A DNA stretch of 64,000 bases from Paramacrobiotus metropolitanus (Eukaryota > Tardigrada > Eutardigrada > Parachela > Macrobiotidae), in the NCBI RefSeq assembly GCF_019649055.1, contig NW_026570337.1:1-64000 (forward strand), in the 5' to 3' direction. This document shows positions 1-64,000 of the stretch, piece by piece. A program made the position numbers and the translations under genes. Each line of letters opens with the position of its first letter. Position 1 is the first letter of the stretch. The notes under the pieces were generated by a model that was not told where the DNA came from, did not search any database, and saw only the letters and a program-made list of their open reading frames with translations.

Positions 1-81
1 CTGCCATCCTGAAGGAAATGTCATCAGATGGTCGGAGGGGATACCATATCGAGGTAGGCGGTCTGCCGGCGCCATACCAGG

Positions 82-348
82 CTAGCATCCGCTCGCACCC
101 AGCACTCGACGCGCGCCGACGTGTGCAGGTGCACGCGGTAGCGGCGCTGGGGACTGGTCGCTCAAACAACAGATGATTTTGTCACTGTCCGGGTGGTGCG
201 TCGCTTCCTTCACGATTCGGTCTACTGTGGGCCAAACAAGCAATTCACATGAGGCGGCCGTCCATGAAGAGTAGCCCGCCGAGAGCAAGAAACAAGCCAC
301 AAGGAAGATGATTGCAGCGTACCGAAATCGACAGCAGGACGTGTCCAT
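82..348 (-). CDS. putative secreted protein, first exon or broken gene
   Basis: The ORF opens with a clear signal peptide: a short basic start, then a hydrophobic stretch (AAIIFLVACFLLSAG), then small residues. The first half after it, with Cys and charged residues, looks like real protein. The last 30 residues are Ala/Pro/Arg-rich and look out of frame. A neighbouring frame downstream (about 175 down to 25) reads more naturally, with RYRVHLHTSARVECW, and ends at its own stop, so a 1-nt slip or a splice near 175 is likely. No family recognised. Confidence 0.35.
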   Translation of the reverse strand: MDTSCCRFRYAAIIFLVACFLLSAGYSSWTAASCELLVWPTVDRIVKEATHHPDSDKIICCLSDQSPAPLPRAPAHVGARRVLGASGC

Positions 349-798
349 CGAAGCTGCATTTTGTTATCAGGAAAGGTCGACATACAGTTATAATGACACT
401 GTGAAGAATTTCGAAAAATTTCGGACACGTATGCAGATAGATGATGTTTACCGTGTGGAAAATGTTGAGCGATCCTGTACGCAGCCATGCACGTGTACAA
501 AATTTTTATGTACTGTACATGAAAAGTAATCGATGCAACAGGAATCGATGTTGCCGTGTAACATTAACCCAAAAACTGAACGCCTATAGTACAATCAAAT
601 CAGTTAGTTCGCATGGTGATCACATAACTTATATTGCACCCATACCGAAACCAGAACTTAGTTAACTGATCTATGATGGGAGAGTAAGTACATTTCGCAT
701 TCATCCGGGACTTTATTAAGACTGCCGTGGCCAACGACTTTATTGCACTCAACAATAATCAATATCTTAACGAGCAATTCTCCTACGAATAATTCCTA

Positions 799-2271
799 TT
801 ACAAATTGAAATCGGACAGCACTCCAACAAGCAGTGCTTTCTTGGATGGCTGCCGCCGGCTCCGGATCCACAGCCTGGCCGGCTCGGTGTCCTGGGGAAT
901 GCTTCTGCCTTCTCAGCCAGGTTCGGGACCGTCGAGATTTCTGTGGGAATTAAGCACGATTGAAGTGTCATCTATCGCTGTATGTAGACGCAGACGGCCG
1001 TTAAAATATCTATGTGCCATTCGAACGGGAATTCGAACAGATGGGCATTCGAACAGATCGATTGAACGGCGATACCGGCTAACAGGATTCCAATCCAGGG
1101 ACATTGGCAAGTCACCATCTTGGCGCCGGTTGATGTAACGGTCATACTTTAAGATCTGCAATAACATAAGTCATTTTGTTGTCTTAACAGAAGCCATTTC
1201 AATCGCAAATATGTACATAGAGTACAGCAGCTCCGAAGTGGAGTTAATGGAGTAGTATATATGTATATAGATCGGGTTAAACTCACCCTACGGTGGGCAT
1301 CATTAGCATAGTGTAATACAAGGCGTCAGGCGCGCTGCGCACATCCGTTCCACCTTGATCTTTTTCAAAGTATAATATAAAGGCGGAAAACAGAAGGTGT
1401 GCCATGTGCAGCAAGAACGCTATAATACACAGATCCGTCCGGCAGCTTTGCCAGATCCATACAATGAGTTTCAACGTCTCCGAATCGCAACGGAACATCA
1501 CGATGCGAAACCTGCGCAATAAGCGCAACGCCACGAATATCCCGAAAGCTCGCGGAGGAAATGCAGTTCCCAGCCAATACAGCGTAACGCGCAGGCCGGA
1601 GAACAAAATGGACATCTGCAAAAATAATGTACGTAACGACTATAGGTGTTTTCTTTGACGTTGTGCACTTATGGCTTAATGTATATGCGCATTGGTAATT
1701 GATGTATACAAATTACAGCGTAATACCCTTTCCAAAAGAACCACCATGCAGTATCGATCCGCAGGTGTGGCAATTGGGCGCTGTTATTAGCTGAACGACG
1801 AGAAAGACCGCAGAAAGACCGCTCAGCGCTGCATCCAGGATCAAGAATTCCCGGGGAAACATTTCCCCACAGAGCAGCGGTGTGTCACACGGCCACATTT
1901 CGGCGAAGTGGGCCAGACTGCTTACTGCGGGCGAGGGAAACAGAATGACCCTATCCTGGCACTAACTAATTGGGCTCACATAATACGGATACACTGAACA
2001 CAAGCAGTTTTAATCGTTGTCGAGCAGCTACGCAGTGCACACACGGTACTGGCTAGAATTGTGGCGTCACTCTACCTATAATAACCAGTGACAAGGCATC
2101 GTCCCAGCACTCTTTGCCAGAGATGGTATGGAAGAAATGACGAACCCGGCCGAGCAGATGCCGCCGCGGCGCCGCTGCTTCATCCGTCGGCAAAGCTTGC
2201 CCAGTTTCTCCTGGCTCAACGTCCCTTCCGGACTGCTCGATTTTGCGGTTGCGGGGTGGAGTGGAGGCCAT
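799..2271 (-). CDS. voltage-gated K+ channel-like protein, possibly decayed
   Basis: Minus-strand exons can be read. Exon 1 is 2271-2076 (ATG at 2271, cytosolic N-terminus, start of S1). It splices in phase 1 to exon 2, 1924-1727 (rest of S1, then S2). The third is 1615-1287: S3, an S4-like helix with spaced arginines (FVALRLLRRFRIVMFR), S5, and a pore loop ending DALYYTMLMMPTVG at a GTGAGT donor. This order matches the Kv/KCNQ channel core, which conducts K+ across the plasma membrane. Oddities: the selectivity filter should continue TVGYGD, but no downstream exon with YGD was found. An in-phase exon at 904-799 ends in a stop but lacks it. The exon 2 to exon 3 phases also disagree. Either a 1-nt error, a missed exon, or a pseudogene. 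Confidence 0.5.
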
Positions 2272-3096
2272 CGAGGTCAGCTCGTCGAATAAATTTGCGC
2301 AGCTTCCGGTCACGATGGACAACGGAAACGGCCGGCTTGGTAGAAACGTAAAATATTAGGACCGGAAAATCGCGTAATCACAGAGTATTCACTGAACCGG
2401 TATTCACGGAAATCTGGCGTCGGGATTGTACGGGGATGTAAATACAGCTTTGCATCCTGGTTGGACAACTTTTTTAAAATGTGTTGGAAAACAATCAATG
2501 GGGTGGATAGCGGGATTGTTGGGGAGGCAGACGCATCCAAACCCAGAACGGAATATGTCTTGATGTGTCGGCTGCGGATTCCGCTGTCGTTATATGTACT
2601 TGTCAGAGTGGTGCATCAACCATGACGATTCCTTGCCCGTAAGGTACACTACAGAGTACAGATAATATTGAGATATACTGCACGGAGAACAGGATCGATG
2701 GTTGCCCACGTTTGTATTAAAACAATGCTCCTTAAAGTATCTCAACTGGAACAGACAGCATTCATCCGATTAAGTCTGCATACAGATACACTATTCCCAT
2801 CAGCAAGGGCGTACCGTACGAGCTTACGGATGTTCGGTGTGGAGATGCGTCATTTTTGCAGCGTTTAACGGTTGCTGACGCTTCCAACCGTGACTCTCGC
2901 CAGCAGTAGACAAAAGGCACGCCCTTGCTGTGGTGGGCCTGTCCTGTACAGGTATAATAATAATTATTATTTTTCATTTGTGCTCAACTTATAAAGGCAG
3001 CATTATCTCGACTGAGTGGTTAGTGATGAAGGAGATAATGTGTTTTTTCGAGAGAGGAAGGGCGACGACGACAGCCTCCAGGTGGACGGACGTCAG

Positions 3097-3285
3097 CCAT
3101 CTAAGCAAGGGTGCAATCCGAGGGAAATTGAGAAACGGCTGAAAAAGGCGCCGATGGGGGAATCGAACCCTGGCTACGTCGTTCGATCCGCGTAGGCAGT
3201 ACAGTACCACTGCCCTACGGCGCAATACGTCGAAATCTTTTGAAAGATTTTGTCGCTTTACGTGAGCCGCTTCTCCGCTCACACC
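3097..3285 (-). repeat. tRNA-like Pol III repeat, copy 1
   Basis: On the minus strand the core resembles a tRNA: 5' GCGCCG pairs with 3' CGGCGC, there is a D-arm-like GCAGTGGTAC (A box), and a B box GGTTCGATTCC (plus-strand 3158-3169). A run of five T follows the body, as at a Pol III terminator. The flanks, from CCATCTAAGC to the GTGAGCCGCTTCTC side, are also shared with the second copy at 3466-3648. The anticodon arm does not fold in the standard register, so this is probably a tRNA-derived repeat rather than a working tRNA. Confidence 0.6.
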
Positions 3286-3465
3286 CCCTTTGCAGCTTTC
3301 GCTACGCCCTCGTAGCGAGACTAAGCGATCCTTCAAGCGGCGGCTCCGGCTCACCGCATCCTCCATTCGTTTCAGCATTTTATTCGTTCTTGCTCTGTTC
3401 CTCCCGTTCGAGGTTAGCACACCAGTCTCATAGGCGAAGTGGACGTACCGAACCTTGATCTGCTA

Positions 3466-3648
3466 CCATCTAAGCAGGGCGAGATCCGAGGGAAACCGAA
3501 ACGCGGCTAAAAAAGGCGCCGATGGGGGAATCGAACCCCGGCTGCGTTGTTAGATTCGCGTAGGCGGTACCACTGCACCACGGCGCAATACGTTGAAATC
3601 CTTCGAAAGACTTTGTCGCTGTACGTGAGCCGCTTCTCGCTTCACAGC
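3466..3648 (-). repeat. tRNA-like Pol III repeat, copy 2
   Basis: Second copy of the unit at 3097-3285, in the same orientation. Its tRNA-like body has the right spacing from D arm to T arm and is followed by six T on the minus strand, but positions 27-43 do not form an anticodon stem. The sequence between the two copies (about 3286-3465) is not part of the repeat. Confidence 0.6.
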
Positions 3649-4623
3649 CAGATCACGTGACCGTCATCTCGGTCACGTGATTAACGACGGCGTAAGCGAC
3701 TGACTGTTCAGCAGATTGGCCTTTCTTCGTCCAGCTGCCGGTTATGCTGTTGACAGCATTCGTATGCTTTCAACACCGGCAGTTAACGAACGCATAGAGA
3801 GTACCGAAAAAGCAGCACAACCGGAAACCGTAAAACTTTACTGTACCCATCGCTGTAAAATAACACGACGAATGTCATTTAGCTATTGGCATTCATGACA
3901 AAGCAAATTGAGAAACCTGATCTTTATAATAATATTTTGCAGAGCGGATTAGCGGATTCTGATTCCGCGGAATCCGCCACACGGTGCCGATTCAAAAAGT
4001 TAATTATTGTTTGCCGGATTTAGAGGATCAAAACCCTTCTGCAAAACTGTTCTTGTCATCAATTCAATTCAGCCCTGTAGGGACATTTTTAATACGTTGC
4101 GTGATTTTTGGCACATACAAGGATGGTATTTTCTCGGGACGCGTTTGATCCGAACGGCGTATTCGCCGAGATGGTGTGCATTTCGTGCCGGTAATGTACT
4201 TAACAGAAAGTCTCTACTTTTCCTGTTCCGCAGTCGATAACTATTGGAGCGCACGCCGGAAATTAAGTAACCCAAAGGCCGTTAATACAGCATACATCCC
4301 GGGATGGCATTGCATACCGGTGCAACGCGAATGCTCCAGCGGGAAATTATTATTTTCTTAACCATGATGGAGGAAATGAATCTGCGCACACTGCAGTAAT
4401 GTTGCCAATATCACAAGCATGCAGATTTATAACGATCTTGCATGACTCGTCTTCCAGTTGCGATTATTCTCGTTGCTTATCTCGATTGAAAGATATCTGC
4501 CTACGTTGGCCAAGATTCCGCCATTTCAGAATATAAGGCACTGAAATCTTTTTACAGCTTGTTAAATAGTGGCTTCGATGGCTTTTCGTCTCTTTCTCCA
4601 TGTTGATAGCCACGAAAGGCTTG
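3649..4623. other. no gene seen
   Basis: Only short ORFs without recognisable domains. An 8-bp palindromic stem GCGGATTC/GAATCCGC lies near 3950-3975. Nothing else supported. Confidence 0.4.
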
Positions 4624-4679
4624 CGTCGGCCACGTCTTCAAAACCTTCTTCGATGAAGATTTTGAAGACGTGGACGACG
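4624..4679. other. strong perfect hairpin
   Basis: An inverted repeat in which CGTCG, one mismatch, then CCACGTCTTCAAAA on the left pairs exactly with TTTTGAAGACGTGG, one mismatch, CGACG on the right. The loop of about 16 nt can itself pair (TCTTC/GAAGA). It could be a small-RNA precursor or the core of a decayed palindromic element; no coding potential in it. Confidence 0.55.
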
Positions 4680-5193
4680 TCAGCCAGTATTCGTCGAAAA
4701 AATACGGAATCTAAGCTATTAGAAGTGTAAAATGACATCTGTCATCACCTACGCCGACGGCAATGATAATTCCATACTGTGTTATTAGTAAACTGCACAG
4801 TACATGCATTATTACGAAACGGCATACTGCGTTCGGTTGATACACAATCTGTCGTTAATCTAACCTAAAACATCTGACATCGGCTCATTTCATGTTGGAT
4901 GCAGTGCAGAGTAAACTCCATGCAACTGTGGCACTCACTTTGCAGTATGGGCACACTGAAGTGCTGTTTGAAAAAAATCCGTATAACGTCCTAAGCGTTA
5001 TCCGTACAATTTCCTACCCGAAAATGCACAGGGGTCGCTGAAGAGCAAGGCTCCGAGCTTTTCCACAACTGCGGGATAAAAATATCCGTTCCTTAGAAAA
5101 GATGGCTTCCGATATTTGAAACTCTCTGTCAGTGAAGAAGGCATTGCCTTCTCATGCTTCCGCAGACATGCGATTCTGCCACCGCATGCCAAC

Positions 5194-5734
5194 CAGAGCT
5201 GGTCCGATACGAATTTTTCGTCACCGCTACGATACCGCTCCGATATTTCAACTGTCCGATACGATTCCGATACCGCTACGATTTTGCACAGAATTTCCGA
5301 TACGATAAATCCGATATTCCGATAAAAAAAGAAAATTTTTAAGTAAAAATTCGCACTGGCCGGCATTTACCGGCGCATACCGAGAAACCGAATTTACGAT
5401 TTTTTAAAATTACCGGTAGTCTATTGGCTGAAATTGCGTTTCAACGATTTTTTTTGCGGTTTTTAGTAAGGCATCAGCCTAAAAATTTACGTTTTGTCTC
5501 ACTTTTTCTTTGAAAATTGAGTCTAAAAGTGTCAAAATAACATTTTTTCGTGCTTATCGGGTGAAAATCCCGCTACGCTAAAGATTTTGTCGCTCCGCCC
5601 GATAAGCAGATTTTCCGATCCGCTACGATACGATACAGAATTTTTCCGATACCGCTTTTTCCGATGAAAACATCGGAATTATCGGAGTTATCGGACATAT
5701 CGGTGGCCTCCGATGACTTATCGGACCAGCTCTG
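5194..5734. mobile_element. hAT-type MITE, 541 bp
   Basis: Perfect 16-bp terminal inverted repeats CAGAGCTGGTCCGATA (5194-5209) and its complement (5719-5734). Directly outside both ends is the 8-bp duplication ATGCCAAC (5186-5193 and 5735-5742). An 8-bp target duplication with CAGRG-type ends is the hallmark of hAT elements. The interior is rich in repeated TCCGATA/CCGCTACGAT words in both orientations and has no transposase ORF, so it is non-autonomous. Perfect ends and duplications suggest a fairly young insertion. Confidence 0.9.
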
Positions 5735-5947
5735 ATGCCAACCTGTGCTTCGCGTCTGCTCCCTTCGCGATGCAGCGGTTGCCAAGCGGACGGTAGTTTG
5801 ATAAATTATCTTGGCCTTCAAACGTTTTTGTGCGTGAATGGGTGTACTGATCCATCTTGGAAACTGTTGTTTTACCGTTGTTACTTTAGATGTAATAAAG
5901 AATGTAGTGTTAACCTGAATGTATCCCATGTCATTTGTCTCAGCTTA

Positions 5948-6172
5948 AAAGGAGGCGCAGCCTCGTAACGAAGGACAACAACCTAAACTAAACTGAACTG
6001 TGTTTTCCTGCGTGCTTTGTATAGCTTTGAAATAACTTTCATGTTTTCGTGTTGCCATTTAGCGATATTGTTGTTACACTCTGTTTCTTTCTCTACTGTC
6101 TGAAGCCTAGAGGGGGCAACCGCTCCGTTGCAAGGACAATAAACTTCACTTCACTTCACTTCACTTCACTAG
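5948..6172 (+). repeat. two retroposon-like 3' tails with short tandem repeats
   Basis: Two similar tracts: an AAAGGAGGCGCAGCCTCGTAACGAAGGACAA-type block cut by AACTAAACT repeats (about 5948-5998), and a related AGAGGGGGCAACCGCTCCGTTGCAAGGACAATAA-type block followed by about five ACTTC repeats (6110-6170). This looks like 3' ends of non-LTR retroposons with simple-repeat tails, but no RT ORF is attached. A weaker match to the second block lies near 16,096-16,132. Confidence 0.35.
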
Positions 6173-6644
6173 CAGTCGCCACCGAATCTTTTAATGTGCG
6201 TTGATGGCGCGGCCGCAGCGGAATAACAGGAAGAAGGCGCCGTTGCGTAGCCCTTTAGGTTCGCTTATAACGCGCTGTGCTTGAAGTGATTGGGATAGGT
6301 CTGCGTGCATTTGACATTCTTCATCTGTGATATTTTTTACACTGAAATCCAAAATGCATATCCCAGCCCGATTTGCCGGCCTTCAATGGAATGGACCGAA
6401 TGCCGACACGAGCGGCAAACGGCGTTCTCTGATTTAGATCCTCACGTACACAAATTTTGTGGACCTTCTTATTCAATACTGAATTTTAATAATAATCATT
6501 TAAACCTACGAAACTATTTTACTCCGTCAGCTCATAAAGCATCCTTTAAGTTTTGTTTATTTGCATGGTATTACACAGCTGACACGCTTTTTCGAAATAG
6601 TACAGGGTAAAAAATTTATTATTAATACGTAGTTTATTGAAGCA

Positions 6645-7565
6645 TTATTGATATAATGAAGGTAAACACAGCGGTGCATTAACGCTATAACTGGTAAAAT
6701 TCTTATAGCTCAACACGGCGTCCTTGCCGGTCTTGGCGCAGTCGAAAGGGATAAGCAGGTCTCCGAGGCGCTCCGGCGGACTACCCTCGTCGCCGTAGAC
6801 GAAGATCTCCTTAGACGCTTTCGGCTGGATGAGCGTTGGTCGGCGTTGATATAATCTTCGCAGCCAGGCGAATTCGCAGCTGCAGTGCAGCGCCCGCACC
6901 CACGGCATTCGGTCTCCAGCAGTGTCCGCCATGTCAAAGATCATCTGCCCGCTGGGCGTCAGCGTCCCCGGGTCCGCCCACTGGAGGTAGTCCGCTTCCA
7001 GCGATAGCACAGCGAGATGCGGCAGCGGAGCGAAGAAATTCGGGTTGACGCCGGCGAACGTGTTGACGATGGCCAGTTTGAGGATGCGGAGTTGGGGGAG
7101 GTTCCGGAAGGTGGAGGCCTGCAGCCGGATGTCTGTGCAGCGCTGAACAGAGAGATACAATAGATTCGGTAAACGGAGGTTGTCCAGGAATCCCACCGGA
7201 AGTGGTGTGTAGTCGTGTAGTTCCAGGATGATCAGGTTTTGCCGGATGGGAGCGAGCGGGGCGAGGGGAGAGTTCCAGCGGACGTTCTCCAGCCGGAACT
7301 TAACCGGTTTGCTCAGGTTGAAGGAAGCAAAACGCTGGGTGAAGGTCTGCAGTGCCTCGGGCGTGGCGTTGTCGCAGTCAAAGTTGGCGATGCTGTCCGT
7401 GGGCTCGGTGTACTCGTTGGGGTAGCAATTGCGCACCAGGTTCCACAGCTGCTCGTGCTGGGCCTCCGTGAAGTTGTCCATGCGGAAGACCGGCAATGTC
7501 GACGACCAGGCTGGAGCGCCCAAGCTCAGGATAACAAATAAGTAAGCTATCCAACATCTGACCAT
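6645..7565 (-). CDS. secreted leucine-rich-repeat protein, paralog 1
   Basis: A single exon of 306 codons from the ATG at 7565. Residues 1-22 are a signal peptide (MVRCWIAYLFVILSLGAPAWSS). The mature protein has LRR-type units, such as LPNLLYLSVQ..., LPQLRILKLA and LPHLAVLSLEADY (about residues 125-195). A Cys-rich cap follows (CSCEFAWLRRLY ... FDCAKTGKDAV), like an LRR C-terminal capping module. So it is an extracellular protein that probably binds other proteins; its ligand cannot be read from sequence. The gene at 8383-9294 is a clear tandem duplicate on the same strand. A TATA box lies 108 bp upstream of the ATG. No exact family name recognised. Confidence 0.85.
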   Translation of the reverse strand: MVRCWIAYLFVILSLGAPAWSSTLPVFRMDNFTEAQHEQLWNLVRNCYPNEYTEPTDSIANFDCDNATPEALQTFTQRFASFNLSKPVKFRLENVRWNSPLAPLAPIRQNLIILELHDYTPLPVGFLDNLRLPNLLYLSVQRCTDIRLQASTFRNLPQLRILKLAIVNTFAGVNPNFFAPLPHLAVLSLEADYLQWADPGTLTPSGQMIFDMADTAGDRMPWVRALHCSCEFAWLRRLYQRRPTLIQPKASKEIFVYGDEGSPPERLGDLLIPFDCAKTGKDAVLSYKNFTSYSVNAPLCLPSLYQ

Positions 7566-7672
7566 TTTAAAGCGTTTCTCAAAACATAAATTTGTAAAAA
7601 CGCGTCGACGGATTTATTAGGCAGCGGCGCATTAAACACCCTAATTCCGCACTCCTTTAACAGACTGCCTGT

Positions 7673-7680
7673 CTTTTATA
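7673..7680 (-). promoter_or_regulatory. TATA box of LRR paralog 1
   Basis: TATAAAAG on the minus strand, 108 bp upstream of the ATG at 7565. The paralog has the same motif at the same distance, which supports both as core promoters. Confidence 0.6.
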
Positions 7681-8382
7681 TGCACAGCCGTATATTGTGC
7701 TGCTTATGCCTTATCAGCATTTTTCTTGGCTGCTAAATGCAATGCTGTCAGTTAGTCAGAAATGCCGGCTAATCGCGATGAGCAAGGTGCGTACTGCGTA
7801 CCAGACTTCTAATGTTGTATACAGTTTATTTGCACAGCCAAGTACCAGTCACTAAGTCGGCAGATTTTCCACAACATTGGCACTTATAGTACCGGAAGTA
7901 CAACCAACAAAAGAAAGTCGGCTGAATATGCGTGCTGAAATTTACTTGCCAGTCTGATTAAGTGTCATGAAGAATAACTGCGGTTTCTATTGATACACAA
8001 TGTACGCGAGACTGTTTAGGAATTGCGATAATAGTATAATGGAGAATCATTGTCGCTTATCGCTTGCCATTTTGCAGCCTACCATCATTCAGTACAACAC
8101 TGTTCGTTCCCTTTTCAAAGAACTTGCTTGCCTGGTTAGCAAACGCTACCGATTATCCAGGCACCGGAGCATAAATTTGCCTGGAACGCTGACTTAATTA
8201 CTAGCTTTCGCGATATTGTAGGAAAGGTCAAACTGCTAGGAGCTGCACAACGCACAACGGTCTCTTCAATCAACTCACTATATTGTACATCAATTGTGTC
8301 CGTAATTATTAATTGTCGTCAATCTGGTAAAGGTTTCTATATCCGTTTAAGTTTCCCAAAAGAAGCTTTATAGAGCAGTTAA
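7681..8382. other. spacer between the tandem LRR genes
   Basis: AT-rich DNA with no supported gene. It holds upstream sequence of paralog 1 and the 3' flank of paralog 2. Confidence 0.4.
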
Positions 8383-9294
8383 CTAGCACTGCGGCACATG
8401 CTGGCTGTAGCGCCGCTCCTTCTTATAATCCAGGACGGCGTCCTTCCCGGTTTTGGCGCAGTCGAAGGGGATGAAAAGGTCACCCGCCTGTTCCATGTAG
8501 CTGCCGGCGTCGTTGCCGTACACGAAGACCTCTTTATACGCTTTCGGCTGAATCAGCTGCGGCCGTTCCCGATACAACCGGCGCAGCCAAACATACTGGC
8601 AGCCGCAGTGCAGCGCTCGGACATACGGCATCCGGTCGCCGACGTCCATGGTGCGCGGGCGCAGGTCGAAGCGCATCTGGCCGTTCTCCGTCAGCGTGTC
8701 CGCATCCCAAAACTCCCGGTAATCCGCCTCCAGCGACAGGACCACCAAATCCGGGAGGCGCGCCACAAAATCGGATTCCAGGCCGACGACGCTGTTGGCG
8801 ATGGCGATTTTGAGGATCCGTAATCGCGGGGTGTGCTGGAAGGCTCCGCGGGGCACGGAGACGTTGGTGCTCATCTGTACGGACAAGTACAGAAGGTTGG
8901 GCAGGCGGAGGTCGACGAAGAAGTTGACGGGAAGCGGGTCGTACTCTTGGAGGTCCAGGAGGACCACGTGGTGGCGAATAGGGAAGAGGGGGTCCCGCGG
9001 GGCGCTCCAGGAGACGTTCTCCAGCCGCAGTTTGACCGGTTTACTCAGGTTGAAGGCGGCGAAGCGCTGGCCGAACGCCTGGAGCGACGCTGGTGACGCT
9101 GGATAGACACACTCAAAGGAGCTCATGTTGTCGATGGGCGTGGCGTACTCGGTGTGGCTGCAGCTGGGCACGGCCTCCCACAGCTCTTCGAACTGCTCCT
9201 CGGTGTACATATCCATGCGGAAGACTGGCTGCGGCAACGCAGCGCAATAGCCCAGCAATACACAGGCTAATACGACTTGCATTAGAACCTTCAT
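8383..9294 (-). CDS. secreted leucine-rich-repeat protein, paralog 2
   Basis: The start is taken at the ATG at 9294, because an in-frame extension upstream has no ATG and would bury the signal peptide MKVLMQVVLACVLLGYCAALPQ. About 303 residues. It aligns end to end with the protein at 6645-7565: the PVFRMD start of the mature chain, the FNLSKPVK(L/F)RLENV block, LPNLLYLSVQ LRR units, the CGCQYVWLRRLY cap and FDCAKTGKDAVL near the end. A tandem duplication on the same strand, 0.8 kb apart. The shared cysteines and Asn-glycosylation-type sites (NLS, NVS) fit an extracellular protein. The C-terminus is shorter than in paralog 1. Confidence 0.85.
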   Translation of the reverse strand: MKVLMQVVLACVLLGYCAALPQPVFRMDMYTEEQFEELWEAVPSCSHTEYATPIDNMSSFECVYPASPASLQAFGQRFAAFNLSKPVKLRLENVSWSAPRDPLFPIRHHVVLLDLQEYDPLPVNFFVDLRLPNLLYLSVQMSTNVSVPRGAFQHTPRLRILKIAIANSVVGLESDFVARLPDLVVLSLEADYREFWDADTLTENGQMRFDLRPRTMDVGDRMPYVRALHCGCQYVWLRRLYRERPQLIQPKAYKEVFVYGNDAGSYMEQAGDLFIPFDCAKTGKDAVLDYKKERRYSQHVPQC

Positions 9295-9401
9295 TTTCAC
9301 CGGTAGTGTGAGCAACAGAAATTTCCACCGGCATAATTTAAAGTCCGACTAAACCGGCAGCGGCAAAGGAGAACGCAGCGCTGTGCGGTTGTTTACCGGT
9401 A

Positions 9402-9408
9402 TTTTATA
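9402..9408 (-). promoter_or_regulatory. TATA box of LRR paralog 2
   Basis: TATAAAA on the minus strand (within CTATAAAATACC), 108 bp upstream of the ATG at 9294, the same spacing as in paralog 1. Confidence 0.6.
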
Positions 9409-9827
9409 GCGGCGGTGAATCGTAGTGTCTTATCAGCAGTAATATCTTAATTGCATGTCTTGCTGTTTCTCAATAAGCCTTGAATAAACAGTATAAATCT
9501 TGTGGCTTTGTCGATTAACGGGAAGCATAATAGCGCTTTTTTTGATTGCGATCAAATCAAAGTGTACCTTTTCTCCCGTGCAACAAGTACACTTATCGCC
9601 CAAATAAATCGGGTTTCATTTAGGGCTATACATACAAATTCAATATCCAGAAAAACCTGCAGAAACAAACTGGTAACAAAATGGCAATAAAAAATTAATT
9701 TAATTCGCCAATATTTGTTGCTGATTTACGACAATTTTCACGGTCTCTCACGTAGCAAATTAGCGGGGCGACAGATGACAATTAAATTGTTAAATCATGG
9801 TGCACCGCTTTATGGGAAATTTGATGC

Positions 9828-10241
9828 TTAAATTGGTCGGCAGCAGTCGCAACGGTCGGGCAGATATTTGGTGTTGCAGTGGCCAGAAAGGAAGCCGCGC
9901 TTGATGCAGTGTCTGTGGCAGCTGTAGTTGGTGGAGAAGGTGCACGTCTTGCTGACCGGCGCGCAGTACATGGCGCCGCGGCCGTAGGGCGACGGTGGTG
10001 GGGGATAACCAGCGCCGTACGCGCCGTACTGCCGCTTCACTAACCGCGACATTGTTGGACTGCCGCCCACGGGGACATCTTCGGCCAGGCACACCACGGC
10101 GATCTACAATATTACCGGAACAAGAAATAAACTCAAGTTGTTCGTAATAATATTATAGGTACAATTAACAGCAAGTAAACTGATATTAACACTGACCGTT
10201 AAAATAATCAGGCATAGGATGCCGTATACATGTCGATCCAT
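9828..10241 (-). CDS. prepro cysteine-rich secreted peptide, defensin-like
   Basis: Two exons, 10241-10197 and 10103-9828, joined in phase 0 across a 93-bp intron (GTCAGT donor, TTGTAG acceptor), give 106 residues. Exon 1 plus the start of exon 2 form a signal peptide (MDRHVYGILCLIILTIAVVC). A short propeptide ends in the dibasic site LVKR. The mature part begins QYGAYGAGYPPPPSPYGRG and then has eight cysteines ending in CDCC, spaced roughly as in small disulfide-rich defensin or toxin-like folds. This architecture is that of a processed secreted peptide, antimicrobial or signalling. Which of these it is cannot be told from sequence. The join restores a signal peptide that neither exon has alone, which supports the model. 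Confidence 0.75.
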
Positions 10242-10710
10242 ATTTGCGAATAAACCTTGAGCAAGAAAAATGACAGTAATAATTTTTCTGAAGCAAGCAA
10301 AATGGTGGAGAAAGTTGAGCGTAATTAGTTTAGGAAATCAAGTGGATTATGTTGTTATCGAAAATCTACTGCCTGTACAACACTGCGGAAGTTTTTATGA
10401 TGGGAAATTCAAGCTGCTTTCACGGCAGTTCGCTAGGTTGGTCAGGGGAGGTATGACTGTCGGTTGATTCACCACTACATCGCTGCGTGGACATTGGCGC
10501 ATTTGACAGCAGCGATGTTATCATTCTCGAGTGGAATCTCTCCAGTCCCGGCGAATTGTCAACTGGTGTACCTGGAAGTCTGATGGCATCGCTTACGCCG
10601 GCAATCGTGCAACCGCCGCTGACTAATAAATACTTGACGTTGAACGTACAGTGTGCATGCCATATTTTAAAGCATTACAACACAGCGCCTCATTTCCAAG
10701 CCGATCAGTC

Positions 10711-10971
10711 AAAGTGATTAATATTATACAGTGGCGGAACAAAATTGAATTCGCCGTAAAGCAAGCGTAACTGGTTTCCTACTTGGTGGTCGGGGAGCGC
10801 TCTGATTTCACCCGATGCTTCAACATAGAGAGAGTATATCGGTAGAAATTAGTACACATGCTCTGTATGCTGCAGCTCCTATCCGTCCCCGTCCCCCTAT
10901 CAAGAACTCGATTACGCTTGCTTTACCGTAAATTCGATTTTGTTCCGCCACTGTTTAATATTAATCACTTT
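10711..10971. mobile_element. foldback MITE, about 260 bp
   Basis: Long, nearly perfect inverted arms. On the left AAAGTGATTAATATTA, then CAGTGGCGGAACAAAATTG from 10729 and GTAAAGCAAGCGTAA; the complement runs to 10971. The arms stay similar for about 100 bp each with a small unpaired centre. CAGTGGCGG is a common hAT-like terminus, but pairing continues outside it, so the true ends are unclear. No ORF inside. Confidence 0.75.
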
Positions 10972-11246
10972 GGATCAGTTCTGTCGACAGAGCGTACGTG
11001 TTGTCGAACGATTAAAATTGTTGCCAGCCGGCGTGTTTGCAGTGTGTGTTGGCCTGTATTAAAAAGAGTTTTCCTATTAGGGCTGTATTACTTTTTCGGC
11101 AACTGGTCACTTTCGCTGTAAGCCGGTGATGATAGTTATGTAACGTAGCCATGCCACAGAGATGGGGATTCGGAGGGAATATGAAGACGACCTCTCGCGA
11201 AAGTGAACAAACAGGAAATACCGCAGTACTTCCTCTTCGCAATTTC

Positions 11247-11303
11247 GGGGGAGGTTTTAAACGTCTGCATGTTGTAGTTTCCGGGGAGGTTTTAAACGTC
11301 TGC
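11247..11303 (+). repeat. short direct repeat
   Basis: GGGGAGGTTTTAAACGTCTG occurs twice, starting at 11248 and 11283, 35 bp apart, in otherwise gene-free sequence. Confidence 0.6.
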
Positions 11304-12510
11304 TGCGGTTAACCGTGGCATAGTTGAATTGTTTAGAATTTCGGGTACTGGGACGTCGACTTGTGGGTGTGAAACGTTGTCACCGCTGTAATAAGATAGC
11401 GGTTGACTGTGATGAAGGGTTCAGTGTGATGAAGTTCAGAAGTACACTGCACAGCAACACCGGAAGTACCTATGTACTTCAAGCATTCAAGAAAAGCGCA
11501 CTTGTTACGCGTGAATTCCCTATGTATTTTCCGCGACAATTCTTGGTACTCGTACAGTGATTAACAACGGCACGGGATCGGATACTGGTGAAGCGGCAAT
11601 ATTCTAACGGCTATCCCTAACTGCTGCTGCTGCAGTATGAAAATGCTGTATTCGTCTACGGGTACTCTTTTATCGATAAGCTATTAACAGAAATGGTGGA
11701 GCAGTAAGTACTGGATTGCGACGCGGCACAATTTAACGAGCCATACCATGACCGTCAACAACGCTTTAAACTTGAAACAACATCATACCTTTAACGAACA
11801 ATACAGTACTACCAATTTTTAATAAAATCTTTGAATACCGATGCATTTAACCTGAGAATCAACCGATACAGGCGTACGAGCACAAAGCGGCACGGCTGCA
11901 CTCGCAACAAACAGCTCTGATGCAGTGAAAATGCATAATGAGGTATCACGAAAACATCTACTTTAGCAGTTTCATTTGTAGTTTTCGTGCACCTTTTTAC
12001 CGGTCACGTCAATCACGATCGTCAGGGCAGAAAAAGCTCGTTTCGCAGCAATATAAATCACTGTACCTGTTAAGGTATTAGGAAAAGTCTTTAAACTTCA
12101 CTACAGTGAAACCTCTTTAATACATATACCTCGGTTAAGAAAACTGCGTACGTAATGTAAGGAGTGCGGAACTCTGTAAGGTGTACGTAAGGTATTTTTT
12201 TAAGTGTACAGTAATTTTGGTTAGTGTTTTGGTCTACTTAATACGGAGGGTGTACGTATCAGGGAGGTTTTACAATAAATGAAAAAGCCCAATAGATTTT
12301 CGTACTGATTCACCGTCGCAGCGCTGGCCGAAGGCCTGCACAGTGACGGTGTACGAAACTTGGCTGCATTTTGTTCTTCATTAATTATTTTCATCTTGCC
12401 TGAAGTACCATATTATGAGGCGCATTTGTACGACGTATTTGTGCTCGAAGACCGAAGTGACACGTACAGCTGATGATTATAAGGATTCGCTTGGGAAGTA
12501 CAGTATGAGC
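11304..12510. other. no gene seen
   Basis: AT-rich sequence with only short, unsupported ORFs on both strands. Confidence 0.4.
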
Positions 12511-13100
12511 GCAGGAGGCTTCGGCTTCGTTTACCGTCAATATTGACTGGATCGGACTGGTGGCAGACCAGAGAACCCTACGTCCCAAGGCTCAAGGCTG
12601 CGATTGCTTCAGCGACTCTCTGAACACGGTGGTGCTTGGCAACATCCCAGAGGTTATCGTCACTTCGTTATATGAAGCGCGGCTTATTGCCTTGCGGAAT
12701 AAGAACGGACGGTGGACTGCGCTTAGTCGTGATGTGTGACGTGCACCGTCGCATCGCCGCACACGGTAAGCGTCACACAGTTCGAGTGGATGTACACCTT
12801 GGAACAGGGGGTGACTCGCCGTACAGCTTCTGGTCCAAAGTGGCGGTCTGGGCGCTGCCATGTGGCCGACGGGATATCCAGTGCAACGTCCGCCTGCCGG
12901 CGCACATCGGTCCCCGGCCGGCGCATCTGGTCTTCCTTTCGGCCCTCCATCACCGTCTGTCGCTGGATGCTAGTCGCGTCCAACACACGGGCAACGGCAT
13001 CATGGCCAGCATATTTGAAAACTGGCTGGACGATGAGTCTTTCAGTATCTCTGTCGGCTTACGGCTGGACGGTAAAATCGTGAGGCCCATGCCCGCGTAA
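12511..13100 (+). pseudogene. fragmentary coding region, unknown protein
   Basis: From about 12511 one frame reads as ordinary protein (AQEASASFTVNIDWIG ... NIPEVIVTSLYEARLIALRN ... WTALSRDV) and stops at about 12739. From 12760-12830 the reading moves to other frames (SVTQFEWMYTLEQG; then SPYSFWSKVAVWALPCG ... SIFENWLDDESFSISVGLRLDG) and ends at 13100. The pieces together look like one intracellular protein, faintly like a MATH-type fold (FEW ... SPYSFW), with frame breaks from decay or missing bases. A function is not assigned. Confidence 0.35.
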
Positions 13101-15034
13101 GACGTGAAAGGGATGTCACGGAAAGGGACCTTCATGGCTTGACTTGCACGAAGTGCATCTGCAGAAGAGAACGCCATAACGGGATAAACGATACTGTCAT
13201 ACGGTCGCAACGCCGGCACTGAATCTCATTCGGAGCCCGTTGGTTTTGACTGCGACGGCGGTAAGCGCCCGGACGGAGCGGCACGATCGAAATGGTTTCG
13301 CGGTATGCCGTTGGTTTGGAATGTCACGTGTCGGGATACTATGCATCTGCACTTGCCCACGTTTGTTCGTTGACATACTTCAGCGAGTCGGAAGCATCAT
13401 CACTTACTCGGAACTCGTATTCGGAACTCGTATTCGTGCTGGCAGTGAAAACAATTATACAGTACTGGTTGCGAAATGGTAGCCGAAAAAGCAACAAGTA
13501 TATAATCTATTTGAAAATAACATTAAACAGAGACTTACCTTCGTGAATTAACAAGGGTTCCTTTCGTGGTAGTTGTCGCCCACGTCTTATCATCCTTGCG
13601 GGAATGATGCTGCGCTCTGGGATTATCGTGATTAAATACCACAAGAAGAGAGAATAATAGTAGGTTATACTACTTTCTTTTCTTGTGGCATTTAACCCAG
13701 ATTTTACAGGGTCCGGAGGTACTTGCAGCATTCACCAGAGATGCGACATCGGGAGCTAATAATGCTTCTTGGTGGAGGTAAATGGGCGCACGCTCAGCTG
13801 TGCCATTTCCTTACATTGACGTAGTGATTTGCCTCCAACTGCGTCTCTCCCACTTGTCCAATAAACACACTCCTCTAACGACGGCTGCAGTCAGCAGCAG
13901 CATCGCGGGGATTAGAAAGGTTCGAAAAAAAAACAATCCATAATAATGCATTATGGATTGTGACGAAACTTTATTTTTGCTTATTATTCAATATATAATA
14001 AATGAATACGATCTGGTAACTCAGAATTTTGGAAAGATCATGCAGTAATAAGTACGCAAACCATAGTACGACCGTTTTTTCATGGCCTTAAATAATCGGA
14101 CGTAAGCAGCACGCTGAGCAATGGCACGCTGCATGTGTTAATACTGCAGTTGATTGGGCACGTTCACAAGTTCACGATACTCGGCGTTAATCGAACAACG
14201 GATAGCCTAATTATTGCACAATCTGGCACATTGCGCACAGTGTGCGACAATTAGGCCGTTGATGTATAGTTTGTTGTTATAAATAACAACCATGAAAATG
14301 GCGAAATCTGCTATCGTCGCATCAACGTTGAGGTCCGAGTCTCCGGGATCCTCCGGTAAACTTAGGCAGTCCAGATGTAAGTATATACGGTTAATTATAT
14401 AAAATCAATTTTATTCGACAACAGCCAGTATACATATAATAATGCGCTTGCGCGGGTTACACTAATAATAAAAATTTCAAATTTTAAACATTGAAAAAAC
14501 AGCCAAAATCATGAGCCAAAAACAGTCTTTCATGAGTTTAGAACGTGCGTTAAATGTACCCAGAGATGCAGCTGCATCATTTCCTCTTACTACCGCTACA
14601 CTTAAACGTTGTCTCAAATTAAAAAGGCTGTAGATCGAGGATCCCCGGTAACATCACGGATCTTGATCTCGGATTATATAGAATGTATATTCCCTCTATA
14701 TATATATATATTACTGTTCTGAGCACAGCTAGTTATTTTAAATTAAATCGCGTTCGAAGCGCTCAAAAAAATGCTTATATCAGTCTAATAAAGCTAAAAT
14801 TTTACTACAGCTGAAAAAACGTAAAAACGTATGATGCGGTGCATTGCGGTCGATAGCCGTAGACTACAGCACAGTGTAAACGAACTCTCTTTCAATTCTT
14901 CTGCCACGCCCAATGTCCAAAGCAGATGACAATACAGTAGTTTTTTACGCTCAATGCTATGACAATGAACAAACGGTTCAATGAACAAAATAGACTACAG
15001 TAATCTGTAGTGATGTAGTTTGTTTAAGTAGTTT
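13101..15034. other. no gene seen; two hairpins
   Basis: No convincing CDS. About 13,615-13,705 can fold into a long imperfect hairpin (TTAAATACCACAAGAA pairs with TTCTTGTGGCATTTAA, with TAGTA/TACTA near the loop). A perfect 12-bp inverted repeat ACAATCCATAAT/ATTATGGATTGT with a 5-nt loop lies at 13,933-13,961. A TATATA microsatellite lies near 14,697. Confidence 0.45.
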
Positions 15035-15490
15035 TCAGTCGCAATAACTAGAGTAGTTCGATAGATGGGTGAGTATTGAGTAACCGCACTGCCGCTTTTC
15101 TCCAGTGCACAAAGCTCGCTGGTGAGTGAGAAGCCGAACGAGTGCTATCGAACGAACAACTGAGCTACCACTACTGGATCTGCACATAGTTAGTGACCGA
15201 AGTACCACTTTTCTGGTGTGCAAAGGTCGGTAGGCAAGTGGGTGACCGACCGGCTGAACATAACCATTGCGCACCGCTCGCTAGGTGGGTAGTGGTACTG
15301 AGTACCTGACGTAACGAAACGAGTGGTGGTGACTGTGAGAAACTGAAGTACCACTACTGTACATAGTGAGTGACCAATTTCCATTACTGTCCAATGCGCA
15401 GAGGCGACTAAGAGTTTGAGTTACCAAATTACCGTTATTTTTTTCAGCGCAAAATTGTGATAGGTGGTGAAGAGCTGAAGTAACACCACA
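15035..15490 (-). repeat. diverged satellite-like tandem repeat
   Basis: Irregular repetition of words such as GTGAGTGACCGAAGTACCACT, CCACTACTG, GTGCAAAGGTCG and GGTAGGCAAG, with units of roughly 60-90 bp. The same words occur on the other strand at 23,385-23,530, so it is a dispersed family. Confidence 0.5.
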
Positions 15491-15534
15491 ATCAGGAAAG
15501 TGCAGTAAAGCTAACGGCGATCTATGACATTTGA

Positions 15535-15660
15535 TGTGCTGCAAATATTATCGGACCACTTTACGAAATTGAATATGAGGTGTCAGATGTCCTTCGGGAC
15601 GTGTGCCACAACATGACGACAACACTGGCAAAGTCGACGGTAAACACAGGCAGCACATGT
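15535..15660 (+). repeat. dispersed repeat, copy A
   Basis: About 125 bp similar to 52,035-52,165: GTGCTGCAAATATTATCGG, TTTACGAAATTGAATATGAG, GACGTGTGCCACAACATG and ACACTGGCAAAGTCGACG all recur with scattered changes. It lies next to the satellite-like block; nature unknown. Confidence 0.55.
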
Positions 15661-17774
15661 GGCCGTAAAGTCCCGCATACAAGTAAACGCATCAGTTTTC
15701 CTCCCACCATATTGATCTGCAGCAGCGGATGTTTCCAGCCACATACCGGATCCCTGTATACGGCCTTTACAAATGCAGTACACGTATGTTTAACGGTTCC
15801 AGAAAGGTTATATTCCCAATTCCTTGTCGTATGTTTAATTCGTCACTAGTTGGAAGTAGGATTTTTTTGGAACTGTTACTTTTAAAAAAGCGATTTCGTT
15901 AATGCCTTGCTCTACTCGCAGATGCATTTGTCCCCGTTTTCAAGACTATCGTACTGTTGAAGGAGTGATCAGTACGTGAAATTCGTACTAATTTTAACGT
16001 ATTTTCCTAGTATCCAGCGTACAGAGCGTTCCCAATATTTTCGTCCTAAAATTCTTTCCATTACGTCGTGCGCTGTGTTTGTCCCTGTAGTTTTTGTTGA
16101 AGCCTACGGTCCCGTTGCCCGTTGCAACGGACAAGAAACATCTTTTTCATTTTTATGTACGTACTATACGTCATGCAAACCTTGCAGGCTGTTGTTGAAA
16201 GATTATACTGAGATGCTCATAATCCTGGCGAGGGTTGTACATTTCTTCGCCACACAGCTTGTAGGGCGGCGACATGTACAACCCTTGTCAGGGTGACGAG
16301 CGCATTATCCCCTTCACGATATAGTTAATCATCCCGTGGTGCCCAGTTTATCTGCTGACGCATTATGTCACATATATTTGTTTTTTCTGCGGTTTGTCCT
16401 ACCGTTTTTATTATTCTTCACCTATCCGCAACGGGGTCCATTGATCCATTGCGCCCCGTTTTTCCCGTGTTCGATGACACCGATCCATGTCAACACGCAT
16501 CACGCAATGTAACCGACGCGGTAAATACGAGACTGGATGGATCTATTTTTAAGCCGGCATATCGCTGTTTTGCCGGCCTTGCTTTTTGTCGACGCTGTTA
16601 CGAAAACCAATAGTCGCATGAAAAATGGTCCACCCAGTTTCAAATTTTATTGTAAATTATATTTGTACTTCATGATCAAGCCACCTGAATAATACGCACA
16701 ATATGGAAGTATAATCCTCTGACAGGCAGCGATATTAATCACAAAATTTAATTACAGTACATGTACAAGTAGTGTATGTACGAACTCGTACAGATGATGT
16801 ACGAGTTTCTCGAGAATCTGGAAAATCTGTGGATAACGCGTCGTAGCAGAGGGATAACAATGTCCGGTGTCGTTGTTATCTTTAGCCTTGCGTTGTTCGG
16901 TTGGTTCCGTAGCGAGCATCGAATCAATGAAAAATATATGACCGCTACTGTGCCACATAAATAACAATCATCCAGAACCACCATGGTAAGGAACGTTGCA
17001 GCTGGAGCAGTAATTCACCATTCCTGTTGTCATATTCCTTAGCAAAGTGGATGCTTCACAGCGCCAAATCTCTGCAGCAAATAACCCCCCGTGTCGGAGA
17101 GATCATAGACGGGATTTCATCTTGAATTGGACAAGTGCCGTCGATATGTTTTAGTGGTAATAGAATTTAAAACCGCTGAGTCGCTGACTTACCGTTGAGT
17201 GCTGAGCCTATCATTTCACGCAAAGCCGATGGTTGGTATCTGGCAATCAATCAACCGAACAAATGGCCAGTTCATCATCAAACCACAACGTTGTAACTAA
17301 GGTAAATAGGGAATTTTCTTGCTCTGCGCCACGCTGCTGCAACGCCAAGATGGGAAAGACCAACTCTTGAGTGTCAAAGCACTGATGCGTGGTTTATGGC
17401 ATCCAGAAATACGTGCGCGTTTGTACGGATTTTCTAGTGATGTGCTACTACAGCTTTCAGCCACCTTATTTACGAATTTTCCAGAACTTTTACTTACTAT
17501 TAACCCCAAAATTTTCAAATACTTCCTTACTACGTATTACTTACTTTTCCAGTTTTTCCCACCCAATTACTTACTAATTATACTAAATAAAGTGTATTTA
17601 ATTTTTTATTCACTGCTGTTATTAGAGTTGGGACACTTGTGCATTTCATGAAGGAAACCAAATTACTGTACTTGCTTTATGCGAACCTACGGACTGTATA
17701 GCTGAAATTATCTGCGGAGGGGAAATCCGATTTCTCCTCCGCAAAAAATTCCAGCCAACCTTGGCAAGGCGGCG
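15661..17774. other. no supported gene
   Basis: Short ORFs only. 16,776-16,964 on the plus strand encodes a small hydrophobic segment (SGVVVIFSLALFGWF) but lacks other support. Confidence 0.35.
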
Positions 17775-19930
17775 CTATTCCGGCATACTTGGATTTCCCT
17801 TGGCTGCTGCTATCAGGTAGCGAAGCAACACGAAACGGTAAAATTTGAGAGTCATCCTGCCGGAGATCTCTATGCGGTAGAACAAGAGTAGTCTAAATGC
17901 ATCCATCAACACTGGAATTATTGTGTCAGCGGTGTATCCGGTAATAGCGGCCAGAGAGGCCTGCATGTGGCATGCTCAGTGGAAAATGGTTTATTTAGCG
18001 CAAGCCGACTTGAATATCGATCGAGTATTTGGTGGAGTTGACGGTCATGCGGCACTCATGCCCACCTGTTTGGCGTCGTCGCCGGCCGTTTGCATCGTAA
18101 TACTGTAAATCATGGTGGAAAACGCAGTATCCGAAGTTCCCGTGCTCAACCTAAGCGGAATACTTCCAGAAAGCCATACGTGACCGTTTGGCTTTCTCAA
18201 CAATGCTCAGAATAACCGAAATGTACAGTATGGCTCTTTGAAGTCGGACACTTATCGGCGCGGAGTATGGCGGCTAGGTCCTAGTTGGCTTGAACTTCCC
18301 AGTAAATGTAAAAGAGCAACGTAAGATTTGGTGAAAGTACGGTTATTGTTGCATGCACATATAGTCTCCCACACTGTCGTTTGGCTGAACTCGCTCAAAA
18401 TAAAATTTTGCAAATCTAACCCACAACTCAACCGTCCTCCGTGCCTTGCCGGCAATTCGATTTGTTTTGCGATACGCATACTCAGTTGTACTGATTGGCT
18501 TGTAACGATCAGGCCGGCCGTGCTTGATACCGTACGCGTACCGATGCAGTACCAGCACTACTGCCTAGTGCCTACACAGAGATGTTTCTACCACAATGAG
18601 CCGGCCCGCGCTCAAGCTCGGACTTGGAATCGGACTTGGACTACTAAAACTTGGACTCGGACTTCACTTGGAATCTAAAACTGGGACTTCACTTAAAATT
18701 AGACTTGGACTTACTTGGACTTTAAAATTTAGACTCCACTTAAAATTGGACTTGGACTTTATTTGGACTCTAAAACTTGGACTTTAAGACTTAGACTTGA
18801 ATTTAGGCGTTTCTTATGTTTCTTACCTATGTCTTCTTACGATTCCTCATGTTTTCTTAGGTTTCACAGTCTTAGGTTTTTAGGCCTCTTAGGTTTCTTA
18901 GGTTTTCAGGTTTCTTAGATTTCTTAGGTTTTAAGGTCTCTTAGGTTTCTTAAAACATAAGAAACGCCTAGATTCAAGTCTAAGTCTTAAAGTCCAAGTT
19001 TTAGAGTCCAAGTGAAGTCCAAGTCCAAGGTTTAGTAGTCTGAGTCCAAGTCCGAGATTGAGCGCGGGCCCAATGTGCCCTGTCAGCCTGGTATACCGCC
19101 TGCATGGTGACGATACAGCGAAAATATGGCTAACGCACAATGACGCGCATCGGTTCCCGTGAGCCGCATTACCGGCAGTACTTCCCTTCCCGCGTGCATA
19201 TTCCGGCCTTGATTTACTCGTAAAGTCGATACGTAGGAAGTAGTGCTCTAGCTAGACCACGGCTGGTATGCCACGGCAAATACAACTCGTAAAGCTTGAG
19301 TGCGGTGCTAACGTTTCGAAGAATAACAACGTAGCTCATTCTGGAGAGCGACCGAATGTTATTAATTACACATGAGTTAAAGACTGCGGTCAACATCACC
19401 TCAGTTTCCAACTTTTGTAATTTACAGAAACGAATTGAGCACTGAGTCTGAATTAAGTCACTCACTGTACAGACTCTGAATAATATCTGTTGTGTACTGT
19501 AAAGTTATCTGTTGTGTTATTGTGTCTAATGGATTAGCTGATATTTACAGCAAAAAGCGTAATCAGACGGTGATTATTTACCCGGAATAATACCATACCC
19601 GTAAACTCAGCCTTCAGAATTTCCGATGTGAGAGAGCATATTTTCAGGGCCAAATACCAGATTGTCCAGGAAAATCGCGAGGTAACCGACTAACCAGACA
19701 GTTGTCGCAAAGTGCGGAGCACCACCATGACACAACAAGTGTCAAGATGGAATGCCAGAAGCGCGTGTTGCCACAAGAGTCAAGTGAGGCATTCCTTTGA
19801 TCTCCACGGTTATATTTTGTCAGCAGGGTGTACGAAAAGCACACGAAGCAGTTCATGATTACGAATCCGCTGAAAGCAGTCTGAAAGGTTGCGAGCGCAA
19901 ATTTGCCGGGGAAACGGAAACTGTACAGTA
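17775..19930 (-). CDS. possible multi-exon membrane protein, weak
   Basis: Minus-strand islands look protein-like and partly hydrophobic: near 19,930-19,700 (FPGKFALATFQTAFSGFVIMN, then SILTLVVSWWCSA), and 17,966-17,775 (DAFRLLLFYRIEISGRMTLKFYRFVLLRYLIA). The last is faintly reminiscent of the end of insect gustatory-receptor-type proteins. A foldback repeat sits between them, and splice joins cannot be made confidently. It may be a decayed chemoreceptor-like gene or chance. Confidence 0.2.
18604..19069. repeat. foldback element built of GGACTT repeats
   Basis: Outer ends GCCCGCGCTCAA (18604) and its complement (to 19069). The arms consist of tandem variants of TTGGACTT/AAAACTTGGACT on the left and the complement on the right. 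The left arm is about twice as long as the right. The centre (about 18,820-18,950) is a different tandem motif, CTTAGGTTT. No coding potential. Confidence 0.8.
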
Positions 19931-20810
19931 ACGCACACCATTGGCGAATGCTAATAGTTTTGAATTGTTTCGTTGAATTGTTTAGGTATCACTAAATTAC
20001 CCTTCAAAAACACACCTTGCTCTAGTTATGATTCCTCTCTGTTTGCCTGCAGTAGGACATCAAAAGAAACGATAAAAATGCGGGTGGCAGTGTTGAAAAT
20101 ACTGTTCGAGTACTTTGTTAGTGCATTGACTGCATTTCAGTAAGCCATGGTTGTTCCTGTTGCCGCCAGCCACAGAAGCTGTCAATTCAATCAAGTGATT
20201 AATATATTGATTCCTACAGCGCAATTGAAAAAATATTGAGAATGTCGAAGTATGTTGAGTAAGTATTGTAACGAGTGTTAAGTTTAACACAGTTAAAAGT
20301 AATTTTACAATGACAGTTTGCTGATACACCCGTGCTCTACGCAGAACTTCCACCCGAATCCACCGTTTGCTGGTCTCATCACTTGCGCAAAGCTGACACG
20401 GCCACGAAAGCCTCTTTAGAAAAAGATGTCGAAGCAAAAAGCGTTCAAATTGCGTTCAGTCACGTTTACGGCATGTCTGCAGGTAAGAACGAGGTTGCAA
20501 AATCTGGCTTGCAAACTTGTTAACATGTATCTGTACATGGCTTACAGCTCGCCCATAAGTGGATTTACTTCTTAGCTTTAATTGCAATGAGACCAGGCAT
20601 AGAAAATGTATGTACAGATAGGTACCGGTAACAGACGAAGGTTTAACTTAACTTTATTGAGTTCTAGGCGACAACTTAGTCACACAGATAGGTTAGTACC
20701 ATATGCTCACAACTTAGGTTTAGTTTTGTAAAAGCAGTAGTTTGACAGAATTCTTCATCAGGCAATGAACTTTGAAGGAACACATAGAATGTCAGTTGTT
20801 GTGATCAAGG

Positions 20811-21836
20811 TCACGTAAAAATAAAGTAAAATACAGCAAGGTCGATAATAGCAGCAGCGATTCCCATGAAACATTTCACATAAGTGTTGACATGAAATTC
20901 CTCGCAGGCGGCGAGTTGTTATGGTGTTGTCTCTGTTGTGATACTGACAGCGTTTCCAAAGTATGCAACTTCGTAGTTGATCATGCGCTCCCAAACAGCT
21001 GGATAAGATGTGGACAATTCGATAGTATTTCGTGCAAGAATGTGCGACGAAAAACACACAGATGATAATTAAGCATAGCGGTTAATTTCAGAAAGTAGCT
21101 GATTGTCAAAATAAAAAGGATTTAGAGTATGAAATTAACATTAGATTATAAGTTATTTTACATAATTTTGAAAAATTAAATAGATCGTGCAGTCAGTACG
21201 CAGGCGCCAAAAGCAGGAAAAGACAGAACGAAATTTCGATTTGTTAAGTTGTTAATTAGTTCATACCATGCGATTTGTTAAGTTGTTAATAAGTTGGTTA
21301 CTTCACGAAGATACGTCCGTAATTTTCGTTAGCATGGCGGCGAGGCGTCATCCCGTGGATACCATGCTTCGTCGATTTGAATTTGGCTCTTTTCCGCTTA
21401 CCGATTGGGAAAAATTCCGCAATTTCCATGTGGAGTGGTCCTGTTTATTGTCGATTTTGATGGTACAGATAGCATGGAAAACAGAGGAGTATCCAGATTT
21501 AGTGGTGGCGTCGGCAGAGCCAGTTGTGTTAACATGGCTTTGGGTTCCGATAGACTTAACGTATTCAGTTGCGGAATAGTGGTTGAAACTGTCGGAAATG
21601 TGGTTCGCAAAACGTAATGTTTCGTTCTCAGAGGTATTCGAGGAAGCTTCTTCACTGCTGAGTTTCTCAAAATATTGTTGAAGATATTCGCAGATATCGT
21701 TCCCCAGTTTTGTGAAGATGGCAGTGTTGTCTTTGATGGCAGTGATAAGCATTAGCTTCTTTGAGATAATCGTAAAATCCACGCAATCTGGTAAAAGTAA
21801 TGTCGTGATTATAGACAAACATGATTTACGTAGCAT
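20811..21836 (-). CDS. putative membrane or secreted protein, two pieces
   Basis: The ATG at 21836 opens a Ser/Thr-rich segment with several N-glycosylation-type sites (to about 21,403, where a GTAAGC donor follows FSQS). Further down, 21,020-20,811 has a second protein-like stretch (SYPAVWERMINYEVAYFGNAV ... NTYVKCFMGIAAAIIDLAVFYFIF) with one transmembrane helix right before its stop. This stretch is cut by one in-frame TAA near 20,925. I could not find the acceptor linking the two. No family recognised. Confidence 0.3.
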
Positions 21837-22235
21837 AAGGCAGCATTAGAAAGGTCACGGTAGCATACGGCAATCGTGTAGTTGTGCGGTAAAGCAAACG
21901 CCTGGTCGGGTTCCAATGGTTTACGTACGTGAGTAAAAGTGCTAAATTTATTGATCGATCTCGACGTGAGCAAAAGTGAGCGTTTAATACGCTTAGCTTA
22001 GCTGATTTTGTGTTGACAATCATTTGTACGGCCGACAGAGAGATGGCTGCATGCGATTAGCCACTTTCTTTTAAGCGCGTATCGTTAGTACCGTACAAAG
22101 GTCTCTCGGAAGCGCGTACACGTCGAAACAAACATAAGATAATTATTTCGATCAGTACGAGCAGCAGCTTATCCAGCTGTCTGATAAATTTGCCGCAGGT
22201 TATCCTCTGTCGGCTTCCGGTCCCGGAAATTCAGT

Positions 22236-25178
22236 ATGTATATGAACGAAGACGGTACACGGTTCGTGTACACATGGGACGCTGTGGATGTGGAGATGGA
22301 CGGTTTGCTGCAGCACGGCTACATCATCGGTCTGGATGACACCGAAGGGACTCCGCGTCTGATCGTGGATTTCGGATGCCCGACACAGAACTCGGTGCTG
22401 GTGGATTACGGAAAGGTGTACAGCTGCTCCGCCCATCCGTCCGGCAGGTGGCGCCGTGAGCCGGGGGTGGCAGTGGAGGTGCTGCTTTTCGAGCGTCCAG
22501 ATCGTCCCTGGAAATGGTATCCCGCAACCATCCTCATCGAGGCTTTCGCTAAATTGTTCGACCACGACTTGGTGGACTGGCCGAATTACGCCGACTTCGC
22601 GTGGGTGGAAGGGACACTCGGTGCTCATCATTTTCGCGAACTGCTGCTCTTTCGACAGATCCGTCCCCCGTCGACGGAAAAACAACTGCAGCGAAAGCTT
22701 CTGCAACCGGGTCATTTCGAACTGCGGACGTGCAGCGTGCCGAACGGATACTGGACGCTGCAGGGATTCCTGACCGCGGAAGTGCTCCGGGAAGTGGAGC
22801 GGAAGTTCAACTTGCGGTTTACCAAGATTCTCAGCCAGGAGATGCACTACGTGCAGCGCCGCGCCCCGCGTCCGATCCCGGATGCCACGATTGTAAGTTC
22901 AAGGCAGCTAGTAGTTTAATGCCCATGAAACCTTCGGATTTGCGCATTGCGGTTTGCGTAGGCGTTTATTAACCATGCGTTGCTCAGTCGTTAGGGAGTA
23001 TGTTCACGTAATAATATGATACTGCATCATATCCTTGATGCATTCTACGAGAAGATGTCAGTAGCGCACCAAGATGATCCCTGTATTTGCTGATCTTACC
23101 CGGGTGGTGCTAAACATGGTGCTTATGTACCGCGCCAGATTTAGCCATATGTATTGCCGCAACGTCACACTCCCGCCGGGTGACGGCAGCAAGTACGGAG
23201 ATTATCTAGGTGGGCTACTGAGTTTCCCTCTGATAATACTTACCATTAATGTAACATAATCTTTATTGCACCATATATCAGACAAGAAACAGCTGCGGCT
23301 TCGCCTCCGCGTATCTTGTGATCCAAGGCCGGAACCAACGAGTAGCTTGGTCAATCATTCACGTAGCGATTTTGATCACTTTATAGTGGTGGTAGCTCGT
23401 TCGGTGGTAGCTCACTGGACAGTAGTGGTATCTCGGTAACTCACTCACTTGATTAGCGATTTTGCTCACTGGACAGTAGTGGAAGCACGGTAACTCACTC
23501 ATTCAGTTAGCAATCTACTTAATTAGCAATTTACTTAATTTTTTGGTTGGTGTTGTTATTGTACGAAAATAAGTTCAGTCTATTCCGTTTAATTTGCGTA
23601 TTTCATAATGTATGTTGCGTATTGTATCCAGGCAAAATTTTTCTGTTTCAAGGTCACCTTGAAACTGGGTTGGATCGTTTGCGGCATCGTGCTGGCACGA
23701 TTATTAGCGGACGCATTCAAAAACAAAAGTCATGTGACGCAGTTCTGGTCCACGGCCGATCTAGCTATGGTAGCAGATTTTTTTTAAAGTTTGTGGTTAG
23801 AGAGATCTCCAGACTGTGGGGAGGCTGCGCGTAATATTGAACGTTTTCTTAATGATGCAGTAATCCGCTTATATACATAACAGTTGAAGGTTTACGAGTG
23901 GACTTGTAAACAAGACAACTAGTGTAGCGAAACTGGTACGTACAGTACAGTATATGGAACTGCTTCCTGGTGTATTATTCATCGACATTAAATTTATCCT
24001 ATCGTACAAAATGTTTGTTGCAAGTTCGAATGTTTTGTCGTATTAGAGACGCGGTTTTTTGGGAAGCACAGACAGGCCATAATAAAAGATTCCCGCCGCT
24101 TGAAAAAGACAGAGAGTGAACTAAAAAGAAAAACGCGGTTCGTTGTGGATGGGCGCGGATTAGCGTTACCTACAGAGCTCTTAAAAGAGGTCTTCCTCTC
24201 ACTGGACACCGTCGACCAACAGCGCTGCCGACGCACCTGCCAACTGTGGGAGGCCCTGCTCACTTCGGCGGAAGTGTGCAAGGAGGTCCGCCTAACGCTG
24301 GAATACCGCTACTTCTGTCCAGGCTGGGTGCGGAAATGGTTTGCGGACTATGGCGCGTATGGTTGCCTTCTGAAGCACATCACGCCAGCCACGTGAACCG
24401 TCTGCGTTCAGGATGCCCGGGTCGACTGCCGGAAGCCGGGATCTCTGGAGTACGCCGACGAACCTGTCAGTTTGTTGAAGAAGGTGCTGACGCTGCCGGG
24501 ATCCGCATTGACCGGTTGATCGTCCACCAGCGCTCGGTGAGGATCGAAGGTCCGTTCCCGTTGCGTATGGCTGCTGCTGCGATGGTCGAACGGCAGGCTG
24601 CGCTGACGTCCTGCTGTGACCGTTGGATTTGGAAAGATTACTCGGTGAAGCTTTGTGAAGGCTCCAACTTTAATGTAGTGACAATACTGGAACTGCGCAT
24701 TTCATTGATGGCTTTTGCTGTGGGTAATGTGGATGTGGGTCAGCTTTGGAATATGTTCGAGAAGCATCTGTGCTGCATCGGGCAACCACTGGATATGGAG
24801 CGCATTGCCCGCTGTCTAGCTACTTGCTTTGGCAAGTCTGACGCGCATCCCGAAGCCAGGAGGTTCATACAGGTAATAAAGGAACACCGTCATTTTATGA
24901 TTTTAGGCTTTCCAGAAGTGTATCAGTTCTACTGCATATGCTCACGGTTGGTCATAGGTCGCAAACGAGTACGAAGTTACTGTTCTGTTACGCAGTCGAG
25001 TACGAAGTTTTTCATACCCTGCAGATTCTGGGGGTATTATCAAACCTGCGATCCGCGTCCTTTAGCGCATTACTCAGGAGTCACATGGACGGCGGACGCG
25101 GTGGCCAGGGTGGACGTCCGCAAGCTATACACGTTGTGCCGGCAAGTCTTGTGGCATTTTGTCCAGAAATGGGGTTAA
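22236..25178 (+). pseudogene. F-box protein with extra N-terminal domain, broken in exon 2
   Basis: Three exons: 22236-22892 (ATG at 22236), 24076-24872 and 24996-25178 (TAA); both joins are phase 0. Exon 1 encodes about 219 residues of an unrecognised globular domain (FVYTWDAVDVEMDGLLQHG ... LIVDFGCPTQ). Exon 2 begins with no ATG, which is why I join it to exon 1, and contains an F-box: LALPTELLKEVFLSLDTVDQQ ... CQLWEAL. F-box proteins tether substrates to SCF ubiquitin ligases through Skp1. Exon 2 has an in-frame TGA at 24,394-24,396 and a -1 frame change near 24,480, after which the frame runs cleanly to the donor. Exon 3 ends VLWHFVQKWG. Either a pseudogene or sequence errors. Confidence 0.6.
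22893..24075. other. intron 1 of the F-box gene, with satellite
   Basis: Between a GTAAGT donor and an ACAGACAG acceptor. It includes, at 23,385-23,530, repeats of CTCACTGGACAGTAGTGG and CGGTAACTCACTCA that match the minus-strand satellite at 15.0-15.5 kb in reverse orientation. Confidence 0.5.
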
Positions 25179-26078
25179 GCCCACTTGGATGACGTTTCTC
25201 AAGCTACGGATGTCAGCAGAAGCGGTAGACAGCTCGTACGGTTCCCAGTTTATCAATTGCACGCTTACCTGCGCCGCCATCTTTATTTTATTCTCCAACT
25301 GTTCGGATCTGGACTAATTGATCCATCCGATTTTCCACGTCCGTTCTGTGGTGCATTCGCTACGGCGGTGCAGCATAATAAATCGGGCGCGAAGCGGTAG
25401 CCACTGGAGCAACTTTTAACTTGATATGTGGCAGACTGATGCAGTAAGCTGTACAGTATAGCACGACAAAGTGAAAATACTACGGGGAATACGGAAAAAC
25501 AACATTCCAATAGGGCAACGACAAGTACTTAATTCTCGTTAGCTGTACAAAAAACGCCGAACCTGAGCCACATTTTACAAGTATACGAGTATTATTGCGT
25601 GTAACTTGACAACGCACTTGTGGAATCCAAAGATTGCACTGCAGATTTTTTTGCAAAAATGCAGTTGCCTATTCTACAAAGAATACGTAAGCAAAAAAAT
25701 CATTTTGCCCTTGAATAACATGCAGAATATTCATAATAGGTGTAGGCTTTAAATTTAACGCTTAGTGCTAAGGACAAGGAATCGCTCCCAATCGAGATCC
25801 AGAGACAAATTAGAATTATACAACTACACGTAAAATAATGCGTAAACTTAAGCCGCCACAGAAAAGAATATTTAATGCTATCGTATAAGAATGGTACCAA
25901 ATTCCTTCGCACAAGTGCGAGAGACGGAAACATTGCTTCTCACCAAAAATGGTGCGGAAACGCTCTTCGCCCCGGCGTACTTCTGCTTTAAATGCGCAGA
26001 CCGGACCGACGCTAACAGCTTAACCGTTGTTGTTTTTTTTCAAAACAGAACACACGAATACGTAGACGAAAATCAACA
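25179..26078. other. no gene seen
   Basis: The 3' flank of the F-box gene and AT-rich DNA up to the retrotransposon target site; only unsupported short ORFs. Confidence 0.4.
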
Positions 26079-26082
26079 CATG
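26079..26082. repeat. target-site duplication CATG, left
   Basis: CATG directly before the 5' LTR; the same four bases directly follow the 3' LTR at 49829-49832. Ty3/Gypsy integrases make 4-6 bp duplications. Confidence 0.75.
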
Positions 26083-26656
26083 TGACGTGTGGGAGTAGGA
26101 TCACACGCCGGAGTGTACGTACGGATGCTGACTGTCCGCCTTCCACCTGCAACACAAACGAATATCTAGTCAATATCTACTGTGATTTGCTGTTCTCTTC
26201 TATTAGCGGTGTATGTGATGTCATAGCGCGAAGTCTATATAAGTTCTTGTCACTTCTAATATCGGGGATGAGTAGTCTGAGATTTGCTTCTGAGACTGCT
26301 TTTCTAATTACGATTTCCTAGCGTTGTGGACTGTGAAGTGCATCAATAAAGAGGCAGCAATACCTGTTCCTTCTGATGTACATGATCGTTCCCGGATTAT
26401 TGCATAGAATACAGGTTTGCTCGCGATACAATCGTCCTAGCTCTTTGTTGATCCTCATAGAAACTGCGACCGGAAGTTGTAGTTGGAGTGTTCCGGAGGG
26501 ATTCCTGAGTTCTCATGTTCCTGAGTCGTTGTCGTTTCCACCATAAGGATCTGTTACAGTTTGAGATGAGAGTTGCCTACCGATTGAGCATTACAGTCGT
26601 GGAAGAGTAAAGATTGTTCATGGAGCTCAAACCAGCGTGAACGCTTATACACGACA
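26083..26656 (+). repeat. 5' LTR
   Basis: 574 bp, TG...CA ends. The TATA box TATATAA is at 26236-26242 and the poly(A) signal AATAAA at 26345-26350, so U3 covers roughly the first 270 bp. Compared base by base with the 3' LTR I count 8 substitutions and no indels. Confidence 0.95.
26236..26242 (+). promoter_or_regulatory. TATA box of the 5' LTR
   Basis: TATATAA within AGTCTATATAAGTT, about 100 bp before the AATAAA of the same LTR. It is the likely promoter of the genomic RNA and is preserved in the 3' LTR (49408-49414). Confidence 0.6.
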
Positions 26657-26674
26657 TGGCGCCCACCGGTGTCT
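26657..26674 (+). other. primer binding site
   Basis: TGGCGCCCACCGG begins immediately after the terminal CA of the LTR. The first nine bases match the type of PBS that pairs with a lysine tRNA 3' end; beyond that the match is uncertain. Minus-strand DNA synthesis would start here. Confidence 0.75.
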
Positions 26675-26752
26675 TTTAATTTTCCCGATGTAACGGAAAA
26701 TTATTGGTGGAAAGTTTGGTGGTAATTTACAGTAAAGTGGTCCGTACAGAAA

Positions 26753-27326
26753 GGCGTTGAATCGCAAAGGTACGCCGAAGGAGTCAGCGTTCCAGATCTG
26801 GCCTAATTTAATTTATTTTGGCGAGCTTCCTCGCAATTTGTGAGCTTCCTCACTGGTGAGCTTCCTCGCCAATTTAATTTAAATTAATTAAAAAGTGGAC
26901 CGTAGGAAAACAGTCGAAACCTTAAAGGTCGGCTGTGTGAGTTAAGCAGTATTTTGTGGATAAATTCCGGGTTGTCTGCGCAAAGCAGTAACCGCGGTGA
27001 ATAAACTGTAATCTGCAGTGTCAGTGTGCCTGGCCTGCAGATCGATCGGATAGTGTGCACCGAGCCATTGTCAGTGGCTAGGTGAGATAACGATCTCCAG
27101 CAGCTCGATAAAGGCAAGCCGCAAGCGGTAGCCAAAATCAGCAGCTAGAGATAATTGACCGTGGAAAAAGGTAAACACCGGCAAACGGTGATTGACCTGT
27201 AAGTTAAAATTACGGCAGCATGCAAAGTGCAGCAGAGTAATTCTAACAGTTAATTTAACAGTCGAACCGCAAAGGTCGGCTGTGATTAAATTTTCGCGGA
27301 ACAGTTCAAACCTCAAAGGAGGACTG
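26753..27326 (+). other. structured leader with two families of covarying hairpins
   Basis: Family 1: three tandem hairpins with a CTTC loop at 26821-26834 (GCGAG/CTCGC), 26840-26853 (GTGAG/CTCAC) and 26855-26870 (GGTGAG/CTCGCC). Family 2: stems closing an ACCT..AAAGGT-type inner stem at 26911-26935 (CAGTCG/CGGCTG), 27259-27282 (same outer stem) and 27302-27326 (CAGTTC/GGACTG). A related one is at 26753-26776 (GGCGT/ACGCC around CGCAAAGG). Base changes are matched on both sides of the stems, so pairing appears to be conserved. The location between PBS and gag suggests packaging, dimerisation or translation control of the genomic RNA. Confidence 0.7.
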
Positions 27327-27409
27327 TGGAGCGAATCTGAATTGCACAATCGCAATTTTCGAAGTTTACGGTAATCAGTAGCACAATAGTTACTGTACGT
27401 ACCGTAAGA

Positions 27410-30400
27410 ATGTCCAAACCAGAAAACAGGAACAGGGCGTTAAGCCAGGTTCCAGAAGATAAGGTCATAATTGGTCCATATGAAGCAACAGCGACACAAA
27501 CTAGATTTAAATTTAAACCGGATGAAATTCCGTTAGGATTAATGTACTTCGCCTTGAACTTGGAGGCACCCAATCAAACGAGAGCTAACTGTGGCAAGGC
27601 ATGGGTAGATTTCCAAGAGTTGGGGAAATCAGTGGATCCAAACAAAAAGGCTCCGTTTTATTATAATGGATCGTATGAGACTGAAGGATGCACTCCGGAA
27701 GTCTACCTGGATATTACCGATGATCAGTTAAATGAAGCAGTAAAGAAGGCCTATAAGTGGTTACATGAATACAAGAAGAATGTGGAAGATCGTAGACAAG
27801 CGGCCATCATTGCGTTTAAAGCAACTGCAAAAGTTAGAGTAAAACCAAAGGAGTCCGTTTCTGACGATCGACCCAAAAGAATGGTAGCGGCAAAGTCGAA
27901 AACTAACGAGAAAACAGAACAAGTTACTCGTAGTGAAGCAAATACAGAGCCGCTTAAGCTTGTAGAACCACTTTCAGAGGAAAGTTTGCTCGATAGAGAA
28001 CAACGTCTGCCAGACTTCGATATGAATGAATTGGATAGCCGATCAGAGGATGACACGCCTATTCACATGGCGTTTGGCGAAATTACGAATATAGCCCCGG
28101 AAGCTTCTGCAAGAAAGAAAAGCATTATGGGTGGCGCAATGTCTTTTCACCCGTCACAATTGAAATTACACGCTTTTGTCTCCGAGAAAGATTTCGAACA
28201 ACCAGATGAGGAATTTCTCACTAAGGCGAAGGAAGTCGACGAGCTACTGGCCCTTACGCAAACGGATCAAGATGTGGGATTAGTTGCCCGGAAGACGATG
28301 CCCGTGCTACTCCAGGGTCTGCGGACTTGGATAGCGACTACGAAACTAAAAGTCGACGAAATGGGGAGTTCCATGTCATTGGACGCTCGGGTTGATGCTG
28401 AAAGAAATCAAAAGTTAAAATTCCAAAATGATTTTAATGAAATGCGTATTAAATTTGAAAGCGAACAAACCGAAAATGACCGGTTGGCGAATGAATTACG
28501 CATCTCGGCTAATAATCTCTAGCGGCTAAGAGATGCAAATAAAAATGCACAAAACGCATTTGACAATATGAAAAATGATCATGATGGATTAAAGGACACG
28601 AACCGGCTTTTAGAAAAGCAGTTGGAAGATGTCCAGCGAGATCTAACACCAGCGAACGCTACTATCGACGGTTTTAAAGCACAAATGCTCCCTGATACGG
28701 CGAAGCAGGTTGTTGATTTAGGCCAGAAATTAACGAGAGCTCAGAGGGATTTAAATGCGGAAAAAGATGCGCACAAATTGACCAATAAAAATTTAGCGGA
28801 TGCGCAAAATCTGTCTCAGAAGCTTTCTAAGGATTAAGACGATGAAAAGAAGCGCGCCAAAGATAGAGAGGATACCCTGCAGCGGGATCTAACAAAGGCA
28901 AATTTACAGCTTAACAAACTGTCTACCGTTGGTCCGATGCATATCCCTAAGGAACAAGATGATATGGCACAAAAAGAAATTGAACGGCTCGAAGGATTAT
29001 TGGATACAGAAAAGGAGAATAATCGGAAAGTCCAGAAGGAGTTGAGCGATATTAAAAATAATAAAAAATGTAGCAATTGCGAGGAAGCTGTTAAAGCAAA
29101 GAAAGAAGCACAAGCTGCCGCCTTCGAGAAAGATCAAAACTGTAACCGACTGTATGAAGAGAACAAACAGCTCCGAGACGAATGGTACGAAAAGCAAGAG
29201 CAACTTACCAAATTGGAGGACGAATTTAAGCAAGCGTGCGGCGAGCTTCTCAAGCTTCGAAACCCAGATGTTGCTTTTGAAGGTGGTCAAAAACACTTTG
29301 AAAGAGAAGCGCCGGTAGCAACAGGAGATGTGTTGCGGCCTGCCCCACTTCCCCTGTTTGACCCCCAGAACTTCTCAACATCTAATGAACAGCCCTCAGT
29401 TGCTGCAACTAACCCGGCTAGCATTCTGCGGAAGCCCAGACAGGAATCACGGGTCGAATTTTCGGAAACCCATGGTATGCCCCGTTCGTCTTCAGAAAGT
29501 CAGATTCCCAAGGAAACGGTGCCGCCTAATCAAAAGAGAAACCGACCAACAGATTTACGCCAGGAGGTATTCAAAAGAACATCTGATGACGTGAATCGCC
29601 AGATGCGCAGATCTGAAAACAAGGACGGTTCTGATATTGAAAATGAATTGATGGATGATATACTAGCTGATGACGAACACCGTCGTCCTAGTAGCACAGC
29701 CAGTAATGAGTCCACGTCCAGAAATTTAAATTTAGAAGAATGGTTAATAAAGCAGACTCAAATATCGGACAGAACAGCACTTACACAAGAGAGTGTTGTT
29801 GAACTAATAGCAAAACTTGCGGACAAAGGAAATGATAAAGCCGAAGGCAGTATGAAACGTCTTACCTTTGATGATTCCCATCCCGAAAAAATCCAAAAGT
29901 GGCTCATAAACGTGGAACAGTGTCGAACCACAAATAACTGGAATGACGAGGTCACTTGCCGTAGAGTAACCGGCGCGTTCACGGGAGCGTCTTTCCAATG
30001 GTTCGAAAGGTTCTGGAAAGACAATAAAAGAAAGTCATGGTCCGATTTCTTTAAACCGGTAATTATTGAGCACTTTAGTGGCTCATTGTCCAAAGCGGAT
30101 ATACGCAGGAAAATGGAAACCGCAAACTTAATTTTTACGAGCCAGTTCGCGCTTACCTGGACAGTTTCCTTCCATGGTCCGAGGAGTTAAAAATTTCAGA
30201 TGAAGAGCAAGTTGAAGCACTCTTGGAGGGTGTACAAGATCATCGGCCGGCATGGTTTAGGGAAATCTATACTGCTTCCCCTAAAAATTACACAGAATTT
30301 GAAAAGAAGTTACAAGATTGTGAAAAATTATGGAAACGAATGAATAAAGAAAAGAAAGCGCCTGAATCGATTCAGAAGAATTTATCTGCAGAACCAAGAA

Positions 30401-31266
30401 GTGCGGGCAGTAATAATAATAATAATTCGAATTACGAAAATAGAGGCGGTCGAGGTGGTTCGTCTCAGAGAGGAAATTATTACCTGACTTGGGGAGGTCG
30501 TGGAAATTACGGGAACAATCGTGGAGGATACTCCCGTTCGTACACTGAAACAGTGATTCCGCAGCAGCAGAACTCTTCGGCTCCAGTTCAGCCTGTTCTG
30601 AATGTACCCCAGCCGCAGTTCGTCCTAATTCCGGTGTATCAACAACCGCAATTTGTCGAGCAACAACCGGTACAATTCGCGCAAACCTTTCAGCACCCTA
30701 TTCCGATGCAAGCTCCTATGCCTGTCCCCGTGCAGATGATAAATCCGATGATGCCGGTAATGCAGCCCCAATTTCAACAGCCGGTCCAAAACGTTCAAAA
30801 TTTCGATCCTCAGTATCAGCAAGACGGCCCTGTAAATAATAATAATAATAATGGCGGTTACAATTGTGGGAATTATCGCCCAAATAATAATTACCGTGGA
30901 AACAACAACCAAGGCGGTGGTTATAATAATCGTCAACAAAATCAAAATCAGAATCAAAATTATCGTCAAAATCAGCAGGCTAGTAACCAGCCTCCCTTTG
31001 ACGAGCGGAATATCCAGGAAGAAAAATGGCGCACAAACCGCGGGGTTGAGATTTGTTTCCGCTGCCACGGGTCACACCCTGCAGAAGGTTGTACAAACCA
31101 GTTTGTACTCCCTCGTCAGTATGAGCCTTCTGCAGATATGTTGGCTCGATACAATAATCCGCAGCAGCAGATGAATATGATGGAGTTGACTTACTGGCAG
31201 GCTTATCGTCGCCGACCCCTCAATGTCATAAAATGGAAGTCCAGGATTTCTCGCAATATCCGTTAG
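27410..31266 (+). pseudogene. gag: very large Gag, interrupted
   Basis: ATG at 27410. One frame runs to about 30,130 with an in-frame TAG (28520-28522) and TAA (28835-28837). A -1 frame change then leads into the frame that ends at 31266, about 1,285 codons in all; usual Gypsy Gags have 300-500. Order: an unrecognised N-terminal domain; a charged linker; a long coiled coil (about 28,400-29,260); a capsid-like Retrotrans_gag region (about 29,860-30,350, with WLINVEQC and FQWFERFW); RGG motifs; a Gln/Asn-rich low-complexity stretch (30,540-31,000); and a zinc knuckle CFRCHGSHPAEGC, CX2CX3HX4C, one residue shorter than the usual form. Gag packages the RNA into particles. The end overlaps the pol frame by about 34 bp, a -1 relation as in many retroelements. 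Confidence 0.85.
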
Positions 31267-31868
31267 CAGATCACGTGTGCCTGTTACCTACTCTGGACGC
31301 CCAGGCCTGGTACTCTGTGATCGACATAAACTATCAGAAAGTAAAAACTATGTTGGATACAGGTTCTAGCATTTCGGTTATGTCTCTGAAAATGGCGAAG
31401 GATTTAAAATTAAATATTCACCGGTGTCCCGATCATATCAAAGGCAGAGTTGTCCACACCGCTTATCAAGGAAGGCAACTAATTGAGCCGCTGTCGGTGG
31501 TAGTCACCATCCACGAATTTGGGATGGCGTTTGAGCACGCAATGTTGGTTAGTTCCACTTTCGATAGGGATCACATAGTTTTGGGTCTCGATTTCCTCGC
31601 GACCAAACCGTTTATTTTGGACATGAATACAATGACTTGGCGTCTCTCTCGCAGACCGCCCGGTGCGCCAGCATTTCTGCGTCGTGAAACTCACCTGATG
31701 TCAGATGTCATCAGATCGCACGATTTTAATCCTTTAATTCCCCCGGGAGTTAAGCTGTCATCTTCGATACCAGCGTTGATGTTGACCGAGCGAACTGGCG
31801 TCGCTAAAGAAGCAAAATTTGTTCCATACGAATCGGCACATTTAATTCTTGCTAAGGCTGATCCATAA
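31233..31868 (+). pseudogene. pol: pol segment: aspartic protease
   Basis: Starts in the -1 frame relative to the end of gag. The retroviral-type aspartic protease motif DTGSS is at residues 42-46 (MLDTGSSISVMSL), followed by the flap region and IVLGLDFLATKP near residue 115, as in Ty3/Gypsy proteases. The protease would cleave Gag and Pol. The frame is cut by a TAA at 31866-31868 but continues in the same frame to 32585, so the stop is a point mutation or a readthrough site. The start by ATG could be re-initiation instead of frameshifting; no canonical slippery heptamer is seen. Confidence 0.85.
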
Positions 31869-32585
31869 ATCTGCATCTTACACTTACAGAAAGCTAAGCA
31901 GTCGTGGCCGCGCCCAGTTCAACCGTCACCAGCGATAAAGGTAGCGGAAGTACCTGTAAAAGCGGAAGTTAAAGAAACTGTGCCAGTGCCGGCAACACAA
32001 GTTAAAACGGGATCTGATCAACGTGATGAGGAGTTTGTGCGAAGTGTAGTTCAGGAAATGATCAGGCAATACTTGCCGAAAGCGGCTTCGGTAGCGGACG
32101 AACCGGTCAAGCCTCCAATTAAAAAAGAAATCAGGACGGAGGAAACCCCAGAGCCAAGTCAAGTTCGTGGGGGAGGCGGTGAAATAGTTGTAAATAATAT
32201 GCAGTCAAGTTCGCGGGGGAGAGAACAAGCGTCTTCCCAGCCGCCAATCAAACAAGAAAAAATCCGTCAGCCGTCGCCGGCAAGCAGTTTGAGTACCTCG
32301 TCTCCGGTATCGGTTAGTCCTGTTCCCAGACAAGTTCGTGGGGGTGACGATCCCTTGCAACTTCCAATTCAGATTTCATCCTTGGACGCAGTCCTACAAC
32401 AGCATCCTGCAGCTAAATATTTGTACATGGGCGTATTAGAAAAATCGTCGAAATCTGTCGAATGTTTAAGTATGGATAACAAGTTGTTAAACGTTATACC
32501 TGGTGAACGCGACCGCAGAGACGTTGATGAAGTCCATGATTATCCGTCCTTCAAGGCACGGAACCCAGAGCTAAAAGGTGGATGA
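31869..32585 (+). pseudogene. pol: pol segment: low-complexity linker after protease
   Basis: Same frame as the protease. Charged and Ser/Pro-rich, with repeated PPIKKE/PPIKQE and QVRGG words, suggesting internal duplication. No catalytic motif. It ends at a TGA (32583-32585); reading then moves one base back into the frame of the first extra zinc module. Confidence 0.6.
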
Positions 32586-32701
32586 CGCCGATGGATAGAC
32601 CGCAGGATAAAAGGCTATTTCCCACAGAAAAAATGTTCCGTGATCCACAGTTCTGGAGAGAAACTCAGCAGATGTGTGTAGACAGCCGTATGTGATACAA
32701 G

Positions 32702-32995
32702 ATGTACAAGAAGCCGTCGCATGCAAATACCAACTATACCAAGTACGAAATTAATCGGCTGACCATTTGCGAAGGAATTCTGTGTAGAGTGCCCGATCAC
32801 TCTAGCGCATGTCCGAGGATTTATGTGCCACACCAATGGCGGCAGAAATTAATAGCCTGCTTTCATGAAATATTAATCCATAAGCAAGCGTACGGTCCGC
32901 GTGAGAAATTATATCCATATTTAGTAAAGTTGTTTTATTGGCCGGATTGCATAATTGAAATAGAGCGCTACGAGAAGAACTGTGATACGTGTTGA
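32702..32995 (+). pseudogene. pol: pol segment: extra integrase-type H2C2 module 1
   Basis: It shows all parts of the integrase N-terminal zinc domain: a beta-hairpin lead (ICEGILCRVP), YVPHQWR, then His-X4-His, LFYWPD, and Cys-X2-Cys (NCDTC); spacing H-X4-H-X33-C-X2-C. It lies between protease and RT, where Ty3/Gypsy Pol normally has no such domain. A TGA directly follows the last Cys in this copy (32993-32995); the frame then goes on to 33652. The spacing equals that of module 3 at the Pol C-terminus and differs from the real integrase domain. It may bind nucleic acid; the function is unknown. Confidence 0.75.
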
Positions 32996-33046
32996 AACTC
33001 TGTAAACGATCGTCGGTATTTTGAAACGCTAAAACGAAATGAGCAG

Positions 33047-34039
33047 TTGGCCGCTCAGGAAGCAACAGGAAAACGAAAAGTTACCTTTTCGCAGGATAAT
33101 CCAGCACCAGCAGGTGAATTTGAAAACGGTAGCTTTATCCCAGCTGACGATATGCAGCCAATTAATATTGGTCCTTGTCCGGTCTCCTATGAGGATAGAC
33201 AGGCGGAGAAGCAAAGAGTAATAACTTCTCAAACGACCAGTAACTCACCGCAAGAATGTGTGTTAACCAGTCAGCATATGTCAGATTTGGTACCTCCGAC
33301 AGTCAGGGAGACATATGATACGCCCACCAATGTAAATATTAACGAGCAATGGGCAATCTGGAACGAAATACAGAAACAGAAAGCGTTAAGAGAGTCTGCG
33401 GCGGTTAACTCAGCGCACCCTACCGTGGGAAACTGCGAGCCATCATTGGAAGGTTCGGGAAGAAGTTCACCCCGGCGTAAAAAGTCCAGTTACAGTCGAC
33501 GAATTAAGCGCGAATATGCAGAGCGTGAGGCGGCAAGCCAAATGTCCGCTGAAATGGTGCAGCCGCTCCCGGTACAGCAACCAGCGGCTAAAAACTTACC
33601 GAAACGGTCCCAGGATGTTCGGGAATCCACGGAAATTCCGGCGTGCGTGTAAACAAAAGATGCCATTGAGTTGGCGTACAGAGAAGCCCATCTGAAACAA
33701 GCTCAAGCACAGACGGAAGTAAATTTAGCGGAGCAAGATATTTATCGTTTTGAACCCGAACCGGGCCCAATCGATTGTTTTAAAATGGAGCTATTCCCGG
33801 CTTCACCGGTGATAATCCAGCCCCATTCGCAGGGAATTATTAGGGCAACGACGGCGATGTCAGACGAACAATTTATGGAATTCCAGGATGAGTATCTATA
33901 CACTCAACCATTTTTGTATGAAGAAAAAATACCGGAAACAAATAAAAATGCTGTGCTGCTTGATGGCGTTTTAACCCTTAACGAATATGGTGATTGTCGG
34001 GTCTGCGTCGTTATGTATCGGATAAGCCGTTGGTCTTAA
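33047..34039 (+). pseudogene. pol: pol segment: linker before RT
   Basis: Same frame as H2C2 module 1, with a TAA at 33650-33652. The first part is basic and Ser-rich (SPRRKKSSYSRRIKREY). The last part (about 33,780-34,010) resembles the beta-rich linker of Gypsy Pol between protease and RT (VIIQPHSQGIIRA, and in the next frame KPLVLNQQTNLGKVALV). A -1 frame change near 34,000 leads into RT. Confidence 0.65.
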
Positions 34040-35817
34040 ACCAGCAGACTAACCTGGGAAAAGTTGCACTTGTCGATGCGGTGTACCAAATGGACTCACT
34101 GGAGTTCCAACAGGGTTATCATGACGAGTCTTGTGGAGTTGCACGTGATGAGAAAGGCGTTCCGGTGCCTGAGAAAATAAATGAATGCGTAGCTATACAA
34201 CTTCAGCCAGCCGTCGCCGGCGTTGTCGATCCTGAAACAGAAGAAACGTTCACCAAAATTAAAGTCGGCGATATTTGCCCTAGTAAAGAAGAATTAAAAC
34301 AGATATTCTATCAGGCGAAGTCAGTTTTACCAACCAAAGCTAGTCCAGTTGGGCGTTGCACCATTTATGAGCATTCGGTGGACACAGGAACGAGTTTGCC
34401 AGTTCGAACTCCTCCGTACCGCACATCGTTTGAAGATAGGAAATGGCTCCAGGCTAAAACACAAGAAATGATTAAGGATGGTATCATTGAGCCGACTAAT
34501 TCGGCGTGCCGAAGTCCTATTTGTATAGTAAAAGAGAAGGATAAATCCCGGCGATTAACTGTTGACTTTCGTAAGTTAAATGAACGATTAATGGGCAGCA
34601 ATTATCCTCTACCTAGAGTCGATGACATTTTAAACGCCCTAGATAAAGCTACTGTATTTAGTATGATTGATTTGAAAAGTGGCTTTTGGCAAATAAAGAT
34701 TAAGCCGGAAGACCGTTGTAAAACCACGATGGTCGGAGAAGAGTTTACATTTCAATATAAAGTGTTGCCGTTTGGCATGAAGGATGCGCTTTCTGCCTTT
34801 CAGCGTGCTACGGACTTGACGCTTGCAAACATGAAATGGAGAAACGTGCTCGTATTTATAGACGACATTATCGTCTTTAGCAAAAACTTGGCTGATCACA
34901 TGCGGGATTTGCAGGAGCTTTTTCTGAGGCTCCAGGAGTGTGGTTGGACGATCAACCCCGAAAAAACGGAATTATTTGTCAATTCGATTACCTTTTTGGG
35001 ACATACTGTCGATCAATTCGGTATCAGCACAGATCCAGAGAAAATTCAGGCAGTCAAGGAATTCTGTCCCATAAAAGATAAAAAAGACATTTTAAGGTTT
35101 TTGGGCATGGTTGGGTATTATCGCCAATTCACCAAAAATTTTCAAGAAATTGCGGAACCGCTTCAAAAGCTTATTCCTAAAAAAGTCACCTTTGAATGGG
35201 GAACAGAACAGTGCCTCGCGGTTGAACAACTGAAGGAAGCATTGGTCACGGCGCCGGTCTTGGCCCGTTATGATCCAGAAGCCTTGTCTCGTGTTGTGGT
35301 GGATGCCAGCACTATCGCGGTGGGGGCAGTCCTTATGCAGTGTCCGCGGGATAAGCCGACGGATGTGGCGACGAACTGGAGACCTATCGCATATTTGAGT
35401 CGTAAATTAACAGAGACACAGAAAAGATTATACTTTCCCACTGAGCTTGAGGCTTATGCAGTTATTTGCGCTCTTAAGAAGTGGAAACATTATCTTTCGG
35501 ACTACCAGTTCGAAGTCCAAACGGACCATCAAGCGTTAGTTTTTCTGAATAATATGCGCGATGCCGCTGGTCGTCTCAGACGATGGGCGCTCTACATTCA
35601 GCAGTTCAATATTAAACCGGTTCACATCCCCGAAAAAGAGAACGTAATAGCTGACGCTTTAAGCAGAAATCCTGGAGAACAACCGGAACCCGACTCAGAC
35701 GACTCGGATATTGAATTTGACTATCGGCAGACTTACCCTTTCGCTGGTGATGCAGCAATGATTGAGTGTTGTTTTGCGATTCTGGAAGAGACTATGCGGA
35801 TATCCGCTTTGAGATGA
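33994..35817 (+). pseudogene. pol: pol segment: reverse transcriptase and RNase H
   Basis: About 600 residues without a stop. RT: RRLTVDFRKLN, then FSMIDLKSGFWQI (first catalytic Asp near residue 226), VLPFGMKDALSAFQ, and the FIDD box with VFSKN (288-296). The connection FLGHTVDQFGIS ... LRFLGMVGYYRQF is typical of Ty3/Gypsy. RNase H: VVVDAST, AYLSRKLT, ELEAYAVICALKKWKHYL and QTDHQAL keep the Asp/Glu/Asp residues. These copy the genomic RNA into DNA and remove the RNA strand. All visible catalytic residues are intact in this segment. The frame ends at 35817 by a -1 change near 35,790. Confidence 0.95.
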
Positions 35818-37049
35818 TGTCAACCGAAGTAAAAGCCATTTTTGAGGAAGACATGAAAGCCTTTGATGCGGACAAGGTGCAAAAGTTGATTACGGATGAT
35901 AAAGCCTCCTACTGGGCTGAAGAGCAGTCTTGAAACGCGCGGATTGTCCGATGGCGGTTGCTCCTGGAAAACAAAAAGGAAAAGATGTCAGAACATGAGC
36001 AGTTACATCTAAATAAGTTTGTGGTTAAACAGGGAGTCGTTTACTATAAGTTCGAATTAAATCGCAAAATCTACTACTGTATGTACGTGCCGGTACATTG
36101 GCGTCTTCAGTTTCTAAAGGATAATCACGACTCACCTCCGGCTGCGCATTTAGGAGTCTTGGCTACTTACAAACGGATGTATAAATACTTCTATTGGCCT
36201 CGGATGTTTGAGTCCGTGAAAAACTACTGTGCATCCTGTGCGGCGTGCCTTGCCCAAAATGTCCCAGCGACGGCACCGGCTGGCGCTTTGCAGTCAAACC
36301 CGACAGTTTCTCCTAGACTGGTGTGGGCAATCGACGTTGCCCCGGCTCTTCCAACGACGGAATCTGGAAACAAAAACATAATATTTGCCGTTGACTACGG
36401 GAGTAAATATATCTTGGCAGAAGCAGTTGAAAGAAATGATGCCGCCACTCTGGCACTATTCTTTCATCGGCAGATTTTAACGGTTTTTGGTATGCCGCTA
36501 CACATTACGGCGGATCGTGGCAGTAACTTCATGTCAGAGATGTTTCGGGAGCTTCTTGCTCTTGCTGGCGTTACCCATGCACCTACGGCGTCTGGTCACC
36601 AGCAGGGCAACGGTTTAGTTGAAAAACGTGTAGGAGAAATTAAAAAGGCATTGGCGAAATATGCTAATGAGCAGCAAAGTGACTGGGATATTTTCCTTCC
36701 GGCACTTTGCGCTGCCTTTAACAGTAAGGTTGTGGAACGAACGGGCCGCACACCATTCTTTATGATGCACGGCACCGAGATGCGTTTACCTGTGAATAAC
36801 TACCTCCCTTTTGAAGAAGACTTCGTCGTTCCCGCACACGTTTTCGTACAGCAGATGCAGCGTGGCCTCGGAGAGGCTTTGGACTTGGTGAACGCCGAGG
36901 AGTTCCGGCACAAACTGAAGGATAAAATCCGTTACGATGCGAATATTTCACACACCACATATAAAGCAGGAGATCAAGTTTTAGTGTACGTACTTCATAG
37001 AAAAGTGGGCAAAAATCCGTCTCTTATGCCCCGTTGGACCGCTGAATGA
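35814..37049 (+). pseudogene. pol: pol segment: integrase with canonical H2C2 and DDE core
   Basis: The frame runs from 35814 with one TGA near 35,930 and reads on to a TGA at 37047-37049. H2C2 module 2: YVPVHWR, His-X6-His, YFYWPRMF, then CASCAAC (about 35,990-36,250). DDE core: VWAIDVAP, TADRGSNF and GNGLVEKRV supply Asp, Asp and Glu. The C-terminal GPY/F-like part begins PRWT and is cut by the 37047 TGA just where GPY/F would stand, then continues with VHYVVKSN and HISRLKPY after it. Integrase inserts the cDNA into the genome. No chromodomain is seen. Confidence 0.93.
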
Positions 37050-37073
37050 GAAATCGTTCGCCCGTCGAGCCCT

Positions 37074-38078
37074 GTGCATTATGTAGTAAAGAGCAACAGA
37101 AGAGGAAATGTTAAAATCGACACTGTCCATATTAGTCGTTTAAAGCCCTATAATTTCTGCGACGTTGATACTATACTGCAAGATGAACAATCACCTAAAT
37201 TGCTCGACTGTGTGGAGAAGGAATGTCCCGATGAAATTGTTGAGGCGCCTGCGCCGCCGCCGGTAATACCGTCACCGGATACAGCATTGTCACCGTTGGA
37301 TGCGGAATACGCCCAGTACTTGGATGATCAGATGGAGAAAGTTCCGTTGTTGAAAACCCGTTCCGGGCGTGTGGTGAAACCTGTGGAGAGATTTGTCAAC
37401 CAAAATAACGATAAAAAGCGTAAAAGAGAACCGTCGGTTGATGTTAAAAAGCGGATAACCACAAATGATAGGTGTTCGGCCGTTCCGAGTGTATCCCAGC
37501 TTGGGGAGAATAAATCTATGCCTGCTGAGTCACCTGCAAGTAATACACCACTGATCACTTGTAACGCTATGGAAATCATACCGGTGCAGCCACTGAAAAC
37601 TTCGTCGGTAATTCCAGAAGAGAAAATCATTCCAGCCCCGGCTTGGGCACGTCCGATCGAGCAGTTTTGGCTTCAGGGCGTGATCTCAGACGATGCGTTG
37701 GATAAGCAGGAATTTTGGAAATATCGGCAGATGGAGTGTAGTGACACCATGATTTGGGACCAGGTGGTTGACGGAGATTGCAAATTGGAAGAGTCACCTT
37801 ATGCGGCTTGGCATCTTCCTTTAGTCCTGAAAATAAACGGCGTTATTTGCCATTATGGAGAAAAAGAGGATATCGTGAAAAGAATTCCCCGAACGTTCAT
37901 TCCGTTCCAGTGGAGAAAAATTCTCGCGGAATCGGTACATCGCCGATTGTTACATAAATATCGTAGTGCTATTTCGCCATATGATTACCTGTATACGCAA
38001 CTCCGATTTTTCTGGCCGGAAATGAAAAGTGAGCTACTCAAATTCACCAAAATTTGCACCCTGTGTAATTTAGATTAA
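37074..38078 (+). pseudogene. pol: pol C-terminal extension with extra H2C2 module 3
   Basis: Same frame as integrase. It first completes the integrase C-terminal domain (HISRLKPYNF), then has a Pro-rich and basic linker (KKRKREPS), a unique region (WLQGVISDDALDKQEFWKY), and last a third zinc module: a beta-hairpin lead, FIPFQWR, His-X4-His, RFFWPEM, Cys-X2-Cys (ICTLC), H-X4-H-X33-C-X2-C. It ends at 38078, four residues after the last Cys. Ty3/Gypsy Pol usually ends soon after GPY/F or a chromodomain, so about 280 extra residues with a zinc module are unusual. This could be part of a separately cleaved accessory protein. Confidence 0.75.
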
Positions 38079-38401
38079 CATGAATGAACGGCCATGTAAA
38101 TATGTATATTTGTTTCATTTTGAATTTTAAAATTATTGAAATGTTATCCTTTGACGCATTAAAATTACCGGGAAAATTCCCAAAAGTCTTGTACGTACAG
38201 AATTGGTGTGTACAGTTTCGCCATTGGCCATCCGCTGATGACGTAGGGTTCGTTGCTCCCGCACAGGCATAACCGGGGTGATCTGGGTCTGATGAGTAGA
38301 CCAAACGATCAAAGTCCCTGCCTGTAAATCAGTATCAGTTTCTTAAACTTGCGCATTCTTAGTTTTATTTATTAGCGTGTCCTTCCAGTATTTCTGTACT
38401 T
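38079..38401 (+). other. spacer between pol and cargo
   Basis: No ORF. It contains candidate 3' splice sites (for example CTTCCAG near 38,390), which fits a spliced subgenomic mRNA for the next gene, because that gene lacks an early ATG. Confidence 0.35.
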
Positions 38402-39268
38402 GTGCACTGTACTTTTTATCTTGGTAACTCACCGTACTTTGTAACGATTCGTCGTCCGACCTTGCCGCCTCATCGTTCGAATCAACAGGAGGAAAGCACT
38501 AGTTCCTCGGAGAGTTTGGTGCAAGTTGAAGTAGATATTCCTGCGCCATTGAATTATGACCCTCATGTTGGCTGGCCAGAGACGTTCGAATGGACGGGGC
38601 GCATGGTTCACTGTGGTATTCCGCCGTCTCCACATGATTATGCACGTGGAGCACAAGGAGATATTCCCCCATCTGGCCTGCAACAATGCCCGTACGATCC
38701 TGACAGCGAGTACATTGTGTTGCATCCGGACACACGCCTGCGTTTCCGTGGCAGGATCTTCCATAACGGGTCCCAGATGTCTGTGGACAAGTATAATCGT
38801 TTTGTTCACACGTTGGACATTGAGCGCAGCGAGGCACATTACGCTTTACTTCGTTACCTGCGTGCGGATTTTCACCAGGAGTGGCTCCTTGGACAAATCA
38901 TCTGTGAGCTCCGCCGGAACCATGGCATTAATATGGTGCGAAATCCTGTGCAGCTGTTGACAGCGATGAATTACGCACCGGGGGATACTGGAGATCGTGG
39001 AGCTATAGTTACTGTGCAGGATGTCTACAATCACCATGCACATGATCCAGTTTCCGATGTTGATACGCACCTGCAGTGGGAAGCGGAGCAGCGTTTTCAA
39101 GATGCGACGGCTCGCCGCTGGCGGAATTTGCAGCAAGTCCGCTGGTTGCCGGAGGAAGACCAGGAGAAGCGTAGCCCGGGCAGATTGGATGCCTCCATCG
39201 CTAAACGCCATCGTCCACGCCGTGATGATGATGATAATATGGGTGCTACTACGTATGGTTTCCTATAA
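38402..39268 (+). CDS. cargo ORF A, unknown
   Basis: An uninterrupted 288-codon frame that begins without ATG; the first in-frame Met lies about 65 codons in, so the N-terminus probably comes from splicing. It reads as a soluble protein with an acidic, Ser-rich start, a middle region with WPETFEWTGRMVHCG and LRFRGRIFHNGSQMSV, a helical region (LDIERSEAHYALLRYLRADF), and a basic tail AKRHRPRRDDDD that could be a nuclear signal. No signal peptide or transmembrane helix, so it is not an env-like gene. No family recognised. It is the only long cargo ORF without a break. Confidence 0.6.
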   Translation: MHCTFYLGNSPYFVTIRRPTLPPHRSNQQEESTSSSESLVQVEVDIPAPLNYDPHVGWPETFEWTGRMVHCGIPPSPHDYARGAQGDIPPSGLQQCPYDPDSEYIVLHPDTRLRFRGRIFHNGSQMSVDKYNRFVHTLDIERSEAHYALLRYLRADFHQEWLLGQIICELRRNHGINMVRNPVQLLTAMNYAPGDTGDRGAIVTVQDVYNHHAHDPVSDVDTHLQWEAEQRFQDATARRWRNLQQVRWLPEEDQEKRSPGRLDASIAKRHRPRRDDDDNMGATTYGFL

Positions 39269-39844
39269 ATAGACTTTATTGCAAGGTTGGCTTTTTACGT
39301 CCTATGATTCCTTAACTGCCACCTTTTTCTATGATGTAGTGCTGTTTAATAGCTGCAAGTGGCCTTTCTTCGTTTCTAAATGTTCTGTACAGATCCTCAA
39401 TTTGTGGTTTCTACAATTACCCTTTTGGCATAGTGTTACGCTGTATAAACGGTACGGCATTGTGGCTTACCGATAGATTCGTGGGATTCAGGTTTTGTCG
39501 TTCGATAATAAATCTGATGGAATTAGTCCTAAGCGTTTATTTTAAATTGCGATTCCATGAAAAACCCCGTGAAAACATCTAAAATAATCATCATCGAGCG
39601 TAAACCTTATAGCCTGTCAAAAAAAATCGTTTTCATGCTGTAACGCGCAGAAAATGACAGTCGCTGTGCCGACCGCCCGTATGTTACCAAATGTTAGGGC
39701 ACTGCCAGTTTGGGGCACACAGCTGTGTCCGGTTTGCAGATATGGTGTCAGCAGTTCACGTCTAATCGAGTTATTGTCATTTCTGCGGCTTTAGATTCTC
39801 TAAATTAAAACCTTCACTTCTTTTGCGTTTACCTAAGACCATCT

Positions 39845-40489
39845 CGTCTTTATGATGGATTATTTCAAAGGCAGTTTTGCTACAAAGGTAGTTTCGGCCG
39901 CATTATTTCGGACGAGTTTGCGGAGAAACTACGTTTGGAAGAACCTGAAAAGTATGAAATGCTGGTTAATTACGCGGAGGATGAGATCCGCGCAGATCAG
40001 ACGGAGTTTTTCTACGTCCGTCGCGGAATTTGGGCCGGACCCAAAACTCTGGTGTGCCGTGCTGCAGCAGATCGCATCCGTGCAGATCTGGGTCTTCCGC
40101 CATCGCCTCCCAGACCAGAATCTCCGCGTGTGCGTCGCCGCCGCGAAATGGCCGAATAGAACAAGCGCATGGAAGATGAACTCTGCTGTGTGGAATGCGA
40201 GAATAATGGACGAGGTTTTTGTGGTCGCATTTGATGGTCCACACCCAAAGAAACTGTCCCGAAATTGTGGGGATCTGGCAGCCTGGATGATTGAAAAGGA
40301 CCTGATCCAGACTTTGCGGACTGGTGGAATGAGCAGAGCCATATGTTGGACCCTATTAAGATCCGGCCAGTAGAGATGCTCTGGGAGAATGTGAAGTCCC
40401 CGATCCCGGAAACACCAAAGAAGAAGCGTAAGCACGTTGTTGTTCAGCGTCATGCTTTGCGCGGAATTCCCTATAATTATTGGAATTGA
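39845..40489 (+). pseudogene. cargo ORF B, unknown, three in-frame stops
   Basis: One frame from about 39,845 to the TGA at 40,487-40,489 reads as protein throughout but holds TAG at 40,157-40,159 and TGA at 40,232-40,234 and 40,292-40,294. Features: FGRIISDEFAEKLRLEEPEKYE, an Arg-rich linker PRVRRRREMAE, a Cys-containing CCVECENNGRGFCGRI, and near the end a classical nuclear localisation motif PKKKRK. The last residues are PYNYWN. No frameshift is needed, only the three point stops. Start unclear. Possibly a nuclear protein; function unknown. Confidence 0.5.
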
Positions 40490-41047
40490 TGTTTTGCACC
40501 ATCGGCCCTTTGAGTATTTTGTAAACGGCAACGTGGATAGATTTTGTACAGGCCTTTTTAAACGTTGCTCTTTTGCGTGCAGATGATTCTCTTTGCACTG
40601 TATGTTTTCACGTTTAAATGCTACTTTTAAAACGGATGATGTCTTCCTTCAAGTTGTGATAAGCTTGTTATGGCTTTGTTCCTTATGAATACAGTAGTGG
40701 CTTGATAATTTTACTGATGCTGCTGTATTTTCAAGGTTTTAAACGGTGTCGTGACATAAAATGAAACAGCAGAAAATACAGATTTGACGGTAGTATTAGA
40801 GAATTACCCAATGCGCCCCTTCCCGAGGAGGCAATACCGTTAACGTTAACTTCGCAGCCAGCGAAGTCCAATAATTTGTCACTGCCACCAGTGAGCGGTC
40901 ACCCATTCTACAAGCGTTCTGAATGTAACCCAGTAGAGTTTTTTTTTATGATTACCGTTTTATTTCTGTTCTTGCTTTATTTCCTCTCGTTTCATTCCCA
41001 GTTTCTTTTCCCTGATACTCTGGGATAGTTTCTGTGATAACTTCACC
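40490..41047. other. spacer, no gene seen
   Basis: No supported ORF between cargo ORFs B and C. A run of nine T occurs near 40,941. Confidence 0.4.
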
Positions 41048-41230
41048 ATGGCTCCTCCTGCTCGTGAGACAAAGAAAGCAGCCAAGCATGCGCTGGAAGA
41101 CCGTGTTACGGAGTGGACGACGAGTGTGGCGCAGAAGATGGCTCAACGCACTGAGGCCCAGCACCGCTTCGAACGGAAGAGAATTGCTGTCAAGGAGGCT
41201 GTTTCCAAGCTTCCGTTGAAGAATCCGTAG
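41048..41230 (+). CDS. cargo ORF C, small basic protein
   Basis: 60 codons from ATG, uninterrupted. Rich in Lys, Arg, Ala and Glu (ETKKAAKHALEDRV ... RFERKRIAVKEAV), predicted mostly helical, possibly coiled coil. The ATG context (CACCATGGC) is good. Its size and charge resemble small nucleic-acid-binding accessory proteins, but there is no family match. Confidence 0.45.
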   Translation: MAPPARETKKAAKHALEDRVTEWTTSVAQKMAQRTEAQHRFERKRIAVKEAVSKLPLKNP

Positions 41231-41780
41231 TGTTTCTTTGACTCGATGGAGTCTCTGAGTGGGATTCTGCCTTATCTTGCCTTATTTGTACGGTAATCAG
41301 TTGGACGTTTTGGCCTTGGTTTGTCAAGCATGTTTGCCTTATTAGTTTAGTTATTCAGTTGCAGCTCGGCTGTATATTCCTTTGCGATCTCGTATTTCTC
41401 GGGTCTCGTTTAGAATTTTATCTCTTAGTTTGTGCGTACAGTTTGTGTTATTTTCAGTTTTGTGCTGTAAGCTCTTGCTGTGCTGTTTTCCTTGTGGATA
41501 ACATTATGGCTATTGCGTTGTATCCTTTCGTTCGTTCAAACGTTTGATTATTATGTGGATTGCGAATTTAATAAAGTTCATGTAGTGGAGGCTGCCTGTG
41601 CTGTTTTTTGACAAATTTGGGATGCTGTAGCCTGCAACCACACAATCGTCCGCTTACGTTAGTTGTCCCCTGCTATTCATGAAGTCTCTCACTCGGGCAG
41701 GTGGCCGATACGCACAGTGCTCATTTCTCGTTACGAGCAGCGGTACGTCTTAGGCGCTGTAATTATTTTGCATTTTGCGT
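41231..41780. other. spacer before the tRNA-like array
   Basis: No gene supported; a short hydrophobic ORF (41,359-41,547) looks accidental. Confidence 0.35.
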
Positions 41781-43490
41781 AGAGCGACCCCGCTGGTATA
41801 ATAGTGGCTTCCGTTGTGGCTTCGTTATAGGTCGGAGGTTCTAGTCCACATAAAAACGCAATTTTGTAAATAAACTTTCTTTTTGGTGTTATTCCTCAGG
41901 TTTTTATATTTTTGTGTTTGGGGTTAAAATAGTACGAATTGTGGGTTACTCTACATTGAGAGCGGTTGCTACGAAGGTGGAAGGTTTCATGGTGTATCGG
42001 TACGATATTTTATAACAGTAGTTTTTGTCCTTGCCTTGTGTGGCGTAGTGGACTAGACAAGAGGACAATACTAGGCGACTCTCCGCTAGATCCTGGGTTC
42101 TACCCTGTAACAATTTTAAAAGCATTTTCGTAAACCTTCTTTTTCGGGTTTATATTTTTCGAACGCATATGTTTCACGTATTTTGTATTGTGACGCTAAT
42201 TTTATCTTAGTTATCAGTGAGCGGCGCACAGGCGTACAATCCTTAGCGTTTTGTTTACTTAGATTTCGTCGAAAGATACCGTAGTGTAGTGGTCGAGTGG
42301 CCAATTTCTGTGACCACCCGGTTGATTTAAGGCCTTGGGTTCGAAACCCTTACAATTAGTGCACTTTCCGTTTAGACCTTCTTTTTCGATTTTATATTTT
42401 TGTGGCCTTGAAAATTGACATTTCCATCTTATTACTTCGAATTTTGCTATCACAATGGACGAGCAGCAATGTTACATTTAACGATTCCGTACGGCCGTAT
42501 TGTTATATAACTCGTAGCGTTTCCGGTGTCATGTTCCAACTGGTTATAGTGGAGAATATCCCGTGGTGTAGTGACTGGACAGAAGAACCACACTCACCAG
42601 CTGTCTTCAAGGTCTAGAGTTCAAACCTCTAAAATTAAATTGTGTAGTTTGAAAACCTTCTTTTTGGGTTTCATACTTTCACAATAATGCTGGCTGATAC
42701 GCTGCCTATGATGAATACAATTTTACGATCATTTCTCATGAGTGAATTCAAAATTAACGCCGTAGAATGCCGTAGTATGGTGCTCTGCACTGTTGAACCA
42801 CAACAACGGGCAAAGTTGAAGGTTTCAGTTTTGAAACCCCTTAAAAGTTAAATTGCATTTTCTGAAAACTCACTTTTTGGTTTTTATATTTTTATTGGCG
42901 CTTTACCTAAGGTATTGGCAGCGGTGATCCGAATTTTGTGATTGCTACAAAAGAGCGGTCTTATAGAATCGAGTGGGCGGTATGCTGTTGTTTGTATATT
43001 AATAATAATATTCCGTGGTTTCGTTGTTTGTCGTCGGACAATTTGTAGAGTAGTGGCCGGGTAAATAATCAAGGAAACTACTTGTCGATTTTAAAGTCTC
43101 GGTTCGAACTTATTTGATTTAATGTCCTATTTTCTCAACCTTTTTGATATATAGTGTGCAGCACTTGTAGTATAGCGGCTAACTTGCAGTGCCACAAGAA
43201 GGAACTGGTCTACGCTTTAGAATGGAAACTCTTTGAATTTGTACTTACAAACTTTATTTTTCGGTTCTCCTCTTCTTGAATGCTAAACTTAGCCATTTGA
43301 CGCACTGTTATATTTGATAAACGACATGTAGCGCTTCCGGTGTTTAGAATATTATTCGGAATTGTGGCATAGCTACGCTGGCGTAGGGGCAAAAGTAGGA
43401 TGTAGTCCTCCAGCTAGATCCCAGGTTCAATTTCATGCTAAGACCAATTTTGTTAGTTAGAAAAATTCTTTTTATATCTTCCTGGTCTTC
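41781..43490 (+). repeat. diverged array of about eight tRNA-like Pol III-type units
   Basis: Units start near 41,790, 42,040, 42,278, 42,558, 42,765, 43,032, 43,162 and 43,362. Most have an A-box-like start (GTGGCGTAGTGGAC, CCGTAGTGTAGTGG, CCGTGGTGTAGTGAC, TTGTAGTATAGCGG and similar). 45-75 bp on comes a B-box-like segment (GGGTTCTACCC, GGGTTCGAAACCC, GAGTTCAAACCTC, CGGTTCGAAC). A shared tail AAACCTTCTTTTT-GGTTTATATTTTT follows, whose T run could terminate Pol III. Units are well diverged from each other, so the array is old or fast evolving. Spacing is 130-280 bp. No clean cloverleaf is seen, so these are tRNA-like, not standard tRNA genes. Confidence 0.65.
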
Positions 43491-43851
43491 GCTGATTCTG
43501 GTCTACGTGGATGTTCTGTATTTTGGAAATTAAATTAGTGCGGACTACAGCTTTTCTTATCGGTGTACTACGTCTGATTGCGCACAATGTCTATGGTTAA
43601 TTTCTTTTATCCGTTTCCTGTAAAATTATTATGCACGGCAGTTTTACCCTTTTATTAAAAATTCGTGTTAAATCCAATTGACAAGATCTGTACGACAAGG
43701 AGAATTAAAAATTACATGAGCATCGGTCCCGGAGTTATCCAAAGTTAAACTCAGATCCAGAATTAAAATACAACCAGGATATAGAAAAACAACCGGCTGA
43801 ATTACCAACAAATTATTTAACAGCCGGGGGAGACGCACAAAACGCCGTGAC

Positions 43852-45183
43852 TTAATCCAAATCCACGATTTTCTTGGCATTGTTGATGTTGGCCATGCGT
43901 TGCTCCAAAGCCTCGCGCACATACTTGATGTGGTCAATTCCGGTATACACGCGCGCCTTTAGAGTGTTGACCAGCGCTTTACAGTTGTTCGTGATGTTCT
44001 GCTCGCTCTCGACCATCTTCAGCAGTTTGTCGATGCCTTCAGTGTTGTCAGCCTTATCGTCGCCGGGTTTTTCAGCTTTTACCCTGGGCTTTTCGGTTTT
44101 CGTTTCTTTGCGTTGTTCGCTCTTTTAGGGTGCCACATATCGCGGGCGAGCATTCATTTCCTTCAGTTGACTCAATTTAATGATTGGCTCCCGTTTGATG
44201 CGAGCATCCTTGCTGGAGCGAACAAGCAAATTGGCTCCAGTGGTGTTGTTTTTGGCCGGATCGATGGCATCCAAACGCTCCATGACTCCGTCCACAATTA
44301 ATTCGACATCTTCGCCAACATAGCCGAAGCTGGCGTCGGTGACGCCTTGTTCCAGTTCTTTTCCGTTCTTTTCTATCTTCAGAGTGGCCATCTTCACATC
44401 TGCAAGTCACTGTGGTTATTGCATTGAGAACACAGAGAAAAGTACTGCACACTTGCAAGCAAAAGTATAGCCACAATTTCTGGGTTTCGTTATTTGGAAA
44501 TTCTACAAACTTACTGATTGTTTGAGCCAGCGTGTCGCACAGACAACAACCGCGAATGCTGCAAGCCACAGATCAATGCAACTGTGCACGTACAAACTCC
44601 CGTAAACCATCACGATCTGCTTCTTCTCCAAGAGCCGATCTAGTCCGCGGTTGAACCAGTATTCGTAGTTCTCTAGCTGCAGGTGATAAGTTTCGTAAGC
44701 CCATTGTTGAATCTCCGGGCGTGACATGGCATAACGCGCGTGATAAAGAATTGCCCGGATCATGCATCGCAATTTGCTATAGGTGTCCACTAGCTTAACC
44801 TCGCGGCTGTTATAAACCTCTTCAGCGACTTCTAGAACGAATCGCCCGTCGCGCGCCATCTTTTTCGGTAGAATTCCAGCGTTAATGGCGTCTTCTAGAA
44901 ATACTTCAACGCGATCCGCAGTGAAATCCGAGTTCAAATCCTGCACGAACTGCTTTATAGAAGCGAGATCCACATAATACCCAGTAATATCCGCTTCAAG
45001 AATGCAGGCATGTGCGGCTGTGTGCATTGCCAGTTGACGACGGCGTGCTGCGGTTTCGTTCTCCGCAAATGGCGCAGCCATTGCAAACTGCACGGATTCC
45101 CGCGTGCGTTCTTTCCAGTAGGTAGCGTGCTCCACAGCGTCAGTCTCTGGCGATGGCGATGGCTCTCCGGGCTGTCCAGACAT
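43852..45183 (-). pseudogene. antisense cargo gene E, spliced, one in-frame stop
   Basis: ATG at 45183 (MSGQPGEPSPSPETDAVEH) opens 220 clean codons of a helical, acidic protein ending near a GTAAGT donor at about 44,512. An acceptor TTGCAG at about 44,404 precedes a second protein-like frame (MATLKIEKNGKELEQGV ... ) that reads to the stop at 43,852 through one TAA (44,125-44,127). The end is Lys/Glu-rich, then ALEQRMANINNAKKIVDLD. The two phases differ by one base, so either a base is missing or these are two genes. It lies opposite to gag-pol inside the retrotransposon. An antisense intron survives retrotransposition because the genomic RNA cannot splice it. No family recognised. Confidence 0.55.
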
Positions 45184-45774
45184 TATGAAATGAGTTGGTT
45201 AAAATATAATATAGGATAAGGAAAGAACAGAAATAAACAAAGAAAACCATCACCACAGAAGAATAAAATATTGCAGGGTTCGTCGCTTTTAGTGTTATGA
45301 GGGAACAGCTGAAGTTTTCTGCGCTTACGGTGCGGCATTTAGGTCGCCTGTCACCCGCTCCGAGGCGCGAGTCCGTGCGGAAACTATGCAGTTTCCGGTC
45401 TGTGTTTTGAATGTTTCCCAGACGCGTCTTCTGCGTTTTACTCTTAACAATTTGTATGTTTTTCTTTAGAACTTAAAGCGCTGTTGTCTCAAAATTTTAT
45501 TTTTACGGCTAATTATCAAAATCGATGGCAAGAGATCGATCAGCTTTACGGCTGTATTTTGTCTGTAAAAGTGCGAAAACTGTGGAATTTTAGGCTTGTC
45601 GCCTGTCACCCGCCATTTGGTTGGTTGCCTGTATTCTTTGTTTCCGGTTTCGGTGCCAGCCTGTTGTGATCAGCTGTGTTCTGCACTTGCTGTTTTTGCT
45701 ATCTCAGTTATTGTAGTTCCTGGATTGTCAACATTTTAGTTTTCTATTTCCAAAACCTATTGTTAGTATTAAAA
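45184..45774. other. divergent promoter region of cargo genes E and F
   Basis: 590 bp between the ATG of gene E (minus) and gene F (plus). No ORF of interest. Geometry suggests promoters for both directions; no TATA box clearly recognised. Confidence 0.35.
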
Positions 45775-47263
45775 ATGTCGCCACCTGCGAAGAAACAGGC
45801 AGCGCGCAAGACTGTATCGCGCAACCCGCGTCCGAGCCGTGCCCTGTCTGGCCTCAGCTTTGGTTTTTCAACAAACAGTGATGAAGCTCGCTCATCCAGC
45901 AGAGTTACTCGCGCACGAGTTTATCGTCGCACTTCCACTCAGCCAGCGTTTTCTGCTCAATCCCTGGACCATCTGGTTGTGCTGATGCAGCAAAAAGTCC
46001 TAAACCTTCCACCAGTCGGGCAGGAGCAGTTACAGCTGCATTGCGTCGTCGTTATCGCGAGAGCAAGCGTATTGCCATTGCGCGTCGCAATGCTACTGTT
46101 GTAAGCCGTGGAAACCGTCGTGGCAAGTTTCCGGTTGATCCAGAAGTAGAGATTTCCCAGCCGTCCCTGAATAAACCCGACAATCAGCAGAGTAGTCTTT
46201 CACGACAACTGGGTACTCCAGACCTTACGGAAGATGAATCACAATCGTCGGAAACTGCGTCAGTGCGGGCACAACGAGGTATTGTTGGGTTTGGCGTTGT
46301 CTCTGTGATGTTGTGGTTTTTCAGGTGTTTGTTTCATATCCGCTTGTTCTAGCTTATAATCTCTGTTTGTTACGAATATCCTGCACTCGGATAGCTGATA
46401 TTTGTCGTGCTATGGCCAGCATTTAGTACAGGCTTATTTTGTCCGTTTTTATTAGATGAAGAGCATTTACGTCGTGGTGAAATTTTGTATGTGCCGTATA
46501 ACCCGGATGCACCGCGGCCGGCTTTCAAGACTAAGCAGACGGCTCGTAAACGTGCATCTTCGGCTGTGTTCCCACGGATGGTGTAGCAAACAAGAACGGT
46601 GAGCAGGATGTGGCTATTTCGCAGGCTTATTTTTCCGGCCTTAATCGCTTTCATCCCCGTTATTCGAAACCGAATCCGAATGGAACATTAATTCATCGTA
46701 CTTTTTATATCCGAATGGAACATTAATTCATCGTTTTGATCTTTGCTCCGTCACTTCTCGGTTGCCTACGCCTATTGCACTTAAACTCCGACGGCAATAT
46801 TTGTATTTAAATCCTGTTTTTATTGGTTTGTTTAAAGAAATCGGCAACTGTCAGCGGGCGGATGCGGCTTTGCGCCAAGCAGCTGTCTGGAAATGGGGTG
46901 AATGATGAGCCTGAGCCGTCCACTTCAGCGGGTCCGTATCATCTTCGCACTCGTGGAGAATCATCATCTTCGTCAGAAAATGACACTTCCTCTTCGGATG
47001 AAGATGATGGCAGCGATGATCCTGCTGCAGTAGTGTCTGCTGATGAAAACGCTGATGAGGAAGCTGAAGACACCCATATGGAAATTGACGATAGTGATAA
47101 GGATGGATCCGACTTGGAGAAAATGGAAGTAGATCCATTGCCGTCTCTGCAGCCAGTTGCACCTGTTGTGCCACCCGTTCCAGCTATTGTTCATGAAGAT
47201 TCGCCAGAAATTGCGGAACCGGTAGTCTACGGTCAGCAGCAGCCACATTCTGATGAACTGTAG
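45775..47263 (+). pseudogene. cargo gene F, basic start and acidic tail, frame-broken
   Basis: ATG at 45775. Segments in successive frames form one protein of roughly 440-490 residues. First a very basic start (MSPPAKKQAARKTVSRNPRP), a -1 change near 45,955, then RRRYRESKRIAIARRNATVV. An intron that keeps phase can be placed at 46279-46431. Then LFCPFLLDEEHLRRGEILYVPYNPD, a -1 change near 46,565, a 35-bp tandem duplication (46,676 and 46,711), a hydrophobic-basic block (LKLRRQYLYLNPVFIGLFKE), a +1 change near 46,900, and a strongly acidic Ser/Asp/Glu tail to the TAG at 47263. A basic head with an acidic tail suggests a nucleic-acid or histone-binding nuclear protein; this is only inference. 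Confidence 0.5.
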
Positions 47264-47783
47264 TGCTACATCATCTTACATCTTGTGTTGTTATTTTGGT
47301 ATTTCTGTTGTTATTTGTACGCAAGCAGAGCCGCCTTTTATTTTTGTATTCTATCGACTGCTTTGGATCACTTATTCCGGAAATACCTTTCGTGTTTTCA
47401 ATTTTTGAGGAATTGTGCGCTGCTTAATTTCTACTTTTATTTTCATTTTTCGATGCGCTATTTAGAGTCAATGAACTGGTCGTAACCGAATCTTCCGTTC
47501 TGCCTAGATCTGATCTGATCTTCTGATTAATTTGAATTAAAGGATATAGCGCGATGCGCTGATTGGTCGTTTCTTTTACCTGTGGAATTTGCCGCACTTT
47601 AAACTTTCGCTCTGGCAGACCGGTATAAAATCACTGGCGTGTAGCGTGCAGAAATCGGCATTGTGGATTTTTCGTTTCGGCGCAGTAGCGTGTACAATTT
47701 TTTGCTCTTTCGGTGTCCGATTTTAACGCTAGTCTCTCGTTACCTTCCTGCGTTAAAGGTCATTAGTTTTCTTGATTCTGGGC
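47264..47783. other. spacer between cargo genes F and H
   Basis: No gene supported; T-rich. Probably the 3' end of F and promoter of the next gene. Confidence 0.35.
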
Positions 47784-48565
47784 ATGCCGCCTATCGATCC
47801 TAACCGTGCTTTCGACAAATTGGTAGACGCCATCTTTCATTCGTCTTCCAATCAACAGCAGAATAATGCCGGTTATAATTTCCGAGGAAAGGGTGGAGGC
47901 CGTGGTGCTTTCCGTGGCAACTTTCGTCCGTACGGCCGAGGAAATCATCGGAATTTTGGAGACAATAATCTCCGTCGAGGAAACGATCACTGGCGTCGTA
48001 ATGGCCGACATCTGGGCGCACCGGAGGTTATTGAAGTACCTGATGGAGCTCCTAACCCAGTTGCTCCAGTGGAAGCTGCCGCCCCAGACATGGAGGTTGA
48101 CTTCCCGGGAAACCAAGCGCCGAATGCACCGAATCCGGGCCAGGGCAATGGAGTTGTGGTTGCAGGTCAGCCCCATGGTGTCGACCCTGCTGTCAATATA
48201 CCTGGCCCGCCAGCCTTGAATGTTGTTGTCCCTCCGGCTGTTATTCCGCCTGTGCAGGTGCAGCAGAATGCTGAGTTTCCGGGTTTGCCGCCGAATGTTT
48301 TGCCGCTACCTTATGTGCCGCTTGTCCGCGATGCCCGCGACCGTTCTCAGCTGATCGTCCACGTGCGCCTTCTGCTCCTTCTGGCCCTGTGGGTTCTGCT
48401 GATCATAATTTCGTCCCTGGTTATTTGCCCCAGCAGCAGCAGCGTGAATTGGATGCTGATCGTCGCCGACAGATGGCTGCGGAGGCGTCTCGCCGTTTAA
48501 ACGCCGCTGCATCTGGCTCTGGAATGACTGGTCTATTTTCATTGGCTCCTAGTGCTGGCAAGTAA
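47784..48565 (+). pseudogene. cargo gene H, RGG-rich RNA-binding-like protein, one frame break
   Basis: ATG at 47784 (MPPIDPNRAFDKLVDAIFH). Residues 25-75 are Gly/Arg/Asn-rich with RGG/FRG units (GKGGGRGAFRGNFRPYGRG), as in RNA-binding proteins and in this element's own Gag. A long Pro/Ala/Val-rich linker follows. Near 48,345 a -1 change leads into a clean end with LPQQQQRELDADRRRQMAAE and MTGLFSLAPSAGK before the TAA at 48,563. Without the change the frame turns into implausible Leu/Val-rich sequence. It may bind the element RNA; function unproven. Confidence 0.55.
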
Positions 48566-49247
48566 CATTGAATAACCTTTCGATGATCTGTTATTGTTTT
48601 CCTTTTGATCTCACCCGAGTTACTGGTTGTTGTGTTATTTTGTGAATCATTCTGATGCACTGAAGCCGTATTTGTTATTTCTTGTTGTTATCCTTTTACT
48701 GTTTATATTTTGTCTCGGCTTATTAGTTATTTGTACTCGTGATCTTTATACAACTATGATTGGCTTGTTTGTTATTGTTGATTGATCTTGTTGCTGTATA
48801 GTGTAGTATGTAGTATTCGAGAATTCGTAAGAATATTACTGGTTCATGATCGCGGTTCGTGCTCTCTTTTATGGATTACTCTCGTGTTGACAATTACATA
48901 TTCACAATTCTTCAATTTTCACAATTCTCCGATTTTACCATCAATAAAGCTTTATGCCGTATGCTGTACATACACTCATACCACTCTGAAACGGCACATG
49001 CAATATCAGTAGTTCATAGTTTGCCTCTTTGATCCTTGGACCTCCGCCCTGCCAAACCCGTGGCCTTCCGGATGCCGCTTCGCCGAGGATTCCACACACT
49101 CTCTGGAATCGCGGCGTACAGTCACATTGGGCATCGGATGGACACGTGGATTGTGCGGTGGATCGGGATCGGGATGGACGCAAGTGCACAATCGCACTGG
49201 GATGTTGCGGGATGGATTGTTTATATTGGCACGGCCAAGCATCGTTC
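48566..49247. other. 3' untranslated region of the element
   Basis: No supported gene. The last 240 bp before the 3' LTR are GC-richer, with GATCGGGATCGGGATGGA-type short repeats. Confidence 0.4.
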
Positions 49248-49254
49248 GTGGGGG
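49248..49254 (+). other. short polypurine-like tract
   Basis: GTGGGGG directly before the 3' LTR, the expected place of the plus-strand primer. It is short and has one T. Confidence 0.5.
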
Positions 49255-49828
49255 TGACGTGTGGGAGTAAGATCACACGCCGGAGTGTACGTACGGATGC
49301 TGACTGTCCGCCTTCCACCTGCAACACAAACGAATATCTAGTCAATCTCTACTGTGATTTGCTGTTCTCTTCTATTAGCGGTGTATGTGATGTCATAGCG
49401 CGAAGTCTATATAAGTTCTTGTCACTTCTAATATCGGGGATGAGTAGTCTGAGATTTGCTTCTGAGACTGCTTTTCTAATTACGATTTCCTAGCGTTGTG
49501 GACTGTGAAGTGCATTAATAAAGAGGCAGCAATACCTGTTCCTTCTGATGTACATGATCGTTCCCGGATTATTGCATAGAATACAGGTTTGCTCGCGACA
49601 CAATCGTCCTAGCTCTTTGTTGATCCTCATAGAAACTGCGACCGGAAGTTGTAGTTGGAGTGTTCCTGAGGGATTCCTGAGTTCTCATGTTCCTGAGCCG
49701 TTGTCGTTTCCACCATAAGGATCTGTTACAGTTTGAGATGAGAGTTGCCTACCGATTGAGCATTACAGGCGTGGAAGAGTAAAGATTGTTCATGGAGCTC
49801 TAACCAGCGTGAACGCTTATACACGACA
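49255..49828 (+). repeat. 3' LTR
   Basis: 574 bp, 8 differences from the 5' LTR by eye (about 98.6% identity). TATATAA at 49408-49414, AATAAA at 49517-49522. Followed by CATG, the right target-site copy. Confidence 0.95.
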
Positions 49829-50407
49829 CATGGAGGGTCCGCCTACATTAAGGGACAAAGTTTACCATAACAAGCAAAGGAAGCTTTTGCTTTCAAATTG
49901 AAGGTAATTAGTGATCTGATATATAGTACCAAATTCGTGCAATTAATCAATATTCATTGTAAAATTTGATACCTTAAACAACCGAGGTTTGATGTAAGGG
50001 CGATCTTCGTATTACGTGCGTATATTTGCAGAATTTATAGGAGGTCATGGAAAGAATTATCGCAGTCGAATTTGATAAAGCGTTTTGCAGTCGGCAGGAT
50101 GTGGATTACAAGAAAACCGATCAACATTCAGAGAGGAAAAAGTGTATCAGCAGAGATTTCAAGATATGCGAGACAGAGACACTTTCTAATCTGAATATTT
50201 CTTAGATATAGCCTCATTATCCGTCATTAATTAAGATACGAGCACCTGATGTTCAAACGTTGGTTACGCTGCCAAAGATACGGGTGCGTCGACTTTCAAG
50301 TCTGCCATAAAAATTAAGCATTAACCATGCCAAAAAAACAATGCTAACAAATATTCTAAACAAACTTGCTCGGGAGTATCGATCACAAGCTACCAACATC
50401 CATTTTG
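49829..50407. other. no gene seen
   Basis: Right flank of the retrotransposon, AT-rich. It begins with the CATG target copy (49829-49832). Confidence 0.4.
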
Positions 50408-51336
50408 TTAAAACGCTTGTTTACGGACTTTTTTCGCAACCAACATAATCATCTCCCTGAGGTCTGCAAAGCTCAGCGCGAGCACAATCGGATCGACCAC
50501 CGACTGCGCGGAGAACATCATCGCGCCAATCTGCAGCCACACATACGGCAGCTGCACGTTAAACACCAGCTGGATGGTGAAATAAGACACGCCCGGCGTC
50601 CAGCAGATCACGACGCTGAACGTCAGACACACCAGCAGCACCAGTGCTCGTTTCGGTTTTATCCGGGGTGCTTTCGTATCCACAACCGGTATAGGATTGG
50701 AATGGTGCTCCGTATGACTCGACACGGTGGTGATGCGCGCGCTAAACCGTCTTCTTCGCCGGTAAAACAAGAACGCATTGCATCCCACTATGAAGATCAT
50801 CGGGAAGGTGTAGTTAACCAACTCCGTGGCGGTATCCCACGCCCATAGTGCCGCCATGTTGATCAGGCATTTCCCGTAGAAGTGGGGATTCGATAGTACA
50901 GTCCATCCATCACGACACCGTACAACGGCTGCACGTGACAGTACAGAAACATGACTACACACAGCCCAACAGCGATGGACGTGGTGTGATACTTGTAGGA
51001 CACCGGCTGCGTGATGGCCCATAAACGGTTAACGGTGATGAGGAGGTGAGCGTGGACGACGGCCACCGAGGGCGGGTAGATCGTGTAGAAGAGAAATGTG
51101 CAGAGCGCGTCGCCCATCCACCATTTACTGTAGAGACTATACAGGATGTTAATGGGGCCCTGTGTGGCGATGTAGAAAAAGGTCATCAGGATGAGGTTAA
51201 ATAGGTACACGGAGAACGAAGTGTGAAGGCGTCGGTTGGCGATGAATAGCAGCGCCGCAACCAGGATCAGGGTGTCCATAATCGGGACGAACGTCCATGA
51301 CTTGGTAATATCAGCGGCTGTGGAATTGTTCAGCAT
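50408..51336 (-). pseudogene. rhodopsin-type GPCR, one frame break
   Basis: ATG at 51336 (MLNNSTAAD, with an N-glycosylation site). Seven hydrophobic helices can be read: TM1 FVPIMDTLILVAALLFIA, TM2 FNLILMTFFYIATQGPINIL, TM3 ending LLITVNRLWAI, TM4 SIAVGLCVVMFLYCH; then after a -1 change near 50,895 TM5 FPMIFIVGCNAFLFYRRRR, TM6 with CWTP, TM7 with VVDPIVLALSF. The DRY box is NRL, and NPxxY is reduced to DPIVL. Cys in TM3 (ALCTF) and in loop 2 (FYGKC) could form the usual disulfide. One exon, about 308 residues. Class A GPCRs signal through G proteins; the ligand is unknown. The single slip could be a missing base. Confidence 0.75.
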
Positions 51337-53166
51337 TATGGAGTAGATGTTCTACTGCACAGCTGGAGATTTGTACTGGATTGGAACAAATCTGCTAGTC
51401 TGCAGTAGCTCTTGTAGGGTAAAAATTGAAGTGCGGTGCACAGGTGCATAAATATCATAATCATAATTGTAATCGAAGAACTGCTTGGGATAATATGAAT
51501 TCAGCATATTTAAACACACTTTTTTACTTGATTATAATCCTAAGCCAGGTGAGAGCGGGCTTAGGACTAAGCCGCTCCCAGCACCGATGTGTTCCAGAAC
51601 GAACATCCACTTATAAATGCAAAGTAAGTGAATAATATGGACGAGTACTTCGTGCAGTTTAGGAGACATCTGCAAAAAGCACTGGAAGACGGGAAATCGG
51701 TGTACATATCTGTAGCACGTGAAGACATTAATATTGAGATTAACTGAGCGATTCCAGCGTAGCCGAAATCCGAGAATCCGCTCGCTCGAAATCTGCGTAG
51801 TAGCCGAGCCGAGCCGAGAATCGGACGCCGAAATCCGGCGTAGCGGCTCGGTAGTAGATTTCGCATTAAGCATAAAACGAGAACATACTGGGCCAAAATA
51901 GCCAAAATCAGCACCTAACCCCTCGCTTTTATTGCGACTGAGATTTGAGAACTTCCGTCGGTAAGAGTTTGAGTATGCAAATATCCCCAATAAGAACCAT
52001 GAAGAAGTCTAATAAGGCAAAATGGCGATCCGTGGCATCTGACGTGCAGGAAATATTGTCGGTCCGCTTTACGAAATTTAATATGAAGTGTCAAACACCC
52101 TTCGAGTCTTTGAGACGTGTGCCATAACATGGAATTCGACACCACACTGGCAAAGCCGACGATGCACTAACCAACAACAAAAGCAGTACAAGCATCTCCT
52201 CTGCACATAGTGATCGGCATCAGCTGATGCATCGAGTCTCCTACCGGATCATCCTACATTTACTGTGCTGTGTTTTATGGTAATCCTGTCATTTGTGCAC
52301 TGGTATTCAATGCCGTCTAACCGTTTGAAATAACCGTCACCATGATGGCTTGATTGATGTCGATCAATTGTTGTGAACATATAGATCACTTTTGACCTTT
52401 TTCAGTTTTCCTTGCTTTGACAGGTGGCCTTTGCCAATGCAGTACTTTTGTCTAATGAATCCGGAAAGGTCGAACTTTCAATTCGTGACGAAGTGAAAAT
52501 ATGACCTCTGTCTGGAATCGTTGCTTTAAAAGTTAAAACTGCGCCTTTGTTACTGCCTTCGTTCCTGATGCTGTTATCCCTGTTTCCAGTACTAAAATAA
52601 CCAGATTTATTCTTCCCATTGAAAGCTTGGATGACACCGACAGGCGACTGCAGATTTAAACGCTGATGATGGAATGATCAATGAAGTCACAGATTATCTT
52701 GCTCATTCACATGCCTGCCAACTTCTCAAAGTTCTAAAATTTCGCTTTTACAAGATGCAGGACTGCAGCCGTTCTGTTCTGATTGCACCCGCCAGGAGCA
52801 GCGGTATCTGCACCGCAGAGCTCACACAGTCAGTGGTAGCCTGCGCATGAAGGCTAGCTTTTTTCAAACGTTCGGATAATTTTCTTCATTATTTGAGTAG
52901 AGGATTTCTGTATTTATTCCTTGTCACTCTATCCCCATCGTTACTGATTTTTCCTGCACGAGAAATTGTTACGTACCCTATTTCTTTTGTGAAACTGTAA
53001 TTAGTTGCTCCCCTTTCCTTCCCACTGCACAGAGCAAGGTTCGCTGCTTACACGCTTGTTTATTAATTACAGCGAGCTGTTGGCTGACGTCCTTGTGTGT
53101 TTGTGGGCGCCTGCAGGTGAAGAAGTGTTCGTGAAAGTCTGCTAGTTACCCAATAACCCAACGATA
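51337..53166. other. no gene seen; low-complexity and dispersed repeats
   Basis: 51,745-51,870 is a patch of repeated CCGAAATCCG/GCGTAG/CCGAGCCGAG words. 52,035-52,165 is the second copy of the dispersed repeat at 15.5 kb. Otherwise no supported ORF. Confidence 0.4.
52035..52165 (+). repeat. dispersed repeat, copy B
   Basis: Similar to 15,535-15,660: GACGTGCAGGAAATATTGTCGG, TTTACGAAATTTAATATGAAG, GACGTGTGCCATAACATG and ACACTGGCAAAGCCGACG align in order. Confidence 0.55.
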
Positions 53167-56164
53167 ATGAACTGCAGTCGCGGAGTGGAGATTACGGTGG
53201 CCACGCACGTGTCGGTGGTGGTGTACGATGAGGTGACCAAGCGCTGGCAGCCAGCGGGGTCCGCGGCCCAGAACGCCACCTCCCCGGTTGAGGTGAAGAT
53301 CCACCAGCACGCAGACCCACACGGCAGCACGTTCCGCATCACCGGCCGGCGTGGGCACAACCACGAGGTAACCGACTCCTGCTGTGTTCGTACACGGACT
53401 TTTTGGCTCTGGTTATTGCTTACCCGTAGTCTCGTAGAGACCTTCAAGTGGCAACCTATGTTCAGTCAATGGGCGACATACCTTCAAGTGGGCAGGCTTC
53501 AGTTACTTTGCCCCAGAACCGATTTGCTTTCGGTTTTTGGGGAGCATGTTTAGCACAACTTATTCTTTTCAAAGTACTTGAAATTTGAAATCGGTTGCAC
53601 CGTTTTTTAGTTATTTACGTTGTAAAAAACTAGTGACGAATCGCTTAAGCCACGCCACTGCTCTAGACCAAACTCACTGCAGTGACTACCGCGCATGTGC
53701 GGCTGGAGCCAATGCTACATCCATATGGGTGTTCCTGTTAATCATACAGTTCTCAGCATGATTAAACGGACTCACTGAATACAAAACTAGCTTCTGCCGA
53801 AAAGCCAATTTGAGTGTTCGCTGCAGTCGCAAATGTATGGTGGTCACAGCAATCAGTTTGGTCTAAAGCAATGGCTCGCGTGGCGTGGCTTAAGCGTTTC
53901 GTCCCTGGTTTGTTACGACCTAACCGTTCGATCGATTTAGACTTTGTCGAGTACTCTGAAAAGAGTAGGTTGTGTTGAACATGCTATAACAACAAGCAAG
54001 AAGAGAATCGGTTCTGGGACAAATAACTGAAGCCTGGCCACTTGAAGGTATATCGCCTATTGACTTAACATAGGTGGCCACTTGAAGATCTCTACGGGTA
54101 GTGTTTCCGTACAGGTAGTGATCGACTGCGCCCTCAACAAAGGCTTCCAGTACAGCCGTACCACTCCGACCTTCCTCCAGTGGCGCGTCCGTGGACCGGT
54201 GTACGGTCTCCGTTTCCAAAGTCCGCACCATGCCGTGGCCTTTGCGGCAGCCATGGACTGCGCCGTCGAGACGCTGAATGGCTCTCCCGCAGCGCCCACC
54301 CCCGACAGACGACGAATCCGCTTTATGAACGGACCGTCTCCGCCGCGGGTGGCCCTCACCACCTACGCTCCGGATCCTCATCTCCGCCAGCGCCCGGCCA
54401 ACGTCGAATCGGCCGCACTGGACGCGGCGGCCTGGACGCAGTGTGTGGATTCGCGCCGCATTGATCGGCATCCGGAGTACAGGTGGGAATACAGTGAAAC
54501 CTGTCTTTTACATACCCCGGTACATACATAGACCTGGAAATTTCACACGGGGAAAGTTTAACCGGCACGTTCCACAGACTGTAATATAACTCTGTGTAAT
54601 ACATACATCTGGATAACACATACGGTTTTGCTTAACCGAAGGCGTATTTAGTAACCAGGTTTCACTGTAACCGATAGGGATTGTTCAGTAATCCGGTGTA
54701 TTTTCTGGATTTTTTAATAAATGCTGTATCCGAAAATTATAGATTTATTATCCCGCTGTAGAGCGATTAGACAGCCGGTGCTGCCGCGGACCGAACCCGT
54801 CATCCAGCTGGATTTCGAGGAACATTGGGGCAAAGAGTCCAGCTTCACGGGCATCATCGGCGCCGCTCACGAAGGCCCTCTCGGCAAGCAGCCAGGTGAA
54901 GGGTACACTGCACGTGATGACACAAACGAGGGCGCCGTGGAGGAGCATCCGGGAGAAGACCCGATGACGAGGGACAGCAGCAGCGACGCTGACGAGTGTT
55001 GGCCTGGAGCGCCGCAGGAAAACGAGCCCGTGGGTGGCGGGGCGGGCGTGGGGGAAGACGGGGACACCAGCAGTCCGGATTCAGGTGAAGAGACAGTAGT
55101 TGCATTAATGACTGTCGCAAACGCTTTAGTAGTGAGTACAGTTGTCGGTTGTAGTAATACAGTCTACGCATTATGTGTGTCTATATGCGCTGCGGGCCCA
55201 TGCGACTCCTATTTTCTCATAGATGATGATGATCCCGTGGAGCGGGAGAAAGCACTGCAGAAGTTTAAAAGCGACCTGGCTGAGAAGCGCGCCAGTAGCG
55301 CATGGGGGCGACCGGTACCACCAAAGAAGCCGCTGGTAAGTTTATTTGTTCTTTGCAACAGGTGAATGTGTGCCTTATTTCTTTTCGTTTCAGATGCCGG
55401 AAGAATATATGGATAAGCTGCAAAGTAGACTGTCCAGCAGAGGATGCTGCTTCTACTATTGTGACCATTGTGGTTACGGTGGCACGGAGCCGACCGGCTG
55501 GTGGAGGGGATCTGCCCTGGACCACTATATCGGGCGATATTCAAAAAAAGACAAGAAAAAAGGTCAACAGCCCTGCGGCGCATGGAAGCTCCTGTATCCG
55601 GATGAATTTAGGGCCAACCGTCTGCCGCCAGTTCGCCTTCGATATCGGTATTATGCCGATGGATTCAAGGGCGAAATATCAGAGGAGTGCGTAGAAGAAT
55701 GGACGCCAAACGATGCCAAACGCGGCATCGTGCAGGAAAACGGTTTACCCAGGAAGAATGTGTTGCTTCCAGTCGACTATGTACAGCCGGACAAAAACCA
55801 GGTACATTTGCTAACGTCATTCAAAGGGAGATTGCTACAGTCATTCTCAATTTCGAGCGCGTCGTTGTTCCAGCAAGGGGAAAGAAAGCGCCGAGAAGGT
55901 GAAAGAAAACGGAAATTGTCGCTGGAATTTCTTCAGGCTGTGTGTGGTGTTAGTGCGACGGGACTGGAGGCGCAACGCGAGAAAAAGAAATCCAAGGAGA
56001 TATCCGCGTCCAGGACAACTGCATCCGCACTTGTAAATTATGCGTATTTAAAAATTAGGTGTATTTCTGTTATCCGTATGATAAACTATTATCCGTGTTT
56101 GTATATTATGAATTACATGCTGATATGTTCTTTGTCTCAGAAAAAATTTAAGGAATCAACGTAA
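53167..56164 (+). CDS. EVH1 (WH1) domain protein, Spred/Ena-like EVH1
   Basis: Seven exons keep phase throughout: 53167-53367, 54115-54482, 54762-55084, 55223-55335, 55394-55801, 55841-56032 and 56141-56164, 542 residues. The EVH1 domain is split by intron 1: EITVATHVSVVVYDEVTKRW ... TFRITGRRGHNHE joins VVIDCALNKGFQYSRTTPTFLQW and VYGLRFQSPHHAVAFAAAM. The FQSP end is closest to Spred-type EVH1 domains; the core is also like Ena/VASP. EVH1 domains bind proline-rich motifs of actin or Ras/MAPK regulators. After an acidic, Ser/Gly-rich linker comes an unrecognised region (CCFYYCDHCGYGGTEPTGWW), then a basic end. No Sprouty Cys-rich domain or EVH2 is seen, so assignment stops at EVH1. A GTAAGA just before the stop could allow a further exon. 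Confidence 0.75.
53421..54100. mobile_element. 680-bp palindromic foldback element in intron 1
   Basis: Starts TACCCGTAG (53421) and ends CTACGGGTA (54100). The arms stay complementary for about 290 bp each: ACCTTCAAGTGG, CCTATGTT, ATACCTTCAAGTGG, CAGGCTTCAGTTA, CCCAGAACCGATT and, further in, CGCTTAAGCCACGCCAC and TTTAGACCAAACT recur on the right in reverse complement. Scattered mismatches show age. The centre near 53,700-53,790 is unpaired. No ORF, so a MITE or foldback transposon inside the EVH1 gene. Confidence 0.85.
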
Positions 56165-58153
56165 GACGGCATCCAGTCGCATTAGTCCGCTGATCAGTAC
56201 TGCCGTTTCTGCTGACCCGAAGGATACTGTAAGCATGTCCTCCTCGAGCGGGAATGGTCGCGCTGGCCGGAGTAAGATGCGGGATGATGCAAGTGCATCT
56301 GGCGACGCAACCATCGCTCGGCTGATGAGCTTGTGAAAAGTCTTGGATGTTGCGTTGGATAACTTCAATAACTTCTGTTTTGTCGGATTTTACATCTGCA
56401 TCTAAGTGTTACGGTTTTCATTCATTGGTACTGCGTGCACAATAAGCATGTCTCATGTCTATACAGATGGGAATTGCCTTTGACTTTTGTACGACCGTTG
56501 TGCATACTATGAGAACAGTGTTATGTTAAAATATCGGAATTTAACTGCCGTGGTAATGAGTAAATTTGATTATTCCCACCATTTAAATTTATTTATTTTA
56601 AACCAACCAACAGATCGTACACAGTAGGAGTTGCATCTAAAAAAAGACCTTTTTAAGAAAAAGTGGCTGTTCAACGTGTGCTGTCTTGAAACGTAGATCG
56701 TCCTGGTTTCTCACCAGGATATAGTGACCCCAGTTCGAACGTGAGCTTTTTGAGCATTTTGTGCAATTTAATTCCGCAAACTGTTCCCGGATTTACCGAT
56801 TTTTCTACGATCTGTTTTTAGGTGATCCCAGCAAAAGCGTCAAATTATGAGAAGTGTGCACCTCCTCCACGTAGTACGGCAATTTAGAGACCGTGCAGAT
56901 TTCGACCACGCTCTTAACATTCATGTGATCTTCGACGGGGCCACTGCACATACCTACATACAAGCTTGTTGATCGGCGCGTGCACTTCAAAGTCGCTATC
57001 ATCTGCTGAAGATTGACGAAAGTTTACCTACCCAGTGACCCAGTCTGTCTTGCTTGCACTTTAACTAAGTTAAATTGTAGTAAGCTGGTTTAGAAATCAT
57101 GTCATATGCTACGGTTATCGCAAAACAGCAAGATGATTAGGCAAATAAAACAGCGGATTCATCCTTGTGATCGAGTATTTTTCTTGGAGCGCGTAAAATC
57201 CGAAGCCTGCAAAACAATTCTACAAAATATTTAATTCAACATCGTACACAAAATTTCGTCAGCGTATCGTACAGCAACAAAAAGAGGTGTGCAAGTCTGA
57301 CAAATAATCGAAGACGACCTACCGGCATACAAAATTTAAAAACATTCAAATATAAAAAACAGTAAAGTAATCAAAACTGAGTCTGACTTGACGGGGATGG
57401 AATGACCAGGCACAACGCCGACAAAACTGCCGCACATCGCGGTGACTCACGGGCAAGGCACGGCTCAAGCAATAAATAATATAACAAAATAACCACGTAA
57501 AAATAAAATAAAAAAAATACGGAACAAGTAAATAAAGAAATTCAAAAGGATAAAAAAGAGTACCAACCAAGCGCGGGTGAATCGACAGCGCCACGCATTG
57601 CAGCTACAGGTGGCGCTCACACCGTTTTGACGCACGCCTGCTGCAGCAAGCGATTTTGCTGGGGCGACGGTGACTTTTCCCGTTAAACACTCCATTTCCG
57701 TTAAGCATATCAGTAATACTTCTTTGCCATGTGATGCATCAAAACTGTCCACAGAAATCAAAGCGACGTACTTGCTGTTTCGTACATTTATTGCTATAAT
57801 CGCAGCGATTGTTTTGAAACTATAAAAATAATCTAAATTATTTAAGCAGTACCAAAGTGACTAAGTATATTTGTCGAAATGTGATTTTTGTTTCCCATTT
57901 TTTAAGGTGATCTCCTGGTTTTGCTCCTACGCGATATTTTTGTCGATTTTAAGGCGAATTAAAAGTTTTTTCAAATACGTTCTTGTCTGTGTCAGCAGAA
58001 CCTCTAAAGAGAACAGAACTGGCAAATTTGGACCATTTGGTGAAAGCAAGTATTGACACAGATTACCGAAGAACAATTAGTTATCCGCCGGCGCTCGACA
58101 CGTTAAATCAGAACCAAAGACTGAATGAAACACACGCGATCCTGAGCAGTTGT
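56165..58153. other. no gene seen
   Basis: 3' flanks of the convergent EVH1 and guanylate cyclase genes. AT-rich; short ORFs lack support. Confidence 0.4.
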
Positions 58154-61100
58154 TCAGCAGGACGGATTCAGCCAAAACGTCCTCGTGTCGCCTTTACCCT
58201 GTTCAAGCGATCCCGCATTTAAATTGCCTGTCGAAAGATATTTATTAGTTGTAGCTTACCTTGACGTAAATGAATCCCCGGTCTTCCAGCTGGAAGCCGA
58301 ACGTGTCGGCCAAACCGGCCGCTTCCGCACTCAGATGGATCCGTCTCGGTTCGCCGTGCGAGGCCATTCGCGACGCAGTATTCATCGTGTCGCCAAATCT
58401 ACCAAATGTCGAATAAAATAAATTCACTGAATAATTTAAATTCACATTTATTTTAATTTAAATTTAAAATCCGCTTAATTTCCTTAAGACATACAGGCAA
58501 TATCGCGGCCGCTTGTGACCGATAATGCCGGCTTCCACCGGACCGCTGTGCACGCCCGCCTGCAGCTCGATCTTCCTCCCGCCGACATTATTATCGAAGA
58601 CGCTCATCAACTCGGCGGAAAGGTCACAAATTTCGCGAATATGCTCGCTGCCGTTGCGCACCGGTAGACCACTGGCGACCTATAAAAGGTCATGTGCAAC
58701 AAATTCATTACGGATTTATTCCCTGAACCTACCAAATAATTATCGCCGGTGGCTTCGATCTTGCACACCCGAAACCGGCTCAAACTGTCGTCGAACCGCG
58801 AGTACAGTATATCCAGAAAGTTGACAATTTCCAGGGGCGCCGACGTGGCGGCGAACTCGTTGAAACCGCGCATGTAGCTGAAGAAGATGCTGACGGCCTC
58901 GAAGGCCTCCGGGATAACCTCCTGGCCGGCGCGCAGTTTCCGCACCACCTCCCGCGGGAGCATCTCGTTGAGCAGGGCGTCGCAGCGCATCTGTTCGTTA
59001 ACTAATTCCACCTTCCGATTATACACCGACACCTCCAGGTTCTCGGTGTGATTGCGTAATCGCTCCAGGAGACTCTCCAGGAGATTCCGCGACCCAGTGA
59101 TCTTCCGCAATCGAGCGCGGACGTAGGACGCAGATGGACGCGCGGCGGGGTCTTCGTCCCAGCACTTCTCGATCAGCTTCTCTAAATCCTGACAGCCGGG
59201 ATGTTCGTAGTGGACGTAGAAGCTCGGACGTTTCCGGATGTGGGTGACGTTGGACTGCTTGGTTTCTACGGCGATAAAGGTCACATTGGGAAACTTTCCG
59301 GAATGGATGCGTTGTTTACCTGTTCCGTCGAAATAGATCGTGGTGAGTGTCCGGCTGAGCGGCTGCTCCGTGACTATGAAGGCCACCAGCGCGCCGAAGG
59401 CGAACAAGTCGGAGGGTGCGCCGGCCGAGTGGTACAATAGGAGCTCCGGTGCGGTGAAGGGTGTGGCGGAAGCCGTCGGGCGGAGGGCGCCCAAGAAACC
59501 CAGGATGGCTTCGTGACCCAGGTCGTCGATTTTTAAGCAGAAGCGCTGGTCGATCACGCATTTGGTCGGGCGGAGATGGCCGTGGAATTTAATGGGCGAG
59601 TGGTGGATGGCGTACAGTCCCTATGCAAATGCGAATACTGACTAACTAACGACCCCTGTCAGCTTAATCACACCTTAATGCTAATAAACAAATAAATATT
59701 TAATGATAATAATCTTCGTTTGATTCATATCTGTATATAGTATGTACACAGTACTAACTAATAATTATATACAAGCGTATATTAAATAGGCCAATTTTCG
59801 CCGCCCAGGAATTTTTTAGGACTCTTATGTGTAATGCGACTTGTATACTTCGATCAGATCGGAAATAAGCGACAGCTTCAAATCCCAGTCGATGCCGCCC
59901 TTGAGTGCCATAAGGTCGTTGAGAGATCCGCGTTCGCAGTACTGCTGGCAGAGAAACGGTGGATTGGCGTGCAGGAAAATCCCGTGGAAGCGGTTGACGT
60001 TGGCGTGCTGCACCGTGCTGATCTGTTAACTCTTTACGTTATCAACGCCTTCCGGTAGCGAACAGCGATTGCATGCACCGACCTGCGAAAGGACTTTTGA
60101 CAGCTGCGTCTTCTTTAGCGTGACCTTCATGCGATGGTGACCTTTGAGGAAAACGCTGGGGTCGGCGCACATCACGCCACCGATGAGGTCGCAGCTGTCC
60201 TCGGTCTCCGGTGTGCAGCAGATGACCTTGACGCCGTGCACTTCCATCAGGCGCTTTCCGCCCAGTTTGAACGACAACGCGCTGGCCGTCGTCGACATGT
60301 ACGCCGAGCGCACCAACGCCGACGGTCCGATGAGCCACTGCTTATACGCATGCGCCTGTCGGTGCCACCTGTTGAAAAACATTTTTTCTTTTCCTTTTTT
60401 TAAAAACTTAAAAGGTAAAATAATTTTTTTATTTTTCATAAAAAAATTTTTGGGACAACTTCCGCCCTGACCTTTCCAGGAGGACCCCCGCGGCGATGAG
60501 GCACATCAGCGGGACGAAGACCCCGAGGACGATAGCGGTGAGGCGGCGGGCCTGCTCCCGATCGTAGCATTTCTCGTTGTGGATGCCGCAGAGCGGCCGG
60601 TCCAACGGCACCTCGCCGGGCTCCCACGGGAGATCCTCCTTCCCGAAAACCACCCGCGTCAGTCCCCGGGACGCCGTATCGGCCAGGAACAGCGTCTAGA
60701 GACGAAAACATAGTCAGTAAACAACTTCCCAGATTTTTCCCGGATCGGTGAGCTCCCACCTGGAACTCGTTGGTGGACTGGTTAAAGACCTGGATGTGAA
60801 CGGAGACCACGCGGGTGCCGTTGGGTGACATGCGCATCTGCCGGGACGTCAGGTTGTAGGTCTGGCCGAAGGTCTGCGCCGCGGTCCGGTGGGCGCTGAA
60901 GGCGGGGACCTCGCTGCCGTTGCTGAGGAGCCGCTCTCGGTCCAGAGTCTGCACTACCGTCTCCAGGGCTTCGAATAGCACCGTCATCATTTCCGCTCCC
61001 TATCCAAAGCATGCACGTGGTATATTTGCTGGGAGTCTTCTTTTATTATGCGATGATTGTTACCAGTTGTTTTAGCTGCTATCGATCCTATCGACGTTAT

Positions 61101-62443
61101 TTAGTTTAGTTTTTTTAGATCATCTGAGGTTGCAGTATTATCGACTTACTAGAAACTTTACAGCAGTTCCATTTATGAATTTTACATAATAGTTAGAAAT
61201 TGCTAATAGAAGGACTAATAGTAGACAGGTCAATCGGTTCACTACCCAGGTAGAAGATTTTTATGGTTTACTTTTTATTTTTTTGTAATTTCTGCCAGTC
61301 AAAACAGAATTGAAGAACACACTCTTATTCATTTTCGTAATAAGGTAGCTCAGGAGCTTGTTTTATATTTTTTAAATGGTTAAGCGATACCGGCATCTAA
61401 GAACAGTATTGGGACCGATCTTTTTAAAACAAATTGCATATGTTATCTGAAGATTACGAAGTGGTTCTAGAATAGATCTTCCTTGCTAGCCGAAGCCGGT
61501 TTTATCTTCCTACCGCAATTTCGAGGTTCTTCAGCTTGCTGCCGTATTTCCGCTTGGCGTAGGCCTCCGCACTGCTGGTGAAGGGCTTCAGTTTCTCCCA
61601 ATCAACCGGGCTGGTGCGGATCATGAAGTAGCTCGCGAAGGCATCACACAATTTCTACCAACAGCAGAAGCGCTCTGCACTAAAATGCTTATTCGGTGAC
61701 CTTTTCTTTTTTACCACATCGTATGATCCGTCGGGATTCTTGCAGCTTAGTGGATTTTCGTTGGCCACCTCAATCTCGTATAAATGCATAAAGACCTGGA
61801 ACAAGGATGTTTTTAACCTGGATTAAGTTAATTGCGTTTCCGGTAAAGGAAAGAACATACGTAGTCACCGTTCGTCATGCCGAGATCGGACGCTGCCAGC
61901 TGTTGATGAAAATAAGCGAAACAGCGTAATTAACCGTTAGCCTGTAGTTTCAGAAAGAAGGGAAGAAAAACAGGCACCGCTTACGGCGATTTCCCGCTGC
62001 GAGAGGCCCAGCGTGCACGTCAGGATAACTGCAAAAGTAAGGTTATTCCGTCAATTTGCCGGCCGTCACAAACACGGAGAGTTATACACAACATACTGCG
62101 GCTGAAATTAGCCGCTTCCAGCAGCGCTGTTGTCGCCCAGTCGCTGCCGTTGGCGGTGGTGACGTTGGCGGGCCGCGAGTCGACCATGATGTCAATACGG
62201 GAGTTGATGTCGGTGCGCTTCTTTAAGAGTTCCTTGACGCCTTTGCAGTGCTGCTCTATGCGGCGACTATAGCCGATGCGCAGGAAGCTGCTGACCCTGT
62301 CCTCGATAACGGCGATGGAGCGCCAGCCGAAGCGGTCCATCAGATCCAGCACTTTCGCGCCGATCCCGAAGATGTCGCCGATACCAAAGGCCAGCCACGT
62401 CGGGAAGCGGGTCTTGTCGTTGAATCCGGCATCCTGCGTTGTG
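58154..62443 (-). CDS. receptor guanylate cyclase, 5' end missing, first metal Asp lost
   Basis: Thirteen phase-consistent exons: 62443-62097, 62028-61985, 61899-61861, 61795-61715, 61654-61514, 60999-60760, 60695-60472, 60368-60083, 60022-59849, 59620-58733, 58679-58495, 58398-58260 and 58198-58154 (TGA). About 944 residues. Order: ANF-receptor-type ligand domain (FPTWLAFG, FGWRSIAVIEDR); a membrane helix (LTAIVLGVFVPLMCLIAAGVL); kinase-homology domain (HANVNRFHGIF, CERGSLNDL, KFHGHLRPTKCVID, IDDLG); dimerisation helix (LLNEMLPREVV); cyclase domain. Normal enzymes make cGMP from GTP. Here FSDIVGF is FSYMRGF, so the first metal-binding Asp is Tyr (58874-58876). The second (ATGDNYLV), the Glu and Cys that select GTP (KIE, PRYC) and NTASR are kept. 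The signal peptide and first part of the ligand domain lie further 5', not found up to 64,000. Confidence 0.88.
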
Positions 62444-64000
62444 CTGCACAACAATGCACAAATCACTTAGTTAACCGCCGAACAAGCCAGGAACTTGTTT
62501 TTTTTGGCTACTCACTAGCTCATTGCCAGCACATCCAACTCTGTAATATAAACGGATAATAAGTGTTCACTAAAGGTCATGCGTATACTCTGTACTGCCG
62601 GATATACCAGACAGATTAACAATGCGCACTTCCACGGAATCAAGAGAAATGGCCCGGTACATACGGGACCCGTTTCTTACACATCCAGCACTTACACATA
62701 TCCAATGTTTCCACTTTCGCTTTCGCTCACTCAGGAACATTTTTAGTAGCGTTCTATATCGTTATACATTAACTGATTGATTGGTTGTTTATTGAGTAGC
62801 CAAGCCGGGTACAGTTCGACTATCACATATCCTTATTCAAGAAGAACATCAAAATTAATGTGCTATGGTTGGTCAAGTCACCAAGCTTCGTTAAACACCA
62901 GTAATACGCATACTATAATAATGCAACATGTACATGTCAGCGGACTGCCGTGCTTAGGGAAAATGGCCCGGTACATACTGTAGCGTCAAAAATGGGACAC
63001 ATACACTAAAACGTTTCGCTTTCGTGCACTCCGAATCACTTTTTTGTGTAAGACCGTACTAATGACAACACTGTAAGTCATTCTAAAGCTGAATAATGTG
63101 TGCACATTGTCCGGAAACGGTTTGCGCGCACAACATCCGGTTGCCGAGATATGGCGCGGGAAAATAAGCGAAAAGTTTAAATGCATTGATTGTTGTTTAC
63201 CAAGAATCTGGTTATTACCTGATCTTTTTGGAGCTTCGCTATAAAAGTCCTGGCCATAAAGTCGAAAGTGGACCAAGTTCAGTTTAAAATTTTCGAAACT
63301 GATTTTAAAATCGGGAAAAAATGTTAGAAGAAAGCTGGAATCGGATAAAAAATTTAAATGCGTTGTTGTGCACCAAGAACTTGGTTATCACCCGATCTTC
63401 TTAAACTTTGTTGTAAAATATATGTGAGAATATAGTCAAATCCGAGCCAATATCAGCTTTCCCTGGAATTTTTAAATGGATTTTCAGATGTTTGGGATTC
63501 GTTCTCAAACAGAAACAAAATTCTATGACCTAGTGCTGGTTCAGTTTCGACTACTTATAGTCAAACGTATTTTCAATCAAAGTTTCAGGAAAATTGGGTA
63601 ATTATGTGCTTGGTTTGTTTAAAAAGTGTTACGAAGAGCGCAAAATTAAGGGCGAAAGATTTAATTAAAAAGGCAGACATTAGTGCCATCTGACCGGCAT
63701 TTTCCTTAAGCGTTGCTTCCCCACTTCAGCACACAACCTAAACAATCTATTTTTAAGCTTCTGCTACGAAATGGACAGCTGAAAGTTTTTTATGAAAAAC
63801 CTTGAAACAGCCTCAACGTGGGCTGCATCGGCTGAATAGAGAAAATGGAGGGAATCCGAGCCGAGTATCAATCAGCCGCACGCATGTATTTTCTAACGAC
63901 AACAAAACCGGCATGACTTCTACTCCTTTCCGTAACGCCTCCGTCCCCACCCGGAGGGCAGCTTTCACAACTCTTTCTTCTGCCCCATTCAACGCTGCAA
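62444..64000. other. no gene seen; upstream intron or flank of the cyclase
   Basis: The first cyclase exon seen starts at an acceptor in phase 2, so earlier exons must exist upstream, but none is recognisable here. Some words recur, such as GGAATAATGGCCCGGTACATA-type GGCCCGGTACATAC (62,653 and 62,968) and ACCAAGAA(T/C)(C/T)TGGTTAT (63,199 and 63,377), pointing to small local duplications. Confidence 0.4.

What the first reader, a model, noticed from the sequence alone, without database searches (positions are those of the whole stretch)
32702..38078. Three integrase-type H2C2 zinc modules in one Pol
The pattern [YF][IV]P-x2-WR ... His-His ... [FY][YF]WP ... Cys-X2-Cys, with a beta-hairpin lead, occurs three times: between protease and RT (32,760-32,992), at the normal integrase place (35,990-36,250), and at the very C-terminus (37,800-38,070). 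Modules 1 and 3 share the spacing H-X4-H-X33-C-X2-C, while the canonical one is H-X6-H-X29-C-X2-C, so 1 and 3 may be a separate duplicated pair with its own job. I know of no Gypsy Pol with this layout.
Basis: partly seen in the sequence, partly recalled or inferred. Interest (0 to 1): 0.88.

Follow-up and report, generated by a model that had tools for sequence, protein, structure and literature searches.

The report
Spare integrase zinc modules in Pol
A jumping gene in this genome carries two extra copies of the zinc-binding front part of its own integrase, one before and one far after the working enzyme, and selection keeps them intact even in a relative that seems to have lost the integrase, so they probably do a separate job.

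Summary
Modules 1 and 3 are paralogues of the integrase N-terminal region, NED-like helix plus HHCC zinc domain (hhalign M1-M3 2e-29, M1-M2 1e-11, M3-M2 1e-9). They sit in a 23.7-kb Ty3/Gypsy element (LTRs 98.6% identical, CATG target duplication). M1 is not a quirk of this copy: it lies between protease and RT in five families of one Gypsy lineage of this 170-Mb genome (A, A', C, D, E), turns up in further families (B, D2, F), and is absent from the two conventional Gypsy elements checked. M1 and M3 form one clade (100/99.9) apart from all six M2 rows. In family A, M1 is as constrained as the integrase core (median dN/dS 0.011 against 0.015); M3 0.057, linker 0.20. M3 was found in A, A' and a few diverged relatives. 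A non-autonomous family (13 loci; one scanned in full) lacks RT, RNase H and integrase but keeps M1 and a C-terminal module without zinc ligands, both constrained. So the modules probably have a job separable from integrase catalysis. Best guess: docking modules for LTR DNA/RNA or integrase; that is inferred. Structural support is weak (one low-confidence model, no fold search). New variant of a known kind.

The parts
26083..26656 (+). 5' LTR (TG...CA, 574 bp), target duplication CATG at 26079-26082, primer-binding-site-like tggcgccc from 26657
   Evidence: blastn self-match 98.6% over 575 bp; ends read directly
27341..31266 (+). gag region, several broken frames in this copy
   Evidence: ORF list; blastp matches to the gag region of a family B copy
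31323..31601 (+). aspartic protease domain
   Evidence: PF13975 E 1.3e-7
32642..32992 (+). Module 1: NED-like helix plus H-X4-H-X33-C-X2-C, between protease and RT; frame interrupted by stops in this copy
34531..35010 (+). reverse transcriptase core
   Evidence: PF00078 E 2.8e-30
35197..35607 (+). RNase H
   Evidence: PF17917 and PF17919
35895..36260 (+). Module 2: canonical integrase NED and HHCC domain, H-X6-H-X29-C-X2-C
   Evidence: PF17921 61.4 bits; spacing
36312..36596 (+). integrase catalytic core
   Evidence: PF00665 E 2.3e-11
37050..37700 (+). integrase C-terminal part and fast-evolving linker
   Evidence: median dN/dS 0.013 for codons 1-60 and 0.198 for codons 61-200
37701..38078 (+). 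Module 3: NED-like helix plus H-X4-H-X33-C-X2-C, ends three residues before the stop
   Evidence: model with beta hairpin and helices, pLDDT 61.9
49255..49828 (+). 3' LTR, target duplication CATG at 49829-49832

Best explanation
Modules 1 and 3 are non-catalytic paralogues of the element's own integrase N-terminal region (NED plus HHCC domain). SUPPORTED BY SEQUENCE: they share one origin that is separate from the canonical integrase modules of the same lineage; M1 was in place between protease and RT before families A, A', C, D and E split; M3 has a narrower range and most likely came later from the M1 side (weakly supported); the non-autonomous part of family B carries its own C-terminal copy without ligands; purifying selection keeps the modules. 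INFERRED: they work as docking modules, not as enzymes. M1, cut out of Pol or attached in front of RT, holds RT, integrase and the element's nucleic acid (LTR DNA ends or genomic RNA) together. M3 gives integrase a second NED-NTD on a flexible tether, where chromoviruses carry a chromodomain, for multimerisation or target/host-factor contact. The non-autonomous family would use its modules to recruit helper enzymes or stay packaged with them. Zinc stabilises the fold in most families but is dispensable in some.
For: Homology: hhalign and HMM results; M1+M3 one side of a branch 100/99.9, and all modules of this lineage apart from six conventional integrases of the same genome 99/96. Distribution: PR, M1 and RT in that order in A, A', C and D and E; module also in B, D2 and F. 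Not found in two conventional Gypsy elements that have PR and RT (best E 0.72). Constraint in family A: median dN/dS M1 0.011, M2 0.014, integrase core 0.015, M3 0.057, linker 0.198. Separable job: L062 has PR, M1, a doubled pre-RT domain and a C-terminal module, and Pfam finds no RT, RNase H or integrase core. All 13 close matches to that C-terminal module lie 2.5-2.9 kb from 13 of the 17 B-type M1s; three other B-type M1s have RT and integrase core downstream and no such module listed. Pooled pN/pS is 0.045 for 11 of the 13 non-autonomous M1s (43 synonymous, 10 non-synonymous segregating) and 0.054 for 10 of the 13 C-terminal modules. [quoted passage not shown] an integrase-type HHCC domain is functional in ZBTB11 (PMC5384227, passages).
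Against: No function was tested. The D and D2 M1 rows and the B C-terminal module lack ligands yet are constrained, so zinc is not always the point. More diverged pairs in E and F have pN/pS up to 0.51 and 0.32. Non-autonomous and autonomous B-type M1s intermix (L095 is nearest L090), so exchange with autonomous copies could keep M1 clean there; the C-terminal module was not seen in autonomous copies. dS in family A is near or above 1. The M3 rows for dN/dS were filtered for intact motif and frame (24 of 30), which favours low values. The tree has long branches meeting; M3 lying inside M1 is only borderline (AU p 0.048 against M1 as one clade). Position in an element is unknown for the D2 and F rows, and one F row (L082) groups with M3 (91/91). 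In ZBTB11 point mutants of each ligand abolish activity, but deleting the N-terminus does not abolish rescue (figure legend). The structure model is low-confidence (pLDDT 61.9, pTM 0.50). Only one non-autonomous copy was scanned in full; the census lists are capped.
Confidence: 0.5

Rival explanations
1. M1 is what remains of an entire integrase that moved in front of RT, as in Gmr1-type Gypsy elements (PR-IN-RT-RH order), and lost its core; M3 is a second trimmed copy. The retained end kept an old integrase role.
For: Gmr1 elements usually have integrase upstream of RT (PMC8220671, passage), the same slot as M1. M1 is integrase-derived.
Against: No integrase core was found by Pfam in the M1-to-RT pieces scanned (L063, L085). 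The normal integrase is still in the normal place. M1 goes with this lineage's own integrase rather than with the six conventional ones sampled; no Gmr1 sequence was in the tree.
Confidence: 0.2
2. M3 is an integration-targeting domain, taking the place of the chromodomain at the integrase C-terminus, while M1 is a nucleic-acid-binding module for packaging; the two have different jobs.
For: M3 sits at the very end of Pol behind a fast-evolving linker. M1 and M3 evolve at different rates (median dN/dS 0.011 and 0.057). No M3 was found in the integrase-bearing frames of the C and E copies scanned.
Against: No target-site analysis was made; no host partner is known; M1 and M3 share one origin.
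Confidence: 0.3
3. The extra modules are neutral relics of duplication.
For: Some rows lost ligands, and diverged pairs in families E and F have pN/pS up to 0.51 and 0.32.
Against: Median dN/dS of 0.011 (M1) and 0.057 (M3) among copies whose linker is at 0.198; retention in non-autonomous copies.
Confidence: 0.03
4. The modules serve only as rigid spacers or cleavage-site presenters in the polyprotein, with zinc and nucleic-acid binding irrelevant.
For: Constrained modules without the full ligand set in families D, D2 and the B C-terminus.
Against: Ligands are present in the A, A', B, C, E and F rows, and in 30 of 30 family A M1 slices.
Confidence: 0.12

Closest known systems
Integrase N-terminal region of Ty3/Gypsy elements and retroviruses (PF17921 Integrase_H2C2; NED plus NTD of Ty3 and PFV integrase)
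   Same: Same sequence family and order: helix, beta-hairpin lead, HH, [FY]WP, CC
   Different: M1 and M3 have no catalytic core behind them; spacing HX4HX33; M1 lies before RT, M3 at the end of Pol
Gmr1-type Gypsy elements
   Same: Integrase-derived sequence between protease and RT
   Different: Gmr1 has the integrase itself upstream of RT; here only the N-terminal region is there and the normal integrase is kept downstream
Chromoviruses (integrase C-terminal chromodomain)
   Same: Extra domain at the integrase C-terminus behind a linker
   Different: The extra domain is a paralogue of the integrase NTD, not a chromodomain (position in chromoviruses recalled; a chromodomain in Ty3 is named in a figure legend of PMC8632968)
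ZBTB11, GIN1 and NYNRIN HHCC domains
   Same: Integrase-type HHCC kept in proteins where it serves, or may serve, something other than element integration; shown to be functional in ZBTB11 (PMC5384227, passages)
   Different: Host genes with HX6HX29 spacing; here inside Pol and repeated within it

Membership tests
Ty3/Gypsy LTR retrotransposon (the element) | Two LTRs with target duplication | tested here: met
   98.6% identical LTRs, TG...CA, CATG duplication
Ty3/Gypsy LTR retrotransposon (the element) | Order PR-RT-RH-IN | tested here: met
Integrase_H2C2 / integrase NTD (M1 and M3) | Profile match | tested here: met
   Below Pfam cut-off alone; clear by family profiles; L063 M1 above cut-off
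Integrase_H2C2 / integrase NTD (M1 and M3) | HHCC ligands | tested here: met
   30 of 30 M1 and 27 of 30 M3 family A slices; not met in the D and D2 M1 rows and the B C-terminal rows
Integrase_H2C2 / integrase NTD (M1 and M3) | NTD three-dimensional fold | tested here: inconclusive
   Helices, hairpin, three further helices in an M3 model of pLDDT 61.9; no model of M1; fold search not run, machine busy
Functional integrase (M1 or M3 as an enzyme) | Adjacent DDE core | tested here: not met
   M3 ends three residues before the stop; no rve between M1 and RT in L063 and L085; the window stretch 32996-33990 was not scanned on its own
Gmr1-type Gypsy | Integrase core upstream of RT | tested here: not met
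   The core found lies downstream of RNase H
Zinc-binding protein | Zinc bound | not testable with these tools
   Needs purified protein

The most novel reading that the evidence does not exclude
This Gypsy lineage has evolved a new kind of Pol product: a catalysis-free integrase N-terminal module that acts in trans, so that non-autonomous elements without RT and integrase use it to capture the helper's enzymes or its nucleic acid, a parasite-of-parasite docking system built from duplicated integrase parts.
Probability: 0.22. Interest if true: 0.8.

Novelty: new variant of a known kind. Interest (0 to 1): 0.62.

Why it matters
The integrase N-terminal domain is usually studied as part of integrase. 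Here evolution has copied it, moved it within Pol, kept it across divergent families and kept it where the enzymes seem to be gone. That offers a natural separation of the domain's binding role from catalysis, and a handle on how non-autonomous LTR elements exploit their helpers.

Tried and rejected
Neutral relic: rejected by dN/dS. Chance motif: rejected by the shuffle count and profile scores. One-copy oddity: rejected by the many loci. M3 as a copy of M2: not favoured, since M1 and M3 share a branch at 100/99.9 and 100/99. Whether M3 of A/A' and the B C-terminal module share one origin is open (AU p 0.057), and M1 as a clade with M3 outside is only borderline rejected (p 0.048).

Led nowhere: the protein search (10 candidates, none significant) and viral contigs (89 pattern matches, no relative), so occurrence outside this genome is untested. 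PDB sequence search with the M1 profile gave one chance hit (E 0.94), with M3 only PFV integrase at E about 0.5; M2 found Ty3 (2e-7) and PFV integrase. No LTR pair was found for the family B copy between the 6 kb fetched before and the 3.7 kb after its frame. Literature: ten answered searches. Four asked about this layout directly: 70 and 140 returned no paper, 85 one unrelated paper, 16 a list of 20 of 2,577 with no sign of the layout in titles and abstract starts. The library holds only open-licence papers, so absence from print is not shown.
Full report
WHAT IS THERE. The window holds one LTR retrotransposon of 23.7 kb. Its LTRs (26,083-26,656 and 49,255-49,828) are 98.6% identical, run TG...CA and are flanked by the 4-bp duplication CATG. 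Pfam finds an aspartic protease, RT, RNase H, integrase HHCC domain and integrase core in Gypsy order. Several frames of this copy are broken by stops and frame changes; related loci have long open frames.

THE THREE MODULES. M1 lies between protease and RT, M2 at the normal integrase place, M3 at the end of the frame. M1 and M3 read H-X4-H-X33-C-X2-C, M2 H-X6-H-X29-C-X2-C. As single sequences M1 and M3 score 21.6 and 16.8 bits with PF17921, under the curated 25.5. Profiles decide: M1 against M3 2.1e-29, M1 against M2 1.3e-11, M3 against M2 1e-9; a profile of 11 diverse rows finds window M3 at 1.6e-17 and M2 at 9.1e-12. The homology includes the helix upstream (FW..QQ..D..W), in the place of the NED of Ty3-type integrases. 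A model of M3, made from an alignment of the three window modules, shows helices, a beta hairpin and three further helices, but at pLDDT 61.9 and pTM 0.50; it could not be fold-searched, and M1 was not modelled.

HOW WIDE. each returned 150 matches (capped), mostly M1 but some M3 and C-terminal modules. Grouped by identity they give family A (this element; 60 loci whole or nearly so and 3 split over two frames), A' (11 loci at 64-72%), B (17 at 94-100%) and C (6 at 58-62%), D and D2, and a looser set labelled E and F. Layout was checked in one or two copies each: PR, M1, RT, RNase H, M2 and integrase core in C (L063, L114), D (L064) and E (L085), and in A' (L061: PR by Pfam, M1, M2 and core by profile, RT by census). 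For D2 and F only the module was fetched. Two conventional Gypsy elements of the same genome have PR and RT but no M1 (best E 0.72). M3 was found in A and A' and, weaker, at a few more loci; C364 shows M1 (57%), RT, integrase core (51%) and M3 (34%) in that order. No M3 was found in the integrase-bearing frames of the C and E copies scanned; the D copy runs off the fetched stretch.

ORIGIN. In a tree of 37 rows, all 19 rows labelled M1 and 6 M3-type rows stand on one side of a branch with 100/99.9; with the lineage's own M2 they stand apart from six conventional integrases with 99/96. Leaving out two long rows keeps this. So the extra modules share one origin separate from M2. That M3 lies inside M1 is weaker: M1 as one clade with M3 outside is rejected at only p 0.048, and one F row of unknown position (L082) groups with M3 (91/91). 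A single origin of M3 and the B C-terminal module is neither shown nor firmly rejected (p 0.057). The tree program warns of long branches meeting.

SELECTION. Family A, median dN/dS: M1 0.011 (30 of 30 fetched loci), M2 0.014 and integrase core 0.015 (20 of 30; the rest out of register in the slice), M3 0.057 (24 of 30; the rest failed a filter for stops, motif or length), linker 0.198 (21 of 30). dS is near or above 1 in several sets, so ranks matter more than values; pooled pN/pS are 0.033, 0.032, 0.032, 0.139 and 0.279. The loci are the best-scoring ones of each search. Ligands in exact spacing: 30 of 30 M1, 27 of 30 M3 (one C to Y, one H to N, one cut by the slice), 22 of 30 M2 slices. Other families, M1 pairwise: D 0.12-0.27 (6 pairs), D2 0.30 (1 pair), C 0.03-0.20 (3), E 0.14-0.51 (6), F 0.32 (1). 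The D and D2 rows lack the full ligand set and are still constrained.

A NATURAL EXPERIMENT. The B copy L062 has a gag region, PR, M1, two copies of the domain that precedes RT in A', and a C-terminal M1-like module without HH and CC, and then stops; Pfam finds no RT, RNase H or integrase core in it. A census finds 13 close matches (94-100%) to that C-terminal module, each 2.5-2.9 kb from one of 13 B-type M1s. Three other B-type M1s (C80, C347, C292) have RT and integrase core downstream and no such module listed; the 17th (C76:385438) has neither listed. So autonomous and non-autonomous forms coexist. Among 11 of the 13 non-autonomous M1s pooled pN/pS is 0.045, among 10 of the 13 C-terminal modules 0.054. 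The M1 value could partly reflect exchange with autonomous copies, since L095 (autonomous) is nearest to L090; the C-terminal module, not seen in autonomous copies, is free of that doubt. Limits: the lists are capped and only L062 was scanned in full.

FUNCTION. Selection on a catalysis-free integrase N-terminus, also where RT and integrase seem gone, argues for a binding role. [quoted passage not shown] In ZBTB11 each ligand of an integrase-type HHCC domain is needed for activity, though deleting the N-terminus does not abolish rescue, and the paper links zinc coordination in integrase to multimerisation (PMC5384227, passages, partly cut). I therefore favour docking to LTR DNA/RNA or integrase, with M3 as a tethered second NED-NTD of integrase. 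None of this was tested.

KNOWN OR NEW. Gmr1-type elements usually carry the integrase before RT (PMC8220671, passage); here only its N-terminal region is there. Four searches of an open-licence library that asked about this layout found no report of it. Occurrence in other hosts could not be tested. I rate it a new variant of a known kind.

Noticed in passing
window 38079-49254: 11.2 kb between the end of Pol and the 3' LTR, parts of it shared with other loci at 65-88% DNA identity; five longer frames gave no Pfam match except a weak linker-histone one at 44506-45198 (-).
   Followed up: partly
L062 (C46:272500-281400) and 12 further loci: Non-autonomous family with gag region, PR, M1, a doubled pre-RT domain and a C-terminal ligand-less module; no RT, RNase H or integrase core found in L062.
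   Followed up: yes
G000 C1:1487459-1489688 (L083 covers the first): Three module matches within 2.2 kb with no RT or integrase-core hit listed there.
   Followed up: no
G000 C364:6300-11590 (-): A diverged locus with M1, RT, integrase core and M3 matches in the order of the window element.
   Followed up: no
G000 C265:53483-53659 and 54041-54217: Two equally scoring H2C2 matches 558 bp apart in one open frame.
   Followed up: no
L064, L071-L075: M1 of families D and D2 lacks part or all of the zinc ligands but remains constrained.
   Followed up: partly
window 58610-59620 (-): Frame with protein kinase, weak HNOBA and guanylate cyclase matches, probably part of a host receptor guanylate cyclase gene.
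   Followed up: no
window 6700-9229 and 15513-15639 / 52021-52161: Diverged repeats: 6700-7494 with 8420-9229 at 67%, and 15513-15639 with 52021-52161 at 75%.
   Followed up: no
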